A stretch of DNA of 64,000 nucleotides, from the NCBI RefSeq assembly GCF_024746795.1, contig NZ_CP080524.1, forward strand, positions 992,001 to 1,056,000. The letters run 5' to 3'. The translations under genes were made by a program, and so were the position numbers. Below the pieces are notes generated by a model. That model had not been told where the DNA came from and did no database searches. It was given only the letters and a program-made list of their open reading frames with translations. Shown piece by piece: positions 1 through 64,000 of this stretch (its first letter is position 1; every line of letters starts with the position of its first letter). Source of the stretch: Mesorhizobium sp. AR10 (GTDB taxonomy: Bacteria > Pseudomonadota > Alphaproteobacteria > Rhizobiales > Rhizobiaceae).

Positions 1-872
1 AGGTTGAAGGACAGGAACAGATCCTTCGGCCAGCTTCTGGCCGCCTCGGTGGCCTTGCGCAGCACCAGTTGCGACAGCGGGCCGATGATGCCGCGCTCTT
101 CGGCGATGGGGATGAAGACCGTCGGCGGCACCGAGCCAAGGTCGCGGTCGGTCCAACGCGCCAGTGTCTCGAAGCCGATGGTCCGGCGGGTGTTCAAATC
201 GACGATCGGCTGGAAATGCGGCTCCACCTCGCCGGCCGAGACGGCACGGCGCAGCGCCTGCTCGATGCGGGTGACGCGCTTGGCGGCTTCTTCCATCTCG
301 CGGGTGTAGACGACAACCCGGCCGCGGCCCGAACGCTTGGCGTGATACAGGGCCGTTTCGGCCTTGTTGACCAGGATTTCCGTGGTTTCGTCGCCCGAGT
401 AGAACAGCGAGCAGCCGACCGAGGCGGAAAGCCTGGCCGTGCGTTCGCCGACATCGTAGGGCGCCGAAAGAATTTCGATCAGCATGCGCGACTTTTCAGC
501 CGCGGCCTCCTCGCTGAACACCATCGGATAGAGGAAGGCGAATTCGTCGGCGCCGATGCGGCAGACGGCGGAATGGCGGTCCATCGACGCGCGCAGCCGC
601 ATCGCCACCTGGATCAGGATATCGTCGCCGGCCTTGTGCCCGAACAGGTCGTTGATCGGCTTGAAGCCGTCGAGGTCGAGAATGCCGACGGTGAACGGCG
701 CCGGGTCCTCGGAACGATCGCTGATCAGGCGGTCGACCTTGTCGAAGAAGCGGCGGTGATTGCCAAGTCCGGTCAACGCATCTGTGAAGGCCAGATCCGT
801 GCTTTCCCTGCTTGCCTGCCCGGTGCCAAACGTCGTTTGCATCGGTGTCCCTGTTTTGATGTCGGAATTCAT
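1..872 (-). CDS. GGDEF/EAL domain protein (3' end outside window)
   Basis: Reading leftwards from an ATG at 872 (alternative in-frame ATG at 842, preceded by AGGGA), the frame stays open to the window edge, so the C-terminus is missing. A GGDEF domain comes first (DLDGFKPINDLFGH, then RIGADEF), followed by the start of an EAL domain (HFQPIVDLNTRR, then FETLARW). Such proteins make or degrade cyclic-di-GMP. Both signatures are off-consensus: GGDEF reads GADEF and EAL reads ETL. Diguanylate cyclase activity may therefore be weak or lost, and the EAL change sits at a metal-binding motif, though the glutamate is kept. No membrane segment is visible at the N-terminus, so a cytosolic protein is likely. 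Family assignment is firm; catalytic status is unknown. Confidence 0.85.
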   Translation of the reverse strand, partial: MNSDIKTGTPMQTTFGTGQASRESTDLAFTDALTGLGNHRRFFDKVDRLISDRSEDPAPFTVGILDLDGFKPINDLFGHKAGDDILIQVAMRLRASMDRHSAVCRIGADEFAFLYPMVFSEEAAAEKSRMLIEILSAPYDVGERTARLSASVGCSLFYSGDETTEILVNKAETALYHAKRSGRGRVVVYTREMEEAAKRVTRIEQALRRAVSAGEVEPHFQPIVDLNTRRTIGFETLARWTDRDLGSVPPTVFIPIAEERGIIGPLSQLVLRKATEAARSWPKDLFLSFN

Positions 873-942
873 GTCCAGACTGGCAGCAAACTCTTTAGGA
901 AAAGTATTTCTGCATCATTTTTTTTCGCTAGCGAACAATTGT

Positions 943-2763
943 TCAGCCGCTGGGCCGGACGCGGTACAATTCGATCGGGTTTCCCCGGGTTTCCGCGATC
1001 GGTTCGAGCCATTCCGGCACGCTGCCGCGCATCAGCCCGGCAAGAAAGCCGTCCGGCGCCTTGGCGGCGAGAAGCTGGCTTTCCCCACTGCCGCGGCACA
1101 GTGCTACAAGGCCCACGTGATGATTTGCCAGGATTGTCCTGGCATCGTTGGCCGATCCCAGGAAAGCATCGAGCGCAAGCAGGTCTCCCGCGACGTTGCG
1201 ATGATAAGGCCCGGCGAAGACGCGGTGCCCGGAATAGGCCAGGATCGGCGATCCCAGGTTGGAAATGGCCAGCACAGTGGTGTTCGGCTGCTGGGCAAGC
1301 GGCGCAAAGGAGACCTTGCGCTCACAGGCCAAATCGGTGCCACTGCCCTTGGCCGCCGCCTTGTTGCCTTCGAAGGCAGTCGACGTCGCCGCCGCAGCGC
1401 CGGTCCAGACGGCGTTCACCGACACCAGCCAGACCGCGACCATGCGCAGCGATACACTGCGCGAGGGATTGGTTTGCGCCCGCTCACGCCATTTTGCGAT
1501 CCAGGCGGAAAGGGGGATCACCGCAAAGGCAATCGAGAATGTCGAGCCGCGGACCTGCCAGGCGCTGACGACGAACGCCACCGCAAGCAGCGCGCCGACA
1601 AGGGTTTCCTGGCGGCGCCAGGGTCCGCGACGAAGGCGAAGCGCCATCAGCACGATCGCCACCAGCGGCGTGGCATAGCGCGCCATCACCGAAGCCGGGT
1701 CTGCCATGATGAGATTGAGCAGCGACTGCGCCTCATCGATGTGGTCGAGCCACAACTCCTTGAGACGCGGATCGAGGTTGGCATAGGGGGCTGCCAGGCA
1801 TTGCGGGAACAGCGACACCACGACAGCGCCGAGCACGAGAGCGAGGAGACCAAGCGACATCAGGCGCCGCCGGCGCGTGTGGCCAGCCGCATCGACCGAA
1901 GCAATGGCCGCAAGGCCTGTTCCGGCGATCGCCGCCACCAAGAATTGCACGGTCGAGAACGCATCGCATTGTGCCTGACCCCAGGCCGACATCGGAATGG
2001 TGGTGACGAAGACGAGAGCCGAGACGCCGGCAAAGCCGAGGCCGAAATCCCTGGCGATCAGCCTTTCGCCACTCGCGTCGACGACAAGCAGCATGGCGAC
2101 GCAGGCGCCAATGGTGGCGACATAGGGGGCGGTTTCCATGCCGATGGCCAGCGTCAGCGCGGCGCACAGGCCCGAAAACAGCGCAGCCCAGCGGCGCACG
2201 GGCGCTTCGAGCAGCAAGCTCAGGCTGGCCATGGTCAGCGTCAGCTGGACATTGTGATGATCAAGGGCGCCCGGTGCGAAGATGCCGATGAAATGCAGGG
2301 CCGCCGCGCCAACGACAACGGCAGGCAGCACGGCACCCTCACCGGCGAAACTGCGCGCCGCGCGGGCAGTGAAAAACACCGCAAGGCAGAAGAACAGCGC
2401 CGGCCACAGCACTTGCGCCACGTTCTCGGCCAGGGCCATGCTGCCGGTCAGGGCCGATGCGACAAGAACGATGGCGGCGAGCGGCGCGTCGACCAGCCGC
2501 GACCAGTGCATGACGAAGCCGCCTTCCGGCCCCATCCTGTACTGATGCAGATCGAACCAGCCCTGGCCGGCCAGCATGTCGCGAACCTCGACCAGACGCA
2601 GCAGGCTGTCATTGTCGCCACCGGCATTGGTCAGTTCCCTGAAGCCGCCAAAGGCGTTGACGGCAAATGCCACCAGCGTCGCCAGCAACGCCAGCATGAG
2701 GTCCGCTCGCCAGGAGGCGCGCGCATCGTTTTTGGATGGCATCGCGGCAAGGGCAGTGGTCAT
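943..2763 (-). CDS. polytopic membrane protein, GT-C-like
   Basis: A 606-residue integral membrane protein with roughly ten or more hydrophobic helices. An acidic stretch (GGDNDSLLRLVEVRDML) lies in the first extracytoplasmic loop after helix 1, and a soluble tail of about 170 residues follows the last helix. This architecture, with an acidic first loop, is what GT-C fold enzymes show (polyprenyl-phosphate-sugar-dependent glycosyltransferases such as PMT, ArnT and STT3). It lies downstream of a GT2 and a GtrA gene on the same strand, which fits the acceptor-transferring step of a three-component system. I do not recognise a named family with certainty; the function is inferred from fold and context. 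The start at 2763 is the first ATG; 2742 is also possible. Confidence 0.75.
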   Translation of the reverse strand: MTTALAAMPSKNDARASWRADLMLALLATLVAFAVNAFGGFRELTNAGGDNDSLLRLVEVRDMLAGQGWFDLHQYRMGPEGGFVMHWSRLVDAPLAAIVLVASALTGSMALAENVAQVLWPALFFCLAVFFTARAARSFAGEGAVLPAVVVGAAALHFIGIFAPGALDHHNVQLTLTMASLSLLLEAPVRRWAALFSGLCAALTLAIGMETAPYVATIGACVAMLLVVDASGERLIARDFGLGFAGVSALVFVTTIPMSAWGQAQCDAFSTVQFLVAAIAGTGLAAIASVDAAGHTRRRRLMSLGLLALVLGAVVVSLFPQCLAAPYANLDPRLKELWLDHIDEAQSLLNLIMADPASVMARYATPLVAIVLMALRLRRGPWRRQETLVGALLAVAFVVSAWQVRGSTFSIAFAVIPLSAWIAKWRERAQTNPSRSVSLRMVAVWLVSVNAVWTGAAAATSTAFEGNKAAAKGSGTDLACERKVSFAPLAQQPNTTVLAISNLGSPILAYSGHRVFAGPYHRNVAGDLLALDAFLGSANDARTILANHHVGLVALCRGSGESQLLAAKAPDGFLAGLMRGSVPEWLEPIAETRGNPIELYRVRPSG

Positions 2764-2846
2764 GAGATGGGCTTTCAGCCTGTGTTTGACGGAGCAGGCT
2801 AGCGCCGCTCACTTCACAAAGCGTAAAGTGGCGCGCAAAAATCGAG

Positions 2847-3245
2847 CTAGTCGCGCACCGGAAACACCCACAGCGACGACAGAACGTAGCTCACCGCGCT
2901 TGCGGCAACCGTCGTCAGCGCCGACATGGCAACAGGCGACATGCCGAAACACGCCACCGCTACATGCGACACCAGGCCCGAAAACACTGCGCATCCGACC
3001 TGCAGCACAAGATAGCGCGGCATCGCGCTTGCATGATCGTGCTGTCCGCCGAATGTCCAGCCGCGCTGCGCGGAATAGGCAACGACGACGGCGATCGCAT
3101 AGGCGACGACACTGCCGATGAAGGGCGAAAAGCCCAGCGAAACCAGCAGCCACGAGAGAGCGAACAGCAGCAATGCGGCACCGACGCCCACCGTCACGAA
3201 CCGGAACAGGCGTGTCTGCACAAAGGCTGGCAATATCTCGCTCAT
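2847..3245 (-). CDS. GtrA-family membrane protein
   Basis: A 132-residue protein with four hydrophobic helices and the GtrA/DPMS pattern (RFVTVGVGAALL near the N-terminus, AYSAQRGWTF in the middle, a final SSLWVF). GtrA proteins are thought to flip polyprenyl-phosphate-linked sugars across the inner membrane. The start ATG overlaps the stop of the upstream GT2 gene by four bases (ATGA), showing translational coupling. With the GT2 and the GT-C-like protein it makes a plausible sugar-lipid synthesis, flipping and transfer set. The substrate is unknown. Confidence 0.85.
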   Translation of the reverse strand: MSEILPAFVQTRLFRFVTVGVGAALLLFALSWLLVSLGFSPFIGSVVAYAIAVVVAYSAQRGWTFGGQHDHASAMPRYLVLQVGCAVFSGLVSHVAVACFGMSPVAMSALTTVAASAVSYVLSSLWVFPVRD

Positions 3246-4477
3246 GCTTCGTCGCGCGGCGCCATAGAATCAGTCTGGCCGGATTTCATCCGCTTGACCG
3301 GTATTTCGAGGACACCGAGCAGAAAGGCCGAGAAAAAGGCCTGGAATGAAATGACGATCAGGCTCAGGCCGAGGACGACGATGCGCGGGATTTCGGAATC
3401 GTAGAGCTGGCCAAAGCCGAGATGCGCCCAGCGCGCCACGGCATAGCCGAAGAACAGCACGCCGCCGGCAAAGCAGATGCCGGCATTGGCGGCAAGACGG
3501 TCGGTGCTGATGGTTCTGGTCAGCCAGTCGGAACGACTGCTCGCCGGCAGAATACCGGTTATCTCGGCATAGTAGCGCGAAATGGCACCGAAGGTGATGA
3601 GCTGGACGCCGGTGACGACCATGAAGCAGGCGGCGACGAAGGTGTTGAGGTCTAGCGACAGATTGTCGATCACGCGCAGCGGCCCGAACACCAGCAGCGC
3701 TGCAAACAACAGGCCGAGACCGCCGAGCACCGTGCCCGGTATGAAGAACATCCAGCGCGGATTGTAGATCAGCAGAAACTTCAGATGCCGCCAGCCGTCG
3801 CGCCAGGTCCGCAGATGCGGCGGCCGGCTGCGGCCGTCGGGCTTGAGAGTGGTCGGCACTTCCTCGATGCGCAGCCCGGCAAGGGCGCCGCGCACCACCA
3901 TCTCGCTGGCGAATTCCATGCCTGTCGTCTGCAGGTCGAGCTTCCGGATGCTCTCGGTGTTGAAGCCGCGCAGGCCGCAGTGGAAATCACCGGTCTTGAT
4001 GCGGAAGAACAGGCGGCCGACAAAGCTGAGCACCGGGTTGCCGAGATAGCGGTGCAGCGGCGGCATGGCGCCGGCCTCGATGCCGCCCTGGAAGCGATTG
4101 CCCATGACCAGGTCGGCGCCATCGCGCAGCCGCGAGACGAACGCTTCCAGCGCGCCGAAATCATAGCTGTCGTCGGCATCGCCCATGATGATGAAGCGGC
4201 CCTTGGCGGCGGCAATGCCGCCCAGCAGGGCCGCGCCATAGCCTTTCTGTGGCACCGGCACAACGCGCGCGCCCATGTCCGCGGCGATCTGCTGCGATCC
4301 GTCGGTGCTGCCGTTGTCGGCGATCAGCACCTCGCCGGAGATGCATGCCTTGTCGAGGAAGGATTTCGCCTTGCCGATGCAGATGGCCAGCGTCTCGGCC
4401 TCGTTGAGGCACGGCATGAGGATGGTGAGTTCGAGCTGTCTGGCCGAGGCGGCGCGGATGGTTGTGACGGCGTTCAT
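3242..4477 (-). CDS. GT2 family glycosyltransferase, dolichol-P-mannose synthase-like
   Basis: A 411-residue protein. The N-terminal GT-A domain (about residues 15-235) has LTILMPCLNEAETL, an ADNGSTDGS nucleotide-binding stretch and a metal-binding MGDADDS (DXD-type). The C-terminal part carries about four hydrophobic helices. The family moves a sugar from a nucleotide donor to polyprenyl phosphate on the cytoplasmic face. I chose ATG 4477 because the protein from there begins directly before the GT2 fold; the frame is open about 50 codons further upstream, but that part is Arg-rich and unlike the family. It is the first gene of the GT2-GtrA-membrane protein operon. Confidence 0.88.
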   Translation of the reverse strand: MNAVTTIRAASARQLELTILMPCLNEAETLAICIGKAKSFLDKACISGEVLIADNGSTDGSQQIAADMGARVVPVPQKGYGAALLGGIAAAKGRFIIMGDADDSYDFGALEAFVSRLRDGADLVMGNRFQGGIEAGAMPPLHRYLGNPVLSFVGRLFFRIKTGDFHCGLRGFNTESIRKLDLQTTGMEFASEMVVRGALAGLRIEEVPTTLKPDGRSRPPHLRTWRDGWRHLKFLLIYNPRWMFFIPGTVLGGLGLLFAALLVFGPLRVIDNLSLDLNTFVAACFMVVTGVQLITFGAISRYYAEITGILPASSRSDWLTRTISTDRLAANAGICFAGGVLFFGYAVARWAHLGFGQLYDSEIPRIVVLGLSLIVISFQAFFSAFLLGVLEIPVKRMKSGQTDSMAPRDEA

Positions 4478-4705
4478 GGTCGTTGTTCCATCGAGGGCCC
4501 GGTGCGGCATCTTGCCGGGGAATTCGGCGCTTACCCTTGCACGGCAAGGCTTAAGAAAACGATGACGCGCAGCCTTGCCTTGTCTCCAATGGGCGGAGAG
4601 GCCGAGCCTGCGGCCGGCTGATCGCAATCTTCAAAATGTCGCGATTGGCAGACGCGCGGCGAGGCTGTACAGGCTGTTGCCGACCCGACCTGCCGGAGAC
4701 CCGCC

Positions 4706-5647
4706 ATGAAGCTGAAAATCGCCGTCCAGATGGACCATATCTCCACCGTCTCGATCGCCGGCGACACATCCTTTGCGCTGTCGCTGGAAGCGCAGCGGCG
4801 CGGCCACCAGCTGTTCCACTACACGCCCGACCGGCTGTCGCTGCGCGACGGCAAGGTGTTTGCCCGCATCGAGGAAATGCAGGTCCGCGACGAGAAGAGC
4901 AACCACTATACGCTGGGCGAGAAGGTGCGCACCGACCTGTCGGAAATGGATGTCATCCTGCTGCGCCAGGATCCGCCCTTCGACATGAACTATATCACCA
5001 CCACGCACATTCTGGAGCGCATCCATCCCGAGACGCTGGTGGTCAACGACCCGGCCTGGGTGCGCAACAGCCCGGAAAAGATTTTTGTCACCGAGTTTTC
5101 CGACCTGATGCCGGACACGCTGATCACCAAGGACCCACTCGAGGTTGCCGCCTTCCGAAAGGAGTTCGGCGACATCATCGTCAAGCCGCTCTATGGCAAT
5201 GGCGGCGCCGGCATCTTCCATCTGCTGGAGGGCGACCGCAACCTCGCCTCGCTGCTGGAAATGTTCGGCCAGATGTTCCGCGAGCCCTACATCGTGCAGC
5301 GCTATCTCAAGGACGTGCGCAAGGGCGACAAGCGCATCATCCTGATCGACGGCGAGCCAGTCGGCGCCATCAACCGGGTGCCGGCCGAGCATGATTCCCG
5401 CTCCAACATGCATGTCGGCGGCCGCGCCGAAAAGACCGAGCTGACGGCGCGCGAGCGCGAGATCTGCGCCCGCATCGGCCCGTCGCTGAAGGAGCGCGGC
5501 TTTATCCTTGTCGGTATCGACGTCATCGGCGACTACATGACCGAGATCAACGTGACGTCGCCGACTGGCGTGCGCGAGGTGCAGCGTTTTGGCGGCGCCG
5601 ACATCGCCAGCCTGTTCTGGGATGCCGTTGAAGGGAAGAGGCGCTAG
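4706..5647 (+). CDS. gshB: glutathione synthetase
   Basis: A 313-residue ATP-grasp enzyme that joins gamma-glutamylcysteine and glycine to make glutathione, in the cytosol. The N-terminal domain starts [10 protein letters not shown] and holds [11 protein letters not shown] (about residues 86-96), characteristic of GshB. The ATP-grasp part has the flexible loop YGNGGAGIF (163-171), and the terminal metal-binding stretch reads EINVTSPTG. Length matches the family (about 315). It is monocistronic here, divergent from the glycosyltransferase operon and convergent with the RTX gene. Confidence 0.97.
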
Positions 5648-5689
5648 CCTACTAGGTCCATGTAACCAACCGCGCCCACAGATCCGCGT

Positions 5690-7195
5690 CTAGACCACAA
5701 AGAAGTCGTCCGCGGTGAGCCAGGTGCCCGGGTCCACAGTGGCGAACTGGACAGCCGCCGCTCCGCCCGCCCCGTCCTCATCGAACAGCAGAGCGCCGAT
5801 CGCGTCGTCGTAGATGATGTGGTCGCTGTCATCGACGGCTTTATTGCCGACCGCGAAAACCGCAGCGAAAAGCGGGCCGGCCGACAGCCCGACGAATACG
5901 GAGCTGTCCAGCCGGAACACATCATCAGGCGCATCGAAGTCGTCGATACTGTCGTGGTTCGCCGGTCCAACTGCGTCGAACACGAAGACATCCCGCCCCG
6001 CCCCGCCGGCCAGCCGGTCGCGGCCGGCACCGCCATTGAGGATGTCGTCGCCAGCGCCGCCGCGCAGGTCGTCGGAGCCAGCGCCGCCGTCGAGAAAGTC
6101 GTCGCCAGCGTCACCGCGGATGCCGTCCGTGCCCGCACCGCCACTTATCTGGTCATTGCCGGCGTCGCCCTTCAGCCAATCGGTGCCCGCGCCGCCGATG
6201 ATCGTGTCGGCGCCGGCGCCGCCGAACAGCTGGTCATGGCCGGCGCCGCCGTCGATCGTATCGTTGAACGGGGTGCCGGTGATGCGGTCGCCGCCGCCCA
6301 GTGCGGCGACGAGCACGGCATGATCGTAGCTTTCATAGCTCACGATGTTCGTGGCGTCGGTCAGCGTGAGGGATTCGGCCGGCGGCGTGACCGTGATCGC
6401 AATCGTCGCCACATTACTGTTTCCCTGGCCGTCCGTAGCGTAGACCGTAAAGCTGTCGGTGCCGACGAAGCCGGCCGCGGGCGTGTAGTCGAACAGATTG
6501 TCGCTCAGAAAGTCCGCATGATAGTGCAGGCTGGTGCCGTAGTGACCCTGGTGAAACGGGTAATGGTTGCCGTCGAAATTCGTGCTCTGCTCAAGGCTGC
6601 CGTGGTCCGGCCCGTCGACGACGACAAAGCTCAAGAGATCGTAGTCGGCATCCGCCGCGCTGAATTTGATGTCGTCGAGAAATTGCCCCTGCGAAACCGA
6701 CACATTCAGATTGGCGGCCGTGGGCGCATGATTGACGAAGGTGTCGGGCTGAAGCGCGCCGCCTTCCAGGATGATCTGATGCTGACCGTACTGGGTGTTT
6801 TCGCCGCCGAAATATTCGTTCGCCCCGATCCATGTCACCGTCAGGCTGTCGGGACTGTTGGCGTTGACCGAGACGATCCGCGCCGACAGGAAGGCCGCCT
6901 GGTCGGACACGCTGCGGATAAAGTTGCCTTCGTTGTCGAAGACCTGCGTTTCCACTGTCGTCCAGGTCTCGGTCCTGCCCTCATGGGTGAAGCTGGTGAT
7001 GGTGAAGAAGCCGTCGAAGACATCGACCGAAGCCAGGTCGATCCCACCGAACGGGAAATCCGACTTTGCTCCTATCGGTCCGATCACGTCGCCGTCGGTT
7101 TCCGTGATGCTGAAAAGGACCGCGTCAGGGCTCGGATTGGGGTTGTCGGGTTCTTCCCATACGGTGAGCTCACTGCCATTGCTTAAGGTCGGCAT
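5690..7195 (-). CDS. RTX calcium-binding repeat protein, likely type I secreted
   Basis: A 501-residue protein with no N-terminal signal peptide. The first about 180 residues are unrecognised. A cadherin-like segment (FDYTPAAGFVGTDSFTVYA) follows, then about a dozen glycine-rich nonapeptides of the form GGAGxDxLx (roughly residues 295-410) that bind calcium. The C-terminal tail ends DDFFVV, a hydrophobic end typical of type I secretion signals. The start at 7195 is backed by GAGGA 9 bases upstream; the frame is open 21 codons further. No hlyBD/tolC genes lie nearby, so export would use a transporter encoded elsewhere. Acidic, repeat-rich composition fits secretion. Confidence 0.88.
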   Translation of the reverse strand: MPTLSNGSELTVWEEPDNPNPSPDAVLFSITETDGDVIGPIGAKSDFPFGGIDLASVDVFDGFFTITSFTHEGRTETWTTVETQVFDNEGNFIRSVSDQAAFLSARIVSVNANSPDSLTVTWIGANEYFGGENTQYGQHQIILEGGALQPDTFVNHAPTAANLNVSVSQGQFLDDIKFSAADADYDLLSFVVVDGPDHGSLEQSTNFDGNHYPFHQGHYGTSLHYHADFLSDNLFDYTPAAGFVGTDSFTVYATDGQGNSNVATIAITVTPPAESLTLTDATNIVSYESYDHAVLVAALGGGDRITGTPFNDTIDGGAGHDQLFGGAGADTIIGGAGTDWLKGDAGNDQISGGAGTDGIRGDAGDDFLDGGAGSDDLRGGAGDDILNGGAGRDRLAGGAGRDVFVFDAVGPANHDSIDDFDAPDDVFRLDSSVFVGLSAGPLFAAVFAVGNKAVDDSDHIIYDDAIGALLFDEDGAGGAAAVQFATVDPGTWLTADDFFVV

Positions 7196-7505
7196 CTGTC
7201 GATCCTCGCTTTTGCGCTTGGACGCGCTGCGGATGCTCCCCGATCGCAACGATAACATCGTACGCGCGTCGGATCGGTGACAAACCCAACCGCCCTTCGC
7301 CTTCTTCCAATGTGGTTAATTATGTCTCTCGGACGGATGGAGTTCATTGGTCAGCCGGCAAGCAGAGGCTGGGCGACCGCGCTTCGACACTGCATGTTCC
7401 TGTAATGTTCTTGCTTAACTCAGAAATCTGTGGTTGTCTTCACCTGACGTCGCTCACCGCCCGGTCGCACCGGCTTTGGGCGAACCTGTATCCGGGGGCA
7501 TAAAA
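7196..7505. other. divergent intergenic region, RTX gene / comM
   Basis: About 310 bases between two divergent start codons. It should hold both promoters. I see no strong palindrome, RNA gene or small ORF with a convincing ribosome binding site. The part near 7300-7420 is locally AT-richer. Confidence 0.4.
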
Positions 7506-9038
7506 ATGGTGGCGCGGGTTCGCACGGTCGCTTTCCAGGGCATCGAGGCCGTGCCGGTCGACGTGCAGGTGATGATCGCGCCGGGCAAGGTCAACATGCA
7601 CATCGTCGGCCTGGCCGACAAGGCGGTGGCCGAAAGCCGCGAACGGGTGCAGGCCGCACTCCATGCCTCCGGCCTGTCGATGCCGTCGAAGAAGGTCACG
7701 GTCAATCTGGCGCCTGCCGACCTGCCCAAGGAAGGCAGCCACTACGACCTCCCCATCGCGCTCGGCCTGATGGCGGCGCTCGGCGCCATTCCGGGCGACA
7801 TGCTGGCGGGCTATGTCGTGCTTGGCGAGTTGTCGCTCGACGGCACCATCGCCGCGGTCGCCGGCGCGCTGCCGGCGGCGATTGGCGCCAATGCCGAGGG
7901 CAAGGGCCTGATCTGCCCGTTCGGCTGCGGGCCGGAGGCGGCGTGGGCCGGCAAAGATTTCGACATACTGGCGCCGCGGAGCCTGATTGCCATCGCCAAT
8001 CATTTTCGCGGCACGCAGGTGCTGTCGCGGCCGGAAGCCGGCATCCATGCCTCGGCGCGCGACCTGCCTGACCTCTCCGACATCAAGGGCCAGGAGAGCG
8101 CCAAGCGGGCGCTGGAGGTGGCGGCAGCCGGCGGTCATAATCTGCTTATGGTCGGACCGCCAGGGTCCGGCAAATCTATGCTGGCGCAGCGGCTGCCGTC
8201 GATCCTGCCGCCGCTGGCGCCGAAGGAGTTGCTCGAAGTCTCGATGATCGCCTCGGTAGCCGGCGAACTCGGCGAAGGCAAGCTGACCGATCGGCGGCCG
8301 TTCCGCGCCCCGCATCATTCGGCGTCGATGGCGGCGATGGTCGGCGGCGGCCTGAGGGCGCGGCCGGGCGAGGTGTCGCTTGCCCATCACGGCGTGCTGT
8401 TCCTCGACGAGTTTCCCGAATTCACGCCGCAGACGCTCGATGCGCTGCGCCAGCCGCTGGAGACCGGCGACTGCATGATCGCGCGCGCCAACCATCGCGT
8501 CACCTATCCGGCGCGCATCCAGCTGGTCGCGGCGATGAACCCGTGCCGCTGCGGCATGGCCGGCGAGCCGGGCTATCGCTGCCTGCGCGGCGAGCGCTGC
8601 CGTACCGACTACCAGGCGCGCATTTCCGGCCCGCTGCTCGACCGCATCGATCTCAGGATCGAAGTGCCGGCGGTCTCGGCCGGCGATTTGATCCGGCCTG
8701 ATAGGGCGGAGAAGAGTGCTGCCGTGGCGTTGCGCGTGGCGCGCGCCCGCACCATCCAGCGCGAGCGTTTTGAGCGGCTCGGCGTCACCAGCGCCACCAC
8801 CAATGCGCATTGCTCGCCTTCCGTCATCGAGGAGATCGCCATGCCGGATGCCGCCGGCCTTTCGCTGCTGAAAGATGCCAGCGAAAAGCTCGGCTTTTCC
8901 GCGCGCGCCTATCATCGCGTGTTGAAAGTGGCGCGGACGCTGGCCGATCTCGAGGCCAGCGAGACGGTCGGCCGCATCCATCTGGCGGAAGCGATTTCCT
9001 ACCGCATGAGCTCGGAGCGGGTGGCGCAGGCGGCGTAA
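7506..9038 (+). CDS. comM: YifB/ComM-family Mg-chelatase-like AAA+ ATPase
   Basis: A 510-residue protein. The N-terminal Lon-protease-like fold (about 1-165) starts VARVRTVAFQGIEAV. The AAA+ core has Walker A GPPGSGKS (about 217-224), a Walker B-like LFLDEFPEF, the family-typical APHHSAS and the MNPCRCG motif near 344. A C-terminal Mg-chelatase_C domain follows. ComM acts as a DNA helicase promoting branch migration during natural transformation in gamma- and other proteobacteria; the role in rhizobia is less clear. The start ATG at 7506 follows GGGGG at a good distance. Length fits the family (about 510). Confidence 0.93.
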   Translation: MVARVRTVAFQGIEAVPVDVQVMIAPGKVNMHIVGLADKAVAESRERVQAALHASGLSMPSKKVTVNLAPADLPKEGSHYDLPIALGLMAALGAIPGDMLAGYVVLGELSLDGTIAAVAGALPAAIGANAEGKGLICPFGCGPEAAWAGKDFDILAPRSLIAIANHFRGTQVLSRPEAGIHASARDLPDLSDIKGQESAKRALEVAAAGGHNLLMVGPPGSGKSMLAQRLPSILPPLAPKELLEVSMIASVAGELGEGKLTDRRPFRAPHHSASMAAMVGGGLRARPGEVSLAHHGVLFLDEFPEFTPQTLDALRQPLETGDCMIARANHRVTYPARIQLVAAMNPCRCGMAGEPGYRCLRGERCRTDYQARISGPLLDRIDLRIEVPAVSAGDLIRPDRAEKSAAVALRVARARTIQRERFERLGVTSATTNAHCSPSVIEEIAMPDAAGLSLLKDASEKLGFSARAYHRVLKVARTLADLEASETVGRIHLAEAISYRMSSERVAQAA

Positions 9039-9044
9039 AGCTGG

Positions 9045-9231
9045 CCCCCTTCTCCCCGTTTACGGGGAGAAGGTCCCGGCAGGGGGATGAGGGGCGGCGC
9101 AGGCGCTCGTCCAGCCAGGCGCAACCACTCATCCGCCTTCGAGGGTATGCGGCGCTGCGCATAACCCGATGACCGCCGCGCTGCCCCTCATCTGGCTGCC
9201 GCCATCTTCTCCCCGTTCACGGGGAGAAGGG
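9045..9231. repeat. REP-A inverted pair (REPIN-like)
   Basis: Two inverted copies of a palindromic repeat. The left copy (9045-9100) runs from a hairpin, TTCTCCCCG then CGGGGAGAA, into CCGGCAGGGGGATGAGGGG. The right copy (9176-9231) is its inverse. The spacer of about 75 bases has no gene. It lies between the convergent 3' ends of comM and glcB, so the hairpins may also stop transcription. A second REP-A pair is at 54622-54796 with its arms the other way round. Confidence 0.8.
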
Positions 9232-9317
9232 CGCTCTCACCATCGATTTCGCCAGTCGCTAGCACCTCATGCGCGTGACGTGCCAGCTCACGGCGTTGCT
9301 CGAAACAAACGCTGGCG

Positions 9318-11492
9318 CTACACCGCCTTCTCCCGAGCCTTCAGCTCCAGCCTCCGCGCATGCAGCACCGGCTCGGTGTAGCCATTGGGCTGGACGCTGC
9401 CTTTGAACACCAGGTCGCAGGCGGCGAGGAAGGCTATGGAGTTGTCGAAGTCGGGCGCCATCGGCCGGTAGTGCGGATCGCCGACATTCTGCCGGTCGAC
9501 GATGGCCGCCATGCGCTGCAGGGAATCCATCACCTGGATACGTGAGCAGACATCGTGGCGCAGCCAGTTGGCGATGTGCTGCGAGGAGATGCGCAGCGTG
9601 GCGCGGTCTTCCATCAGGCCGACATCGTTGATGTCGGGCACCTTCGAACAGCCGACGCCTTCCTCGATCCAGCGCACGACATAGCCGAGAATGCCTTGCG
9701 CGTTGTTGTCGAGTTCGCGCTGGATCTCGTCGGGCGTCCAGTTCGGACGCACCGCCACCGGCACCGACAGGATGTCGTCGAGCTTGGCCTTGGGCCGGCT
9801 TTTCAGCGCTGCCTGCACGGCGTGGACATCGACCTTGTGATAGTGCGTGGCATGCAGCGTCGCCGCCGTCGGCGACGGAACCCAGGCGGTGTTGGCGCCG
9901 GCCTTGGGATGGGCGATCTTGTCGGTGAGCATCGCCGCCATCAGATCGGGCATCGCCCACATGCCCTTGCCGATCTGGGCATGACCGGCCAAGCCGCATT
10001 CCAGCCCGGTGTCGACGTTCCAGGCCTCGTAGGCGGAAATCCAGGCGGCCTGCTTCATGTCGCCCTTGCGGATCATCGGGCCGGCTTCCATGGAGGTGTG
10101 GATCTCGTCGCCGGTGCGGTCGAGGAAGCCGGTGTTGATGAACACCACGCGGTCCTTGGCGGCGCGGATCGCCTCCTTGAGGTTGACGGTGGTGCGCCGC
10201 TCCTCGTCCATGATGCCCATCTTGATGGTGTTTTTCGCCATGCCGAGCAGCACTTCCACGCGGTCGAAAATCTCGACGGCGAAGGCGACTTCTTCCGGCC
10301 CGTGCATCTTGGGTTTGACGATGTACATCGAGCCGGCGCGGGAGTTTTTCCGGCGGCCGTTCGACCCGACATCGTGCAGCGCGATCAGCGCCGTCATCGC
10401 CGCATCCATGATGCCTTCCGGCACTTGCCTGCCATCGCCGTCTGTGATCGCCGGATTGGTCATGAGGTGGCCGACATTGCGCACCAGCATCAGCGAGCGG
10501 CCTGGCAAGGTCAGCGTGCCGTCATTTGGCGCGGTGTAGTTGCGGTCGGGATTGAGCTTTCTGGTAAAAGTCTTGCCGGCCTTGGTGATCTCTTCCGCCA
10601 AATCGCCCTTCATCAGGCCGAGCCAGTTGCGGTAGACCACGACCTTGTCCTGCGCATCCACCGCCGCGACCGAATCCTCGCAGTCCTGGATGGTGGTCAG
10701 CGCCGATTCCAGCACGACATCGGAAATCCCTGCCGGATCGGTGCGACCGATCTGGTTGTTGCGGTCGATCAGGATTTCGATGTGCAGGCCGTTCTTCACC
10801 AGCAGGATCGATTGCGGGTTGGCGGCATCGCCGCGATAGCCGGCAAACTGTTTGGGGTCGGCGAGCGTGGTGCCGCCGGCGCCGGCACCCAGCCGCAGCG
10901 CGCCAAGGGCAACTGAAAGCCCGTTCACGCCTGCCCATTTGCCCGAGGTGAGCGGCACCGACTCGTCGAGAAAATTCTTGGCCCAGGCGACGACCTTGGC
11001 GCCACGCGCCGGGTTGAAGCCCTTGCCCTTTTCAGCGCCGCCGGTCTCGGCAATGGCATCGGTGCCGTAGAGCGCGTCATAGAGCGAACCCCAGCGGGCA
11101 TTGGCGGCGTTGAGCGCATAGCGCGCGTTCATCACCGGCACCACCAGCTGCGGCCCGGCGACGATGGCGATCTCCGGATCGACATTGTCCGTCGTCACGG
11201 AGAAGGCCGGGCCTTCGGGGACGAGATAGCCTATCTCCCGGAGGAAAGTCTTGTAGACCTCCATGTCGACGGGCGCGCCATTGTCGCGATACCAGCCATC
11301 GATCTGCTCCTGGATGGCGTCGCGCTTTGCCAGGAGCGCCAGGTTCTTCGGCGCGAGATCGTGGACAATGGCCGAAAAGCCGTTCCAGAACGCATCCGCC
11401 GTGATGCCGGTGCCCGGCAGCGCCTCGCCAACGACAAAGTCGTGAAGCTCGCGGGCAATCTGCAATCCGGCGATCTCGATGCGATCGGTCAT
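9318..11492 (-). CDS. glcB: malate synthase G
   Basis: A 724-residue enzyme that condenses glyoxylate with acetyl-CoA to malate (glyoxylate cycle and glycolate use). Length matches the G isoform (about 723). Family blocks are clear: [48 protein letters not shown] and [11 protein letters not shown]. The start at 11492 follows GGAG at 9 bases; an upstream in-frame ATG adds 20 unlikely residues. No isocitrate lyase or glycolate oxidase genes are adjacent. IS copy 1 is inserted about 185 bases upstream and its transposase is transcribed towards glcB, so read-through could affect its expression. Confidence 0.97.
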
Positions 11493-11677
11493 CAGGGGCT
11501 TCTCCAGATGAAGGGTTTGGCGGGAATACCGGCTCCCCGGGGCGTTTGGCATGTCAGGGGTGCAGGGTCAATTCAGCTTTGGGCGAAGGTGGGTCAAATC
11601 GCTTCCATTTCGAATTGCCCCTCACCCGTTTCCGGGCGTTGACGCTGGCTGGCGTGGCGCCCCCCTTCTCCCCTTAG

Positions 11678-12839
11678 GGGCCTGTTGCGTTACTAGGGTG
11701 GGAGGGCAAGAGGAGAAGTAAGGGCCAATTCGGAGTGCCCTTCGGCGCGGGCCTGTCGCCGGATGGGTTAGGGTTTGGCGTGTTGGGCGGATTTCGGGCG
11801 CAGTGCGGCCCTGGATCAGGTCGCCAGCGTCACCCAGCGGCGCATGTTGAAGGCCATGACGGCGATGAGAACCTGCCCAGCCGCCTTGGCCAAGCCGCGA
11901 TAGCGGATGGCGCGAAGCCGCATGCGGTTCTTCCATGTGGCAAAGGTGGTCTCGACAGCGAAACGCTGCCGCGCGATCAGCCGGTTGAAGCGCTGCAGGC
12001 GCGCCGGCAATTGCGGATGATGCTTGTTGGCCCGCCGCATCAGCCGCGGCTTGATCCCACGCTCCTTCAGCGACAACTCGCGCGCCTTGGTATGATAGGC
12101 CGCATCCGCCAACACCGCGCCTTCGTCGCCACAGATGAGATGGTCTGCTTCCACCGTGTCGTTGACGTTGGCCGCCGTCGTCCTCACCCGGCGGATCAGG
12201 CCGGACCCCTGGTCGACGCCGACATGCGCCTTGTAGCCATAGGAGGAGCCAGGCTTGCCCTGCCGGCGCGTGAAGCCGGCATCGGGATCGCCAGCCTCTT
12301 GCGCCGCTCCACTGGGCGGCCGTGCCGCTGCCGTCTCGATAACGGTGGCGTCGAGCATCGTGCCGCGCCGCAGGATCAGCCCCGCCTTGTCCAGCTGATG
12401 GTCCAGTTCGCCGAACAGCTTCTCCAGAAGCCCGGCCTCGACGAGAAGATTGCGAAAGCGGTTGAGCGTGGTGTGGTCGGGCACCGTCTCCTCGAGCGTC
12501 AGGCCGACGAAGCGCCGAAACGACAGCCGATCGGCGAGCGCCTCCTCCAACTCGCTGTCCGACAGCCCGTACAAGGACTGCAGAAGCAGTGCCTTGAACA
12601 TCACCAGCGAACTGTAGGCAGGACGGCCCGGGCCGCCGGGCGAGCGCAGCCGCGCCAGGATCTTCTCGAAGCGATACCACTTCACAAGCGACGACAGCCG
12701 GTCCAGCCGCCCGCTCCGACCAAGACCCTGCGGAAGCAGAGCCTCCACAAAACTGAACTGCCCGCTCGGCTTCGTCGTCATCGAACGATCCTCCTGTCAA
12801 AAACAGGGAATCACAACCAGCCAATTTTGCAACAGGCCC
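11678..12839 (-). mobile_element. IS5-family insertion sequence, copy 1 (1162 bp)
   Basis: One of four nearly identical copies. Both ends carry the inverted repeat GGGCCTGTTGC. It is inserted at the apex of a CTTCTCCC/GGGAGAAGG palindrome. This copy lacks a clean target duplication: the five bases on the left are CTTAG and on the right CTTGT. It belongs to the shorter subtype shared with copy 2 (no 9-bp internal insertion). Confidence 0.93.
11816..12781 (-). CDS. IS5-family transposase (copy 1)
   Basis: A 321-residue DDE transposase. The N-terminal DUF772-type region (YSSLVMFKALLLQSLYGLSD) and VPDHTTLNRFRN lead into the catalytic core: D144 in MLDATVIE, D226 in ADAAYHTK and E277 in VETTFATWK with the Y/W-spaced IS5 pattern. 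Intact, with an AGGAGGATCG ribosome site just before the start. Identical in protein sequence to copy 2 as far as I can see. Confidence 0.95.
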   Translation of the reverse strand: MTTKPSGQFSFVEALLPQGLGRSGRLDRLSSLVKWYRFEKILARLRSPGGPGRPAYSSLVMFKALLLQSLYGLSDSELEEALADRLSFRRFVGLTLEETVPDHTTLNRFRNLLVEAGLLEKLFGELDHQLDKAGLILRRGTMLDATVIETAAARPPSGAAQEAGDPDAGFTRRQGKPGSSYGYKAHVGVDQGSGLIRRVRTTAANVNDTVEADHLICGDEGAVLADAAYHTKARELSLKERGIKPRLMRRANKHHPQLPARLQRFNRLIARQRFAVETTFATWKNRMRLRAIRYRGLAKAAGQVLIAVMAFNMRRWVTLAT

Positions 12840-12972
12840 CTTGTGGGAGAAGGTGTCGCCGAAGGCGACGGATGAGGGGTGCTCCAGCTTGGCGCCGACA
12901 GAGATCCGTCCAACACCCCTCATCCGTCTCGGCGCTCCGCGCCGATCCACCTTCTCCCACAAGGGGAGAAGG
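12840..12972. repeat. REP-B unit 1, no gene inside
   Basis: Two inverted REP-B arms (about 12840-12881 and 12914-12972) with a 32-base spacer. Each arm has the outer CTTCTCCC/GGGAGAAGG palindrome, an inner small hairpin (GTCGCC-GGCGAC on one arm, GGCGC-GCGCC on the other) and GGATGAGGGGTG. The left apex is occupied by IS copy 1; the right apex at 12951-12972 is intact and shows the uninterrupted target with ACAAG at its centre. The spacer begins CTCCAGCTTGGCG and ends TCCGTCCAA, exactly the ends of the spacer in the nuclease-bearing unit at 23671-24217. Confidence 0.85.
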
Positions 12973-12985
12973 AAGGGGCGCTTTT

Positions 12986-15028
12986 CTACACCGCAATCCT
13001 TGGCCTCCCAGACGCCACCGCCACCACATGCGCCTCGATGAACATGCGCTGGGCTTCGACGGTGGAGACGCGGAACTCGGTGGCGACTTCGATCTCGGCG
13101 CTGTCGGTGCCGGCATCTTTCGCCCGCTGCGCGACGATGGCGCGGACATCGGCCTCGGCCGCGGCGATCGCCGCCGCCTCGTCGGTGAAGTCGCGCACTG
13201 TCTCCCCCGAGGCGACGCGGAACCGCCCTTCCTGGGGCTGGCTGACCCGCGCCTCCGCCGAGACCCGCACCTGGCCGACGACGGCGCCGAGCGCATTGGC
13301 GACGTCGGTATCCTGCGGCACCACGCAGTCATTGCCGACCAGCTCGGCCAGGCCGGCATAGTGCAACGGCGCCGAGGCGCCGAGGCCGATGACCGGACGG
13401 TCGAGCGCGACGCTGAGCCGGGCGATGCCGGGATGCGAATCGACGGCGCGCTGCACCAGCGCGTGCGCCACGGTGGCCGCGCCATCGAGCCCATCTTCGG
13501 CAAAGGCGGTTTCGAGGATGACCTCCGCCGACAGCCGGGTCAGCATGGTCAGCACCCGCTCGGAGATCGCCTCCGGTGTCGTGGCGATCGATTGGCCGCG
13601 GCCATCGCGCTTGCGGGCGAACAGCTCGGCGCCAAGGCGAGCGGCGATTGGGTCCCAGTTCGCCTGCTTGCCCAGCACATGGGCAGCGTCCGACGGGGTG
13701 AAGCCGACGACATGCACCAGTCCGCGCGACACCAGCCGGTTCAAGGTGGCGTTCTGGGCATTCGAGATCAGCACTTTGTCGATGGCGAGCGGCACAGCGC
13801 CGATCATCTCGTAGAGCCGGGCTTCGGCGCCGGTGAGGCCCGCCGCCAGCCGGTCCGGCACGCCGGTGCGGACAGCCAGGCGGCCGTCCATGCGGCCGGG
13901 ATTGGGCGCCCGCAGTTGGCGTTCCAGTTCGACGGTCACGGCCTCGCCATGCACCATGCCGGCCAGCGCCAGCGGCACCAGGCGGCGCGGACCGAGCAGG
14001 ATCTTTGGGTTGAGCGCGCCGTCCTCCAGCGTCACTTCGGAATCGCCGCCGAGGCCAAAGGTGCGCATGGCCACCGCCTCGACCATGGTGCGGAAGCCGC
14101 CGACTGTGGCGCCTTCCGGATCGAGCCGGGGACGGCCCCCGTCGAGCACGGCGACGTCGGTGGTGGTGCCGCCAATGTCGGAGACCACGGCATTGTCCAG
14201 CCCGGTCATGTGTCGGGCGCCGACAAGGCTGGCGGCCGGGCCGGAGAGGATGGTCTCGATCGGCCGCTGGCGGGCAAACGCCGCCGACACAAGCGCGCCG
14301 TCGCCGCGCACCACCATCAGCGGTGCCACGATCTTGCGGGCGTCCAGAAAGCCTTCGGTCGCCGCCACCAGCCGGTCGATCATCGAGATCAGCCTGGCGT
14401 TGAGCAGCGTCGTCAGCGCCCGGCGCGGGCCGCCGAGCTTGGCCGACAGCTCGTGGCTGGCGGTGACCGGCAGGCCGGTCTTTTCGCGGATCAGATCACG
14501 GGCCGCGAGCTCATGCGCCGGATTGCGGGTGGCGAAATAGGCGCAGACGGCAAAGCCCGACACCGAAGCGCCGAGTTCCGGCAGGGCTGCCTCCAGCCCG
14601 GACAGATCGAGCTTGGCGGCATTGCCGTGCACATCATGGCCGCCGGGGCAGAACACCACCGGATCGGTGCCGAGCGCTGCCTTCAGCCCGTCGCGGGCAA
14701 GATCGCCTTCGGCAAAGCCGATCATCACAAGTGCTACGCGGCCGCCCTGGCCCTCGACCAGCGCGTTGGTGGCAAGCGTCGTCGACATCGACACCAGTTT
14801 GATGGCAGCCGGGTCGGTGCCGGCCTTTTGCAAGACCGCGTCGACTGCGCCGGAAATGCCGACCGCCAGATCGTGGCGCGTGGTCAGCGCCTTGGCCTTG
14901 GCCAGCACCTTGCCCTTGTTGGGTCCTTCCTGCGCCCCCTCGGTTTCCGACCATAGCACGGCATCGGTGTAGGTGCCGCCGGTGTCGATGCCGAGGAACA
15001 GGGGGGATGGCTTGGTCTTGGCGGTCAT
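12986..15028 (-). CDS. hydantoinase/oxoprolinase subunit A-like protein
   Basis: A 680-residue protein starting with a Hydantoinase_A N-terminal fold: FLGIDTGGTYTDAVLW is the phosphate-binding loop of the actin-like ATPase domain, and DIGGTTTDVAVLDGG is the second one. The family hydrolyses cyclic amide bonds (hydantoins, 5-oxoproline) in an ATP-dependent way, usually with a B subunit. No hyuB gene is visible, so partner and substrate are unknown. The start at 15028 precedes the fold directly; the open frame upstream runs through a REP-C repeat and is not credible. The gene lies between IS copies 1 and 2, and is itself intact. Confidence 0.85.
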   Translation of the reverse strand: MTAKTKPSPLFLGIDTGGTYTDAVLWSETEGAQEGPNKGKVLAKAKALTTRHDLAVGISGAVDAVLQKAGTDPAAIKLVSMSTTLATNALVEGQGGRVALVMIGFAEGDLARDGLKAALGTDPVVFCPGGHDVHGNAAKLDLSGLEAALPELGASVSGFAVCAYFATRNPAHELAARDLIREKTGLPVTASHELSAKLGGPRRALTTLLNARLISMIDRLVAATEGFLDARKIVAPLMVVRGDGALVSAAFARQRPIETILSGPAASLVGARHMTGLDNAVVSDIGGTTTDVAVLDGGRPRLDPEGATVGGFRTMVEAVAMRTFGLGGDSEVTLEDGALNPKILLGPRRLVPLALAGMVHGEAVTVELERQLRAPNPGRMDGRLAVRTGVPDRLAAGLTGAEARLYEMIGAVPLAIDKVLISNAQNATLNRLVSRGLVHVVGFTPSDAAHVLGKQANWDPIAARLGAELFARKRDGRGQSIATTPEAISERVLTMLTRLSAEVILETAFAEDGLDGAATVAHALVQRAVDSHPGIARLSVALDRPVIGLGASAPLHYAGLAELVGNDCVVPQDTDVANALGAVVGQVRVSAEARVSQPQEGRFRVASGETVRDFTDEAAAIAAAEADVRAIVAQRAKDAGTDSAEIEVATEFRVSTVEAQRMFIEAHVVAVASGRPRIAV

Positions 15029-15128
15029 GCTGGCGGCGGGTCCGGACAGATGAGGAATTTTGCTCCCCGCCCTTAACCGATACCGCCCCGCGGATAAAGG
15101 CGGGAGAGATGGGCCACCGAGGAGTTCG

Positions 15129-15175
15129 ATCTCCCCCCTCGTGGGGGAGATGGCCGGCAGGCCAGAGGGGGGCGC
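15129..15175. repeat. REP-C left arm
   Basis: A 47-bp repeat: a palindrome (ATCTCCCCCC to GGGGGAGAT) followed by CCGGCAGG and GAGGGGGGCGC. The arm at 15611-15657 is its inverted copy with two mismatches. The pair brackets the DUF559 gene at 15186-15572. Confidence 0.88.
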
Positions 15176-15185
15176 GAAGGATCGC

Positions 15186-15572
15186 CTACTTAGCCACGAC
15201 CTGAGGCGCCCCAGCCAGCCCGGCCGCAATCACAATATGCTGGCAGACATTGTCGATGTCGCGGATGATGTCGTCGTTCCAGAAGCGCAGGACGGTCCAG
15301 CCATCCTGTTCCAGACGCACTGTCCTCGCTTCGTCGCTGGCAACAGCACCGGCTTCCGTATGCTGGGAGCCGTCGACCTCGACGACAAGTTTTTTCTCCG
15401 GGCAAGCGAAGTCGACAATGTAACCGGCGATCGGAAATTGTCGCCGGAAGCCAAGCCCCATCAGCCAGTGCGCGCGAAGCTCGTTCCAGAGCTTCAATTC
15501 AGCTGATGTCATCACCTTGCGCATCGATCTGGCGTTTGCGCGATGTTTTGGAGGCAATGGCGTGTGAGGCAT
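15186..15572 (-). CDS. DUF559 endonuclease-like protein 1, inside REP-C pair
   Basis: A 128-residue single-domain protein of the DUF559 family (PD-(D/E)XK superfamily, related to very-short-patch repair endonucleases). Family pattern: RRQFPIAGYIVDFACPEKK, then LVVEVDGSQH (putative catalytic D, E/V-D and H), then GWTVLRFWNDDI. The biochemical role of stand-alone DUF559 proteins is not established. It lies 10 bases from the left REP-C arm and about 40 from the right one, so arms plus gene form a unit of about 530 bp. The ATG at 15572 is preferred to an in-frame TTG two codons earlier; no good ribosome site is seen. It shares about half its core residues with the second copy at 23761. Confidence 0.88.
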   Translation of the reverse strand: MPHTPLPPKHRANARSMRKVMTSAELKLWNELRAHWLMGLGFRRQFPIAGYIVDFACPEKKLVVEVDGSQHTEAGAVASDEARTVRLEQDGWTVLRFWNDDIIRDIDNVCQHIVIAAGLAGAPQVVAK

Positions 15573-15610
15573 TGTCAATGCTCGGTGGCTACCAGGGTTG
15601 GAGCTCTACG

Positions 15611-15657
15611 GCGCCCCCCTCTGTCCTGCCGGACATCTCCCCCACGAGGGGGGAGAT
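15611..15657. repeat. REP-C right arm, inverted
   Basis: Inverted copy of 15129-15175 (45 of 47 positions equal by eye). It lies between the start of the DUF559 gene and the 3' end of the small secreted protein gene. Confidence 0.88.
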
Positions 15658-15672
15658 TGGCAGCTCGGTCGC

Positions 15673-16044
15673 TCACGGCGTCAGGTCGATTTCCTCGGTC
15701 TCGCCGCCATCGCAGGTGTAGCAGCAGTCGTCGCATTTTTCCTTGTTGTTGGGGCCGACGCCCCAATAGGTTTCCTCGTCGCCGTCGACCCAGGCGCCGT
15801 AGCAGATCGACTCGCCCTCGTCGCAGGAAACCGGGATCTGCTTGGTCTCGCCATCATCGAGAAAAAAGTCCTTGCCATCTCCCGGCCAGACATAGTCGCG
15901 GTCCTGGCTGTAGAGTTCGAGGCGCATGGCGTTGGGATGGCTGTTCTTGATGGCAAAGGTGATGTCGGCCGCGTGCGCGGCCGGCGCAAACAGCGCGGCA
16001 AGAGAAAGCGCGACGACGATGCGGCGCGTGGATGTGAAAGACAT
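15673..16044 (-). CDS. small secreted Cys-rich protein, paralogue 1
   Basis: A 123-residue protein with a Sec signal peptide (hydrophobic stretch ending APAAHAAD). The mature part is acidic and has six cysteines in a fixed pattern: PVSCDEGESICYGAWV, then CDDCCYTC. The start follows GGGGG. A clear paralogue (18676-19023) shares VWPGD, SC..GE.ICYGAWV, GVGP and C..CC..C. I do not recognise the family; the cysteines suggest disulfides or a metal site in the periplasm or outside. The two paralogues are now separated by IS copies 2 and 3. Confidence 0.82.
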   Translation of the reverse strand: MSFTSTRRIVVALSLAALFAPAAHAADITFAIKNSHPNAMRLELYSQDRDYVWPGDGKDFFLDDGETKQIPVSCDEGESICYGAWVDGDEETYWGVGPNNKEKCDDCCYTCDGGETEEIDLTP

Positions 16045-16184
16045 GAAAACCCCCTGGGATGAGAATCGGCCGCCCGGCCGCGAGGGGAATCATTGCATGA
16101 TGTGTGGGAGGGCGGAAGCGATGATTGGGGGTATCCAACCCTGATTGGGGCGAGGCGGTGGTGCGCCTGACCTTCTCCCCTTGC

Positions 16185-17346
16185 GGGCCTGTTGCAAAAT
16201 TGGCTGGTTGTGATTCCCTGTTTTTGACAGGAGGATCGTTCGATGACGACGAAGCCGAGCGGGCAGTTCAGTTTTGTGGAGGCTCTGCTTCCGCAGGGTC
16301 TTGGTCGGAGCGGGCGGCTGGACCGGCTGTCGTCGCTTGTGAAGTGGTATCGCTTCGAGAAGATCCTGGCGCGGCTGCGCTCGCCCGGCGGCCCGGGCCG
16401 TCCTGCCTACAGTTCGCTGGTGATGTTCAAGGCACTGCTTCTGCAGTCCTTGTACGGGCTGTCGGACAGCGAGTTGGAGGAGGCGCTCGCCGATCGGCTG
16501 TCGTTTCGGCGCTTCGTCGGCCTGACGCTCGAGGAGACGGTGCCCGACCACACCACGCTCAACCGCTTTCGCAATCTTCTCGTCGAGGCCGGGCTTCTGG
16601 AGAAGCTGTTCGGCGAACTGGACCATCAGCTGGACAAGGCGGGGCTGATCCTGCGGCGCGGCACGATGCTCGACGCCACCGTTATCGAGACGGCAGCGGC
16701 ACGGCCGCCCAGTGGAGCGGCGCAAGAGGCTGGCGATCCCGATGCCGGCTTCACGCGCCGGCAGGGCAAGCCTGGCTCCTCCTATGGCTACAAGGCGCAT
16801 GTCGGCGTCGACCAGGGGTCCGGCCTGATCCGCCGGGTGAGGACGACGGCGGCCAACGTCAACGACACGGTGGAAGCAGACCATCTCATCTGTGGCGACG
16901 AAGGCGCGGTGTTGGCGGATGCGGCCTATCATACCAAGGCGCGCGAGTTGTCGCTGAAGGAGCGTGGGATCAAGCCGCGGCTGATGCGGCGGGCCAACAA
17001 GCATCATCCGCAATTGCCGGCGCGCCTGCAGCGCTTCAACCGGCTGATCGCGCGGCAGCGTTTCGCTGTCGAGACCACCTTTGCCACATGGAAGAACCGC
17101 ATGCGGCTTCGCGCCATCCGCTATCGCGGCTTGGCCAAGGCGGCTGGGCAGGTTCTCATCGCCGTCATGGCCTTCAACATGCGCCGCTGGGTGACGCTGG
17201 CGACCTGATCCAGGGCCGCACTGCGCCCGAAATCCGCCCAACACGCCAAACCCTAACCCATCCGGCGACAGGCCCGCGCCGAAGGGCACTCCGAATTGGC
17301 CCTTACTTCTCCTCTTGCCCTCCCACCCTAGTAACGCAACAGGCCC
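16185..17346 (+). mobile_element. IS5-family insertion sequence, copy 2 (1162 bp)
   Basis: Ends are GGGCCTGTTGC inverted repeats, flanked by a 5-bp duplication CTTGC (16180-16184 and 17347-17351). Removing the element and one duplicate restores a CTTCTCCCC/GGGAGAAGG hairpin, the left apex of REP-B unit 2. Short subtype, same as copy 1. The exact ends are ambiguous by one or two bases because of flanking G/C runs. Confidence 0.94.
16243..17208 (+). CDS. IS5-family transposase (copy 2)
   Basis: A 321-residue DDE transposase, intact, same as copy 1 at protein level. D144, D226 and E277 form the catalytic triad. An AGGAGGATCG ribosome site precedes the ATG. It reads towards copy 3, so a transcript could cover both elements. 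Confidence 0.95.
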   Translation: MTTKPSGQFSFVEALLPQGLGRSGRLDRLSSLVKWYRFEKILARLRSPGGPGRPAYSSLVMFKALLLQSLYGLSDSELEEALADRLSFRRFVGLTLEETVPDHTTLNRFRNLLVEAGLLEKLFGELDHQLDKAGLILRRGTMLDATVIETAAARPPSGAAQEAGDPDAGFTRRQGKPGSSYGYKAHVGVDQGSGLIRRVRTTAANVNDTVEADHLICGDEGAVLADAAYHTKARELSLKERGIKPRLMRRANKHHPQLPARLQRFNRLIARQRFAVETTFATWKNRMRLRAIRYRGLAKAAGQVLIAVMAFNMRRWVTLAT

Positions 17347-17472
17347 CTTGCGGGAGAAGGTGGATCGGCGCGCAGCGCCGAGACGGATGAGGGGTGTTGG
17401 ACGGAATGAGGCGTCGGCGCCAAGCTGGAACACCCCTCATCCGTCGCCTTCGGCGACACCTTCTCCCACAAG
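17347..17472. repeat. REP-B unit 2, both apices carrying IS copies
   Basis: The inverse of REP-B unit 1 (12840-12972), nearly identical along its full length. Arms at about 17347-17396 and 17431-17472, spacer of 34 bases with the same conserved ends (TTCCAGCTTGGCG and TCCGTCCAA read on the minus strand). IS copy 2 sits in the left palindrome apex and IS copy 3 in the right one, so the whole unit is left as an island between two elements. Confidence 0.85.
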
Positions 17473-18643
17473 GGGCCTGTTGCAAAATTGGCTGGTTGTG
17501 ATTCCCTGTTTTTGACAGGAGGATCGTTCGATGACGACGAAGCCGAACGGGCAATTCAGTTTTGTGGAGGCTCTGCTTCCGCAGGGTCTTGGTCGGAGCG
17601 GGCGGCTGGACCGGCTGTCGTCGCTTGTGAAGTGGTATCGCTTCGAGAAGATCCTGGCGCGGCTGCGCTCGCCCGGCGGCCCGGGCCGTCCTGCCTACAG
17701 TTCGCTGGTGATGTTCAAGGCACTGCTTCTGCAGTCCTTGTACGGGCTGTCGGACAGCGAGTTGGAGGAGGCGCTCGCCGATCGGCTGTCGTTTCGGCGC
17801 TTCGTCGGCCTGACGCTCGAGGAGACGGTGCCCGACCACACCACGCTCAACCGCTTTCGCAATCTTCTCGTCGAGGCCGGGCTTCTGGAGAAGCTGTTCG
17901 GCGAACTGGACCATCAGCTGGACAAGGCGGGGCTGATCCTGCGGCGCGGCACGATGCTCGACGCCACCGTTATCGAGACGGCAGCGGCACGGCCGCCCAG
18001 TGGAGCGGCGCAAGAGGCCGGCGAGGCTGGCGATCCCGATGCCGGCTTCACGCGCCGGCAGGGCAAGCCTGGCTCCTCCTATGGCTACAAGGCGCATGTC
18101 GGCGTCGACCAGGGGTCCGGCCTGATCCGCCGGGTGAGGACGACGGCGGCCAACGTCAACGACACGGTGGAAGCAGACCATCTCATCTGTGGCGACGAAG
18201 GCGCGGTGTTGGCGGATGCGGCCTATCATACCAAGGCGCGCGAGTTGTCGCTGAAGGAGCGTGGGATCAAGCCGCGGTTGATGCGGCGGGCCAACAAGCA
18301 TCATCCGCAATTGCCGGCGCGCCTGCAGCGCTTCAACCGGCTGATCGCGCGGCAGCGTTTCGCTGTCGAGACCACCTTTGCCACATGGAAGAACCGCATG
18401 CGGCTTCGCGCCATCCGCTATCGCGGCTTGGCCAAGGCGGCTGGGCAGGTTCTCATCGCCGTCATGGCCTTCAACATGCGCCGCTGGGTGACGCTGGCGA
18501 CCTGATCCAGGGCCGCACTGCGCCCGAAATCCGCCCAACACGCCAAACCCTAACCCATCCGGCGACAGGCCCGCGCCGAAGGGCACTCCGAATTGGCCCT
18601 TACTTCTCCTCTTGCCCTCCCACCCTAGTAACGCAACAGGCCC
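17473..18643 (+). mobile_element. IS5-family insertion sequence, copy 3 (1171 bp)
   Basis: Same GGGCCTGTTGC ends. The left flank is ACAAG and the right flank CTTAA, so there is no matching duplication. Its right flank resembles the left flank of copy 1 (CTTAG), which hints at recombination between copies or a composite insertion. It belongs to the longer subtype with a 9-bp insertion (GCCGGCGAG), like copy 4. Confidence 0.92.
17531..18505 (+). CDS. IS5-family transposase (copy 3)
   Basis: A 324-residue DDE transposase, intact. It differs from copies 1 and 2 by three extra residues near position 164 (an AGE/EAG repeat) and by Asn for Ser at position 6. The catalytic triad is kept (third residue numbering shifted by three). 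Confidence 0.95.
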   Translation: MTTKPNGQFSFVEALLPQGLGRSGRLDRLSSLVKWYRFEKILARLRSPGGPGRPAYSSLVMFKALLLQSLYGLSDSELEEALADRLSFRRFVGLTLEETVPDHTTLNRFRNLLVEAGLLEKLFGELDHQLDKAGLILRRGTMLDATVIETAAARPPSGAAQEAGEAGDPDAGFTRRQGKPGSSYGYKAHVGVDQGSGLIRRVRTTAANVNDTVEADHLICGDEGAVLADAAYHTKARELSLKERGIKPRLMRRANKHHPQLPARLQRFNRLIARQRFAVETTFATWKNRMRLRAIRYRGLAKAAGQVLIAVMAFNMRRWVTLAT

Positions 18644-18675
18644 CTTAAGGGGGAGAAGGGAAGAGCGCGCCGGCG

Positions 18676-19023
18676 CTACTCCACCAGATCGATCGTCTCG
18701 GTCGTCTTCTCCACGCAGATGAAGCAGCAATTGTCACACGGCTGGTCGTTGTCCGGGCCGACGCCGGCGGAGATGTTGTCCTGGCCGTTGACCCAGGCGC
18801 CGTAGCAGATGTTTTCGCCTGAATTGCAGGAGATCGGCACTGATTTCTGCGAGTTCGGCTCGATCAGGAACACCTGGTCGTCGCCCGGCCACACCGTCTT
18901 GCGGTCGCGGCTGAACAGCTCGACGGCCACCGATTGCTGCCGCAGGTTCTTCATGAAGAAGGCCATCTCGGCGGCATGGGTGGGGGTGGCGAGGAGAAGG
19001 GCAACAAGGGTGAGGCGAATCAT
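18676..19023 (-). CDS. small secreted Cys-rich protein, paralogue 2
   Basis: A 115-residue protein with a signal peptide (LVALLLATPTHAAE). It shares with paralogue 1 the blocks VWPGDD, PISCNSGENICYGAWV, GVGPDND and CDNCCFIC, the six-cysteine pattern, and a TETIDL end. Family not recognised. Probably an old tandem duplication, since both genes have the same strand and end next to repeats, and IS copies 2 and 3 lie between them. Confidence 0.82.
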   Translation of the reverse strand: MIRLTLVALLLATPTHAAEMAFFMKNLRQQSVAVELFSRDRKTVWPGDDQVFLIEPNSQKSVPISCNSGENICYGAWVNGQDNISAGVGPDNDQPCDNCCFICVEKTTETIDLVE

Positions 19024-19054
19024 GGCGTCGATCCAAAATCGATCACTCGCATGA

Positions 19055-19564
19055 TTAGCCGCTGACCACCACCTGCGGCGCCAGCCGCTTGATCGCCGCG
19101 ATCATGTCGGCGCCGCTCATGTCGAGCGAGGATATCTCCATATGGACGATGTTCCTGCCGAAGGGCAGCAAGCGGCCGAGCGCATTGGCCGGCGCGTACC
19201 TGATGGCCTTGGGTGGCTCCTCGGTCAGCTCGAAGCTGATCATCGCCGAGCCCTTGCCGGAGGTGAGGCGCACGCTGCGCACCTTCTCCCAGGGCACCAG
19301 CACGTCGCCGCCGCGCCGGTCGCGAAAGCCCTTGGCATCGATCACCACCTGGACGCTGGTGTCGAACGCACCGCGCGCGATGACCAGACCAAATCCCAGG
19401 CAGCCAAGCGCCAGCACCGTTACCCAAAGCACCCCACGGCCCGGCGCGCCTGACGCGAGCCCCTTGAGCGCGAAGAAGCCGAAGATCGCTGCGAGCAGGA
19501 ACGGCCCGAGCGCGGGAAAGATCTTCCCGATGGGGCTGTTGCGGAGGTCGATTGGGGCGGACAT
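19055..19564 (-). CDS. STM3941-like membrane protein with PH-like domain
   Basis: A 169-residue protein with two hydrophobic helices (about 16-33 and 43-63) followed by a soluble region: VVIDAKGFRDRR, then LVPWEKVRSVRL, a pattern of bacterial PH-like domain membrane proteins. Role unknown. It sits just upstream (minus strand) of the secreted paralogue 2, about 30 bases away, and may share its transcript. Confidence 0.72.
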   Translation of the reverse strand: MSAPIDLRNSPIGKIFPALGPFLLAAIFGFFALKGLASGAPGRGVLWVTVLALGCLGFGLVIARGAFDTSVQVVIDAKGFRDRRGGDVLVPWEKVRSVRLTSGKGSAMISFELTEEPPKAIRYAPANALGRLLPFGRNIVHMEISSLDMSGADMIAAIKRLAPQVVVSG

Positions 19565-19666
19565 GGGAAAAGTGAAGCGGAATGCGGGGGAGGTGTTGAG
19601 GGTGTTCTCTGTCCCGAAACTCTAGAAGGCGCGTTTGGTTCTACCGCGCCTTCTATCTTGAAACGA

Positions 19667-19879
19667 TCATTTTTCGAGCCGGCGGCAGAATCGGTCTAAC
19701 TGAGTTGCTGACCCACTTATCTCCAGCCCTTGCGCAGTTTTCTTGGCTGTGGCGCCAGCTGAAATTGCTGCGTTTCTTATGTTTCGTTCGATCACAGACG
19801 CGACGTCCAGTTGGACAGATTGCATCATCGAACGGGCGGACGAAAATGAACGGCCTTTATATTTGAACGAAATGCCCAT
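19667..19879 (-). CDS. small hypothetical protein, 70 aa
   Basis: Starts at ATG 19879 behind a perfect GGAGG. Sequence begins MGISFKYKGRSFSS and ends FCRRLEK; no domain recognised. It looks soluble, basic and helical. It is the third gene of a small minus-strand cluster (DUF1508, DUF2188, this) divergent from an XRE/ImmA pair. The frame upstream of the ATG overlaps the DUF2188 gene and is not used. Confidence 0.68.
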   Translation of the reverse strand: MGISFKYKGRSFSSARSMMQSVQLDVASVIERNIRNAAISAGATAKKTAQGLEISGSATQLDRFCRRLEK

Positions 19880-19889
19880 GGTGGCCTCC

Positions 19890-20114
19890 TTAGCCTTTGG
19901 GTAGATGCGGGTCGTGCCCGTGTGAATCGCGCTCGCGAATCTGGCCGTTCCGGCCATGCACGAGCAACTCCGTGCCTTGATTGCGGGCGATTCCGCGCCC
20001 GGCGTCGATTGCCGCCTTTTGGGTCTCGTGCACCGAAGACGCGCGTTGTGCGCCCGCACCCTTAACTGCCCAGCCGCCAGAATGTGGCACGACGTGTTGG
20101 TTACGCTTTGTCAT
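19890..20114 (-). CDS. DUF2188 family protein
   Basis: A 74-residue protein. The pattern NQHVVPHSGGWAVKGAGAQRAS, here seen as NQHVVPH then GGWAVKG, followed by TQKAAIDAGRGIARNQGTEL and HGRNGQIRERDSHG, is DUF2188, a small family of unknown role found in many proteobacteria and often beside DUF1508 proteins. ATG 20114 follows AAGGA. Probably cotranscribed with its two neighbours. Confidence 0.8.
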   Translation of the reverse strand: MTKRNQHVVPHSGGWAVKGAGAQRASSVHETQKAAIDAGRGIARNQGTELLVHGRNGQIRERDSHGHDPHLPKG

Positions 20115-20173
20115 TTTCAATTCCTTATCTGAAAGTTGACCCCGGTGCCGGTTGGCGCCGGGTGTCACCACCA

Positions 20174-20554
20174 CTAAGCAGCTTTCGAAGACGTCTCATC
20201 GTCAACCGGCGCGCCGGCTGCATTGTATTTTACGGATTCGGCGCAGCTCTTGGCGTTGTGCTTCGCCGTGTACTCCTCCGACCACACCAGCGTTTCACCG
20301 TTCTGCGCCTTGAAACGGATGAAATACTGGTTGTCCTTGGAGAGTAGGATTTCGAAGCGAGCGCCGGTCGTCGCCTCGCCGATGGTCGTATCGACGATCG
20401 GGGCATAGAGCGCGTTCGCTTTGACCGAATTGATACAGTTCTGAGCGCTGGCCTTCGCGGTGTAATTTTCCGACCAAACCATCACCTGACTGCCGTACAC
20501 AAACTGGACGCGGTACTGGCCATTCGCGGCGTCCTTGATTTTGAAACGGTACAT
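20174..20554 (-). CDS. tandem DUF1508 (YegP-type) protein
   Basis: A 126-residue protein made of two DUF1508 repeats of about 55 residues. Each has a strand-rich block (GQYRVQFVYG; NQYFIRFKAQNGE) followed by VWSENYTAK or VWSEEYTAK and A.. C..SVK.NA. Family role unknown; YegP of E. coli is of the same fold. GGAGAGGG precedes the ATG. First gene of the divergent cluster next to the XRE gene, so it may be under the same control. Confidence 0.85.
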   Translation of the reverse strand: MYRFKIKDAANGQYRVQFVYGSQVMVWSENYTAKASAQNCINSVKANALYAPIVDTTIGEATTGARFEILLSKDNQYFIRFKAQNGETLVWSEEYTAKHNAKSCAESVKYNAAGAPVDDETSSKAA

Positions 20555-20641
20555 TTCCCTCTCCTTTCAAAGTGAGGAAGATTGCATTGGATATCCGCCT
20601 TGGGAGGTCGAATGTCCGACGCTCTCATGTCACGTATCCTG

Positions 20642-20672
20642 TTGTCAAGATAGCTGACGACAGTATATCTGT
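20642..20672 (+). promoter_or_regulatory. candidate promoter/operator of the XRE-ImmA pair
   Basis: TTGTCA (20642-20647) and TATATC (20664-20669) are 16 bases apart. A short palindrome, ACAG-TATAT-CTGT (20660-20672), overlaps the -10 box. It could be an autoregulatory site for the XRE protein, and lies between two divergent units. Confidence 0.42.
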
Positions 20673-20750
20673 TGAAAGATCGCGTACGAATCCTTGACGC
20701 AAATCAGGTTCGAAGATATGCTCGCGTCGCCAGCGCGAAGGGGTATGCTC

Positions 20751-21062
20751 ATGTCCGAGGAATTATATACTGAGATCGGAAAGAGGATAAGGAGCATCAG
20801 GGAGGACAAACTTCGGGCAACTCAAGAAGATATTGCGAAGAGGCTTGGGATTTCGCGCCCGTCTGTGGCCAATTTTGAGAACGGCAAGCAGCAGATGACC
20901 GTAGCTCAGCTGATGTCGTTCTCTAATGTACTTGGGGTTTCTCCCATAGATCTTCTGCCCTTGGTTGAGAGCAAAACCGGGTCCGAACGATTGTCACGAT
21001 CCCTACCTAGCCATTTTGACCCGAAACTTCGTGCATGGGTGGACACCCTGCAAGGCCGCTAA
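20751..21062 (+). CDS. XRE-family helix-turn-helix regulator
   Basis: A 103-residue protein from ATG 20751 (AAGGGG 7 bases upstream; a TTG at 20694 would add 19 residues). The HTH is at about residues 8-65: IGKRIRSIRE, then ATQEDIAKRLGISRPSVANFENGKQQMT. Paired with a downstream ImmA/IrrE peptidase three bases past its stop, the arrangement seen in ImmR-ImmA of ICEBs1 and in many toxin-antitoxin-like and phage repressor loci, where the peptidase cleaves the repressor. Base composition is lower in GC than the surroundings, which suggests transfer. Confidence 0.9.
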   Translation: MSEELYTEIGKRIRSIREDKLRATQEDIAKRLGISRPSVANFENGKQQMTVAQLMSFSNVLGVSPIDLLPLVESKTGSERLSRSLPSHFDPKLRAWVDTLQGR

Positions 21063-21064
21063 AC

Positions 21065-21625
21065 ATGAAATCTCCGAAACTTTGGCTCAGGGCAGAGCAG
21101 GTACAGAAGATTCGTAAGACTGCTCTAGAACTGCTTCGAAGAGTTCATTACGTCGGCGGTGTTGTGCCGGTTGATCGTGCCGCACATGAACTTGGGGCGT
21201 CTATCCGCTATGCGCCCTACGATGGTGAACTGGCGGGAATGCTTATTCGAAACGGAAGCGAATCTATCATCGCGGTCAATTCTGCCCATCATAAGAACCG
21301 TCAGAGATTCACTATCGCTCATGAATGTGGGCACCTATGCCTGCACTCTGACAATCTATATGTGGATAAGAACTTCTTTGTACTCAATCGAGACGATCGA
21401 TCTTCGAACGCCGATGACATAAAAGAGATAGAGGCCAACCAATTTGCCGCTGAATTGCTAATGCCGTTCCCAAATATTTTTCGGGATTTGAGATCAAGTA
21501 AAATTGACCTTGAGGACGAACAGCAGATATCAAATGTCGCTAAGCTGTACGGCGTAAGCGTCCAAGCCATGACATATCGGGTTGCTAACTTGTTTATGAT
21601 CCAGCGGGTTGAGCGACCCAAATAG
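21065..21625 (+). CDS. ImmA/IrrE family metallo-endopeptidase
   Basis: A 186-residue protein with the zinc motif HECGH in FTIAHECGHLCLH (about residues 93-105) and a downstream glutamate region EIEANQFAAELLMP, the third ligand block of the family. It ends with a short winged region (VAKLYGVSVQAMTYRV). Starts two bases after the XRE stop, so the two are translated together. Expected role: cleavage of the XRE repressor in response to an unknown signal. AT-richer than the flanks. Confidence 0.9.
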   Translation: MKSPKLWLRAEQVQKIRKTALELLRRVHYVGGVVPVDRAAHELGASIRYAPYDGELAGMLIRNGSESIIAVNSAHHKNRQRFTIAHECGHLCLHSDNLYVDKNFFVLNRDDRSSNADDIKEIEANQFAAELLMPFPNIFRDLRSSKIDLEDEQQISNVAKLYGVSVQAMTYRVANLFMIQRVERPK

Positions 21626-21716
21626 CCGACTCAAAACCAGCAGAACACTATTCTGCGGCTCCAGTGCTGTGCGCCGCGTAGATACCCGACGAGTCACCAC
21701 ACTGCCGCAACCCCCG

Positions 21717-21786
21717 GGGTGGGACCCGCTGCCTCCGGCAGCTCCCACCCGGACTTGCGCTCGCATCGACCCACCGGGTCGATGCG
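21717..21786. terminator. double hairpin between convergent immA and lepA
   Basis: Two strong stem-loops: GGGTGGGA pairs with TCCCACCC (21717-21750, with an inner GCTGCC/GGCAGC), and CGCATCGACCC pairs with GGGTCGATGCG around ACC (21762-21786). No T tract follows, so the function as terminator is an inference from position between convergent genes. Confidence 0.5.
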
Positions 21787-21807
21787 TTCGGCCAGAGGCC
21801 GGACCGC

Positions 21808-23613
21808 TTAGTCCCCCATCTTCAGCGCCTGAATAAAAGCCTCCTGCGGGATATCCACCTTGCCGAACTGCCGCATGCGCTTCTTGCCCTCTTTCTGCTT
21901 GTCGAGCAGCTTGCGCTTGCGCGAGACGTCGCCGCCATAGCACTTGGCGGTGACATCCTTGCGCAGCGCCGAGATGGTCTCGCGGGCGATGACCTTGCCG
22001 CCGATGGCAGCCTGGATCGGGATCTTGAACAGATGGTTCGGGATCAGCTCCTTCAGCTTCTCGCACATCTGGCGGCCGCGCTTTTCGGCCGCCGTGCGGT
22101 GGACCAGCATCGACAGCGCGTCGACCGGCTCCTCGTTGACCAGGATCGACATCTTCACCAGGTCGCCTTCCTTGTAGTCGGTCAGGTGATAGTCGAAGGA
22201 AGCGTAGCCCTTGGAGATCGACTTCAACCGGTCGTAAAAATCGAAGACCACCTCGTTGAGCGGCAGGTCGTAGATGAGCATGGCGCGCTTGCCGACATAG
22301 GACAGGTCGGCCTGGATGCCGCGCCTATCCTGGCAGAGCTTCAGGATGCCGCCGAGATAGTCGTCCGGCGAAAGGATGGTGGCGCGGATCCATGGCTCCT
22401 CGATGGCTGAAATCTTGACCACGTCGGGCATGTCGGCCGGGTTGTGCAGTTCCTTCATCGAGCCGTCGGTCAACAGCAGCCGGTAGACGACCGAGGGCGC
22501 GGTGGCGATGAGGTCGAGGTTGAACTCGCGCTCCAGCCGCTCCTGGATGATTTCCAGATGCAAGAGGCCAAGGAAGCCGCAGCGATAGCCGAAGCCGAGC
22601 GCGGCACTGGTTTCCATCTCATAGGAGAAGCTGGCGTCGTTGAGGCGCAATTTGCCGACGGCGGCGCGCAGATCCTCGAAATCGGCGGCGTCGACCGGGA
22701 ACAGGCCGCAGAACACCACCGGCTGCGCCGGCTTGAAGCCGGGCAGCGCCTTTGCCGTCTGGCGCTTGTCCTCGGTGATGGTGTCGCCGACGCGGGTGTC
22801 GGCCACTTCCTTGATCGAGCCGGTGAAGAAGCCGAACTCGCCGGGGCCGAGCTCGTCGACATTGATGCGGGCCGGCGTGAACACGCCGGTGCGCTCGACC
22901 AGGTGCTTGGCGCCGGTGCCCATCATGCGGATGGTCTGGCCCTTCTTCAGCACGCCGTCGATGATGCGCACCAGCACGATGACGCCGAGATAGGCGTCGT
23001 ACCAGCTATCGACCAGCATGGCTTTCAAAGGAGCGGTCGCATCGCCTTCGCGCGGCGGCGGCAATTGGTGGACGATGGCCTCCAGCACATCGGGAATGCC
23101 CAGGCCGGTCTTGGCCGAGATCAGCACGGCGTTGGAGGCGTCGATGCCGATGACTTCCTCGACCTGCTCGCGGATGCGCTCGGGCTCGGCGGCTGGCAGG
23201 TCGACCTTGTTCAGCACCACGACGATCTCGTGGTTGTTGTCGATAGCCTGGTAGACATTGGCCAGCGTCTGCGCCTCGACGCCCTGGCTCGCGTCGACGA
23301 CCAGCAGCGAACCCTCGCAGGCGGCGAGCGACCGCGACACTTCATAGGCGAAGTCGACATGGCCGGGCGTGTCGATCAAATTGAGGATATAGTCCTCGCC
23401 ATTGTTGGCGCGGTATTTCAGCCGCACCGTCTGCGCCTTGATGGTGATGCCGCGCTCGCGCTCGATGTCCATCGAGTCCAGCACCTGCTCCTTCATGTCG
23501 CGCAGCTCCAGCCCGCCGGTGGACTGGATCAGCCGGTCGGCAAGCGTGGATTTGCCATGGTCGATATGGGCGACGATGGAGAAATTGCGGATATGGTCGA
23601 GGGGCGTGCTCAT
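21808..23613 (-). CDS. lepA: elongation factor 4 (back-translocase)
   Basis: A 601-residue translational GTPase. G1 reads AHIDHGKST (residues 15-23), G2 region [12 protein letters not shown]3 DTPGHVDF, G4 NKVD. The C-terminal EF4-specific domain ([12 protein letters not shown] region, [15 protein letters not shown]) identifies LepA rather than EF-G. Binds stalled 70S ribosomes. Start ATG 23613 gives the family length of about 600. A REP-B cassette with a DUF559 gene follows upstream of it. Confidence 0.97.
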
Positions 23614-23670
23614 GCCGGGCGCTTTAGCAGGGGCGGGTTGCAGGGGCAAGCGGGGCGGGGGCGCCCTTCC

Positions 23671-23728
23671 CTTCTCCCCTTGTGGGAGAAGGTGGATCGG
23701 CGCGCAGCGCCGAGACGGATGAGGGGTG
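23671..23728. repeat. REP-B unit 3, left arm
   Basis: A 58-bp arm: palindrome CTTCTCCCC/GGGAGAAGG with intact apex, inner hairpin GGCGCG-CGCGCC-type, then GAGACGGATGAGGGGTG. The next bases (CTCCAGCTTGGCG) match the spacer starts of REP-B units 1 and 2. Its inverse is at 24168-24217. Confidence 0.88.
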
Positions 23729-23760
23729 CTCCAGCTTGGCGTCGACGAGAGACGGAGCCG

Positions 23761-24132
23761 TCAACGCCACGGCTGCAAGCTCGCATCTCTTGCATAGGCG
23801 ATGATCGTATCGCAGACGGCGTTCAAGTCTCTCAGGACATCTTCGTTCCAGAAACGCAGCACGCGAAAGCCCATCGCTTTCAACTCAACCCCGCGGATGC
23901 GGTCGGAGTCCGAGTCCGCGTGCTGGCTGCCGTCGATCTCAATGATCAATCCGGCTTCGAGGCAGACAAAATCAGCGATGTACTTTCCGACAGGCACCTG
24001 TCGCCGGAATTTTATCCGATCGAGCCTGCGGTCACGCAGTTCATGCCACAGTCTGTCTTCCGCTTCCGTCATGTCGCGCCGAAGGGAGCGGGCAAAGCTA
24101 CGTTTGGCTGGCGGGACTGGCTGGTGTGGCAT
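23761..24132 (-). CDS. DUF559 endonuclease-like protein 2, inside REP-B pair
   Basis: A 123-residue single-domain DUF559 protein: RRQVPVGKYIADFVCLEAG, LIIEIDGSQH and FRVLRFWNEDV carry the PD-(D/E)XK-like core. Similar throughout to the copy at 15186 but clearly diverged. Its start ATG (24132) is about 35 bases from the right REP-B arm and its stop about 30 from the left arm, so the arms and gene form a cassette of about 550 bp. Substrate unknown. The location inside a repeat rather than in an operon is the point of interest. Confidence 0.88.
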   Translation of the reverse strand: MPHQPVPPAKRSFARSLRRDMTEAEDRLWHELRDRRLDRIKFRRQVPVGKYIADFVCLEAGLIIEIDGSQHADSDSDRIRGVELKAMGFRVLRFWNEDVLRDLNAVCDTIIAYARDASLQPWR

Positions 24133-24167
24133 TGGCGTAGATTAACCAGCCGTTGCACTCCGTCCAA

Positions 24168-24217
24168 CACCCCTCATCCGTCTCGGCGCTGCGCGCCGAT
24201 CCACCTTCTCCCACAAG
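24168..24217. repeat. REP-B unit 3, right arm (apex interrupted by IS copy 4)
   Basis: Inverted copy of the left arm, identical over about 50 bp. The spacer before it ends TCCGTCCAA as in units 1 and 2. The palindrome is split at its apex by IS copy 4 and continues at 25389-25402 (ACAAG then GGGAGAAGG). Confidence 0.88.
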
Positions 24218-25388
24218 GGGCCTGTTGCAAAATTGGCTGGTTGTGATTCCCTGTTTTTGACAGGAGGATCGTTCGATGACGACGAAGCCGAGCGGGCAGT
24301 TCAGTTTTGTGGAGGCTCTGCTTCCGCAGGGTCTTGGTCGGAGCGGGCGGCTGGACCGGCTGTCGTCGCTTGTGAAGTGGTATCGCTTCGAGAAGATCCT
24401 GGCGCGGCTGCGCTCGCCCGGCGGCCCGGGCCGTCCTGCCTACAGTTCGCTGGTGATGTTCAAGGCACTGCTTCTGCAGTCCTTGTACGGGCTGTCGGAC
24501 AGCGAGTTGGAGGAGGCGCTCGCCGATCGGCTGTCGTTTCGGCGCTTCGTCGGCCTGACGCTCGAGGAGACGGTGCCCGACCACACCACGCTCAACCGCT
24601 TTCGCAATCTTCTCGTCGAGGCCGGGCTTCTGGAGAAGCTGTTCGGCGAACTGGACCATCAGCTGGACAAGGCGGGGCTGATCCTGCGGCGCGGCACGAT
24701 GCTCGACGCCACCGTTATCGAGACGGCAGCGGCACGGCCGCCCAGTGGAGCGGCGCAAGAGGCCGGCGAGGCTGGCGATCCCGATGCCGGCTTCACGCGC
24801 CGGCAGGGCAAGCCTGGCTCCTCCTATGGCTACAAGGCGCATGTCGGCGTCGACCAGGGGTCCGGCCTGATCCGCCGGGTGAGGACGACGGCGGCCAACG
24901 TCAACGACACGGTGGAAGCAGACCATCTCATCTGTGGCGACGAAGGCGCGGTGTTGGCGGATGCGGCCTATCATACCAAGGCGCGCGAGTTGTCGCTGAA
25001 GGAGCGTGGGATCAAGCCGCGGCTGATGCGGCGGGCCAACAAGCATCATCCGCAATTGCCGGCGCGCCTGCAGCGCTTCAACCGGCTGATCGCGCGGCAG
25101 CGTTTCGCTGTCGAGACCACCTTTGCCACATGGAAGAACCGCATGCGGCTTCGCGCCATCCGCTATCGCGGCTTGGCCAAGGCGGCTGGGCAGGTTCTCA
25201 TCGCCGTCATGGCCTTCAACATGCGCCGCTGGGTGACGCTGGCGACCTGATCCAGGGCCGCACTGCGCCCGAAATCCGCCCAACACGCCAAACCCTAACC
25301 CATCCGGCGACAGGCCCGCGCCGAAGGGCACTCCGAATTGGCCCTTACTTCTCCTCTTGCCCTCCCACCCTAGTAACGCAACAGGCCC
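24218..25388 (+). mobile_element. IS5-family insertion sequence, copy 4 (1171 bp)
   Basis: GGGCCTGTTGC ends with a perfect 5-bp duplication ACAAG (24213-24217 and 25389-25393). Removal restores CTTCTCCC, ACAAG, GGGAGAAGG, identical to the intact apex at 12951-12972. Long subtype, as copy 3. It ends about 160 bases upstream of msrA and reads towards it. Confidence 0.95.
24276..25250 (+). CDS. IS5-family transposase (copy 4)
   Basis: A 324-residue intact DDE transposase of the long subtype (three extra residues near 164), with Ser at position 6 as in copies 1 and 2. Read-through from this gene could reach msrA, since both face the same way. Confidence 0.95.
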   Translation: MTTKPSGQFSFVEALLPQGLGRSGRLDRLSSLVKWYRFEKILARLRSPGGPGRPAYSSLVMFKALLLQSLYGLSDSELEEALADRLSFRRFVGLTLEETVPDHTTLNRFRNLLVEAGLLEKLFGELDHQLDKAGLILRRGTMLDATVIETAAARPPSGAAQEAGEAGDPDAGFTRRQGKPGSSYGYKAHVGVDQGSGLIRRVRTTAANVNDTVEADHLICGDEGAVLADAAYHTKARELSLKERGIKPRLMRRANKHHPQLPARLQRFNRLIARQRFAVETTFATWKNRMRLRAIRYRGLAKAAGQVLIAVMAFNMRRWVTLAT

Positions 25389-25546
25389 ACAAGGGGAGAA
25401 GGGAGGAAGGTGCGCAATCACGAAGCGGTGAGCACTGTAACGAAACCCCACATGGCGGCGAAGTGTGGGTAGGACCGGCGCACGGCAAAGTGACACGCCG
25501 GCGCCCCTATATGTCGTATAGTCAAACACCATTTGGGAGATCAGAC

Positions 25547-26275
25547 ATGACCGGATCCGCAAAACGATCGGCAAGCTTTGCCAAGGGCGCGCTTGCAGCC
25601 CTCATCCTGGCGGCGGCGGGTGCTGCCTTCTGGCAGAGCCCTGCGATCTCGGCCGAGGATGCGGTGGTGATCCCGCCGCCGGCGATCGACGAGAAGGCCT
25701 CCAGCGGCACCGAAAAGGCGATCTTTGCCGGCGGCTGCTTCTGGGGCGTGCAGGGGGTGTTCCAGCACGTCAAGGGCGTGACCAGCGCTGTCTCCGGCTA
25801 TGCCGGCGGGACCAAGGACACCGCGGTCTACGAGACTGTCGGCAGCGGCCGCACCGGCCATGCCGAAGCCGTCGAGATCACCTATGAGCCGTCCAAGATC
25901 ACCTATGGCCAGCTGCTGCAGGTGTATTTCTCGGTGGCGCACAACCCGACGCAGCTGAACTACCAGGGCCCGGACAGGGGCACGCAGTATCGCTCGACGA
26001 TCTTTGCCGAAAACGACGCGCAAAAGAAGATCGCCGAGAGCTACATCGCCCAGCTCGACCAGGCCAAGGTGTTCGCCAAGCCGATCGTGACCACGCTGGA
26101 GACGGGGAAAACCTTCTACCAGGCCGAGGACTACCACCAGGACTTTTTGACCCTGAACCCGACCTATCCCTACATCGTCTACAACGACCTGCCCAAGGTG
26201 GCGAATTTGAAGCAGCTGTTTCCGACGCTGTATAGCGACAAGCCGGTGCTGGTGCTGGCGGCGAACAAGAGCTGA
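25547..26275 (+). CDS. msrA: peptide-methionine (S)-S-oxide reductase, exported form
   Basis: A 242-residue MsrA. An N-terminal hydrophobic segment (about 12-36, ending SPAISAED) suggests export or membrane anchoring, so it probably repairs oxidised methionine in periplasmic proteins. The catalytic motif GCFWG has Cys64; GYAGG, GRTGHAEAVE and FSVAHNPTQLNYQGPDRG are standard MsrA blocks. GGGAG precedes the ATG at 25547. An open frame continues far upstream into the IS but has no start signal. No msrB is fused or adjacent. Confidence 0.94.
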   Translation: MTGSAKRSASFAKGALAALILAAAGAAFWQSPAISAEDAVVIPPPAIDEKASSGTEKAIFAGGCFWGVQGVFQHVKGVTSAVSGYAGGTKDTAVYETVGSGRTGHAEAVEITYEPSKITYGQLLQVYFSVAHNPTQLNYQGPDRGTQYRSTIFAENDAQKKIAESYIAQLDQAKVFAKPIVTTLETGKTFYQAEDYHQDFLTLNPTYPYIVYNDLPKVANLKQLFPTLYSDKPVLVLAANKS

Positions 26276-26706
26276 TGTGGAAAAGTGGGGACGGGCAGCG
26301 ATGCCCTCCCTCCCTTCGTCATCCTAGGGCGGAGCAAGGAGCGAAGCGACGCGGCGCAGACCCTAGGATCCATGCCGTGACAGTGGCGCAGTGCTCCGGC
26401 CGTGCAAGAAACCGCGCGCCACCAACCCGTTCCACGAAAGAGCTCAAACCACTCCGGATTGGCCTTTTCGATTGCCTCGATCTTCCATTGCCGCGGCCAG
26501 CGCTTCAATGACTTCTCGCGCTGGATGGCATCGGTGATGTCGAAATATTCCTCGTACCAGACCAGCCGCTGTACATTGTAGCGACTGGTGAAACGTGAGC
26601 CCTGGCCGGCCTTGTGCTCCGGCATTCGACGGCCGAGATCGTTGGTGACGCCGATATAGATCGTGCCACGCTTCTGGCTTGCGGTCATATAGACGTAGCC
26701 GGTCAT
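26179..26706 (-). CDS. GIY-YIG nuclease-domain protein, inside REP-D pair
   Basis: From ATG 26706, MTGYVYMTAS then GTIYIGVTNDLGRR is the GIY-YIG signature (here VYM...YIG), followed by the catalytic arginine and EKSLKRWPRQWKIEAIEK, as in the small UvrC/YhbQ-like family (usual length about 90-100). The domain ends near residue 95 (FRGTGW). The open frame then reads on through the left REP-D arm (visible as HGMDPRVCAASLRSL) and into the antisense of msrA, ending at 26179; this tail is probably a result of a lost stop codon and not a domain. An alternative start is 26763. Single-domain GIY-YIG proteins of this type have no settled function. Confidence 0.8.
   Translation of the reverse strand: MTGYVYMTASQKRGTIYIGVTNDLGRRMPEHKAGQGSRFTSRYNVQRLVWYEEYFDITDAIQREKSLKRWPRQWKIEAIEKANPEWFELFRGTGWWRAVSCTAGALRHCHGMDPRVCAASLRSLLRPRMTKGGRASLPVPTFPHQLLFAASTSTGLSLYSVGNSCFKFATLGRSL
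26314..26381. repeat. REP-D left arm (68 bp)
   Basis: A 68-bp sequence whose exact inverse is at 26776-26843. It contains two CCTAGG-type sixmers near both ends (ATCCTAGGGC and ACCCTAGGATC) and CGGCGCAGA. By eye all 68 positions match the other arm. The pair brackets the GIY-YIG gene. Confidence 0.9.
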
Positions 26707-26775
26707 GGGTTCAGTGGTAGCGAGCGTAGGTGAGCGTACAAGCGTAATTCTGATCCGTTGCATTCTAGGGCAAAT

Positions 26776-26843
26776 GTCACGGCATGGATCCTAGGGTCTG
26801 CGCCGCGTCGCTTCGCTCCTTGCTCCGCCCTAGGATGACGAAG
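26776..26843. repeat. REP-D right arm, perfect inverse of left arm
   Basis: Exact inverted copy of 26314-26381. It lies between the GIY-YIG start and the 3' end of cydB. The absence of mismatches suggests recent formation or active gene conversion. Confidence 0.9.
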
Positions 26844-26880
26844 GCACGGTAGCTGCCGCCACTTTCACCCCCGCCATCCC

Positions 26881-27885
26881 TCAATCATACGTCAAATCCG
26901 TCGCCTTGCCGCCGAAGACGCGGTAGGCATAGAACGAATAGAAGATGATGACCGGCAGCACGACGACCGTGCCGGCCAGGATGATGGCGAGGCTTTCGGG
27001 CGCTGCGGCGGCCTGCCAGATGGTCAGCTTGTCGGGCACGACGAAGGGGTAGAACGACCAGGCCAGGCCGGCAAAGCCGAGCGTGAAGATGGCGGCCAGC
27101 GTCAGGAACGGCGTCAGCGCGCCACGATCGTTCGGCTTCGGCAGATGGAAGGTCTGCCGCCACAGCCAGGCGAACAGCACCGCCGACAGGATCGGCAGCG
27201 GCGACAGATAGAGCATTTCAGGCCAGAGGAACCATTTGTCGAAGATGCGCGGGCTGGCAAAGGGCGTGGCCAGCGAGACGGCCGCCATGCCGAGTGCAGC
27301 CACCACCAGCGCCGTGCGCAGCCAAAGCACCGCCTTCTTCTGCAATTCGCCTTCGGTCTTGTAGATGACCCAGGCCGCGCCCATCGCCGCATAGGCCGCG
27401 GCAAGGCAGAACGCCACCAGCGCGCCGAAGGCCATGCCGCCCAGTCCGACATCAAGGCCGAGCACATAGACGCCGAGCATATAGCCCTGCGCCAGGGAGG
27501 CGATGATCGAACCGAGGAAGAAGATGCGGTTCCAGCGGTGCTTCTTGCCGGCCGGCACCTTGGCGCGAAAATCGAAGGCGACGCCGCGCAGGATGAGCCC
27601 GACCAAAAGCACGAAGACCGGAATGTAGAGCGCGGTGAGGATGGTGCCGTGTGCCTGCGGGAAGGCGACCAGCAGCAGACCGACAGCCAGCACCAGCCAG
27701 GTCTCGTTGGCGTCCCAGAACGGACCGATGGCCGCGATCATCGTATCCTGCTCGGCATCGTCGGCGAAAGAAAACAGGATGCCGATGCCGAGGTCGAAGC
27801 CGTCCAGCACAACGTAGATCAGGATGGCGAGGCCCATCAGGCCGGCGAAGATCAGGGGGAGCAAGGTCGGCCAGTCGAGGGTCAT
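26881..27885 (-). CDS. cydB: cytochrome bd ubiquinol oxidase subunit II
   Basis: A 334-residue membrane protein with about eight to nine helices. It starts with the family pattern ILIYVVLDGFDLGIGIL, and has GPFWDANETWLV and an ILRGVAFDFR motif. Subunit II of the bd-type (cyanide-insensitive CIO branch) quinol oxidase, in the inner membrane. It begins about 10 bases after cydA, so the two are one operon. No cydX or cydCD genes are seen here. Confidence 0.96.
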   Translation of the reverse strand: MTLDWPTLLPLIFAGLMGLAILIYVVLDGFDLGIGILFSFADDAEQDTMIAAIGPFWDANETWLVLAVGLLLVAFPQAHGTILTALYIPVFVLLVGLILRGVAFDFRAKVPAGKKHRWNRIFFLGSIIASLAQGYMLGVYVLGLDVGLGGMAFGALVAFCLAAAYAAMGAAWVIYKTEGELQKKAVLWLRTALVVAALGMAAVSLATPFASPRIFDKWFLWPEMLYLSPLPILSAVLFAWLWRQTFHLPKPNDRGALTPFLTLAAIFTLGFAGLAWSFYPFVVPDKLTIWQAAAAPESLAIILAGTVVVLPVIIFYSFYAYRVFGGKATDLTYD

Positions 27886-27895
27886 TGCCAGTCTC

Positions 27896-29254
27896 CTACT
27901 TGGCCGCCGGTTGCGACAGCGCTGCGTTCATCACGCCGGGCAGAGGCGAGATGTCACCCTCCTTGGCCGCCTTCAGCGCCAGATGCACCAGCACACCGAG
28001 ATAGGCGATCAGAAGCAACAGATAGAGGATGAGATAGACGGCAAGCGTGAACGCGACATGGCTGCCGGCGACCGGGCCGACGGCATCGGCGGTCTTCAGC
28101 ACGCCGGTGACCAGCCAGGGCTGGCGGCCGATCTCGGTGGTGTACCAGCCGGCAAGCGTCGCCAGCCAGCCGGACAGCGCCATCGGCACCATCAGCAGCG
28201 CCAACGGTTTTGGCAGGCTGTGGCGGCGCTTGAGGAAAAAGGTCGCCGACCACGAGACGATGAGCATCAGAATGCCGGTGCCGACCATGATGCGAAAGCC
28301 CCAGAACACCGGGAAGACCGGCGGGTGGTTGCCGAGATAATCGTTCAGCCCCGGCACGATGCCATCGGTGCTGTGTCGCAGCACGAGGCTGGCGCCGTCG
28401 GGGATGGCGAGCTCAAACCTGTTTTCCCTCGCCGCCTCGTCGGGAAGCGCGAAGAGGACCAGCGGCACGTGCGGGCCGGTGTTCCAGTTGGCCTCCATGG
28501 CGGCGATCTTCTGCGGCTGATGCTCCAGCGTGTTGAGGCCGTGCTGGTCGCCGGCAAAGATCTGGATCGGGATCAGGATCGCGGCGGTGAAGACGCCGGT
28601 GCGCAGCGCCTTCCACATCGATTCCGAGCGGTCGCCGGTGAGATAGCGCAGCGCCGAGAGGCCGGCGATCAGGAAGGAGACGGTCAGACCGGAGGCAAGC
28701 AGCATATGGACGAGCCGGTAGGGCATGGACGGGTTGAAGACGATCGCCCACCAGTCGACGGCGTGCGCCACGCCGTCGCGCATCTCGAAGCCGGCCGGTG
28801 TCTGCATCCACGAGTTCAACGCGATGATCCAGAAGGCGGAGACGGTGGTGCCGCCGGCGACCAGCACGGTCGCCAGCGTGTGGATGCGGTTGGAGACGCG
28901 GCGGAAACCGAACAGCATGATGCCGAGGAAGGCCGCCTCGAGGAAGAAGGCGGTGAGGATCTCGTAGGCAAGCAGCGGCCCGGCAATGTTGCCGACCTTC
29001 TGCATATAGCCTGGCCAGTTGGTGCCGAACTGGAAGCTCATGGTGACGCCGGTAACCACGCCCATGGCAAACGACAGTGCGAACACCTTCACCCAGGTGA
29101 AATAGGCGCGCATCCAGGCGGAGTCGCCGGTCGCGTTGTAACGCAGCTTGAAGAACAGCAGCACCCAGCCAAGCGCAATGGTGATGGTTGGAAACAGTAT
29201 GTGGAACGAGATGTTCGCGCCGAACTGGATGCGCGACAGGATGAGCGGGTCCAT
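27896..29254 (-). CDS. cydA: cytochrome bd ubiquinol oxidase subunit I
   Basis: A 452-residue protein. FGANISFHILFP holds the high-spin heme b595 ligand His18; MGVVTGVTMSFQFGTNW and GGTTVSAFWIIALNSWMQTP are signature blocks; GRQPW is present near residue 390. The length and short Q-loop suggest the cyanide-insensitive (CioA) type. It reduces oxygen to water with quinol and works at low oxygen. I see no FNR/FixK-like TTGAT-N4-ATCAA box upstream in 29255-29486. Confidence 0.96.
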   Translation of the reverse strand: MDPLILSRIQFGANISFHILFPTITIALGWVLLFFKLRYNATGDSAWMRAYFTWVKVFALSFAMGVVTGVTMSFQFGTNWPGYMQKVGNIAGPLLAYEILTAFFLEAAFLGIMLFGFRRVSNRIHTLATVLVAGGTTVSAFWIIALNSWMQTPAGFEMRDGVAHAVDWWAIVFNPSMPYRLVHMLLASGLTVSFLIAGLSALRYLTGDRSESMWKALRTGVFTAAILIPIQIFAGDQHGLNTLEHQPQKIAAMEANWNTGPHVPLVLFALPDEAARENRFELAIPDGASLVLRHSTDGIVPGLNDYLGNHPPVFPVFWGFRIMVGTGILMLIVSWSATFFLKRRHSLPKPLALLMVPMALSGWLATLAGWYTTEIGRQPWLVTGVLKTADAVGPVAGSHVAFTLAVYLILYLLLLIAYLGVLVHLALKAAKEGDISPLPGVMNAALSQPAAK

Positions 29255-29486
29255 AGCGGGCTCCGGCTGCTGCTATGTCTTAGACAATAAGGCCGAAGCC
29301 CGGTCCGGTCAAAGCGGCGTGGGGTCACGCGGGGCGCGTTGTCGCAGCACATCGTGGCAAAGCGTCAGCTATCGGGTGGCAGCGTTTGTCCAGAACTGTC
29401 AGGAGCGGCATTGACTTCCGGTTGCGCGCACCGACATTCAGCGCATTACCTCAACCTCCCTCCTTTTGAAGCAGCCGTTTTCAGCC

Positions 29487-30413
29487 ATGCCATCCATCAT
29501 TTCCATTTCCGGGGTCACCAAGACCTATGCCACCGGCTTCAAGGCGCTCAAGGAAATCAACCTCGACATCGAGCGTGGCGAGATCTTTGCGCTGCTCGGG
29601 CCGAACGGCGCCGGCAAGACGACGCTGATCTCGATCGTCTGCGGCATCGTCAACCGCTCGTCGGGCACGGTGACCGTCGACGGCCACGACATCGGCAAGG
29701 ACTATCGCGCCGCGCGCAGCCTGATCGGGCTGGTGCCGCAGGAGCTGACCATCGACGCCTTCGAGAGCGTGTGGACGACCGTCAGCTACAGCCGCGGCCT
29801 GTTCGGCAAGCCGGCTAACCCGGCTTTCGTCGAGAAGGTGCTGCGGGATCTGTCGCTATGGGACAAGAAGGACGCCAAGGCGATCACGCTGTCCGGCGGC
29901 ATGAAACGCCGGCTGATGATCGCCAAGGCGCTGTCGCACGAGCCAAGGGTGCTGTTCCTCGACGAACCGACCGCCGGCGTCGACGTCGAACTGCGCCAGG
30001 ACATGTGGGAGATGGTGCGCCAGCTGCGCGAGGACGGCGTCACCATCATCCTGACCACGCACTATATCGAGGAGGCCGAGGCGATGGCCGACCGCGTCGG
30101 CGTCATCAACGGCGGCGAGATCATCCTGGTCGAGGACAAGGCCGAACTGATGCGCAAGCTCGGCCGCAAGCGGCTGGTGGTGGAACTGCGCAGCTCGCTC
30201 ACCGCCGTTCCGGAGAATTTTTCGCGTTATGCGCTGGAACTTTCGCCGGACGGCGATCAGCTGACCTACACCTATGACAACCAGAGTGACCGGCCGGGTG
30301 TCGCCTCGCTGCTGCGCGACCTCGAGGCTGCCGGCATCCAGTTCCGCGACATCGACACGCAAAACAGCTCGCTCGAGGAGATCTTCGTCAATCTGGTGAG
30401 GAGAGAGCCATGA
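29487..30413 (+). CDS. ABC-2 type exporter, ATP-binding subunit
   Basis: A 308-residue single-NBD protein. Walker [10 protein letters not shown], signature LSGGMKRR (the family LSGG), Walker [11 protein letters not shown] and the switch His in [11 protein letters not shown] are all present. The C-terminal ~90 residues form the regulatory extension typical of DrrA/NodI-like exporters. ATG 29487 is chosen; a TTG at 29466 is also in frame. It overlaps the permease gene by four bases. Substrate unknown. Confidence 0.92.
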
Positions 30414-31171
30414 ACCTGCGCGCAGTCTGGGCAATCTACCGGGTTGAGATGGCGCGCGCCTTGCGCACCGTGCTTCAGAGCATCGTCTCGCCGGTGATTT
30501 CGACATCGCTTTATTTCGTCGTTTTCGGCTCGGCCATCGGCTCGCGCATCACCGAGATCGACGGCATCAGCTACGGCGCCTTCATCGTGCCGGGGCTGAT
30601 TATGCTGTCGCTGCTGACGCAGTCGATCTCCAACGCCTCCTTCGCCATCTATTTCCCGAAATTCGTCGGCTCGATCTACGAACTCTTGTCGGCGCCGGTG
30701 TCCTATCTGGAGATCGTCATTGCCTATGTCGGCGGTGCGGCAACCAAGTCGATCATCCTCGGGCTGATCATCCTGGCGACGGCCTCGCTTTTCGTGCCGC
30801 TGACCATCCTGCATCCGTTCTGGATGCTGGCCTTCCTGGTGCTGACGGCGGTGACCTTCAGCCTGTTCGGCTTCATCATCGGCATCTGGGCGAAGAGCTT
30901 CGAGCAGCTGCAGCTGGTGCCGTTGCTGATCATCACGCCGCTGACCTTCCTTGGCGGCAGCTTCTATTCGATCAACATGCTGCCCGAATTCTGGCGCACG
31001 GTGACGCTGTTCAACCCGGTCGTCTACCTGATCAGCGGGTTTCGCTGGAGCTTTTACGGCAAGTCCGATGTTTCGATCAGCGTCAGCCTCGGCATGACCG
31101 TCGCCTTTCTGGCTATTTGCGTGGCGATCGTGGCGTGGATTTTCAAAACCGGCTACCGGCTGCGCAACTGA
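30410..31171 (+). CDS. ABC-2 type exporter, permease subunit
   Basis: A 253-residue protein with six hydrophobic helices, similar to the NodJ/DrrB/YadH group: it has the GxxxxSRxxExDG-type start ([13 protein letters not shown]), [14 protein letters not shown] and [16 protein letters not shown]. Four-base overlap (ATGA) with the ATPase gene. With it forms a two-gene exporter, perhaps for a hydrophobic molecule or a polysaccharide. Confidence 0.93.
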
Positions 31172-31183
31172 CGGGCGAAAGCT

Positions 31184-32221
31184 TCAGACAGCCTTGACCA
31201 AGCGAATCAGACCCAGCATCTCGAGGAACGTGCCCCTGCGGAAGGCGATATAGGTCGGCTCCTCGACACCATGGAAGCGGCGCTTGAATGCCGCCTGGCC
31301 CTGCAGGTTGAACCTGCGGCGATTGACCCATGGCGACTCATAGGTGCGTTGGAAGGTACTGCGCCAGAAGCAGCTCTCGGGAAATCCGCTCGGCCCGATG
31401 TCGAGCATCGGCGACAGGCCGAGGGTGACGACCGACATGCCTTGCTCGCGGAAGCGGTCGACGGCGAATTTGGTCAGGCCGATCTCGGCATGCGGCGGGG
31501 CATCGATATGCTTGCGCTTGAAGGCGGTGGTGTAGCCGATCACCTTGCCGTCTCTGAACAGCGGATCGAAGTCTAGCAGGGCGACGAGATCTCCCCCGGG
31601 ACCGTGCAGGACGAAGCGGCGCATGTCGACGCCAAGATGCTCGGCGAAGGGGCGGTTGAGGAAGGCCATTTCCCAACGCTTGACGATGCGGTCACCGCGC
31701 CAGTTCTCGGAAAGCCTGGCAATCTCGTCGAGGAAGATCGTGCGGGTGTCCTCGGCCAGGGAAAACCCCTTCTTCAGCAGCCAGCGCTCGGAATAGCGGA
31801 CGGTTTCGTTGCGCTTTCCGGAAAAATCATGGGCGGGCAAGACCAGTCGCGTGTCCACGCCGAGTCGGTTGACCTGGTACCCAAGCCCGGCCAATACGCG
31901 TGCTGTCTGTTCGCCGATCTGCACGAACCAGGGGCTGCCGGCGGCCTCGACAAAGCGTCTGATGTAGTCGGGCCGATCAGGCGGATGGACCACCGGGTCG
32001 CCGAGCGCGAAATGGTACTTCAACTTGGTGCCGAAGGCGATGTAGCCGTCAGCGTCACCGAAGTAAGACAGCTTTTGCTGGGCGGCGGTCGAGTAGGCGA
32101 GGGAAAAGTCGCCGTGCCGACGCACCAGCGCCAAGCGCTCGACATGCGTCAATTCCTGCCGCGGAACATTGGGCGCGGCGCCCTCGAGCAGCTGGTCGAA
32201 ATAGATGCGCAAGGAGGGCAT
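31184..32221 (-). CDS. DUF2156 (MprF C-terminal-like) protein
   Basis: A 345-residue protein corresponding to the LPG_synthase_C / DUF2156 domain, related to the cytoplasmic catalytic part of phosphatidylglycerol lysyltransferase MprF (GNAT fold). Features: GDFSLAYSTAAQQKLSYFGD near residue 35, FAVDRFREQGM, SWVNRRRFNLQGQ-like end (WVNRRRFNLQGQ). There are no membrane helices, unlike full MprF, so the substrate may be different. ATG 32221 has GGAAG 7 bases upstream. Convergent with the ABC permease gene by a 12-base gap. Confidence 0.82.
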   Translation of the reverse strand: MPSLRIYFDQLLEGAAPNVPRQELTHVERLALVRRHGDFSLAYSTAAQQKLSYFGDADGYIAFGTKLKYHFALGDPVVHPPDRPDYIRRFVEAAGSPWFVQIGEQTARVLAGLGYQVNRLGVDTRLVLPAHDFSGKRNETVRYSERWLLKKGFSLAEDTRTIFLDEIARLSENWRGDRIVKRWEMAFLNRPFAEHLGVDMRRFVLHGPGGDLVALLDFDPLFRDGKVIGYTTAFKRKHIDAPPHAEIGLTKFAVDRFREQGMSVVTLGLSPMLDIGPSGFPESCFWRSTFQRTYESPWVNRRRFNLQGQAAFKRRFHGVEEPTYIAFRRGTFLEMLGLIRLVKAV

Positions 32222-32404
32222 GGTCGAACTTCCGCGTGCCGACAAACAGGAGGCCCCCAAGCCCACGAGCGCCCCGAATCAATCGCATTGACGCGACCTG
32301 ATTATCGATCATATCGCGCAAGTGCCATATAGAGTGCAATCGGCGCCGCGCTATTGCCCCGTCGCGAAAGTATCCCAAGTCTGCTCCCATCGGCGCTGAA
32401 GGCA

Positions 32405-32629
32405 TCAGGCCGATTTCGGTTCGAGACGACGGAAACCGACGGCTTCCATCAGCATATCCTCTTCGACCATGCCGGCATTGTGCAAGGCGAACAGGGTCAG
32501 GGCGAGTTCGCGCGCCTCAGTCGAATCTGGGTGCGCCTCGCGTTGGCGGCAGGCTTCATCGAACACGCGCTGCAACATGGCAACGTCGGCAGGTTTGAGC
32601 AGGCCACGGTCATAAACGGATTTTGGCAT
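32405..32629 (-). CDS. small conserved hypothetical protein, 74 aa
   Basis: Starts MPKSVYDRGLLKPADVAML after AGGAG. Helical, soluble, with acidic C-terminal half (MVEEDMLMEAVGFRRLEP). Not recognised. Good codon use and ribosome site support it as real. It sits alone between the DUF2156 gene and phoX. Confidence 0.68.
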   Translation of the reverse strand: MPKSVYDRGLLKPADVAMLQRVFDEACRQREAHPDSTEARELALTLFALHNAGMVEEDMLMEAVGFRRLEPKSA

Positions 32630-32770
32630 GGCGGTCTCCTGATGATGACCTAGGGCGCCATGTTTAAATTGCCAATCTTTCCCGAGGCTTGAATGGTTTC
32701 AGCGCAAAAAGGAGGGCTTCGGAAAGCCGAAATCCCTCCTTCGGACTGCCAATTCGGCACCCCGCCCGTG

Positions 32771-34774
32771 TCAGACCGCGATCTTGCCGCCACCCTGTCT
32801 GGTGATGGCGACGACCGCCGGCCGTACCGGCATGTCCGGCTTGAAGTCGGGCCAGCGGGTCGACAGATCCTCATAATAGGAGGGACGGCCAAAGGCCTCC
32901 CAGTCTTCGCCACCATCGCCCGGATGCTGGACGGCGACGAAAGCGGTCTGATCGTCCGGCGTGAACAGCGGGCCGCACATCTCGGCGCCGATCGGCACGC
33001 GGAAGAACAGCTTTGAGGTAGCCCGCGCGGCCCCTTCCGTGTCGACCGCCCACAGGCCGTCGGTGCGGCCGGCGGCCTTCGGCCCCAGGCCGTCAGTGGC
33101 GACCCACAGGCGGCCGGCCGAATCGAGGGCGCAACTGTCCGGCATGCCGAACCAGCCATTGGCGGTGGTTGCGGTCGAGAAGGTGGCGCCGACTTCGGCC
33201 ACTGCGGGATCGCCGCATTTCAGCAGCACTTCCCACTTGCCCTTGGCGGCGGCAAAGTCGCCACCGTCCTCTGATATCTCGATGATGTGGCCAAAGGCGT
33301 TTTCGGCACGCGGGTTGGCGGCGTCGACCTGATCGGCCTTGCGCTTCGAATTGTTGGTCAGCATGACATAGACCTTGCCGTTGGCGGCGTTGGGCTGGAT
33401 GTCTTCGGGGCGGTCCATCTTGGTGGCGCCGAGCAAGTCGGCGGCACGGCGCGTCTCGATCAGCACGTCGGCCTGGCTGGCAAAACCATTCTCGGTCGTC
33501 AACGGACCTTGGCCAAAGACGATCGGCAGCCATTCGATGGAGCCGTCCTCGGCGAATTGGGCGACATGCAGCGTGCCATCGTCGAGCAGGTCCATGTTGG
33601 CGGCGCGGTCGTTCGGGTTGAACGTGCCCGTGGTGACGAATTTGTAGACATAGTCGAAGCGTTCGTCGTCACCGAGATAGAAGACGACATGGCCGTCCTT
33701 GGCGACGATCGATTCGGCGCCCTCATGCTTGAAGCGGCCCATGGCGGTGCGCTTCCGCGGCATCGAGGTCGGATCGTTGACGTCGACCTCGACGATCCAG
33801 CCAAAGCGATTGGCCTCGTTCGGCTCCTTGGCGAGATCGAAACGGTCGTAATGCGCGCCCCACTCATAGGCGCCCTCCGGGATGCCGAGGCGCTTGTAGT
33901 TGGCGGCTTCCTTGTGGTCGGCCGGCAGTTCACCGGAGAAGTAGCCGTGGATGTTTTCCTCCGCCATGACATAGGTGCCCCAGGGCGTGACGCCGCCGGC
34001 GCAGTTGTTGATGGTGCCGATGACCTTGGTGCCGGACGGGTCAGCATTGGTCTTGACGCGGTCGTGGCCGGCGACAGGGCCGGACAGCGCCATTTCGGTG
34101 TTGGAGGTGATGCGGCGGTTGAGCTTGCCGTCGCGCACGACCTGCCATTTGCCTGATACCTTGCGGATCTCGACGATGGTGCCGCCATGCGCTGCCATCT
34201 CGACATCGACCTGTTCCTTGCTGAGCGGTGCCACTTCGAGCGCCTCGCTGCCGTCCTTTTCGACGATCCTGACGATGCCCGGAAACATCAGATGCGGGTT
34301 GGTATATTCGTGGTTGACCACCAGCAGACCGTGCTCGGCCGAGCCGTCGATCGGGATATAGCCGACATAATCATTGTTGTAGCCGAACTGCTTTGCTTGT
34401 GCCTCCGCCGACTGTTTTGTCGGATCGAAGTCCGGCGAGTCGGCAAACAACGGATCGCCCCAGCGCAGCAGCACGTCGGCGTCGTAGCCCGGTGCGACGT
34501 GATGCGTGTCGTCGATGCCAGCTTCAAGTTCGTCGAAGGAGAAGGCCGAACCCTCGGCGGCGCGGGCGTTGTCGGCGGCGACCAGAGCCAGCGGGCTGAC
34601 GGTGGCGGCGATGACCGAGACGGCCAGCGAACCTTTCAGGAAACCGCGGCGCGAGAACCGTGCGGCGATGATCTCGCCCATGGTGCGGTTGTCGGTGGCA
34701 TTGGCGCCTGGCCCATCGCTTTCCTCGAGCAGGCTGGTGCGGAAATGAGTGTCTGGGGAATGATGTCCGGTCAT
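32771..34774 (-). CDS. phoX: PhoX-family alkaline phosphatase, Tat-exported
   Basis: A 667-residue protein. A twin-arginine signal is seen at SRRGFLKG (residues 41-48) preceding a hydrophobic stretch, with cleavage after ADNARAAE. The PhoX/DUF839 beta-propeller follows, with WGDPLF, NHEYTNPH, NCAGGVTPWGTY and a final AVQHPGDGG. PhoX is a calcium/iron-dependent phosphomonoesterase in the periplasm, often under PhoB control. ATG 34774 was chosen for the complete signal peptide. A possible Pho box is upstream at 34841-34858. Confidence 0.93.
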   Translation of the reverse strand: MTGHHSPDTHFRTSLLEESDGPGANATDNRTMGEIIAARFSRRGFLKGSLAVSVIAATVSPLALVAADNARAAEGSAFSFDELEAGIDDTHHVAPGYDADVLLRWGDPLFADSPDFDPTKQSAEAQAKQFGYNNDYVGYIPIDGSAEHGLLVVNHEYTNPHLMFPGIVRIVEKDGSEALEVAPLSKEQVDVEMAAHGGTIVEIRKVSGKWQVVRDGKLNRRITSNTEMALSGPVAGHDRVKTNADPSGTKVIGTINNCAGGVTPWGTYVMAEENIHGYFSGELPADHKEAANYKRLGIPEGAYEWGAHYDRFDLAKEPNEANRFGWIVEVDVNDPTSMPRKRTAMGRFKHEGAESIVAKDGHVVFYLGDDERFDYVYKFVTTGTFNPNDRAANMDLLDDGTLHVAQFAEDGSIEWLPIVFGQGPLTTENGFASQADVLIETRRAADLLGATKMDRPEDIQPNAANGKVYVMLTNNSKRKADQVDAANPRAENAFGHIIEISEDGGDFAAAKGKWEVLLKCGDPAVAEVGATFSTATTANGWFGMPDSCALDSAGRLWVATDGLGPKAAGRTDGLWAVDTEGAARATSKLFFRVPIGAEMCGPLFTPDDQTAFVAVQHPGDGGEDWEAFGRPSYYEDLSTRWPDFKPDMPVRPAVVAITRQGGGKIAV

Positions 34775-34840
34775 GGGCTTGCCTCTGGCTTCGTGGGATG
34801 GCTGGAGCATGTTGCCTGACCGACCGCGTAAAGCCGGCGG

Positions 34841-34858
34841 ATCACAGCTTGATGACGA
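34841..34858 (-). promoter_or_regulatory. candidate Pho box upstream of phoX
   Basis: On the minus strand TCGTCAT, four bases, then CTGTGAT: two sevenmers with 11-bp periodicity, matching the CTGTCAT direct repeat at 5 of 7 and 6 of 7 positions. It is about 70 bases from the phoX start. Weak by itself but fits the gene. Confidence 0.4.
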
Positions 34859-34963
34859 AGCCAGCCAATTTCCACACTGATTTGATGCCGGCGATCGGCC
34901 CGGCTTGACCACGACCGGCGCTTCGGAAACAACGTCTGCGAAACGCGCGGCGAAGGCCGCATC

Positions 34964-35317
34964 ATGAGGGGCAAGAAATTGAGTTTCTGGGGACTGGTGC
35001 AGCTCGGCATTTCGACGGTGATCTTTCTGCTGGCAGCGACGGCGGCGAAGCAATGGGGGCTGTCGCCAAGCCTCGGCAAGATCGTTCTGACACTGGCGCT
35101 GTATTCGCTGGGCAATCTGGTCATGCTGCGGTTGATCCGGGAATTCGGCATGTCGGTGTCGTTCAGCCTATCGGCGGTCATCCAGCTTGTATCGGTGAAT
35201 GTGGTGGCGCTGGTCTTTTTCGGCGAGCGCGTCAATGCCTTGCAGGCGACCGGTATCGTGCTCGCGATCGGGGCGGTGGCGCTGATCACGCTCGGGCCCT
35301 ATCTGCAAGGTCGATGA
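34964..35317 (+). CDS. small four-helix membrane protein, SMR/EmrE-like
   Basis: A 117-residue protein of four hydrophobic helices. Blocks such as FSLSAVIQLVSVNVVALVFFGERV and ATGIVLAIGAVALITLGP resemble the half-DMT small transporter proteins (EmrE/ArnE type). The Glu expected in helix 1 of true EmrE is absent, so drug export is uncertain. GAAGG precedes the ATG. PAP2 gene follows after 16 bases, suggesting an operon. Confidence 0.78.
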   Translation: MRGKKLSFWGLVQLGISTVIFLLAATAAKQWGLSPSLGKIVLTLALYSLGNLVMLRLIREFGMSVSFSLSAVIQLVSVNVVALVFFGERVNALQATGIVLAIGAVALITLGPYLQGR

Positions 35318-35333
35318 TGCGACGGTCTGCCTG

Positions 35334-36053
35334 ATGATAAAGAAAACCGCAAGCACACTGGCCAACTGGATCGAATTCCCGGTGCTGCTGGCCGGCCTGG
35401 TCATCGCCGCCGGGCTGTGGGCGTTCGAGGAACTGATGGAGGTGGCGCGCGCCACCACGCCGCACGCCTTCGACACCGAAATCCTGCTCGCCTTCCGCAA
35501 GGCAGGCCAGCCCGACAGCCCGATCGGCCCGCTCTGGCTGGAAGGGGCGATGCGCGACATCACCAGCCTTGGCAGCGGCAGCGTGCTGGTGCTGATCGTA
35601 GCGGCGGTGATCGTCTATCTCCTGCTGATCCGCAGGCCGGCGACCGCCCTTTTCATCTTCGTGGCGGTGGCCGGTGGTCAGGTGCTGTCGAGCCTGCTGA
35701 AAGCCGGCATCGACCGGCCGCGCCCCGAACTCGTCTCGCATCTCGTCAACGAGACGACGCTGTCCTTTCCGAGCGGCCACGCCATGCTGTCGGCAGTGAC
35801 CTATCTGACGCTTGGCGCGCTGGCATCACGCTTCCTGCATGGGCGAACGACAAAGATCTACGTGCTGGCGCTGGCGGTGCTGACGACGTTACTGGTCGGC
35901 ATCAGCCGCATCTATCTCGGCGTCCACTGGCCGTCGGACGTGCTGGCCGGCTGGTGTGCCGGCTTCACATGGGCGATACTGTGCTGGCTCACTGCCCGGG
36001 CGTGGCAGCGATGGCGCGGGCAGGCCTACGGTGACAGCGAGACTGAAGATTAA
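35334..36053 (+). CDS. PAP2-family phosphatase, membrane
   Basis: A 239-residue protein with about six helices and the three PAP2 motifs: KAGIDRPRP, PSGHA (in SFPSGHAML) and SRIYLGVHWPSD. The family removes phosphate from lipids such as undecaprenyl pyrophosphate or phosphatidic acid on the periplasmic face. Preceded by the SMR-like gene on the same strand. Confidence 0.93.
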   Translation: MIKKTASTLANWIEFPVLLAGLVIAAGLWAFEELMEVARATTPHAFDTEILLAFRKAGQPDSPIGPLWLEGAMRDITSLGSGSVLVLIVAAVIVYLLLIRRPATALFIFVAVAGGQVLSSLLKAGIDRPRPELVSHLVNETTLSFPSGHAMLSAVTYLTLGALASRFLHGRTTKIYVLALAVLTTLLVGISRIYLGVHWPSDVLAGWCAGFTWAILCWLTARAWQRWRGQAYGDSETED

Positions 36054-36153
36054 TCAGCCGGTTGATCAGTCCGTGTCCGCAGCCTGCCAGCAGGAAAACC
36101 GCCGACAGCAAGGCTGCCGATGACATCAAGGCCCTGGAAATCTTCACCTGCAT
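35989..36153 (-). CDS. possible small lipoprotein, 54 aa
   Basis: Read leftwards from ATG 36153: a hydrophobic start with a lipobox (LLSAVFLLAGCG), i.e. a plausible signal peptidase II site at Cys25. The C-terminal 20 residues overlap the 3' end of the PAP2 gene in antisense. The ribosome site (GGGAG) is too close to the start, and an internal ATG (10th codon) may be the true one. Too short for routine gene finding; it remains tentative. Confidence 0.35.
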   Translation of the reverse strand: MQVKISRALMSSAALLSAVFLLAGCGHGLINRLINLQSRCHRRPARAIAATPGQ

Positions 36154-36221
36154 CTCCCGTCAATGACGATCAACAAGCATGCTTGTCTTGTTCCCCGCCA
36201 TCCGGCTCCCCGAGAGTGATC

Positions 36222-36255
36222 ATGTTTCAAACATGCATAATAATGCTTGAAACAT
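36222..36255 (+). promoter_or_regulatory. operator and promoter of the XRE-SulP unit
   Basis: A perfect inverted repeat ATGTTTCAA / TTGAAACAT (36222-36230 and 36247-36255) with a 16-base spacer. Its right arm contains TTGAAA, a good -35, followed after 17 bases by TATACG (36270-36275) as -10. Likely bound by the XRE protein encoded at 36310, giving autorepression. Confidence 0.6.
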
Positions 36256-36309
36256 CACCATGATTGTATTATACGTTGATACCGCAGACTCAGACGGGGA
36301 TTTTGGCCG

Positions 36310-36567
36310 ATGATCACTGCCGCGCAGATGCGCGCCGCGAGGGCGCTGGCCGGCGTCGATCAGAAGACGCTCGCCGAGCGCGCCGGGGTTTCGCTTCCGA
36401 CCATCCAACGCATGGAAGCAAGCGACGGCGTGGTCAGGGGCGTGGTGGATACGCTGATGAAGGTCATCCAGGCACTCGACGAGGCCGGGGTGGAGCTGAT
36501 CAGCGAAAACCAGGCCAGCGAGCGCGGTGGCAGGGGCGTACGCCTCAAGCAGACGGCGCCGCGTTAA
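36310..36567 (+). CDS. small XRE-family regulator
   Basis: An 85-residue protein with one HTH at about residues 7-60: MRAARALAGVDQKTLAERAGVSLPTIQRME is seen in parts as DQKTLAERAGVS and LPTIQRMEAS. Preceded by a palindromic operator/promoter and followed after about 90 bases by a SulP transporter gene on the same strand, so it is a probable local repressor of that gene. Confidence 0.9.
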   Translation: MITAAQMRAARALAGVDQKTLAERAGVSLPTIQRMEASDGVVRGVVDTLMKVIQALDEAGVELISENQASERGGRGVRLKQTAPR

Positions 36568-36658
36568 ACCCTCCGCCGAGTCGGCAGACATAAGTCGCGA
36601 CGCGACCGCCGACGTTCCTGCCGACGATCCCGCCGCCTTCACGGAGCGGAAGGCATTC

Positions 36659-38368
36659 ATGGACCAGAGCCGTAGGGCAAGCCGGCATCCGGCGCGGCCG
36701 ACATTTTCCGAACTGTTCACGCCGAAGCTGGTGACGGTCTGGCGCGAGGGTTACCACCTGGCGCAGTTCAAGGCCGACTTCATGGCCGGACTGACCGTCG
36801 CCATCGTGGCGCTGCCGCTGTCGATGGCGATCGCGATTGCGTCGGGGGTGACGCCGGAGCGCGGCCTGTTCACGGCCATCATCGGCGGTTTCATCGTCTC
36901 GGCACTCGGCGGCAGCCGTTTCCAGATCGGCGGCCCGGCCGGCGCCTTCATCGTGCTGGTGGCGGCGACGGTGCAGCGCGAAGGCGTCGACGGACTGCTC
37001 CTGGCAACGATGATGTCGGGCGTCTTCCTGCTCGCCATCGGCTATCTCAGGCTCGGCACCTACATCAAATTCATCCCCTACCCGGTGACGGTCGGTTTCA
37101 CCGCCGGCATCGCCATCATCATCTTCTCCGGCCAGATCGTCGAATTGTTCGGGCTGAAGCTGACGGGCACCGAACCCGGGCCGCTGCTGCCGAAGCTGAT
37201 GGCGATCAGCGAGGCGGCCGGCACGCTGAACATATCGGCGACGCTGGTGGCGGCGCTGACAATCGCCACCATCGTCGGGCTGAAGCGGTGGCGGCCCGGC
37301 TGGCCGGGCATGCTGATCGCCGTCGGGCTGGCCTCGCTGGTGGTGGCGCTGCTGGCTCTGCCGGCGGAAACGATCGGCACGCGCTATGGCGGCATTCCGC
37401 GCAGCCTGCCCTTCCCGGCGCTGCCGGCGTTCAGCCTCGACAAGGCGATCGCGGTGTTGCCGGACGCTATCGCTTTCGCGCTGCTCGGCGCCATCGAATC
37501 TTTGCTGTCGGCCGTCGTCGCCGACGGCATGACGGGACGGCGACACCGCTCCAATTGCGAGCTGGTGGCGCAAGGCTTCGCCAACATCGCGTCTGCCCTG
37601 TTCGGCGGCATGTGCACCACCGGCACCATCGCCCGCACCGCCACCAATGTGCGGGCCGGCGCGCATGGGCCGGTCTCGGGCATGCTGCATTCGCTGTTCC
37701 TGCTGGTCTTCATGCTGGCGGCGGCACCGCTGGCCAGCTACATCCCGCTTGCCGCCCTTGCCGGGGTGCTGGCGGTCGTCTGCTGGAACATGTTCGAAAA
37801 ACAGGCCTTCGCCACGCTGCTGCGCGCTTCGCGCGGCGACGCGCTGGTGCTGATGGCGACCTTCCTGATCGTCGTCTTCCGCGATCTCACCGAAGGCATC
37901 GTCGTCGGCTTTGCGCTCGGCTCGATCCTGTTCATCGACCGCATGGCCAAGAGCATCGCGGTGGAGGCAGACCAGTCGCTGGCGCAGGAGGATGTCGCCG
38001 ACAGCACCAGCGCCTATGACGCCAGCGAGGCGAGCGATGCCGATACCGTCGTCTATCGGATTTCGGGCGCCTTCTTCTTCGGCGCCGCCTCGACCGTCGG
38101 CACAGTGCTCGACCGCATCGCCGACCAGCGCAAGAATTTCATCCTCGACTGTTCGGCGGTGCCGTTTTTCGATTCGACCGCAGCCAATGTCATCGAAGGC
38201 GCCGCCCACAAGGCAAAGCGCGCCGGCGTGCGTTTTATCATATCAGGCGCCTCGCCACAGATACGGCGCATGCTGATCAACCACGGCGTCAAGCGCCCGC
38301 TGGTGACCTACGCCGCCTCGATCCGCGACGCGCGGGCGCAGCTGAACGGGAAACGAGGGACGCAGTAG
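36659..38368 (+). CDS. SulP-family anion transporter with STAS domain
   Basis: A 569-residue protein. The transmembrane SLC26/SulP core (about residues 40-430) starts DFMAGLTVAIVALPLSMAIAIASG and has FRDLTEGIVVGFALG near its end. A cytoplasmic STAS domain (about 460-560) holds LDCSAVPFFDSTAANVI. SulP members carry sulfate, bicarbonate or other anions, usually with sodium or protons; the substrate here is unknown. ATG 36659 follows GGAAGG. Confidence 0.92.
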   Translation: MDQSRRASRHPARPTFSELFTPKLVTVWREGYHLAQFKADFMAGLTVAIVALPLSMAIAIASGVTPERGLFTAIIGGFIVSALGGSRFQIGGPAGAFIVLVAATVQREGVDGLLLATMMSGVFLLAIGYLRLGTYIKFIPYPVTVGFTAGIAIIIFSGQIVELFGLKLTGTEPGPLLPKLMAISEAAGTLNISATLVAALTIATIVGLKRWRPGWPGMLIAVGLASLVVALLALPAETIGTRYGGIPRSLPFPALPAFSLDKAIAVLPDAIAFALLGAIESLLSAVVADGMTGRRHRSNCELVAQGFANIASALFGGMCTTGTIARTATNVRAGAHGPVSGMLHSLFLLVFMLAAAPLASYIPLAALAGVLAVVCWNMFEKQAFATLLRASRGDALVLMATFLIVVFRDLTEGIVVGFALGSILFIDRMAKSIAVEADQSLAQEDVADSTSAYDASEASDADTVVYRISGAFFFGAASTVGTVLDRIADQRKNFILDCSAVPFFDSTAANVIEGAAHKAKRAGVRFIISGASPQIRRMLINHGVKRPLVTYAASIRDARAQLNGKRGTQ

Positions 38369-38395
38369 CAACCGGGGTTGCCGGCCGCTGGCCAC

Positions 38396-39043
38396 TCAGC
38401 CAGTCAGTTGCTTGCCGGTGTTAACCGCCAATTGAGCATCGAAAGCACGCTTGTAGGCAGACCGCGCTTCGCCGCGGGCCACATAGGCGGAGAGGTTCGG
38501 ATCCAGCATACCCGACGCTTTCACCCTGAGCAGCACCGACACCATCATCAGGTCGCCCGCGCTGAACGCGCCATCGAGCCAGTCGGCATCGCCAAGGTGA
38601 CGGGAAAGTTGGCCCAGCCGTGTGCGGATGCGATCCTCGACGAGAGGCATGCGTTGCGCGGACCAGGGCTTGTCGCCCTCGAGGATCCTGGCGGTTACGA
38701 GTTCAAGGATCGGCGGCTCCACCGAGCTGAGCGCGGCGAACATCCATGTGATCGCGCGCGCCCGGGCATTCGCATCGTCTGGCAACAGGCCCGCATGGCG
38801 CTCCGCGATATGGAACACGATCGCCCCCGTCTCGAACAGGCCGAGATCGCCTTCTTCGTAAGTCGGAATCTGCCCAAAAGGATTAAGCGCCAGATGTGCG
38901 GGTTCCTTCATCGCCCTGAACGAAACAAGACGAACCTCGTAGGGTTGACCCACTTCTTCCAGCGCCCAGCGAACGCGCGTATCGCGCGCCAGTCCCTTGC
39001 CGCCATCTGGCGACCGTTCAAAGGCTGTGATGGTCGGGGTCAT
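38396..39043 (-). CDS. glutathione S-transferase family protein
   Basis: A 215-residue protein. The thioredoxin-like N-terminal part contains TRVRWALEEVGQPYEVRLVSF and NPFGQIPTYEEGDLGLFETGAI (seen as NPFGQIPTY and LFETGAI), typical of GST. The all-helical C-terminal domain ends with WLDGAFSAGDLMM. Cytosolic. Specific substrate is unknown. It is divergent from the small ORF and amidohydrolase. Confidence 0.9.
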   Translation of the reverse strand: MTPTITAFERSPDGGKGLARDTRVRWALEEVGQPYEVRLVSFRAMKEPAHLALNPFGQIPTYEEGDLGLFETGAIVFHIAERHAGLLPDDANARARAITWMFAALSSVEPPILELVTARILEGDKPWSAQRMPLVEDRIRTRLGQLSRHLGDADWLDGAFSAGDLMMVSVLLRVKASGMLDPNLSAYVARGEARSAYKRAFDAQLAVNTGKQLTG

Positions 39044-39055
39044 TGAAGGCTCCGG

Positions 39056-39232
39056 ATGATTGGCATGATGCTGTCGGGCGTGATGTGCGTGATTGCGACT
39101 ATGTTTTCTATTTGGTTCTTGAGCTTTGTATCCAGAGGACGAACGACCGGCGCGGCTCCCGACAACTTGCCTCGATTTCTCTGGGCCATGGGATTTCGCG
39201 GTCCGATTCTTCTGCGCGGCCGTTACCGGTGA
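39056..39232 (+). CDS. possible small membrane protein, 58 aa
   Basis: From ATG 39056 (GAAGG 6 bases before): a hydrophobic segment, SGVMCVIATMFSIWFLSFV, followed by a basic tail (SRGRTTG, FRGPILLRGRYR). One membrane helix with positive-inside tail. It fills most of the gap between the GST and amidohydrolase genes. No homologue recognised; proposed from ribosome site and composition only. Confidence 0.42.
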   Translation: MIGMMLSGVMCVIATMFSIWFLSFVSRGRTTGAAPDNLPRFLWAMGFRGPILLRGRYR

Positions 39233-39268
39233 ACGACCTGAAACCCTTCCGTCGGCGAAGGTCTCAAA

Positions 39269-40480
39269 ATGGCGCTTGGCAGAAATTCGGCTGCGCGTGC
39301 TATGAAGAATTCAGCGAAAGCGGAGAAAAACGTGACCCTGACCAATCGAGACATTGTCGAGCTTACGGCGTGGCGGCGCAAGCTGCACCAGCATCCGGAA
39401 ATCTCGAATGAAGAGGAGAGGACCGCGCGGGAGGTCGTCGACTTCCTCGCCGATACAAGGCCGGACAAGGTGCTGACCGGATTGGGTGGGCACGGCGTGG
39501 CGGCGGTCTATGAAAGCGGCAAGGCGGGACCAACGGTGCTGTTTCGCTCGGAACTCGATGCGCTGCCGATCCACGAACTTTCGGGTGCGCCCCATTCATC
39601 GCTCGTGCCAGGCAAATCGCATATGTGTGGCCATGACGGACACACTGCGATCCTCGCGTCCCTTGGCCTTCAGCTTGGGCGCACGAGACCCGCTCGAGGC
39701 CGTGTCGTGCTGATGTTTCAGCCGGCGGAAGAAACGGGCAACGGAGCAGCCGGCGTCGTCGCCGATCCGCGCTTCGGCGCGATCGCGCCGGATTTCGCTT
39801 TCTCGTTGCACAATCTGCCGGGCGTACCGCTCGGCGAGGTCCGACTCAAAACGGGCGTGGTGAACTGTGCATCACGCGGCATGCGCATCGTGCTGGACGG
39901 GAAGACCGCGCATTCGTCCATGCCGGAGACCGGCGTTTCGCCCATGATGGCAATCAGCCAGCTGATGCCGGCACTGCCGGCGCTCGGGCGCGGAACCTTC
40001 GCCGACGACGACTTCAGCATGGTCACCGTCACCCATGCCACGATGGGCGAAGCCGTGTTCGGCATCGCGCCCGGTTATGCCGAGGTCTGGGCGACGCTGC
40101 GCACCCGCCGCGACGACCGTATGGCAAACCTGTGTGCTGCCGCGGAAGCGCTGGTCACGCGAATCGCCGGCGAGCATCGTTTGTCACCACGGTTCGATTA
40201 TCACGAGGTGTTCGTTGCCAGCGTCAACGCACCGGAGGCGGTGGAACATCTGCGGCTGGCGCTCGATGAAGAGGGCGTCTTGCATGGAGAGGAAGGCCTG
40301 CCGATGCGCGCCTCGGAAGATTTTGGCGTGTTCGGCCACAAGGCAGCGTCGGCCATGTTCTTCCTGGGCGCAGGCGAGCGGTACCCGGCACTGCACAATC
40401 CGGACTATGACTTTCCCGACGACCTGATCCCGATTGGGTCAAAGGTATTCATGCGCACAGTGCGCAACCTTCTGGGCTAA
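39269..40480 (+). CDS. M20-family amidohydrolase
   Basis: A 403-residue metallohydrolase of the M20D (IAA-amino acid/hippurate hydrolase) branch. RRKLHQHPEISNEEERT at the start, SHMCGHDGHTAIL and FQPAEETGNGA hold metal ligands and the catalytic Glu, then MRASEDFGVFG near the C-terminus. It cleaves an N-acyl amino acid or a similar amide; substrate unknown. ATG 39269 has GAAGG 8 bases upstream. Confidence 0.9.
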   Translation: MALGRNSAARAMKNSAKAEKNVTLTNRDIVELTAWRRKLHQHPEISNEEERTAREVVDFLADTRPDKVLTGLGGHGVAAVYESGKAGPTVLFRSELDALPIHELSGAPHSSLVPGKSHMCGHDGHTAILASLGLQLGRTRPARGRVVLMFQPAEETGNGAAGVVADPRFGAIAPDFAFSLHNLPGVPLGEVRLKTGVVNCASRGMRIVLDGKTAHSSMPETGVSPMMAISQLMPALPALGRGTFADDDFSMVTVTHATMGEAVFGIAPGYAEVWATLRTRRDDRMANLCAAAEALVTRIAGEHRLSPRFDYHEVFVASVNAPEAVEHLRLALDEEGVLHGEEGLPMRASEDFGVFGHKAASAMFFLGAGERYPALHNPDYDFPDDLIPIGSKVFMRTVRNLLG

Positions 40481-40543
40481 TTTCAGCTGAAGTCAGGCGG
40501 CAGCATCACAATGGCGCCGCCTGAACTCCAGGGCAGTGCTTCC

Positions 40544-41470
40544 TCAAACGGTCGCTTCGATTGGCTCGGCAAGCTTCGGGTTTGCGCGCGCAGCGATCAG
40601 GCAGCCGACGACGATCAGGCATCCACCTGTCAGCGTGGTCCAGGCTGCCTCCTCGTCGAAGAAAAACCAGCCAAGCGCGATCGCCCAGATGAAGGCCGAG
40701 TATTCCATTGGGATGAGATATTGCGCTTCGGCGCGGGCGTAGGCCCAACTCATCAGGAATTGGCCGGCAAGCGACAGCACCGTCACCCCAACCAAGGGAA
40801 GCCAGAGATTGCTCGGCAAGGCGACAGCGAGCCACGGCGCGGCAAGACCGAGGATGATTGCAACGAAAAGGTTCTGGAACAACATGATCTCGATTGGCTT
40901 GGCCAACAGCGCCTGTTGCCGGGCAAGGATTAGATTGTAGCCGTAGAACACCGTCGATACGAGCACCGCTGCCGTGCCAAGCAGGGCATCTTGCGAATAG
41001 CTGGCCTGCCCGAACTGGCCGGCTACTATTATCGCGACGCCAGCGATGCCGGCGATCGATGCCCAGATTGCCTGCCGCCGGATTCGTTCGCCCAGCAACA
41101 GCGCGGCGAGGAAGAGAGCGAACAAAGGCGCGACAAAGCTGAGCCCGATCGCCTCCGCCAGCGGCAGCCTGCCGAGACCCCAAAAGAAACAAATGATCGT
41201 GATGCCGACAACAGCGGCACGCAGCACATGCAGCCTCAGCACCGGGATGGTTGGCTTTGAGCGCGTCCCTCCCGACCAGGCTGCGCCCGCGATGACAGTC
41301 GCGACCATGCTGCGCCACAGCACCGTGTTGTAGACGCCCACGGCAATCACCAGGGTCTTCATTACCGCATCCATCCCGGACAACAGGAAGATAGCGAGCG
41401 CGCATGCGAGCACCGGGATCATCGGGGAAACGGCGCCGGACAGGCTGGATGTCTTCACGGCTGCATTCAT
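40544..41470 (-). CDS. EamA/DMT-family transporter
   Basis: A 308-residue protein with ten helices made of two EamA repeats (helices 1-5 and 6-10). Block CFFWGLGRLPLAEAIGLSFVAP in the first half and SWAYARAEAQYLIPMEY in the second are typical of RhaT/YdcZ-like exporters. Substrate unknown. Convergent with the M20 amidohydrolase gene. Confidence 0.9.
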   Translation of the reverse strand: MNAAVKTSSLSGAVSPMIPVLACALAIFLLSGMDAVMKTLVIAVGVYNTVLWRSMVATVIAGAAWSGGTRSKPTIPVLRLHVLRAAVVGITIICFFWGLGRLPLAEAIGLSFVAPLFALFLAALLLGERIRRQAIWASIAGIAGVAIIVAGQFGQASYSQDALLGTAAVLVSTVFYGYNLILARQQALLAKPIEIMLFQNLFVAIILGLAAPWLAVALPSNLWLPLVGVTVLSLAGQFLMSWAYARAEAQYLIPMEYSAFIWAIALGWFFFDEEAAWTTLTGGCLIVVGCLIAARANPKLAEPIEATV

Positions 41471-41593
41471 TGCAGCCGGATATCTCAGAGCGAACGGCAG
41501 GACCAGATGGCAGCCCCGTCGATATGCAGGTCCAATCCCGATCGGCGCCGCGTCCGCCGCGACGACTGTGGCGGTCTCTTATTCATTAAGCGA

Positions 41594-42193
41594 TTACTCG
41601 TTGAGCGATCTCGGACCGCTGACGAACGGGCTTCCCCTGACATAAAATCGCAGCGGGCGGTTCGCATCCTTCGAAATGCCGATCCTGATGCTCTGCCCGA
41701 TCTCACCGGGTTCATAGCCATCGCGTGCGAGCCATAGAGGCCCTTGCCGGCAAAGATCGAGCCCGTCGAGCGAACGGTCAATCCGCAACGCCGCTGCGAG
41801 CCTTCCCGGTCCTCGCGCCAGGTCGCGCAAGCGCTCGACGCCGCGATTGAGCCGCATGACCGCTATGCCTTCGAGCGGCTCAAGCGCCCTGATCAGGACG
41901 CCGGTTCCGATCCCGGGCATCTCGCTCGAGACATTCAGCATGTATGAGATGCCGTAGGCGAGATAGACATAGGCGTGCCCGCGCTCGAGAAACAGCGAAC
42001 GATTGCGCGGGGTCATCCCCCGGTAGCCGTGCCCGGCGGCGTCGCCGACGACATAGGCCTCTGTCTCGACAATGCGGCCGCTGACGACGCCTTCAGGCAG
42101 TTCCCGCACCACGACCTTGCCAAGGAGAGAGCGGGCGAGAGCGGCCGTATCATTCGGCAGCTGCGAACGGGCGAGCGGGCGGCGGATGACCAT
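41594..42193 (-). CDS. 3-methyladenine DNA glycosylase (AAG/MPG family)
   Basis: A 199-residue protein matching the MPG family: ARSLLGKVVVRE, RIVETEAYVVGDAAGHGYRG (ETEAY with catalytic Glu), TPRNRSLF, AYVYLAYGISYMLNV, GPGRLAAAL. It removes alkylated purines from DNA (base excision repair). Full length compared with the family (about 200). The gene starts 18 bases after the remains of another gene (42212-42331). Confidence 0.95.
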   Translation of the reverse strand: MVIRRPLARSQLPNDTAALARSLLGKVVVRELPEGVVSGRIVETEAYVVGDAAGHGYRGMTPRNRSLFLERGHAYVYLAYGISYMLNVSSEMPGIGTGVLIRALEPLEGIAVMRLNRGVERLRDLARGPGRLAAALRIDRSLDGLDLCRQGPLWLARDGYEPGEIGQSIRIGISKDANRPLRFYVRGSPFVSGPRSLNE

Positions 42194-42211
42194 CCTTACG
42201 CCGGCCAGGTT

Positions 42212-42331
42212 TCAGGGCATCCACTCGACCCATTGCGCGCGCGAAGGCCCCGGCTCGAACGGATCGGCGAAATACTGGGTCTCGCGGGCCACCTCGCCAT
42301 CGAGGAACTCACCGCCACCCCAAAGCTGGAG
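42212..42331 (-). pseudogene. 3' remnant of a SnoaL/NTF2-like protein gene
   Basis: On the minus strand, in a frame different from the LLM gene, about 39 codons read GGGEFLDGEVARETQYFADP then RAQWVEWMP and a stop at 42212-42214. This is the end of a SnoaL-like (NTF2 fold) protein, where the pattern RETQYFADPF..RAQWVE is common. The 5' part is missing; the LLM oxidoreductase gene ends inside it. A deletion or recombination appears to have joined the two. No start or ribosome site. Confidence 0.55.
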
Positions 42332-43328
42332 CGATTTGGGTCAGGATCGCTTCGATGACGTGCGCGTTGTATTCGACGCCGAGCTGGTTCGGCACGGTGA
42401 GCAGCAGCGTATCGGCTTCCGCGATCGCCTCGTCACCCTTTAGTTGCTCAATGAGGACATCCGGCTCGGCGGCATAGCTGCGTCCGAAGACGGCGAGTTT
42501 TTCGGACTCGATGTACCCGAAGTGATCCTGGCTGTCGCTGCGGCCGAAGTAGGCACGGTCGCGATCGTCCACCAGCGCGAAGATGCTGCGGCTGACGGAG
42601 ACCCGCGGCTCGCGTGCATGTCCGGCTTCTTTCCAGGCGGCGCGGTACATGCGGATCTGCTCGGCCTGCTGGATGTGAAATGGTTTTCCGCTCTCGTCGA
42701 ACTTGAGGGTGGAACTCTGCAAGTTCATCCCCAGTTTCGCGGCCCATTGCGCCGTGGCGTTGGTGGCGGCACCCCACCAGATCCGCTCGCGAAGCCCTTC
42801 CGAATGGGGTTCGAGACGCAGCAGCCCAGGCGGGTTCGGAAACATCGGCTGCGGGTTGGGTTGCGCGAAGCCCTTTCCCTGCAGCACGTCGAGGAACACG
42901 TTTGTGTGGCGACGGGCCATGTCGGCGTCGCTCTCTCCTTCCGTCGGTGCATAGCCAAAGTAGCGCCATCCCTCGATGACCTGCTCAGGCGAGCCACGAC
43001 TAATGCCGAGTTGGAGGCGCCCGCCGGCAATCAGATCGGCCGCACCCGCGTCCTCGGCCATGTAGAGTGGGTTCTCATACCGCATATCGATCACGGCCGT
43101 GCCAATCTCGATGCGGCTGGTCTTGGCGCCGATCGCAGCCAGAAGCGGGAACGGCGAGCTGAGTTGGCGGGCGAAGTGATGCACGCGGAAATACGCTCCA
43201 TCCGCGCCAAGTTCTTCGGCGGCGACGGCCAGATCGATGGATTGCAGCAGCGTGTCGGATGCAGACCGTGTCTGCGATTGCTGCGAGGGCGTCCAATGTC
43301 CGAATGACAGAAAACCGATTTTCTTCAT
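42309..43328 (-). CDS. LLM-class flavin-dependent oxidoreductase
   Basis: A 339-residue luciferase-like monooxygenase. FRVHHFARQLSSPFPLLAAIGAKT near residue 47, IEIGTAVIDMRYENPLYMAEDAG and GRLQLGISRGSPEQVI are family blocks. It uses reduced FMN; substrate unknown. The N-terminal MKKIGFLSFGHW fits the usual first strand, so ATG 43328 is well placed. Its 3' end overlaps a SnoaL-like gene remnant. Confidence 0.92.
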   Translation of the reverse strand: MKKIGFLSFGHWTPSQQSQTRSASDTLLQSIDLAVAAEELGADGAYFRVHHFARQLSSPFPLLAAIGAKTSRIEIGTAVIDMRYENPLYMAEDAGAADLIAGGRLQLGISRGSPEQVIEGWRYFGYAPTEGESDADMARRHTNVFLDVLQGKGFAQPNPQPMFPNPPGLLRLEPHSEGLRERIWWGAATNATAQWAAKLGMNLQSSTLKFDESGKPFHIQQAEQIRMYRAAWKEAGHAREPRVSVSRSIFALVDDRDRAYFGRSDSQDHFGYIESEKLAVFGRSYAAEPDVLIEQLKGDEAIAEADTLLLTVPNQLGVEYNAHVIEAILTQIAPALGWR

Positions 43329-43516
43329 GAAATGAGCCGCGTTAGCGTTGGGGTCAGTGTCATCTAATGACGCAACTGTCGATTCGCCAGCAACACAGCG
43401 GTTGGCTTCGCTGCGCGGCTGGTTTCCAGGTTGAGAAAGACGGGCGGCGACCTATTTCGCAAGAGCGGAAGAGACTCAGGGATGAGATTTTGGCTCTAAA
43501 TCGAGAGGAACACGCA

Positions 43517-44005
43517 ATGCCAAAGAACACGATTTGCGTCTGGTACGACAAGGAGGCCGAGGCTGCGGCCCACTTCTACGCCAAAACCTTTCCCGATAGC
43601 GCTGTGGGTGCCATCCACCGTGCACCCAGTGACTTTCCGTCCGGCAAGCAGGGCGACGTATTGGTTGTCGAATTCACAGTTGCCGGCATTCCTTGTATCG
43701 GCCTAAACGGCGGTTCCGCTTTCAAACAGAGCGAGGCCTTCTCGTTCCAGATCGCCACCGACGACCAGCAAGAGACCGACCGCTACTGGAATGCCATCGT
43801 CGGCAATGGTGGCGAGGAGAGTGCGTGCGGCTGGTGCAAGGACAAATGGGGTGTGTCCTGGCAAATCACGCCGCGCACACTGACCGAGGCGATGGCGGCC
43901 GGCGGCGACGAAGCCAAGCGCGCGTTCGATGCGATGATGGACATGAAGAAGATCGACGTCGCAGCGATCGACGCGGCGCGGCGTGGCAAGAGTCATCGGC
44001 TCTGA
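43517..44005 (+). CDS. VOC-superfamily PhnB-like protein
   Basis: A 162-residue protein of the 3-demethylubiquinone-9 methyltransferase-like (PhnB) group: VWYDKEAEAAAHFYAKTFPDS, then LNGGSAFKQSEAFSFQI, CGWCKDKWGVSWQITP. Fold is glyoxalase/VOC. Enzymatic role unknown; the family name is historic. ATG 43517 follows GAGGAA. Confidence 0.9.
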   Translation: MPKNTICVWYDKEAEAAAHFYAKTFPDSAVGAIHRAPSDFPSGKQGDVLVVEFTVAGIPCIGLNGGSAFKQSEAFSFQIATDDQQETDRYWNAIVGNGGEESACGWCKDKWGVSWQITPRTLTEAMAAGGDEAKRAFDAMMDMKKIDVAAIDAARRGKSHRL

Positions 44006-44022
44006 GGCGCCGGTTGTCGTTC

Positions 44023-44883
44023 TCAGTCGAGCGTCAGCGCGGCAACCTCGCCTTCGTTCATCAGCGGCACATAGATGGTCGACTTGCCGTCGGTGCCGAT
44101 GTCGGCGCTGCCCGGCCTGAAACTCGCGACCACCTCCGGCTTGCCGCCGGCTGTGTAGCGGTAGAGCGTGCCGGTCACGTAGGCGGTGGCGTAGATGCTG
44201 TCGCCGATCGCGACGACGCCGTCGAGGTCGGCGAATTTTTGCGCGCCGGGCAATTGCGAAACCGCCTTGGTGGCGAGGTCGACCGCAAGCAGGCCGCCCG
44301 GCTCCGCAGTGCTGAAGTCTGACTTGATGCCCTTGCCCCAGGAGGCGACGATCAGCCTGTTGCCATCGGCAAAGACGCCGTTGGGCGAAGCAAGAACCGC
44401 GTTCTTCACGAACAGTTCCGGTGTTTCGCCATCGATGCGGTAGATCGCGTCGGCCAGCATGTCGCTGACATAGACCTTGCCGGACGCATCGGCAGTCATA
44501 TCGTTGAGGAAGACTGCGTTCGGCACGTCGATGGTCGAGACGAGTCTGCCGCTGGCGAGATCGACGACGCGGACTTTGGTGATGTCGGCGACATAGAGCC
44601 TGCCGCCGGAGATCGCCATGCCCTTGGGCGCGTCCATGCCGTCGGTCCAATGCCGGGTGACCACCTTACCGTCCAGCGACAGGACCGACAGATAGCCGTT
44701 GCCGTCGGCTTCGCCAGGATTGCCGACGATGTTGGAGACGATGATGCGCTTTCCGGCCGCGTCGAAGAGCGCCGATTCCGGCTGCTCGAAGCCAGAAGCA
44801 CGCCAGATTTCGCCGGCCTGGGCAGCAGGCGCTGCCGCGATGCCGATGACGGCGAGAAGTATTGAGGTGATGAGGGTCTTCAT
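44023..44883 (-). CDS. exported SMP-30-like beta-propeller protein
   Basis: A 286-residue protein with signal peptide (ILLAVIGIAAAPAAQAGE). Repeated blades such as PKGMAISGGRLYVAD, LNDMTADASGKVYVSD and PNGVFADGNRLIVAS place it with SMP-30/gluconolactonase-like and NHL propellers. It acts in the periplasm; ligand unknown. ATG 44883 follows GGAG. Divergent from an HTH regulator, with GTATCGA-type operator sites in between. Confidence 0.87.
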   Translation of the reverse strand: MKTLITSILLAVIGIAAAPAAQAGEIWRASGFEQPESALFDAAGKRIIVSNIVGNPGEADGNGYLSVLSLDGKVVTRHWTDGMDAPKGMAISGGRLYVADITKVRVVDLASGRLVSTIDVPNAVFLNDMTADASGKVYVSDMLADAIYRIDGETPELFVKNAVLASPNGVFADGNRLIVASWGKGIKSDFSTAEPGGLLAVDLATKAVSQLPGAQKFADLDGVVAIGDSIYATAYVTGTLYRYTAGGKPEVVASFRPGSADIGTDGKSTIYVPLMNEGEVAALTLD

Positions 44884-44919
44884 GGCTGGTCTCCTGTATT
44901 GATGGCGGAGAGCTAGACA

Positions 44920-44970
44920 TTTCGATACTTTTGCGGAGGGCTGATTGCCGCTAGTATCGAATATCGATAC
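44920..44970. promoter_or_regulatory. operator sites between the propeller and HTH genes
   Basis: A perfect palindrome GTATCGA-ATA-TCGATAC (44954-44970), plus a half-site TTTCGATAC (44920-44928) 25 bases away. The second copy of CGATACGAAA runs to 44974. These probably bind the HTH protein encoded at 44997 and control both divergent genes. Confidence 0.6.
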
Positions 44971-44996
44971 GAAATCGCGCAAAAGAGGTGCATCCC

Positions 44997-45791
44997 ATGA
45001 ATGGTCTGATCTTCGAGGCGCTGAAGCGGACGCTGAAGGCGAAGGGGGTGACCTATCGCGCGCTGGCCGAGCGCATGGGCGTTTCCGAGCCGACGGTGAA
45101 GCGCATCTTTCACGAGCGCAACTGCAAGCTCGACCGGCTGATGGAGATTTGCTCGGCAGCCGGCGTCGAGCTGGAAAACGTGCTCGGCTCGATGAGCCGG
45201 GGGCCGGGGCCGGCCAACCGGGTTGCGCCGGAAATCGAGCGCAAGCTCGCCGGCCGGCCGGCGCTGCTGTTCGTCTTCATCATGCTGTCGGAGAAATTCA
45301 CCCCGGAAGGCATCATGCGCTCGCACGGCTTGAGCGAAGCCTCTATGTTCCTCTATCTGCGCGACCTCGAGGAGCTGGGGCTCGTTACGATCGGTAGCGG
45401 CCTGTCGGCCAGGCTGCTGGTCGAGACGCCGATCCAGTGGAATTTCGATGGGCCGCTGACGCCGCTGTTCGAGATGACCAACAAGAACTTCATCGGCTGG
45501 GCGATCACGCATCTGGAGCAGGAGGCGACCTTCGTCAGTTTTTCCAGGCGGATGCGGCCGGAGACGGCGGAGATGGTGCGGCGCGAGGCGGAGGAGCTGG
45601 CGGAGCGCGCCAAGCTGCTGGCCCATCATGACCAGCACACGACGCCCGAAGACGGGCTCACCGGCTACAAATGGACCTTTGCGTTTGGTGCGACGCCATT
45701 TGAGGCGATCATGCCGATCGGGCCGCACCCGAGGGATGCCGGCGCGCGACCCGCCGTGTCTGCAAAGGGACGGCGGTCGCTGCCGGCATAG
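44997..45791 (+). CDS. XRE-type HTH regulator with C-terminal sensor-like region
   Basis: A 264-residue protein. The HTH is at about residues 5-60 (FEALKRTLKAKGVTYRALAERMGVSEPTVKRIF, seen in parts as YRALAERMGVS and EPTVKRIF). The rest (about 200 residues) has no recognised domain; it contains LVFVIMLSEKFTPEG-like (LFVFIMLSEKF) text and a helical region. GAGGTG lies six bases before ATG 44997. Palindromes upstream suggest autoregulation and control of the divergent propeller gene. Confidence 0.85.
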   Translation: MNGLIFEALKRTLKAKGVTYRALAERMGVSEPTVKRIFHERNCKLDRLMEICSAAGVELENVLGSMSRGPGPANRVAPEIERKLAGRPALLFVFIMLSEKFTPEGIMRSHGLSEASMFLYLRDLEELGLVTIGSGLSARLLVETPIQWNFDGPLTPLFEMTNKNFIGWAITHLEQEATFVSFSRRMRPETAEMVRREAEELAERAKLLAHHDQHTTPEDGLTGYKWTFAFGATPFEAIMPIGPHPRDAGARPAVSAKGRRSLPA

Positions 45792-45796
45792 TCGGG

Positions 45797-46447
45797 TCAC
45801 CGAGCCGCGGCGCGAAAAACCCCTGACGGAAGCAGGCCGATGGTGCGGGCAATCATCATTGCCGCCAGGAAGCCCGACAGGAGCGCACTCGCCAGCACGA
45901 AGCCGGTGACTTGAGCCAGAGCTGGATCCACGCCGAGGGCAACACCCTTGGCGTAACGGATGACAATGATGGCCACGATGATAGCCAGCGGCACCCAGTC
46001 GCCCTGCAGCGCCAACCGGCCATCGTCTAGCAATCTGGCCGGGCGGCGGCGCGCCACGGCAATGCCGGCCACCGTGCCCGCCACCGCGCCGCAGGCGAAG
46101 CCGAGCAGGCCGCCGGCGGAGATGCCGGACGAAAGCAGATTGTAGAGCACCAGGCCGGCGATCAGCGCCGGTATGATGAACAGGCGCGACGGCGCCACGA
46201 CACGGTCCCTGGTGCGGCTCCAGCCGACGAACAGACCGTAGGCGATCAATGGCCAGACCCAGAGCGGCGTGTGGGAAAGGATGTCCATGATACCGGGACC
46301 GCTACCGGCCGCATCGGCAGCCAGCGCAACACCGTTCGACGCCAGCGTGAGGCCGGCGGCAAGCAAAAGCGTCGTCGTCTTGCCAAGGGTTCGGATTGTC
46401 CGAGTGGTTTGGGTGAACTGGGTGGCCTGGGCGAGGTGAAGAGACAT
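45797..46447 (-). CDS. polytopic membrane protein, target-like partner of LytTR gene
   Basis: A 216-residue protein with about six hydrophobic helices after a signal-like start (TTTLLLAAGLTLASNGVALAAD). Contains TPLWVWPLIAYGLFVGWSRTRDR, a pattern common in DUF6622-type proteins (naming uncertain). The longer open frame upstream of ATG 46447 is antisense to the LytTR gene and discarded. It is divergent from a LytTR regulator (130-base gap), the layout in which the regulator commonly controls its neighbour. Confidence 0.75.
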   Translation of the reverse strand: MSLHLAQATQFTQTTRTIRTLGKTTTLLLAAGLTLASNGVALAADAAGSGPGIMDILSHTPLWVWPLIAYGLFVGWSRTRDRVVAPSRLFIIPALIAGLVLYNLLSSGISAGGLLGFACGAVAGTVAGIAVARRRPARLLDDGRLALQGDWVPLAIIVAIIVIRYAKGVALGVDPALAQVTGFVLASALLSGFLAAMMIARTIGLLPSGVFRAAAR

Positions 46448-46576
46448 TGCGAAAACTCCGTCTGCGGTTGAAGGGTTGCCGGCGGCGCGGTATCGCTTGG
46501 CGCTGCGGTTTACCGGCACCATGCAAAGCTGGCGGCGCAGCAGCAAACGCGTCTTCGGGAAGGAACGAACGGCTAC

Positions 46577-47422
46577 GTGAAAGACACGCTGTTGCATCTC
46601 ACGCTTCGCGAAATGCAGGCGCTGCTGTTTTCGCCGCGCTTCTGGGGCGTGATTCTGGTGGTCTCGCTTGTGCTTGGCATCACCGGTCCGTTCGGCACCT
46701 ATGAGCAGCTCGATCTCATGCCGCGGCTCGCCTACTGGCTGGCGCTGGCGCTCGCCACTTTTGCCGTCGGCTATCTCTCTATCAAGCTGACGCTCGGCGC
46801 CCTGCTCGGCGCCAAGGGAACGCGGCCGCTGCGCAGCGCGATTGCGGGCATTGCCGCCGGCGTGCCGGTGGCGCTGGTCGTGCTTGCGTTTAACCTGGCG
46901 CTGTTCGGCGGCCCGGTTCCGCACGCCGCCGATATCGCCATGCTGTTCATCAATTGCAGCCTGATCGCTGCGGCAATCTCCTTCCTGTCGACGCTGGCCA
47001 GCAGCGGGCCGTCACGCGAAGCGACCCCTGGCGCCGCGCCGCCTCTCGCGCAGACCGATGAGGAGCAAGCAACCGCCGACCACGTTTCGCCAGCGCCGTC
47101 GCAGGCGATGCGGCCGCCGCTGATTGACCGGCTGCCGCATGCCGCCCGTGGCAAGCTCGCCTATCTCTCGATGCAGGACCACTATGTCGAAGTGCATACC
47201 GACAAGGGGACGACGCTGATCCTGATGCGGCTTGCCGATGCCATCCGCGAGGCCGGCGAGGTTGCCGGGCTGCAGATCCATCGCTCGCATTGGGTGGCGC
47301 TGGATGTGGTGACCGGCAGCCGGCGCAAGGACGGCAAGCTGTTCCTGAAGCTGGCCGACGATGCCTTGCTTCCGGTCAGCCGCTCCCATGCCGATGCCGT
47401 GCGCAGAGCGGGGCTCGTCTGA
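46577..47422 (+). CDS. LytTR-domain regulator with four membrane helices
   Basis: A 281-residue protein starting with GTG. Four hydrophobic helices (about 20-140), a proline-rich linker, and a C-terminal LytTR DNA-binding domain (about 175-281): LAYLSMQDHYVEVHT, LILMRLADAIREA and LQIHRSHWVALDVV are its blocks. This is a membrane-tethered LytTR regulator without a receiver domain, a common type in Alphaproteobacteria. It probably senses something in the membrane. Convergent with the YiiX-like gene. Confidence 0.9.
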   Translation: MKDTLLHLTLREMQALLFSPRFWGVILVVSLVLGITGPFGTYEQLDLMPRLAYWLALALATFAVGYLSIKLTLGALLGAKGTRPLRSAIAGIAAGVPVALVVLAFNLALFGGPVPHAADIAMLFINCSLIAAAISFLSTLASSGPSREATPGAAPPLAQTDEEQATADHVSPAPSQAMRPPLIDRLPHAARGKLAYLSMQDHYVEVHTDKGTTLILMRLADAIREAGEVAGLQIHRSHWVALDVVTGSRRKDGKLFLKLADDALLPVSRSHADAVRRAGLV

Positions 47423-47425
47423 GAG

Positions 47426-48232
47426 CTACTCGGCGGCTTTCGCCTGTGCATCGGCAGCCTTGTCGTCCCATGTCACCGCCCGGTAGTCGAAACCATACTC
47501 CAGCGTCGGCTTGACGATGCGGAAGAACGGCGACAGGTCGAAGTCACGCGGCGTGTAGAGCGAGTGGTGGCGAATGTGCAGGATCTCCCGGCGCATGTAG
47601 CTCGACTGCGCCGAGGCGCGGCCGGGCGCGCGGGTGATCTCGGGCAGGATCGGATAGCGGATCTGGCCATAGGCTTCGGCAATCAGCGTCGAGCAGATGG
47701 CCCGCGTCGGATCACCGGAACCGAATGCCAGCAGACGGCGGCGCCAACGCACCGGCACCGGCGGCGTCGGCAGGAAGAAGCGCAGCATGTCGAAGATGTT
47801 CTTGAGATCGTATCTCAGGCCGAGCTTGCCGATCATGAAGGCGACGACCTTGTTGCGGTCTTCCGGCGTCAACCCGCTCGCCCGGCAGATGCGGGTGTTG
47901 TAGGTGCGGTAGCGTGACAGCGGCACGGCGACACAGCCTTCGCCGAGCGTGACCTCGATCAGGCGCCGCCGCTCCGATCCGTCCTCCGGTTCGGGCAAGG
48001 CATCGCCGATATAGAAGGCCGCATGCGACCAGGTCGACTGGGTCAGGTATTTGATCACCGCCGAGATTTTCTGGTTGCCCTCGATGAGCAGGATGTCGCC
48101 GGGCTCCAGCGCGCGGCGTAGCGTTTCGGCGTCGGACGGCGTGTACGGCTCATAGCCCGAGGATTCGTCCTGCAGCCGGCCGGCAAGCCAGCGGCCAAGG
48201 CGGTCGAGAAGCGTGTCGGCGGGCGCGGTCAT
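47426..48232 (-). CDS. YiiX/YebB-like NlpC/P60 cysteine hydrolase
   Basis: A 268-residue protein with a permuted papain fold. GDILLIEGNQKISAVIKYLTQSTWSHAAFYIG holds the likely catalytic His (in TWSHAAFYIG), and AICSTLIAEAYG holds the Cys. No signal peptide is seen. Members hydrolyse peptide or lipid amide bonds. Minus strand, 50 bases from the CHAD gene, so it may share its transcript. Confidence 0.87.
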   Translation of the reverse strand: MTAPADTLLDRLGRWLAGRLQDESSGYEPYTPSDAETLRRALEPGDILLIEGNQKISAVIKYLTQSTWSHAAFYIGDALPEPEDGSERRRLIEVTLGEGCVAVPLSRYRTYNTRICRASGLTPEDRNKVVAFMIGKLGLRYDLKNIFDMLRFFLPTPPVPVRWRRRLLAFGSGDPTRAICSTLIAEAYGQIRYPILPEITRAPGRASAQSSYMRREILHIRHHSLYTPRDFDLSPFFRIVKPTLEYGFDYRAVTWDDKAADAQAKAAE

Positions 48233-48281
48233 CGTAAATGGCGATTAGCACGGACGGGCGGCGGGACGCCAGTCGCAGCCG

Positions 48282-49220
48282 TCATCCGGCGGATGCGCCT
48301 GCGTCTTCCTGCTGGCCGGCCAGATCGTCGCGCACCTTGCGCGCGAGTTTCCTCGTCGACCGCTTGGGGCTGTCGCCGAACAACTGGGCAGCCTCGGCGA
48401 GACAGGTCTTTTTCAGGCTTTTTTCCGAGCGCTTCAAAAGCTTGCCCAGAAGCCGCGTTTCTTCTGGGGCGCCAAGCGGCCGATCGTCGGCTTCGAGCAG
48501 CGCGCGCATGACGAACACATCGTGCAGTTCGCCCAGCCGTTCGCCCAGTTCGTCGACCGCCTTGCGTCGGCTCTTGATCGGCGTCGGCCACAGCCTGCCG
48601 AGCAGCGACAGGTGCATGCCATGGGTCTTCGCCGCCTTGCGCAGATCGTGGAAGTCGTCGGCTTTGCCGCGCGATCCGGCCTTGTCCAGCGCTTTTCTGG
48701 CACGACGCAAGGCGACGCGGGCGCCTTCGGCAAGCACGTCGGCGGCCTGTTCCGGCTGGTAGGGCAAGGCAAGCGTCTCGATCCTGCCGATACCTTCTTC
48801 GCAAGCGGCAATCGCGGCCCTTATCGCGGCGTCGAGACCGGCTCCCTCATGCAGTTCGTGCTGGCGCGCAACAAGCCTGTCGCGCACGCTATCGAGGCCG
48901 CCGCCGGCACTGTGTACCGGGAAGGCGGCCGCCAGCCGATCGATCGTCTCGACCAGCGCGGTCGCCTCGCGCGGACCGGCAAGCAAGGCTGCCACCTGAC
49001 GATAGCACTGATTTTCGGTGTTGCAGAATGTTTCGTCTCCGGAACGAACAAGGCGCAGCAAGGCGCGGGCACTCTTCAACCGTTTGCGGCATTTGTGCAG
49101 TGCCTGTTCCGGCCGGTCGCGCGCCGCGTCCAGATGGACGAGCGCCTTGCCAACCTCCTCAGTGAGGATGCGCCTGACCTCGCCGGTCAACGGCTGGCGC
49201 GGATCGATACGAAAACTCAT
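48282..49220 (-). CDS. CHAD-domain protein
   Basis: A 312-residue alpha-helical protein with conserved histidines and basic residues: ALHKCRKRLKSARALLRLVR (residues ~45-64), DDFHDLRKAAKTHGMHLSLL, and ELHDVFVMR. CHAD domains bind polyphosphate. It overlaps the upstream CYTH gene by four bases (ATGA), so the two are coupled; in many bacteria CYTH and CHAD are fused in one protein. ATG 49220 is fixed by this overlap. Confidence 0.92.
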   Translation of the reverse strand: MSFRIDPRQPLTGEVRRILTEEVGKALVHLDAARDRPEQALHKCRKRLKSARALLRLVRSGDETFCNTENQCYRQVAALLAGPREATALVETIDRLAAAFPVHSAGGGLDSVRDRLVARQHELHEGAGLDAAIRAAIAACEEGIGRIETLALPYQPEQAADVLAEGARVALRRARKALDKAGSRGKADDFHDLRKAAKTHGMHLSLLGRLWPTPIKSRRKAVDELGERLGELHDVFVMRALLEADDRPLGAPEETRLLGKLLKRSEKSLKKTCLAEAAQLFGDSPKRSTRKLARKVRDDLAGQQEDAGASAG

Positions 49221-49690
49221 GCGGCGATCTCCGGAATCCCCCCAAGGGCGAGCGACGCGTTGTAGAACCTCTGCTCGCCGGTGACTTCGCGGCCGAGCCA
49301 ATCAGGCAGCATTTCGTCCGGCACGTCCTCCGGCGTCTCGAGCTCGGCGACCACCAGACCGCTAAGCATCCCGCTGAAGACATCGACTTCATAGAGATAG
49401 CCGCGGTGCCTAACATGGTGGCGTGTCTTCTCGATGACATGTCCGATGGCGAAGGCCAGCATCTCCTGCGCCTCGGCAAGCGGGATCGGATACTCATATT
49501 CGTCGCGTTCGCGGGCCCTGCTGCCGAATTTGAGCGTCAGCATTGCCGAGGCGCCGTCGCTGATGCGCACGCGCACCGAGCGGCCGGGCGCGGCGGCAAG
49601 GTAGAACTGGCGAATGCGGATATCCGCTTCGACCAGATCCTTCCATTCCGCATTGGAGACCAGGAACTTGCGCTCGACTTCCTTGCCCAT
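49217..49690 (-). CDS. CYTH-domain phosphatase-like protein
   Basis: A 157-residue protein starting MGKEVERKFLV, the ExExK signature of the CYTH (triphosphate tunnel metalloenzyme) fold. RSVRVRISDGASAMLTLK and VDVFSGMLSGLVVAELE continue the basic/acidic tunnel pattern. Likely triphosphatase for inorganic tri- or polyphosphate. First gene of a CYTH-CHAD unit, divergent from the TetR gene. Confidence 0.93.
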   Translation of the reverse strand: MGKEVERKFLVSNAEWKDLVEADIRIRQFYLAAAPGRSVRVRISDGASAMLTLKFGSRARERDEYEYPIPLAEAQEMLAFAIGHVIEKTRHHVRHRGYLYEVDVFSGMLSGLVVAELETPEDVPDEMLPDWLGREVTGEQRFYNASLALGGIPEIAA

Positions 49691-49746
49691 GGCCGCGCAC
49701 TAAAGCGCGCGGGAGAAGACATGGCAAGTCGAGAAAACGGAGTCTC

Positions 49747-49775
49747 TTGACTTTAATCATTCGATTGATTAAATT
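49747..49775 (+). promoter_or_regulatory. promoter and operator of the TetR-exporter operon
   Basis: TTGACT (49747-49752) and TAAATT (49770-49775) are 17 bases apart. A perfect palindrome TTTAATCA-N6-TGATTAAA (49752-49773) fills the space between them. A start of transcription 7 bases past the -10 would be at about 49782, next to ATG 49783, so the mRNA may be leaderless. Probably bound by the TetR protein itself. Confidence 0.65.
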
Positions 49776-49782
49776 GATGACC

Positions 49783-50478
49783 ATGAGCAGATCATCGACC
49801 GCCAAAATCCCGCCTCGCGAGGCATCCGCCGCCGACAAGACACGCGCGGCACTCGTCCGCGCGGCGCTGAAACTGTTCGGGCGGCAAGGTTTCGACGGCA
49901 CCTCGACGCGCGAGATCGCGGCGGAGGCCAAGGCCAATATCGGCTCGATCGCCTATCATTTCGGCGGCAAGGAAGGGCTCCGCGCCGCTGCCGCCGACCA
50001 TATCGTCGACACCATCCAGGCCATTGCCGGCCAGGCGATCGGTAACCCGCAGGTACCTGCGGCGACAATGAACGACCCCGAGGCGGCGCGGGCGCAATTG
50101 TTCACCGCATTGGAGCGGATGGTGGCGTTCATCGTGGCAAGTCCCGAGGCCGGAGAGATCGTACAATTCGTACTTCGCGAGCTGTCGCATCCGACCGCCG
50201 CGCTCGACCGCATCTATGACGGCGTGTTCGAGCCGACGCATCGCCGGCTCTGCCTGATCTGGGAACAGGCAACAGGCGAGGCGGCCGAGAGCGAGGCTAC
50301 CCGGCTCACCGTGTTCACGCTGATCGGCCAGGTCATCTATTTCCGCATCGGGCGCGAGGCGGTGATGCGCCGCATGGGTTGGCGTGAGATCGGTGACGCC
50401 GAAGCCGCCAAGGTGGTGGCGGTGGTGGAGGGCAACCTCACCGCGATCCTGGCCGCCCGGAAGGGGTCAAAATCATGA
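49783..50478 (+). CDS. TetR-family regulator, CecR-like
   Basis: A 231-residue protein with N-terminal HTH (ARAALVR then TSTREIAAEAKANIGSIAYHFGGKEGLR) and a DUF1956-type C-terminal half, as in E. coli CecR, which regulates the ybhGFSR exporter. ATG 49783 is chosen (ATG 49777 also possible); no ribosome site lies before it. It overlaps the HlyD-like gene by four bases, so regulator and exporter are one operon. Confidence 0.92.
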   Translation: MSRSSTAKIPPREASAADKTRAALVRAALKLFGRQGFDGTSTREIAAEAKANIGSIAYHFGGKEGLRAAAADHIVDTIQAIAGQAIGNPQVPAATMNDPEAARAQLFTALERMVAFIVASPEAGEIVQFVLRELSHPTAALDRIYDGVFEPTHRRLCLIWEQATGEAAESEATRLTVFTLIGQVIYFRIGREAVMRRMGWREIGDAEAAKVVAVVEGNLTAILAARKGSKS

Positions 50479-51428
50479 GCTTCCTCTGTTCCCTGCCGCT
50501 CGCCGCCCAGCTGTTTGGTGCCTGCGCACCGGCCGCACCGCTCGCCGTCGGCTATGTCGAGGGCGACTATGTGCTGCTGGCGCCGATCGAGGTGGCGCAG
50601 GTCGAGACGGTTGCGGTCAAGCGCGGCGACCGTGTCATGCCGGGCACCCCGGTTGTGACGCTGGAGAGCGCCGATGCCAGGATCGCCGTGGCGCAGGCCG
50701 AAGCGGGTCTCGCCCAGGCGCAGGCGCAACTTGCCGACCTGCAGGTCGGCAAGCGGCCGGAAGAGATCGCGGTGCTCAAAGCTGAGGTCGACATGGCAAG
50801 AGCGCAGGCCGCCGACGCCAAGCGCAGGTATGACCGCGCCAGCGACCTGTTCAAGCGCGGCACCGGCACGCAGGCCGATTACGACACGGCCTCGGCGACG
50901 CTGGAGACCGCGGATGCCCAGGTCGGCCAGGCGGAGGCCAATCTCGCCGTCGGCGGCCTGCCGGCTCGGCCGGAGACGATCAAGGCCGCCGACAACCAGG
51001 TCAAGCAGGCGCAGGCGACGTTGGCGCAGGCGCAATGGCGGCTGTCCAAGCGCGTGCTGGCAGCACCCTCGCCAGGCCGTGTCAACGACGTCATCCGCAA
51101 TCCGGGCGACACCGCCGGCCCGACCGCGCCGGTGATCTCCATACTGCCGGACGGCGCGGTGAAACTCAGCGTCTACATACCGGAAAGCGCCTTCTCTTCG
51201 GTGAAGGTCGGTACGCTGCTCGGTGTCCATTGCGACGGTTGCGGACCGGATGTGAAGGCGCGCGTCAGCTATGTGTCGCCAGACCCGGAATTCACGCCGC
51301 CGGTGATCTACTCCTTGGAGAACCGGCAGAAGCTGGTCTATCTGGTCGAGGCGCGACCGGAGGGCGACGCGAGCGCCTTGCAGCCGGGGCAGATCGTCGA
51401 TGTCGATCTGGCGGAAGCGGCAAAATGA
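50475..51428 (+). CDS. HlyD-family periplasmic adaptor (YbhG-like)
   Basis: A 317-residue membrane-fusion protein. N-terminal signal/anchor (SFLCSLPLAAQLFGACAPAA), a biotinyl-lipoyl half (VAVKRGDRVMPGTPVVTLES), a long coiled-coil hairpin rich in A/Q/E (about 70-190), the second half-lipoyl (LAAPSPGRVNDVIRNPGD), and a beta-barrel. Bridges the ABC exporter to an outer membrane channel. ATGA overlaps on both sides. Confidence 0.92.
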   Translation: MSFLCSLPLAAQLFGACAPAAPLAVGYVEGDYVLLAPIEVAQVETVAVKRGDRVMPGTPVVTLESADARIAVAQAEAGLAQAQAQLADLQVGKRPEEIAVLKAEVDMARAQAADAKRRYDRASDLFKRGTGTQADYDTASATLETADAQVGQAEANLAVGGLPARPETIKAADNQVKQAQATLAQAQWRLSKRVLAAPSPGRVNDVIRNPGDTAGPTAPVISILPDGAVKLSVYIPESAFSSVKVGTLLGVHCDGCGPDVKARVSYVSPDPEFTPPVIYSLENRQKLVYLVEARPEGDASALQPGQIVDVDLAEAAK

Positions 51429-52345
51429 ATGCCATCGACGTCCATGGCCTGGTCAAGCGCTTCGGCAACAAGACCGTCGTCGACCATGTGACGATGACGG
51501 TGGCCGAAGGCGAGATCGTCGGCTTCCTCGGCCCGAATGGTTCCGGCAAGACGACGACCATCCGCATCATGTGCGGCTTGCTGACGCCGGATGAGGGTGA
51601 CGGCACGGTGCTCGGCTTCAACATCCGCACCGACAGTCTGAGCATCAAGCGCGAAGTCGGCTACATGACGCAGAAATTCTCGTTCTACGAGGATCTGACC
51701 ATCGCCGAGAATCTCGAATTCGTGGCGCGGCTCTACCAGTTGAAGCCGGTCGCTGAACATGTGGCGAAGACGCTGGAAGAGCTCGGCCTGACCTCGCGCA
51801 AGGACCAGCTGGCCGGGACGCTGTCCGGCGGCTGGAAGCAGCGGCTGGCGCTGGCCGCCTGCATCATGCACAAGCCGAAACTCTTGTTGCTCGACGAGCC
51901 GACGGCGGGCGTCGATCCAAAAGCACGGCGTGAGTTCTGGGACGAGATCCATCGCCTCGCCAATGGCGGACTGACGGTGCTGGTCTCCACCCACTACATG
52001 GACGAAGCCGAGCGCTGCCACCGCATCAGCTACATCTCCTATGGCAAGATGCTGGCCACCGGCACGGTCGACGAGGTGGTGCGGAATGCCGGGCTGACGA
52101 CCTTCGTCGTCCAGGGTCCGCGGCTCGATCAGGTTGCTGCCGCACTCAGCGGCCGCTCCGGCGTCGACCAGGTAGCACCGTTCGGCGCGACGCTGCATGT
52201 CGTCGGCTCCGACAAGAAGAAGCTGCAGGCCGCACTCGCCGATGTCGAGAAGGAGCACAAGGGCGTGACGGTGACGCCGGGCGAGACCAGCCTGGAGGAT
52301 GTGTTCATCCAGTTCATGTCCGGCTCCAGGGACAATATGGCATGA
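51425..52345 (+). CDS. ABC exporter ATP-binding subunit (YbhF-like, single NBD)
   Basis: A 306-residue protein: Walker A GPNGSGKTTT, LSGGWKQRLAL signature, Walker B LLLLDEPTAG, STHYMDEAERC switch. Unlike E. coli YbhF, which has two NBDs, this one has a single domain with a C-terminal extension. It overlaps adaptor and permease genes by four bases each. Confidence 0.93.
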   Translation: MNAIDVHGLVKRFGNKTVVDHVTMTVAEGEIVGFLGPNGSGKTTTIRIMCGLLTPDEGDGTVLGFNIRTDSLSIKREVGYMTQKFSFYEDLTIAENLEFVARLYQLKPVAEHVAKTLEELGLTSRKDQLAGTLSGGWKQRLALAACIMHKPKLLLLDEPTAGVDPKARREFWDEIHRLANGGLTVLVSTHYMDEAERCHRISYISYGKMLATGTVDEVVRNAGLTTFVVQGPRLDQVAAALSGRSGVDQVAPFGATLHVVGSDKKKLQAALADVEKEHKGVTVTPGETSLEDVFIQFMSGSRDNMA

Positions 52346-53478
52346 ACAGCATCTTTTCCTTCGCCAGGCTCGGCGCGCTGCTGATCAAGGAGTTCATCCA
52401 GATGCGGCGCGACCGCATCACCTTCGCCATGATGCTGGGCGTCCCGCTGATGCAGCTGGTGCTGTTCGGCTATGCCATCAACAACGACCCGAAGAGCCTG
52501 CCGGCGGCGCTGGTGGCGATGAGCAGCGATCCCTATACGCGAGCCATGGTTTCGGCGCTGCAGACCACCGGCTACTACCGCTTCGACCATGTCGCGCAAA
52601 GTGCCGATGAGGCGGAGTTCCTGATGGCGCGCGGCGATGTCGCCTTCGTCGTCACCATCCCCGCCGATTTTGCCCGGCGGGTCGAGCGCGGCGACAGTCC
52701 GCAGATCCTGATCGAGGCAGACGCGACCGACCCGGCCGTTGCCAGCGGCGCCATCTCGACGCTGGGCACTGTCGCCAACCAGGCGCTGCTTCGGGCACGC
52801 GGCATGCAGGAGACAGCCGCCGAGAACGCCAAAGGCCAGCTCGAAGTGGTCGTGCACCGGCGCTACAATCCGGAAGGCATCTCGCAATACAACATCGTGC
52901 CTGGCCTGCTCGGCGTCATCCTGCAGATGACCATGGTGATGATGACCTCGATTGCGCTGACGCGTGAGACCGAACGCGGTACGATGGAGAACCTGCTGGC
53001 GATGCCGTCCAGCCCGCTGGAAATCATGATGGGCAAGGTGCTGCCCTATCTGGCGGTCGGCGCCGTGCAGGTCGTGGTGGTGCTGGCCGCGGCCAAGCTT
53101 TTGTTTGCCATTCCCTTCATGGGGTCGATGTCGCTGCTGTTGGCCGCGGTCTTCATCTTCGTGCTGGCGCTGGTGCTGCTCGGCTACACGATTTCGACCA
53201 TCGCCCGCACGCAGATGCAGGCGCTGCAGCTCACCTTCTTTTTCTTCCTGCCGTCGATCCTGCTGTCCGGCTTCATGTTCCCCTATCGCGGCATGCCCGG
53301 CTGGGCCCAGGCTTTCGGCGAGATCCTGCCGCTGACGCATTTCCTGCGCATCATCCGCGCGGTGATGCTGAAGGGGGCCGAACTGCCGGCGGTGGCGACG
53401 GAGATCGGCTGGCTTGTCGTGTTCGTGGCGTTGTTCGCCGGGGTGGCGCTGGTGCGGTTCAGGCGGACGCTGGATTAG
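52342..53478 (+). CDS. ABC-2 exporter permease (YbhS/YbhR-like)
   Basis: A 378-residue protein: N-terminal helix, a large periplasmic domain (about 45-180), then five helices. Pattern RDRITFAMMLGVPLMQLVLFGYAIN at the start, ETERGTMENLLAMPSSPLEIMMGKV in the middle, LPLTHFLRIIRAVMLKG at the end. Only one permease gene is present, so it likely forms a homodimer. The last gene of the TetR-HlyD-ABC operon. Confidence 0.93.
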   Translation: MNSIFSFARLGALLIKEFIQMRRDRITFAMMLGVPLMQLVLFGYAINNDPKSLPAALVAMSSDPYTRAMVSALQTTGYYRFDHVAQSADEAEFLMARGDVAFVVTIPADFARRVERGDSPQILIEADATDPAVASGAISTLGTVANQALLRARGMQETAAENAKGQLEVVVHRRYNPEGISQYNIVPGLLGVILQMTMVMMTSIALTRETERGTMENLLAMPSSPLEIMMGKVLPYLAVGAVQVVVVLAAAKLLFAIPFMGSMSLLLAAVFIFVLALVLLGYTISTIARTQMQALQLTFFFFLPSILLSGFMFPYRGMPGWAQAFGEILPLTHFLRIIRAVMLKGAELPAVATEIGWLVVFVALFAGVALVRFRRTLD

Positions 53479-53536
53479 GGCGCGGGCGCGAAGGATCGCC
53501 AGAGAACGGCTTTCTTCTGTGCCGCTGCTTCTTCGG

Positions 53537-54514
53537 CTAAGCCGCCGCCATGATCTCCGCATAGGCGCCGAAATCGACATTGCCGCCAGACAGCACCACG
53601 ACAACGCATTTGCCGGCGAGATCGATCTCGCCCGATGACAGTGCCGCCAGCCCGACGCTGCCGCCGGGCTCGACCACCAGCTTGAGATAGGCCATGGCGT
53701 CACGCATCGCCTGTCTCGTTGCCTGGTCGGAGACGGCAATGACGCCGGCGAGGTTTTTGCGGTTGATCTCGAAGGTGATCGCGCCCGGCTCGGCGACGAG
53801 AAGCGCATCGCAGATCGATTGATGACCGGGTTCGTTCATAACCCTGGCGCCCTTGGCCAGCGAGCGGCGGGTGTCATCGAAGTGCTCGGGCTCCACCCCC
53901 CAGACCGAAGTGCCCGGCGAAGCGTCCTTGACCGCGATCGAAATGCCGCTCGACAGGCCGCCGCCACCGCAGGGAATGACGACCGCATCGAGGCTTGCAC
54001 CAAGGGCCTTTGCCTGGCGCACCAGTTCGAGGCCGATCGTGCCCTGGCCGGCAATGATCCTGGGGTCGTCGTAGGGCGGCACAAGAACCATGCCCTGTTC
54101 GATGTAAGGGCGAACGACGGTCATACGGTCGTCGCGGACCCGGTCGAACGCAACCACCTCGGCGCCCATCTTGCGGACATTGGCGATCTTCATCGCCGGT
54201 GCATCGGTGGGCATGGCGATGATGGCCTTGACGCCAAACATCGCGGCGGAAGCGGCCACGCCTTGCGCGTGGTTGCCCGATGAGAAGGCGACGACGCCGC
54301 GGCTGCGTTCCTCCTCGCTCAGCGACGACAGCTTGTTGTAAGCGCCGCGGAACTTGAACGAACCGGTGCGCTGCAGCGTCTCCGGCTTGAACAGGATGCG
54401 GCCGCCGAAGCGCTTGTTGAGTTCGGGCGACTCGATCAGCGGCGTTTCGACGATCAGGCCGGAAAGGCGGGCGGCGGCGCTGTGGATGTCGGCAATGCCG
54501 GGAGGTGTGGTCAT
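53537..54514 (-). CDS. threonine/serine dehydratase-like PLP enzyme
   Basis: A 325-residue fold-type II PLP enzyme. The Schiff-base Lys is in TGSFKFRGAYNKL (about residue 54); SSGNHAQGVA binds substrate and IPCGGGGLSSGI binds the phosphate. No C-terminal ACT domain, so it resembles catabolic threonine dehydratase or serine racemase-like enzymes. The two activities cannot be separated by eye. ATG 54514 follows AGGA. Confidence 0.9.
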   Translation of the reverse strand: MTTPPGIADIHSAAARLSGLIVETPLIESPELNKRFGGRILFKPETLQRTGSFKFRGAYNKLSSLSEEERSRGVVAFSSGNHAQGVAASAAMFGVKAIIAMPTDAPAMKIANVRKMGAEVVAFDRVRDDRMTVVRPYIEQGMVLVPPYDDPRIIAGQGTIGLELVRQAKALGASLDAVVIPCGGGGLSSGISIAVKDASPGTSVWGVEPEHFDDTRRSLAKGARVMNEPGHQSICDALLVAEPGAITFEINRKNLAGVIAVSDQATRQAMRDAMAYLKLVVEPGGSVGLAALSSGEIDLAGKCVVVVLSGGNVDFGAYAEIMAAA

Positions 54515-54621
54515 GGCGAGGTCCTGCGGAAATGGGATCGCCCTATGTGCACGGAAAGGCGGGCGGCGCACCAATGAAAAAATGTGACCGTTACAAAGTT
54601 TGGAGAATCATGATTGCGCAG

Positions 54622-54796
54622 GCAGCGCTGCCCCTCATCTGGCTGCCGCCATCTTTCCCCGTGAACGGGGAGAAGGACGCTGTCGTCGACCATTTCGCCA
54701 ATCATCGACGTTGCAGGAAAGGCACCGCCGTTGCGGCCACCTTCTTTCTCCCCGTTTACGGCGAGAAATGCCCGGCAGGGCAATGAGGGGCGGCGC
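54622..54796. repeat. REP-A inverted pair, second copy
   Basis: Arms at 54622-54676 and 54740-54796 with a 63-base spacer and no gene. Here the hairpins point inward, opposite to the pair at 9045-9231. It lies upstream of the dehydratase gene and downstream of the 106-residue gene on the same strand. Confidence 0.78.
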
Positions 54797-54832
54797 CGAG
54801 ATCGGCCATTGGCTTTGGCGCGAACCGGGTTC

Positions 54833-55153
54833 TCAGCCGAGCAGAGCCCGCCGCTTGGTGCCGCCGAGCTTGCGCCAGGTGTTGAAGCGGTGCGTGGCGG
54901 CGGCGAAGGAGATTTTCATCTGCTGGGCTACCGAATAGCGCGACTTGCCCTCGTCGAACATACGGTAGCAGCACTCGACGCCCTCTTCGGTCAGCTTGCC
55001 GTCGGGAGCCTTGTTGTGCGGGTTTGCGGGGTCGAATTTTTCGACCTGCTGTTCGACCAAGCCTTTCAGGCGCTGCAGGTCGGCCTCGATGCTGGCGATG
55101 AGATCGAGAACGGGTTTCGGATCAAATGCGTGTGGGTGCGGTTTTGCCGGCAT
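54833..55153 (-). CDS. hypothetical protein with HTH-like C-terminus, 106 aa
   Basis: ATG 55153 follows AAGGA. The N-terminal half is helical (VLDLIASIEADLQRLKGLVEQQVEKF), the C-terminal half reads LTEEGVECCYRMFDEGKSRYSVAQQM, like a Resolvase/MerR-type HTH. Family not recognised. It is divergent from mbfA; the Irr-type palindrome lies 140 bases upstream of it. Confidence 0.7.
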   Translation of the reverse strand: MPAKPHPHAFDPKPVLDLIASIEADLQRLKGLVEQQVEKFDPANPHNKAPDGKLTEEGVECCYRMFDEGKSRYSVAQQMKISFAAATHRFNTWRKLGGTKRRALLG

Positions 55154-55291
55154 CTGGGGAGTCCTTTCTCTTGGCTTAGGTTCAGCTATATAGGTGAACA
55201 TTCGCTGATAATGAAGGCCTGCCTTGAGGATTTCCGCTTCAAATAATTTTGATCGCCGGGAACCGCATATGATTGACCCTGAGCACACCGA

Positions 55292-55322
55292 ACCCTAGTT
55301 TAGAATTATTCTAAACTAGGGT
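55292..55322 (+). promoter_or_regulatory. Irr box (iron control element) of mbfA
   Basis: A perfect inverted repeat with 15-bp arms and one central base. Its core TTTAGAATTATTCTAAA (55299-55315) fits the rhizobial iron control element pattern TTTAGAA-N3-TTCTAAA bound by Irr. It ends nine bases before the mbfA ATG, so binding would block transcription. Irr repression under low iron is established for mbfA of Bradyrhizobium and Agrobacterium. Confidence 0.85.
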
Positions 55323-55331
55323 GAATTCCTC

Positions 55332-56315
55332 ATGCTTTCGCGCGTTTTCGGCTTTGGCCGCCGTTCTTTTGAATCGCTCACGGAACAGGAGATCCTGGCG
55401 CTTGCCATCTCGTCCGAGGAAGATGACGGACGCATCTACCGTGCCTATGCCGACGGACTGGCGGACAGCTTTCCGCAATCGGCAAAGGTGTTCGAGGCGA
55501 TGGCCGAGGAGGAGGACGGCCATCGCGACGCGCTGATCGAGCTTTACCGCAAGCGTTTCGGCGAGCGCATTCCGCTGATCCGGCGCGACCATGTGAAGGG
55601 CTATTATGAGCGCAAGCCTGACTGGCTGGTGAGGCCGCTCGGCATCGAGCATGTGCGCCGGCAGGCCGAGGCGATGGAGCAGCAGGCCTATCTGTTCTAT
55701 GTCGAGGCGGCCAAGCGCACCAGCGACGCCTTGACGCGAAAGCTGCTCGACGATCTGGCGGTAGCCGAGCTGGGCCACGAGACGCTGGCGCAGCGGCTGG
55801 AACAGAAACACGTCTCGGGCCCGGTGAAGGACGAAGAGGCCGCGGCCGAGCAGCGCCAGTTCATCCTGACCTATGTCCAGCCGGGTCTGGCCGGGCTGAT
55901 GGACGGCTCGGTATCGACGCTGGCGCCGATCTTCGCCGCCGCCTTCGCCACCCACGACACCTGGCAGACCTTTCTGGTCGGGCTGGCCGCCTCGATCGGC
56001 GCCGGCATCTCGATGGGCTTCACCGAAGTCGCTTCCGACGACGGCAAGCTGTCGGGCCGCGGCTCGCCGGTGAAACGCGGCATCACCACCGGGTTGATGA
56101 CTGCGCTGGGCGGGCTGGGTCACGCGCTGCCCTATCTCATTCCGCAGTTCTGGACGGCGACGGCCGTCGCGGCGGTGGTGGTGTTCTTCGAGCTGTGGGC
56201 GATCGCCTTCGTGCAGAACCGTTACATGCAGACGCCGTTCTGGCGCGCTGCCTTCCAAGTGGTGCTGGGCGGCGCGCTGGTGTTTACGGCGGGCGTGCTG
56301 ATCGGGAATGCCTAG
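55332..56315 (+). CDS. mbfA: membrane-bound ferritin-like iron exporter
   Basis: A 327-residue fusion: N-terminal rubrerythrin/ferritin-like domain (about 1-165) with di-iron glutamates (LALAISSEEDDGRIY, AMAEEEDGHRD, AEAMEQQAYLFY, AVAELGHETL) and a C-terminal VIT1 membrane domain (about 170-327; GLMDGSVSTLAPIFAAAFAT, AASIGAGISMGFTEVASDDG). MbfA exports iron and protects against iron and peroxide stress. An Irr box just upstream supports the name. Convergent 4-base overlap with the ABM gene. Confidence 0.95.
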   Translation: MLSRVFGFGRRSFESLTEQEILALAISSEEDDGRIYRAYADGLADSFPQSAKVFEAMAEEEDGHRDALIELYRKRFGERIPLIRRDHVKGYYERKPDWLVRPLGIEHVRRQAEAMEQQAYLFYVEAAKRTSDALTRKLLDDLAVAELGHETLAQRLEQKHVSGPVKDEEAAAEQRQFILTYVQPGLAGLMDGSVSTLAPIFAAAFATHDTWQTFLVGLAASIGAGISMGFTEVASDDGKLSGRGSPVKRGITTGLMTALGGLGHALPYLIPQFWTATAVAAVVVFFELWAIAFVQNRYMQTPFWRAAFQVVLGGALVFTAGVLIGNA

Positions 56316-56656
56316 CCATTCACCGCCCGACTATCCTCAGGCGCCTCAGCCCTTTCGGTCAGGCTGTAGTCGCGCACGACGTGGGCGATGCGAAGACGAT
56401 AGCCGGCAAATATTCCGCCACGGCCGGCCTTCTGCGCCTGCCGGTGTTCCTCCGTGTTGCGCCAGGCCCTTACTGCCTCCTCGTCGCGCCAGAACGACAG
56501 CGACAGGATGCGGTTCGGGTCGACCAGGCTCTGGAAGCGCTCGATCGAGATAAAGCCGTCGATGCCGTCCAGCAGCGGGCGCAGCGCGGCCGCTATGCCG
56601 AGATAGGCATCGCGCTTGCCCGCCGCCGGCTCGACCTCGAAGATGACGGCGATCAT
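56312..56656 (-). CDS. antibiotic biosynthesis monooxygenase (ABM) domain protein
   Basis: A 114-residue protein with ABM ferredoxin-like fold: VIFEVEPAAGKRDAYLGIAAAL, GFISIERFQSLVDPNRILSLSFWRDEEAVRAWR and EHRQAQKAGR are the family pattern (heme-degrading or quinol monooxygenase-like). Exact reaction unknown. Start overlaps the stop of the NIPSNAP gene by four bases; its stop overlaps that of mbfA. Possible heme/iron link by location. Confidence 0.88.
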   Translation of the reverse strand: MIAVIFEVEPAAGKRDAYLGIAAALRPLLDGIDGFISIERFQSLVDPNRILSLSFWRDEEAVRAWRNTEEHRQAQKAGRGGIFAGYRLRIAHVVRDYSLTERAEAPEDSRAVNG

Positions 56657-56985
56657 ATCTTCACCAAGGGAGCGTGTGGCCCGGAGGCCAGCTTCAGGAA
56701 CATCCGGTCCTCTTTCAAGATGAATTTTTCCCGTCTGGCGAATTCGTAGTTGGCCTTGCCGGCCGGATCGGCGGCGAGCCGGGCGCGGTAGGCTTCGTAA
56801 GCCGCCAGGCTGTCGATGTTGTAGGCGGCATAGGCCGTGGTGGCCGAGCCTTCATGCGGCGCAAAATAGCCGATCAGATCGGCGCCGCAGCGCGGAATCG
56901 CCTGGCCCCAATTGCGGGCATATTCCTCGAACGCCGCCTTGCCGAACGGATCGATCTCGTAACGGATGAAACAGGTGATGGCCAT
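56653..56985 (-). CDS. NIPSNAP-family protein
   Basis: A 110-residue protein: ITCFIRYEIDPFGKAAFEEYARNWG, then GCxxxIGYFAPHEGS and AAYNIDSLAAYEAYRARLAAD are NIPSNAP/ABM-like features. Dimeric alpha/beta-barrel family of unclear reaction. Operon with the ABM gene by ATGA overlap. Confidence 0.87.
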   Translation of the reverse strand: MAITCFIRYEIDPFGKAAFEEYARNWGQAIPRCGADLIGYFAPHEGSATTAYAAYNIDSLAAYEAYRARLAADPAGKANYEFARREKFILKEDRMFLKLASGPHAPLVKI

Positions 56986-57071
56986 TTTCGTCTCCTTGTT
57001 GTGTTGCGACGACAGTTCGAGCGGGGTCGAAACGTTCTGCGGATAGATCTGCTAGGCAATTCCCTGGCTGG

Positions 57072-57290
57072 TCATGTTTGCCAGAAGGATTTCGCGCACT
57101 CGCGGCGCACGTCTTCGGGCGTCAGGCCAAGGTCTCGCAACAGGTGATCGTCGATCTCGGCGAGGTCGAGGCGCTGAAGATGGCGGTCGTACCAGCGCGC
57201 CAGGAGCCGCAACCGCAACCAGCGCAGGATCATGAACGGGAATGGCAGCCGGGCGACAGGTGCGGCGTTGGAAGCGGCTCTTGTTGTCAT
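57072..57290 (-). CDS. DUF1127 small protein
   Basis: A 72-residue protein. The C-terminal DUF1127 motif reads DHLLRDLGLTPEDVRREC after a helical, Arg-rich region (LRWLRLRLLARWYDRH). Small Arg-rich DUF1127 proteins act in phosphate and carbon metabolism and RNA turnover in Agrobacterium. Divergent from an ArsR-type gene with a small AT-rich palindrome between them. Confidence 0.88.
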   Translation of the reverse strand: MTTRAASNAAPVARLPFPFMILRWLRLRLLARWYDRHLQRLDLAEIDDHLLRDLGLTPEDVRRECAKSFWQT

Positions 57291-57316
57291 CGTCGTCTCC
57301 TTGATCTGGTCGGAGA

Positions 57317-57327
57317 ATAATGATTAT
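57317..57327. promoter_or_regulatory. candidate ArsR-type operator
   Basis: ATAAT-G-ATTAT, an 11-base palindrome in the gap between the DUF1127 and ArsR genes. Short, so chance is possible. Confidence 0.35.
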
Positions 57328-57358
57328 CTGACAAGAATGCTTCGATGAGGAACGAACT

Positions 57359-58033
57359 ATGCGTGAGGGACCCGACATAGCCCGCATCGCCAGCCTGGTC
57401 GGCGATCCGGCGCGGGCAAACATGCTGACCGCGCTGATGGGCGGCACGGCGCTGACGGCGAGCGAACTGGCGCTGGAGGCCGGCGTGTCGCTGCCGACCG
57501 CCAGCTCGCATCTGGGCAAACTGATGGAGGGCGGGCTGCTGACCGTGGCGAGCCAGGGACGGCACCGCTACTACGGCCTCGCCGGCCCGCAAGTGGCAGG
57601 CATGATCGAGGCCATCACCGGAGTGGCCGCTTCGGTCGGACCGCAACGGGTGCGGCCGGGGCCTCGAGACGCGGCGATGCGCGTGGCCCGGGTGTGCTAT
57701 GACCACCTCGCCGGCGAGCAGGCGGTGGCAATGCTGGACCGTCTTGTCGAACGACAAATCCTGGTGCGCGAAGACAAGGAGATCAGGCTCGGGCCGGCGG
57801 CCGCTTCGCATTTCGCCGCGATCGGCATCGATGTCTACACCAAGCCACGGCGGCCGGTGTGTCGCGCCTGCCTTGACTGGAGCGTGCGGCGCTCGCATCT
57901 GGCCGGCACGCTGGGCGCCGCCATCCTCGACAAGATTCTTCTGGAGAAATGGGCGCGGCGCGAGAAGGACAGCCGCGCGGTGGTCTTTTCGCCGACGGGG
58001 AAGCAAGCGTTCGAGAGGGTGTTTCTCGGCTAA
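57359..58033 (+). CDS. ArsR-family HTH regulator with extended C-terminus
   Basis: A 224-residue protein. A winged HTH at about residues 8-90 (ARANMLTALM, LTASELALEAGVSLPTASSHLGKL, seen in parts as LTASELALEAGVS) is followed by a further ~130 residues unlike ArsR, with CRACLDWSVRRSHLAG, common in a subgroup of rhizobial regulators. No clear metal site in the HTH part. ATG 57359 has AGGA upstream. Possibly controls the divergent DUF1127 gene. Confidence 0.88.
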   Translation: MREGPDIARIASLVGDPARANMLTALMGGTALTASELALEAGVSLPTASSHLGKLMEGGLLTVASQGRHRYYGLAGPQVAGMIEAITGVAASVGPQRVRPGPRDAAMRVARVCYDHLAGEQAVAMLDRLVERQILVREDKEIRLGPAAASHFAAIGIDVYTKPRRPVCRACLDWSVRRSHLAGTLGAAILDKILLEKWARREKDSRAVVFSPTGKQAFERVFLG

Positions 58034-58036
58034 TGA

Positions 58037-60538
58037 TCAGCCGCGCTTCAGCACCTTCCCCAGCTTGAAGAAATCCGCCCAGGGGTCGGCTTTGGCCAAC
58101 TGCTTCAGGGTCGTCTTGTCGCCGATCGGGAAGGCGTTCGGTGCCAACCCGGCCTCGATCTCAGCCCAGGTCACCGGCATCGACACGGTGGCGCCCTTCT
58201 TGGCGCGCGAGGAATAGGGCGCGACCGTTGTCGAGCCCCGGCCGTTGCGCAGATAGTCGACGAAGATTTTTCCCGTGCGCGCCCTCTTCGACAGCGTCGC
58301 CGTGTAGCGCTCCGGTGCGGCCTGTTCCAGCGCGCGGGCGAAATCATGGGCGAAGGTTTTTACCTCTTCCCAATCCGCCGATGGTTTCAGCGGCACGACG
58401 ACATGGTAGCCCTTGCCGCCCGATGTCTTGACGAGGTTCGGCAGGGACAAATCGTCGAGCTTGCCGCGGATGTCGAGTGCAGCTTCGCGCACCGCCTTGA
58501 CGTCGACGCCCTCGTCGGGATCGAGATCGAAGACGATCTGATCGGGCTTTTCCAATTCCTCGATCGTGCAGCCCCAGATGTGGATCTCGACCACGCCGTT
58601 CTGGACCAAAGCGGCAAGGCCGTCGAAATCCCTGATGAACAAAATCTCCTCGCCGTCCGTCGGGTCCTTCATCCTGGCGATCTTCTCATGCATGCCGGCC
58701 GACGCATGCTTCTGGAAGAAGCGCGGGCCGCCGATACCGTCCGGCGCCCGCACCAGGCTGAGCGGCCGGTTGACGACGAATTGCTGCATGCGCGGCCAGA
58801 CCAGGGCGTAGTGCTCAAGCAGGCCCTGCTTCGAGATCTTTTCCTCGGGCCACAGCAGCTTGTCCGGGTGGGACAGTTTGACGACGGTTTTCACCGTCCC
58901 GGCGGATTTCGTGGCGGCCGGCTTTGCCTTGGTCTCGACCGTCGATGCTTTCGGCTTTTCCTGCACGACTTCCTCCGCCGGCTTGTCCTCGCGCAATCCC
59001 TGGAACGACGCGTGGCGTATTATATGGTCCGACGTCCAGCTGCGAAACTCCACTTCGCCGACAAGCTCGGGCTTGACCCAGACCAGCCCCTTGCCATTCG
59101 GCACGGAAGCATCGAAGGGTGAGGCCGTTGCCTTCAGCGCATCGAGTTTTTTCTTCAGGTCGCCAGCCGTCTTGACCGAAAACCCTGTACCAACACGACC
59201 GGCATAGTGCAGCTTGCCGCCCTCGTTATAACCGACCAGCAGCGAGCGCAGCCCGCGCCCGGTCTTTTCCGACGGCAGATAGCCGCCGATGACGAATTCC
59301 TGGCGCAGTGTGCATTTCGACTTCACCCAGGACAGGCCACGGCCGCTGCGATAGGGCGCGTCGGCGCGTTTGGAAACTATGCCTTCCAGTCCCATGCGGC
59401 AGGCGTGCTGCAGCATCACCTTGCCGGGCTCGGCAAAATGGTCGCTGAAACGCAGCGCCGCATTGTCGGACTGTTTGCCGAGCAATTCCTGCAAAGCCTG
59501 CTTGCGCTCGACCATTGGTTGGCTGCGCAAGTCTTCGCCGTCGAGACGCATCAGGTCGAAGACATAGTAGATGAAGCGACTGGTCCGGTTTGCCGACAGG
59601 TCCTGCTGCAGCAATGAAAAGGACGATACGCCGCTGTCGGCCAGCACGACGATCTCGCCGTCTATGATGGCGTCGCTGCATTTCAGACGCCCGAGTTCCG
59701 CAACAATCTCGCCGCCGAATTTGTCCGTCCAATCGAGACCGGTGCGCGTCAACAACCGCACTTCGGTGCCGGCAAGCTGTGCCTGCATGCGATAACCGTC
59801 GAATTTTACCTCGTGCAACCACTGCTTGCCTGCAGGCGCATCCTTCTCCAGGGTTGCGAGGCAAGGCTCGATGAATTCGAGCCGTTTCGCCGCGCTGGCC
59901 TTTGCCTTGCCGGTAGCCGGCTTGTTGGAATGCCAGACTTTTGGCTTCTTGCCGTTGACAGTCTTGCCTTCTGCGACCTCCTCGATCGTCAGGCCCGACT
60001 TCACCGATTGCGGGGCTTCCTGCAAAATGTCCTCGCCGGGCCGGGCGGCGGCATCGTCGGACTTGATCAGCAGCCAGTTGTTGCGCTTTTCCCCAGCGCG
60101 TGGTTTCAATCTGACCAGATGCCAGAGGCCGTGCAATTTGTGGCCGTGCAGCTCGAAGCCGATATGGCCCTTCTTCATCGCCTTGGCCGGATCGATCTCG
60201 GGGGTCCAGGTGCCCTCGTCCCAGACGATGACCGTGCCGCCGCCATATTCGCCCTTGGGAATGGTGCCTTCGAAGGGCGCGTAGTCGATGGGATGGTCCT
60301 CGACATGCACCGCCAGCCGCTTCTCGTGCGGGTCGAGGCTCGGGCCGCGCGTCACCGCCCAGCTCCACAGCACGCCATTGTGTTCGAGGCGGAGGTCGTA
60401 GTGCAGCCTTGTCGCATCATGCTTGTGGATGACGAAGATGCCGCCGGCCTTGCCTTTACCGCTGCTCGAAACCTTGCCGGCCGGCTCGGCGGTTTTCTTG
60501 AAATCGCGCTTGGAATGATACTGTTCGAGGCCGGCCAT
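58037..60538 (-). CDS. ligD: DNA ligase D, NHEJ (PE-LIG-POL)
   Basis: An 833-residue multifunctional enzyme. Order: N-terminal 3'-phosphoesterase (about 1-200; FVIHKHDATRLHYDLRLE), ATP-dependent ligase (about 220-530; Lys245 in EVKFDGYRM is the adenylated residue; YVFDLMRLDGEDL), and C-terminal primase-polymerase (about 550-833; HPDKLLWPEEKISK, TSGGKGYHVVVPL). The order is common in Pseudomonas and rhizobia. Starts 13 bases after Ku on the same strand. Repairs double-strand breaks without a template, with Ku. Confidence 0.97.
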   Translation of the reverse strand: MAGLEQYHSKRDFKKTAEPAGKVSSSGKGKAGGIFVIHKHDATRLHYDLRLEHNGVLWSWAVTRGPSLDPHEKRLAVHVEDHPIDYAPFEGTIPKGEYGGGTVIVWDEGTWTPEIDPAKAMKKGHIGFELHGHKLHGLWHLVRLKPRAGEKRNNWLLIKSDDAAARPGEDILQEAPQSVKSGLTIEEVAEGKTVNGKKPKVWHSNKPATGKAKASAAKRLEFIEPCLATLEKDAPAGKQWLHEVKFDGYRMQAQLAGTEVRLLTRTGLDWTDKFGGEIVAELGRLKCSDAIIDGEIVVLADSGVSSFSLLQQDLSANRTSRFIYYVFDLMRLDGEDLRSQPMVERKQALQELLGKQSDNAALRFSDHFAEPGKVMLQHACRMGLEGIVSKRADAPYRSGRGLSWVKSKCTLRQEFVIGGYLPSEKTGRGLRSLLVGYNEGGKLHYAGRVGTGFSVKTAGDLKKKLDALKATASPFDASVPNGKGLVWVKPELVGEVEFRSWTSDHIIRHASFQGLREDKPAEEVVQEKPKASTVETKAKPAATKSAGTVKTVVKLSHPDKLLWPEEKISKQGLLEHYALVWPRMQQFVVNRPLSLVRAPDGIGGPRFFQKHASAGMHEKIARMKDPTDGEEILFIRDFDGLAALVQNGVVEIHIWGCTIEELEKPDQIVFDLDPDEGVDVKAVREAALDIRGKLDDLSLPNLVKTSGGKGYHVVVPLKPSADWEEVKTFAHDFARALEQAAPERYTATLSKRARTGKIFVDYLRNGRGSTTVAPYSSRAKKGATVSMPVTWAEIEAGLAPNAFPIGDKTTLKQLAKADPWADFFKLGKVLKRG

Positions 60539-60551
60539 CTGGTCCGTGTCC

Positions 60552-61421
60552 TCAGGCAGATTTGCGCTTGGCGGCAGCGGCTTTCGGCTTGGCGCTTTTG
60601 GCCACGGGCTTGGCTTTTGCCGAGGCAGCCTTGGATGAGCCGGCATCCGACGACAGGCTCTTCTTCAGGGCATCGAACAGATTGACGACGTTGGACGGTT
60701 TTGGCGCTGCCGTGGCCTGCGGCGCCTTCTTGCCGGCTTTCTTGGCGCGGATCAGTTCGAGGAGGGCATTCTCATATTTGTCGTCGAATTTCGAGGGATC
60801 GAACTTTGCTTTCTTCTTGTCGATGATGAGCTCGGCCAGATCGGTTATTTCCTGATCGGTCTTCACATCTTTGATGTCGTCGAAGACGGTGCCGGGCTGG
60901 CGCACGGTGTTGTCGTAGCGCAGCGTCGTCAGCACCATGCCCTTGCCCAGCGGCTCGATGACCACCGGGCGTTCCCGTTGATAGAGCACGATGCGGGCCA
61001 GCCCCGCCATTTTCTTGCCCGCCATGGCGTCGCGAATGACGGCGAAAGCCTCCTCCGACACCTTGTCGGCCGGGGCGACATAATAGGGCGTGTCGAGATA
61101 GATCTGCTGGATCGAGGATTTGTCGACGAAGCCGTCGAGGCTCATCGTGTGCGAGGATTCGATCTGGACCGCCTCGATCTCGTCTTCCTCGATATGGACG
61201 AAATCGCCGTCGCTGACCTCATAGCCCTTGATCTCGTCACCCTCGCCCAACGGCTTGCCGGTCTCCGCATCGACAAAGATGCGTTTGACGGTGTTGCCGG
61301 TCTTACGGTTGAGCACCCGGAACGAGACCTTTTCCGTATGGGTGACGACATTTGTCAATTCGACGGCGCAGGTGACCAGCGAGAGCTTCAGATAGCCTTC
61401 CCAGGCCGGACGCGGCGCCAT
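60552..61421 (-). CDS. ku: Ku protein, NHEJ
   Basis: A 289-residue bacterial Ku. APRPAWEGYLKLSLVTCAVEL at the N-terminus, SDGDFVHIEEDEIEA, PYYVAPADKVSEEAF and IVLYQRERPVVIEPLGKG are family blocks. A Lys/Ala-rich C-terminal tail (about 240-289) is typical for DNA binding. Forms a homodimer ring on broken DNA ends and recruits LigD, which is the next gene. Confidence 0.96.
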   Translation of the reverse strand: MAPRPAWEGYLKLSLVTCAVELTNVVTHTEKVSFRVLNRKTGNTVKRIFVDAETGKPLGEGDEIKGYEVSDGDFVHIEEDEIEAVQIESSHTMSLDGFVDKSSIQQIYLDTPYYVAPADKVSEEAFAVIRDAMAGKKMAGLARIVLYQRERPVVIEPLGKGMVLTTLRYDNTVRQPGTVFDDIKDVKTDQEITDLAELIIDKKKAKFDPSKFDDKYENALLELIRAKKAGKKAPQATAAPKPSNVVNLFDALKKSLSSDAGSSKAASAKAKPVAKSAKPKAAAAKRKSA

Positions 61422-61783
61422 GACAAACTCCCTGAGCTGTGCGGTTCAACCGAGAACGGGCAAAGCCCATTCCGGTTCCGGTCGCACTGATGGCAGGCTG
61501 ACCGCTTCATGGGCGTTCGCGCACGGAAATTTCGCGATGGCGGTAGATATTGAAACAGAACCGCGCCCAAGCGACATTCAGGCGAAACATATGTGATGCA
61601 AAAGTCACACCGGCCGAAATGCCGACGAACTGCACCGAAAGACCCCGAATCAGCCGCATTGCGGCCACGAACCAAGGGGTTTTTGACCAAAGATTAACAT
61701 CGTGTTCACCGACTATTCACGCCTCAACGCTATGATGCCCGCAATTCGGAAGGGACATCCGAAAAGGGACAGGGACAGGTACA
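61422..61783. other. intergenic region upstream of ku and small ORFs
   Basis: About 360 bases. The ku promoter should be here, on the minus strand. I see no strong palindrome or RNA gene. The part at 61670-61740 is AT-richer (TTGACC near 61684) and may contain the promoter of the small ORF at 61784. Confidence 0.35.
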
Positions 61784-61930
61784 ATGAACTTCTGGACTCA
61801 CATCGCCGGCTATGCCGCCGCCATCCGCGAATTCGTCGCGCCGAGCTATCGGCCGGAGCGCTATTACATGCGCGGCCCCGGCCCGGCCTGTGCACGTCGT
61901 GGCAACTCGCTCGGCGTCAGCGCGCACTGA
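61784..61930 (+). CDS. small hypothetical protein, 48 aa
   Basis: ATG 61784 follows ACAGGT. Sequence starts MNFWTHIAGYAAAIREF and has RPERYYMRGPGPACARRG. Its codon use is good. Too short for normal gene calls. No domain known. The peptide looks like small proteins I associate with rhizobia, but I cannot verify that here. Confidence 0.5.
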   Translation: MNFWTHIAGYAAAIREFVAPSYRPERYYMRGPGPACARRGNSLGVSAH

Positions 61931-61932
61931 TC

Positions 61933-62058
61933 ATGACTTTCGAGACCCGTCATGACAGCCGGATTTGCAGACCGGGCGCAAACCATCGCGCAACCACCTA
62001 TCGCGCCGAGCGCTCTGCGCTGGCCGAAAAACGGCGTGCGACAACGCCGCGGCTTTGA
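61933..62058 (+). CDS. possible small ORF, 41 aa
   Basis: ATG 61933 begins three bases after the previous stop, frame open to TGA at 62056-62058; sequence rich in Arg (RAERSALAEKRRATT). No ribosome site of its own, so coupled translation would be needed. Weak. Confidence 0.22.
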   Translation: MTFETRHDSRICRPGANHRATTYRAERSALAEKRRATTPRL

Positions 62059-62109
62059 TCCTCGCGCCGGCAGGCTTAGTGTCCTCTGACACCAGCTGCC
62101 GGGCTCCAC

Positions 62110-62553
62110 GTGACCATCAAGCCAAACCATCCTCCTGATACGTCAGTCTTCGATGCCGCCCAACCGTTGCTCGTTTTCGACGGCGTCTGCGTGTTCTGCT
62201 CGGGCTTCGTGCGAATGGTGATCCGGCTCGACCGCAAAAGCCGCTTCCGCTTTGCCACGGCGCAGTCGCCGTTTGGTGAGGCGCTGTTTCAAAAATACGG
62301 GCTGAGGACGGACAGCTACGAGACTAATCTGGTCCTTATCGGCGGAACCGCCTTCACTCGCCTCGACAGTTTCGTTGCCGTCATGGCCGAACTGGGCTGG
62401 CCGTGGCGAGCGGCGAAACTGTTGCTGCTTTTGCCGCGCCCGCTCCGCAATTGGCTCTATGATCGCATCGCCAAGAATCGCTATGCGCTGTTCGGCAAGA
62501 GGGACAGTTGCGAAATCCCTTCCGCTGAGCTGAGGGGACGGTTGATTGGTTAG
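62110..62553 (+). CDS. DCC-family (DUF393) thiol-disulfide oxidoreductase-like protein
   Basis: A 147-residue protein with the DCC motif: LLVFDGVCVFCSGFVRMV (DxxCxxC). Later blocks LVLIGGTAFTRLDSFVAVM and WLYDRIAKNRYALFGKRDSC are family-typical. Thioredoxin-like fold; role unknown. GTG start at 62110; the nearest ATG alternatives are too far inside. Confidence 0.9.
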   Translation: MTIKPNHPPDTSVFDAAQPLLVFDGVCVFCSGFVRMVIRLDRKSRFRFATAQSPFGEALFQKYGLRTDSYETNLVLIGGTAFTRLDSFVAVMAELGWPWRAAKLLLLLPRPLRNWLYDRIAKNRYALFGKRDSCEIPSAELRGRLIG

Positions 62554-62616
62554 GATGCGAACCCCCGGCGGTTTTGCCCGACATGCCGGGAGGATCGGCA
62601 TTTTGGGGCAGCCGCG

Positions 62617-64000
62617 ATGAAGGTTCTTGTCGTCGGCGGCTATGGCATCTTTGGCGGCCGCATCATCGAACTGCTGGAAGGTGAGCCGCGCCTGACGCTG
62701 ATCGTCGCCGGGCGCTCGCTCGCCAAGGCCGATGCCCATTGCAAAAGCCGAAGCCGTGCAGTCGCGCAACTCGTTCCGGCGCTGTTCGATCGCAATGGTG
62801 ATTTGGTTGCCCAACTCGCGTCGCTGCGGCCCGACATTGTCGTCGATGCCAGCGGCCCCTTCCAGGCCTATGGCGAGGGGCGGTACCGGCTGATCGAGGC
62901 CTGCATCGGTCAGGGCGTGAATTACCTCGACCTCGCCGACGGATCGGATTTTGTTGCCGGCGTCCCTGCTTTCGACGAGGCGGCGCGCAAGGCAGGCCTG
63001 TTCGTGCTGTGCGGGGTCTCCAGTTTCCCGGTGCTGACGGCGGCAGTCGTGCGCCGTCTGTCATCGAACATGACGCGCGTTGACAGCATCCGCGGTGGCA
63101 TCGCGCCGTCACCTTTTGCCGGCGTCGGCGAAAACGTCATCCGCGCCATTGCGGGTTATGCCGGTCAGCCGGTCGAGCTCGTGCGTGACGGCAAGCCGGC
63201 GCAAGGCCATCCACTGACCGAACAGCTTCGCTACACCATCGCACCGCCGGGCCGTGTGCCGCTGAACAACACATTGTTCTCGCTGGTCGACGTTCCCGAC
63301 CTGCGTGCCCTGGCCGCGCTGTGGCCAGAGGCGAAAACCATCTGGATGGGCGCCGGGCCGGTTCCGGAGGTGCTGCATCGCGCCTTGATTGCGCTGGCAT
63401 GGCTGGTGCGTTCCCGCCTCGTCGGTTCGCTGTCACCGCTGGCCCCACTGATGCATTGGGCGACGAACCGGCTGCGCTGGGGCGAGCATCGCGGCGGCAT
63501 GTTCGTCGAGGTGGCAGGGGCGGACCAGACGGGCGTAGCGGTCAAGCGCTCCTGGCATCTTCTGGCCGAAGGCAATGACGGGCCGCTGATTCCGGCGATG
63601 GCGGTCGAGGCGCTGGTCCGCAAGACGCTGGACGGACATGGACCTTCGCCGGGCGCGCGGGCGGGCGTGCGCGACCTGGAACTCCGGGATTATGAGAGCC
63701 TGTTTGCCAGCAAGGCGATCTATACTGGCTTCAGGGACGAGTCCGCCGGCAAGGACAAACCTCTCTATGCCGCCTTGCTCGGCGACGCCTGGCAAGACCT
63801 GCCCGAAGAGATCCGCGCCATGCATGATCACGCCCGGGCGGCGCAAGGACGCGCCAGTGTCGAGCGCGGACGCAATATCCTTGGCCGGCTAATGGGTTGG
63901 CTGGTCGGATTTCCCAAAGCGAGCGCCGACGTCCCGGTCCGTGTCCGGTTCGAGGCCGACAGGGACGGCGAGACATGGACGCGGGCATTCGGCGAGCACA
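62617..64000 (+). CDS. saccharopine dehydrogenase-like protein with DUF4166 (3' end outside window)
   Basis: From ATG 62617 the frame stays open to the window edge (461 codons). N-terminal NAD(P)-binding: MKVLVVGGYGIFGGRIIELL (Rossmann GxGxxG variant) and DASGPFQAYG. Middle part with FPVLTAAVVRRL is typical of saccharopine dehydrogenase-like proteins. The end (FEADRDGETWTRAFGEH) is the start of a DUF4166 domain. Reaction unknown; the C-terminus is not in the window. Confidence 0.85.
   Translation, partial: MKVLVVGGYGIFGGRIIELLEGEPRLTLIVAGRSLAKADAHCKSRSRAVAQLVPALFDRNGDLVAQLASLRPDIVVDASGPFQAYGEGRYRLIEACIGQGVNYLDLADGSDFVAGVPAFDEAARKAGLFVLCGVSSFPVLTAAVVRRLSSNMTRVDSIRGGIAPSPFAGVGENVIRAIAGYAGQPVELVRDGKPAQGHPLTEQLRYTIAPPGRVPLNNTLFSLVDVPDLRALAALWPEAKTIWMGAGPVPEVLHRALIALAWLVRSRLVGSLSPLAPLMHWATNRLRWGEHRGGMFVEVAGADQTGVAVKRSWHLLAEGNDGPLIPAMAVEALVRKTLDGHGPSPGARAGVRDLELRDYESLFASKAIYTGFRDESAGKDKPLYAALLGDAWQDLPEEIRAMHDHARAAQGRASVERGRNILGRLMGWLVGFPKASADVPVRVRFEADRDGETWTRAFGEH

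Follow-up and report, generated by a model that had tools for sequence, protein, structure and literature searches.

The window, a stretch of 64,000 nt from Mesorhizobium sp. AR10 (NZ_CP080524.1, 992,001-1,056,000; all positions follow the numbering of the window), contains two DUF559 genes and one single-domain GIY-YIG gene, each lying between inverted copies of a repeat (Table 1). This layout, put forward in the original prediction, was confirmed by finding the arms at all three loci and by the Pfam assignments: the two bracketed DUF559 genes match PF04480 (E 1e-37 and 3e-38) and the GIY-YIG gene matches PF01541 (E 7e-16), which also bears out the claim that two unrelated types of nuclease are present. 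The extents differ slightly from those predicted: the C-type DUF559 gene spans 15186-15578, the REP-B arm is 53 nt long and the REP-D arm 80 nt, with a perfect core of 70 nt. The arms are complementary at 96% in the REP-C pair (47 nt), at 100% in the REP-B pair (23676-23728 and 24168-24220) and at 95% in the REP-D pair (100% within the core). The open frame of the GIY-YIG gene spans 26763 to 26179 and thereby runs through its own 3' arm; the frames in many relatives have about 98 codons.

Table 1 Repeat arms, nuclease genes and gene-less doublets in the window
Feature	Position	Strand	Basis or remark
Gene-less inverted REP-B doublet, REPIN-like	12837..12972		
REP-C left arm	15129..15175	+	Tail faces gene; arm comparison
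DUF559 (Vsr-like) nuclease gene, C type	15186..15578	-	ORF, Pfam, predicted fold
REP-C right arm	15611..15657	-	Arm comparison
Second gene-less inverted REP-B doublet	17344..17475		Flanked by two insertion-sequence copies
REP-B left arm	23670..23735	+	Full 66-nt unit
DUF559 nuclease gene, B type	23761..24132	-	ORF, Pfam
REP-B right arm	24168..24220	-	Interrupted by insertion sequence at 24221
REP-B right-arm remnant, 17 nt	25386..25402	-	Far side of insertion sequence
REP-D left arm	26308..26387	+	CGTC tag, stem ATCCTAGGG, long loop, CCCTAGGAT and CCA tail
Conserved part of the single-domain GIY-YIG nuclease gene	26420..26706	-	ORF, Pfam
REP-D right arm	26770..26849	-	Arm comparison

The description of the arms as three unrelated repeat families is too strong. 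REP-D is distinct, but REP-B and REP-C have a common architecture, since the arms of the B, C, F and E families all consist of a C-rich hairpin, a second GC-rich part and a G-rich tail directed toward the gene. A search of 12500-27500 against Rfam gave three matches, all well under the gathering scores, and PADLOC gave weak partial matches only. REP-D, which differs from the other arms, is a CGTC-type REP. A survey (Di Nocera, De Gregorio and Rocco 2013; PMC3733652) defines these repeats by a CGTC (or TGTC/CCTC) tag, a stem of 8-9 bp beginning with A and a CCA tail, and REP-D has all three, sharing the CGTC tag, a 9-bp stem starting with AT and the CCA tail with this superfamily, which includes the neisserial dRS3. 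Inverted doublets and the predominance in alphaproteobacteria, as described there, are further common traits. The loop is about 28 nt long in REP-D, in contrast to 4-5 nt in the survey's description, which adds that other loop lengths occur in some species.

Bracketing is frequent among DUF559 genes. The home genome has five short DUF559 genes, not counting a further Pfam match sited in a frame of 1997 codons; four of the five are bracketed, each by an arm family of its own, and the 30-nt core of REP-B is present in only 5 copies (≤3 mismatches) in 6.9 Mb. Across the genus, inverted arms were found within 300 bp of 69/118 DUF559 domains, compared with 2/2855 slid windows of the same loci; three of 121 domains were dropped because of a flank shorter than 100 bp on one side, and the set, drawn from a match list, is a lower bound for which 80 regions were taken from the listed places not given as loci. 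In the class and phylum samples, DUF559 pairs with CTCCC-hairpin-GGGAG repeats. The repeats at the gonococcal DUF559 gene are direct, not inverted. Since 38 of the 49 unarmed genus domains fall into two clades, some unarmed DUF559 genes are probably host genes.

These two mainly unarmed clades, together with E. coli ycjD, which is not bracketed, fit an alternative in which the nucleases serve host DNA repair, i.e. Vsr-like mismatch repair or hairpin processing, the flanking REPs act as terminators or insulators and nothing moves. The predicted fold of the C-type DUF559 protein matches 3hrl, I-Bth0305I and Vsr (matches ranked below Vsr were not used), and the model shows the Vsr-type PD-(D/E)XK fold, its acidic residues being conserved. 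Unrelated toxin chains were set aside as fold relatives, their matches being very weak (E 0.05-0.3). Caulobacter VsrA (CCNA_02930) likewise has a Vsr-like DUF559 domain; it is active in the cell and presented as a putative enzyme of mismatch repair at methylated motifs, and flanking repeats do not form part of its description in the passages concerned (PMC12907096). However, each nuclease family pairs with its own repeat family and not with hairpins generally, which argues against the repair explanation. The gene ycjD did not provide a clean comparison with empty sites, as the three inspected strains lacking it have other genes after sapF.

The GIY-YIG genes are bracketed as well. Inverted arms lie within 350 bp of 28 of 30 single-domain genes of the genus (the window's own locus and 29 of the best-scoring among the matches listed), and a CGTC-type REP lies within 180 bp of 29 of them (control 2/118). 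In a sample of 80 loci, 55 were bracketed, compared with 0/820 in the control, and a CGTC/TGTC-tagged REP was found within 300 bp of 66 (control 36/820); these loci are the best 80 of at least 577, ranked by likeness to the query and weighted to Mesorhizobium, with 35/80 at 77% identity or more. In the class sample a strict regular expression detected a CGTC REP at only 4/30 GIY-YIG loci, whereas inverted arms were present at 14/30, and the class-wide arms therefore include other palindromes. Single-domain GIY-YIG genes adjoining CGTC/TGTC REPs occur in both alphaproteobacteria and Neisseria, and also in a few metagenome-assembled genomes that are assigned by their labels to other phyla (ten of a set of 36 records were inspected).

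The enrichment of both nuclease types between inverted repeats, named in the original prediction as a check, is strong in the genus, in the class and phylum samples (best-scoring matches, not random ones) and in the 80-locus sample, measured against slid windows of the same loci and not against a set of other short genes. Chance or a general density of repeats as the cause of the bracketing was ruled out by these slid-window controls, which covered the DUF559 domains of the genus, the class and phylum samples and the 80 GIY-YIG loci.

Agreement between arm family and nuclease phylogeny was observed at the level of clades. Within families, the Mantel correlation of genes with arms reached significance for D, at rho 0.535 (p 0.001), and for C, at rho 0.335 (p 0.017); the finer correlation in B was not significant (0.08, p 0.25). 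Only in D were the two arms of an element clearly closer than arms taken from separate elements (0.959/0.901), the values being 0.911/0.909 in C and 0.756/0.746 in B. The notion that an arm is best matched by its own partner was discarded, as this holds in only 8/40 D, 2/21 C and 4/30 B elements, although the B arms may have been trimmed in a shifted register. Many elements occupy the same site in several species, and part of the agreement between genes and arms is therefore due to shared ancestry.

Entire GIY-YIG elements, up to 93% identical, are found more than once within genomes, at sites unrelated to each other, and occupied and empty orthologous sites were found at the window's GIY-YIG site (where the comparison resolves 10 of 29 other loci), elsewhere, and between Sphingobium plasmids (four of the seven occupied records were aligned; the other three match one of these at 100%). 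Some empty sites carry a solo repeat or a gene-less doublet, and those with a solo REP are compatible with homing-type copying. Neither a target-site duplication nor an exact insertion boundary was readable in the diverged occupied/empty pairs. Both this repetition of GIY-YIG elements within a genome and the existence of empty sites speak against a role confined to host repair, which we consider unlikely. Duplication to unrelated sites was seen for GIY-YIG elements only. The nuclease genes are under purifying selection, according to a test on proteins from open frames, in which in-frame stops could not show.

Among the dispersed repeats of bacteria, REPs are widespread, and those with a GTAG tag have RAYT as an associated enzyme. 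The nuclease loci resemble REPtrons, i.e. RAYT (TnpA-REP) genes with REPINs, in the inverted REPs flanking the gene, the gene-less inverted doublets, the pairing of gene clades with repeats and the intergenic position. They differ from REPtrons in that a Y1 HUH transposase is replaced by DUF559 (PF04480) or GIY-YIG (PF01541), and in the tag, which is GTAG in REPtrons, whereas REP-D starts with CGTC and the ends of the B and C consensus units lack GTAG. Insertion sequences and MITEs combine a DDE or similar transposase with a target-site duplication; the genes between the arms here encode nucleases, not DDE transposases, and the diverged pairs allowed no duplication to be read. From the Vsr-fold homing endonuclease I-Bth0305I (PDB 3r3p) and from GIY-YIG homing endonucleases the loci differ in that the gene is intergenic, between inverted REPs, instead of sitting in an intron, and in that the GIY-YIG elements occupy many sites per genome.

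The repeats might alternatively be spread by a RAYT or an insertion-sequence transposase, with the nuclease gene merely carried between two arms. Insertion sequences do sit within REP-B units of the window and PF01797 has matches in 15/81 genus genomes, but it is matched neither in the window's genome, which leaves a RAYT driver there unsupported, nor in 66/81 genomes of the genus. Moreover, sorting by nuclease family and purifying selection are not expected of a passenger, and the survey's account has CGTC repeats flanking no transposase gene save in a few fortuitous cases (PMC3733652). We therefore regard such passive carriage as quite unlikely.

The reading that we favour, at a probability of roughly 0.7, is that these loci are REPtron-like mobile elements with a homing-type nuclease as the putative enzyme, in which repair would copy arm, gene and arm. 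It agrees with the original view of compact mobile or self-maintaining elements comparable to RAYT-REP or homing systems, which enrichment, empty sites and clade-arm agreement support; what is new relative to REPtrons would be the homing-type nuclease in place of a transposase. An element would comprise a repeat arm, the nuclease gene and an inverted arm (about 0.4-0.6 kb), each arm being a REP, short and palindromic, from the family paired with that nuclease, and gene-less inverted doublets and solo REPs would be its non-autonomous forms. Most likely, the nuclease would recognise hairpins formed by REPs of its own family and nick or cut at them, whether within the element or at a REP or hairpin serving as target, whereupon host repair could copy arm-gene-arm, or a doublet, into the break. 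A point against this is that neither GIY-YIG nor Vsr-like enzymes are known to join strands. Such intragenomic homing, in which the nuclease would cut its own repeat and so drive its spread, would parallel the presumed role of RAYT transposases for GTAG REPs, and the role would have been taken twice by unrelated nucleases, Vsr-like DUF559 with CTCCC/GGGAG and GIY-YIG with CGTC/TGTC repeats. We infer recognition, cleavage, copying by repair and, for every site, which way it changed.

Unusual DNA structures can be substrates of Vsr-like as well as GIY-YIG enzymes, and a nuclease might limit its own REP family by cutting cruciforms or extra copies, or make the repeat addictive, without spreading it. 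Several genomes with many REP-D copies (61 in G026, 59 in G041 and 49 in G063), yet only UvrC-sized GIY-YIG proteins among the matches listed, would suit this explanation and count against the favoured reading. However, the number of REP-D copies rises with that of GIY-YIG genes (rho 0.49, kinship ignored; the GIY-YIG count behind the "strong" list of this comparison was read by eye from the matches listed), which is the opposite of policing, and the gene reappears together with its arms; we hold this explanation to be very unlikely.

The 2013 survey reports no dedicated enzyme found for CGTC REPs and leaves the question open (PMC3733652). The single-domain GIY-YIG protein is a direct candidate. 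With DUF559 as a second nuclease, arranged alike but beside a different repeat superfamily, the bracketing of nucleases by repeats would be a solution reached more than once, and the joint recurrence of GIY-YIG gene and repeats at new places suggests an overlooked route for the spread of short dispersed repeats. If this holds true, many genes annotated as "endonuclease domain-containing protein" would gain a function. In a broader version, to which we give even odds, DUF559 and GIY-YIG would each be the dedicated engine of a large palindrome superfamily, spreading arm-gene-arm units, doublets and solo REPs by hairpin cuts and repair; they would form a class of mobile elements devoid of transposase, and CGTC REPs would gain their enzyme.

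Insertion into pre-existing palindromes was rejected as the general origin of the arms, because inverted extension past the REP was present in only 6/39 D elements (cross-element null 3.8%). It is kept as a special case, exemplified by locus L046, which lies within a REP-C pair.

The original prediction placed three nuclease genes in the window, each between inverted copies (arms) of a different repeat, and their coordinates confirm this layout (see the table). Within the 6.9-Mb genome, four of the five short DUF559 genes (Vsr-like nuclease domain, PF04480) have arms, of four distinct families, and the fifth has a REP-C doublet, i.e. a gene-less inverted pair, on a single side only.

Arms of the three repeat families in the window and the genes enclosed by them
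Repeat family	Arms	Enclosed gene
REP-C	15129-15175 / 15611-15657	DUF559 gene 15186-15578
REP-B	23676-23728 / 24168-24220	DUF559 gene 23761-24132
REP-D	26308-26387 / 26770-26849	GIY-YIG gene

The proposed enrichment of both nuclease types between inverted repeats was borne out. The best inverted match between the 300-bp flanks on either side of the nuclease domain was taken as the arm score (threshold at least 18), and windows slid along the same loci served as the control. The threshold was reached by 69 of 118 DUF559 domains from genomes of the genus, the window's genome included, versus 2 of 2855 control windows. The scores were bimodal (19-144, or 13 and below), and the arms mostly started 4-60 bp ahead of the domain on one side and 14-87 bp beyond it on the other. 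Inverted arms were found in the 350-bp flanks of 28/30 single-domain GIY-YIG genes (PF01541; the window's own and the 29 best-scoring of the genus), a count taken without the slid control. In a wider sample, the best 80 of 577 listed, they were found at 55/80 loci versus 0/820 in the control, and the 45 more distant loci of this sample (55-68% identity) contributed 27.

Nuclease and repeat family are paired. On the tree of the 118 DUF559 domains, which has few columns and many forks open, the arm families required 18 changes versus 60.2 when shuffled; families F (weakly supported), H and K changed once each, and of the 49 domains without arms, 38 fell within two clades. Divergence of the genes tracked that of the arms in family D (rho 0.535, p 0.001) and family C (rho 0.335, p 0.017), with no significant correlation in family B (rho 0.08, p 0.25). 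A CTCCC-hairpin-GGGAG unit was present on at least one side of the best-scoring DUF559 domains in 26/30 cases (class) and 21/24 (phylum), and on both sides in 11/30 and 12/24 (controls 0/89 and 0/70); neither side of the 30 class GIY-YIG genes carried it. Strict CGTC REPs adjoined none of 172 DUF559 domains (118 genus, 30 class, 24 phylum); they adjoined 29/30 GIY-YIG genes in the genus, but only 4/30 in the class. REPs of the broader CGTC/TGTC type occurred on at least one side of 66 of the best 80 of 577 listed GIY-YIG loci (control 36/820) and on both sides of 40 (control 2/820). For the 45 distant loci, which include metagenome-assembled genomes labelled Deltaproteobacteria, Chloroflexi, Omnitrophota, Parcubacteria and Uhrbacteria, the counts were 32 and 17. 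Among ten named loci inspected of 36 records, nine had such a REP within 300 bp, seven of them on both sides, including Neisseria gonorrhoeae, Rhizobium, Azospirillum lipoferum and Sphingobium; none was present within 300 bp at the Novosphingobium aromaticivorans locus. In the gonococcus, two CTCTCCC-type repeats lie on either side of the DUF559 gene, but as direct rather than inverted copies.

The idea of compact mobile or self-maintaining nuclease elements stands with two corrections. The three repeat families are not all unrelated, since the DUF559-type repeats have one common architecture, REP-D alone being separate and of the CGTC type. Moreover, REP-D belongs to a superfamily already described, for which no dedicated enzyme had been found. 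PMC3733652 defines CGTC REPs by a CGTC tag, an A-starting stem of 8-9 bp, a loop and a CCA tail, and places them mainly in alphaproteobacteria, with dRS3 in Neisseria; in its words, such REPs 'apparently lack a dedicated transposase'. Apart from its long loop, REP-D (CGTC-ATCCTAGGG-loop-CCCTAGGAT-CCA) fits this definition. The arm-nuclease elements would work in the manner of REPtrons, but they are not members of that class because they have neither a Y1 transposase nor a GTAG tag. No paper tying either nuclease gene to REPs was found in a literature search covering neither preprints nor most subscription journals, and neither nuclease turned up in a term search of PMC12306157 or in passages of PMC5082802.

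The GIY-YIG unit recurs at unrelated sites within genomes. In five genomes, 19/21 copies were armed; the armed elements of one genome were 75-93% identical, and their outer flanks were unrelated in nearly all 34 pairs (scores 6-16, one 25). Occupied and empty orthologous sites were seen as well. The window's own GIY-YIG element, 532 bp long, lies at the msrA-cydB site and was absent there from all ten other genomes whose two flanks could be aligned (of 29 other loci). Five of the ten carried a REP-C doublet instead, one a lone REP-C unit and one a lone REP-D unit, while three had none of these. At a C-element site, the counterpart in another genome (L196) is an inverted doublet that lacks the gene and whose outer ends match. 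The fnrL site of Sphingobium plasmids was occupied in seven and empty in four of 11 records with both flanks; the empty ones had one palindrome of the element's family (two), a CTCTCTCC..GGGGAGAG-type repeat (one) or another hairpin (one). In the most likely mechanism, each nuclease would recognise hairpins of the REP family that goes with it and nick or cut them, and repair would then copy arm-gene-arm, or a doublet, into the break. These steps are inferred; the pairing, the recurring GIY-YIG unit and the empty sites were observed.

REP-D core copies ranged from 0 to 199 per genome (81 genomes) and rose with GIY-YIG number (rho 0.49, a statistic that ignores kinship). In several REP-D-rich genomes the GIY-YIG matches listed were all UvrC-sized; three of this kind among the matches listed (G026, G041, G063) have 49-61 copies, which may be relics after nuclease loss or the product of another driver.

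In related Sphingobium plasmids (L308-L311), one intergenic site carries repeats of different families, and such sites may therefore be shared hot spots. At L046 (about 1326-1915), a GIY-YIG/REP-D element is nested within an inverted REP-C-like pair. REP-B is also an insertion target, since a DDE insertion sequence with termini CCTGTTGC..GCAACAGG is present within REP-B units in three nearly identical copies (transposase genes 16243-17208, 17531-18505 and 24276-25250). The window's GIY-YIG frame (26179-26763) runs through its own 3' arm up to the msrA end and has 194 codons, versus about 98 in many relatives. The small genes 15673-16044 (no Pfam match in a search of the window) and 18676-19023 match each other at 45% identity (tblastn). 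The E. coli DUF559 gene ycjD (L296, 2501-3036), between sapF and fabI, has no bracketing arms and is immediately followed at its 3' side by a CCCTCTCCC-type inverted doublet; its region was covered to at least 80% in 3362/5426 complete genomes.
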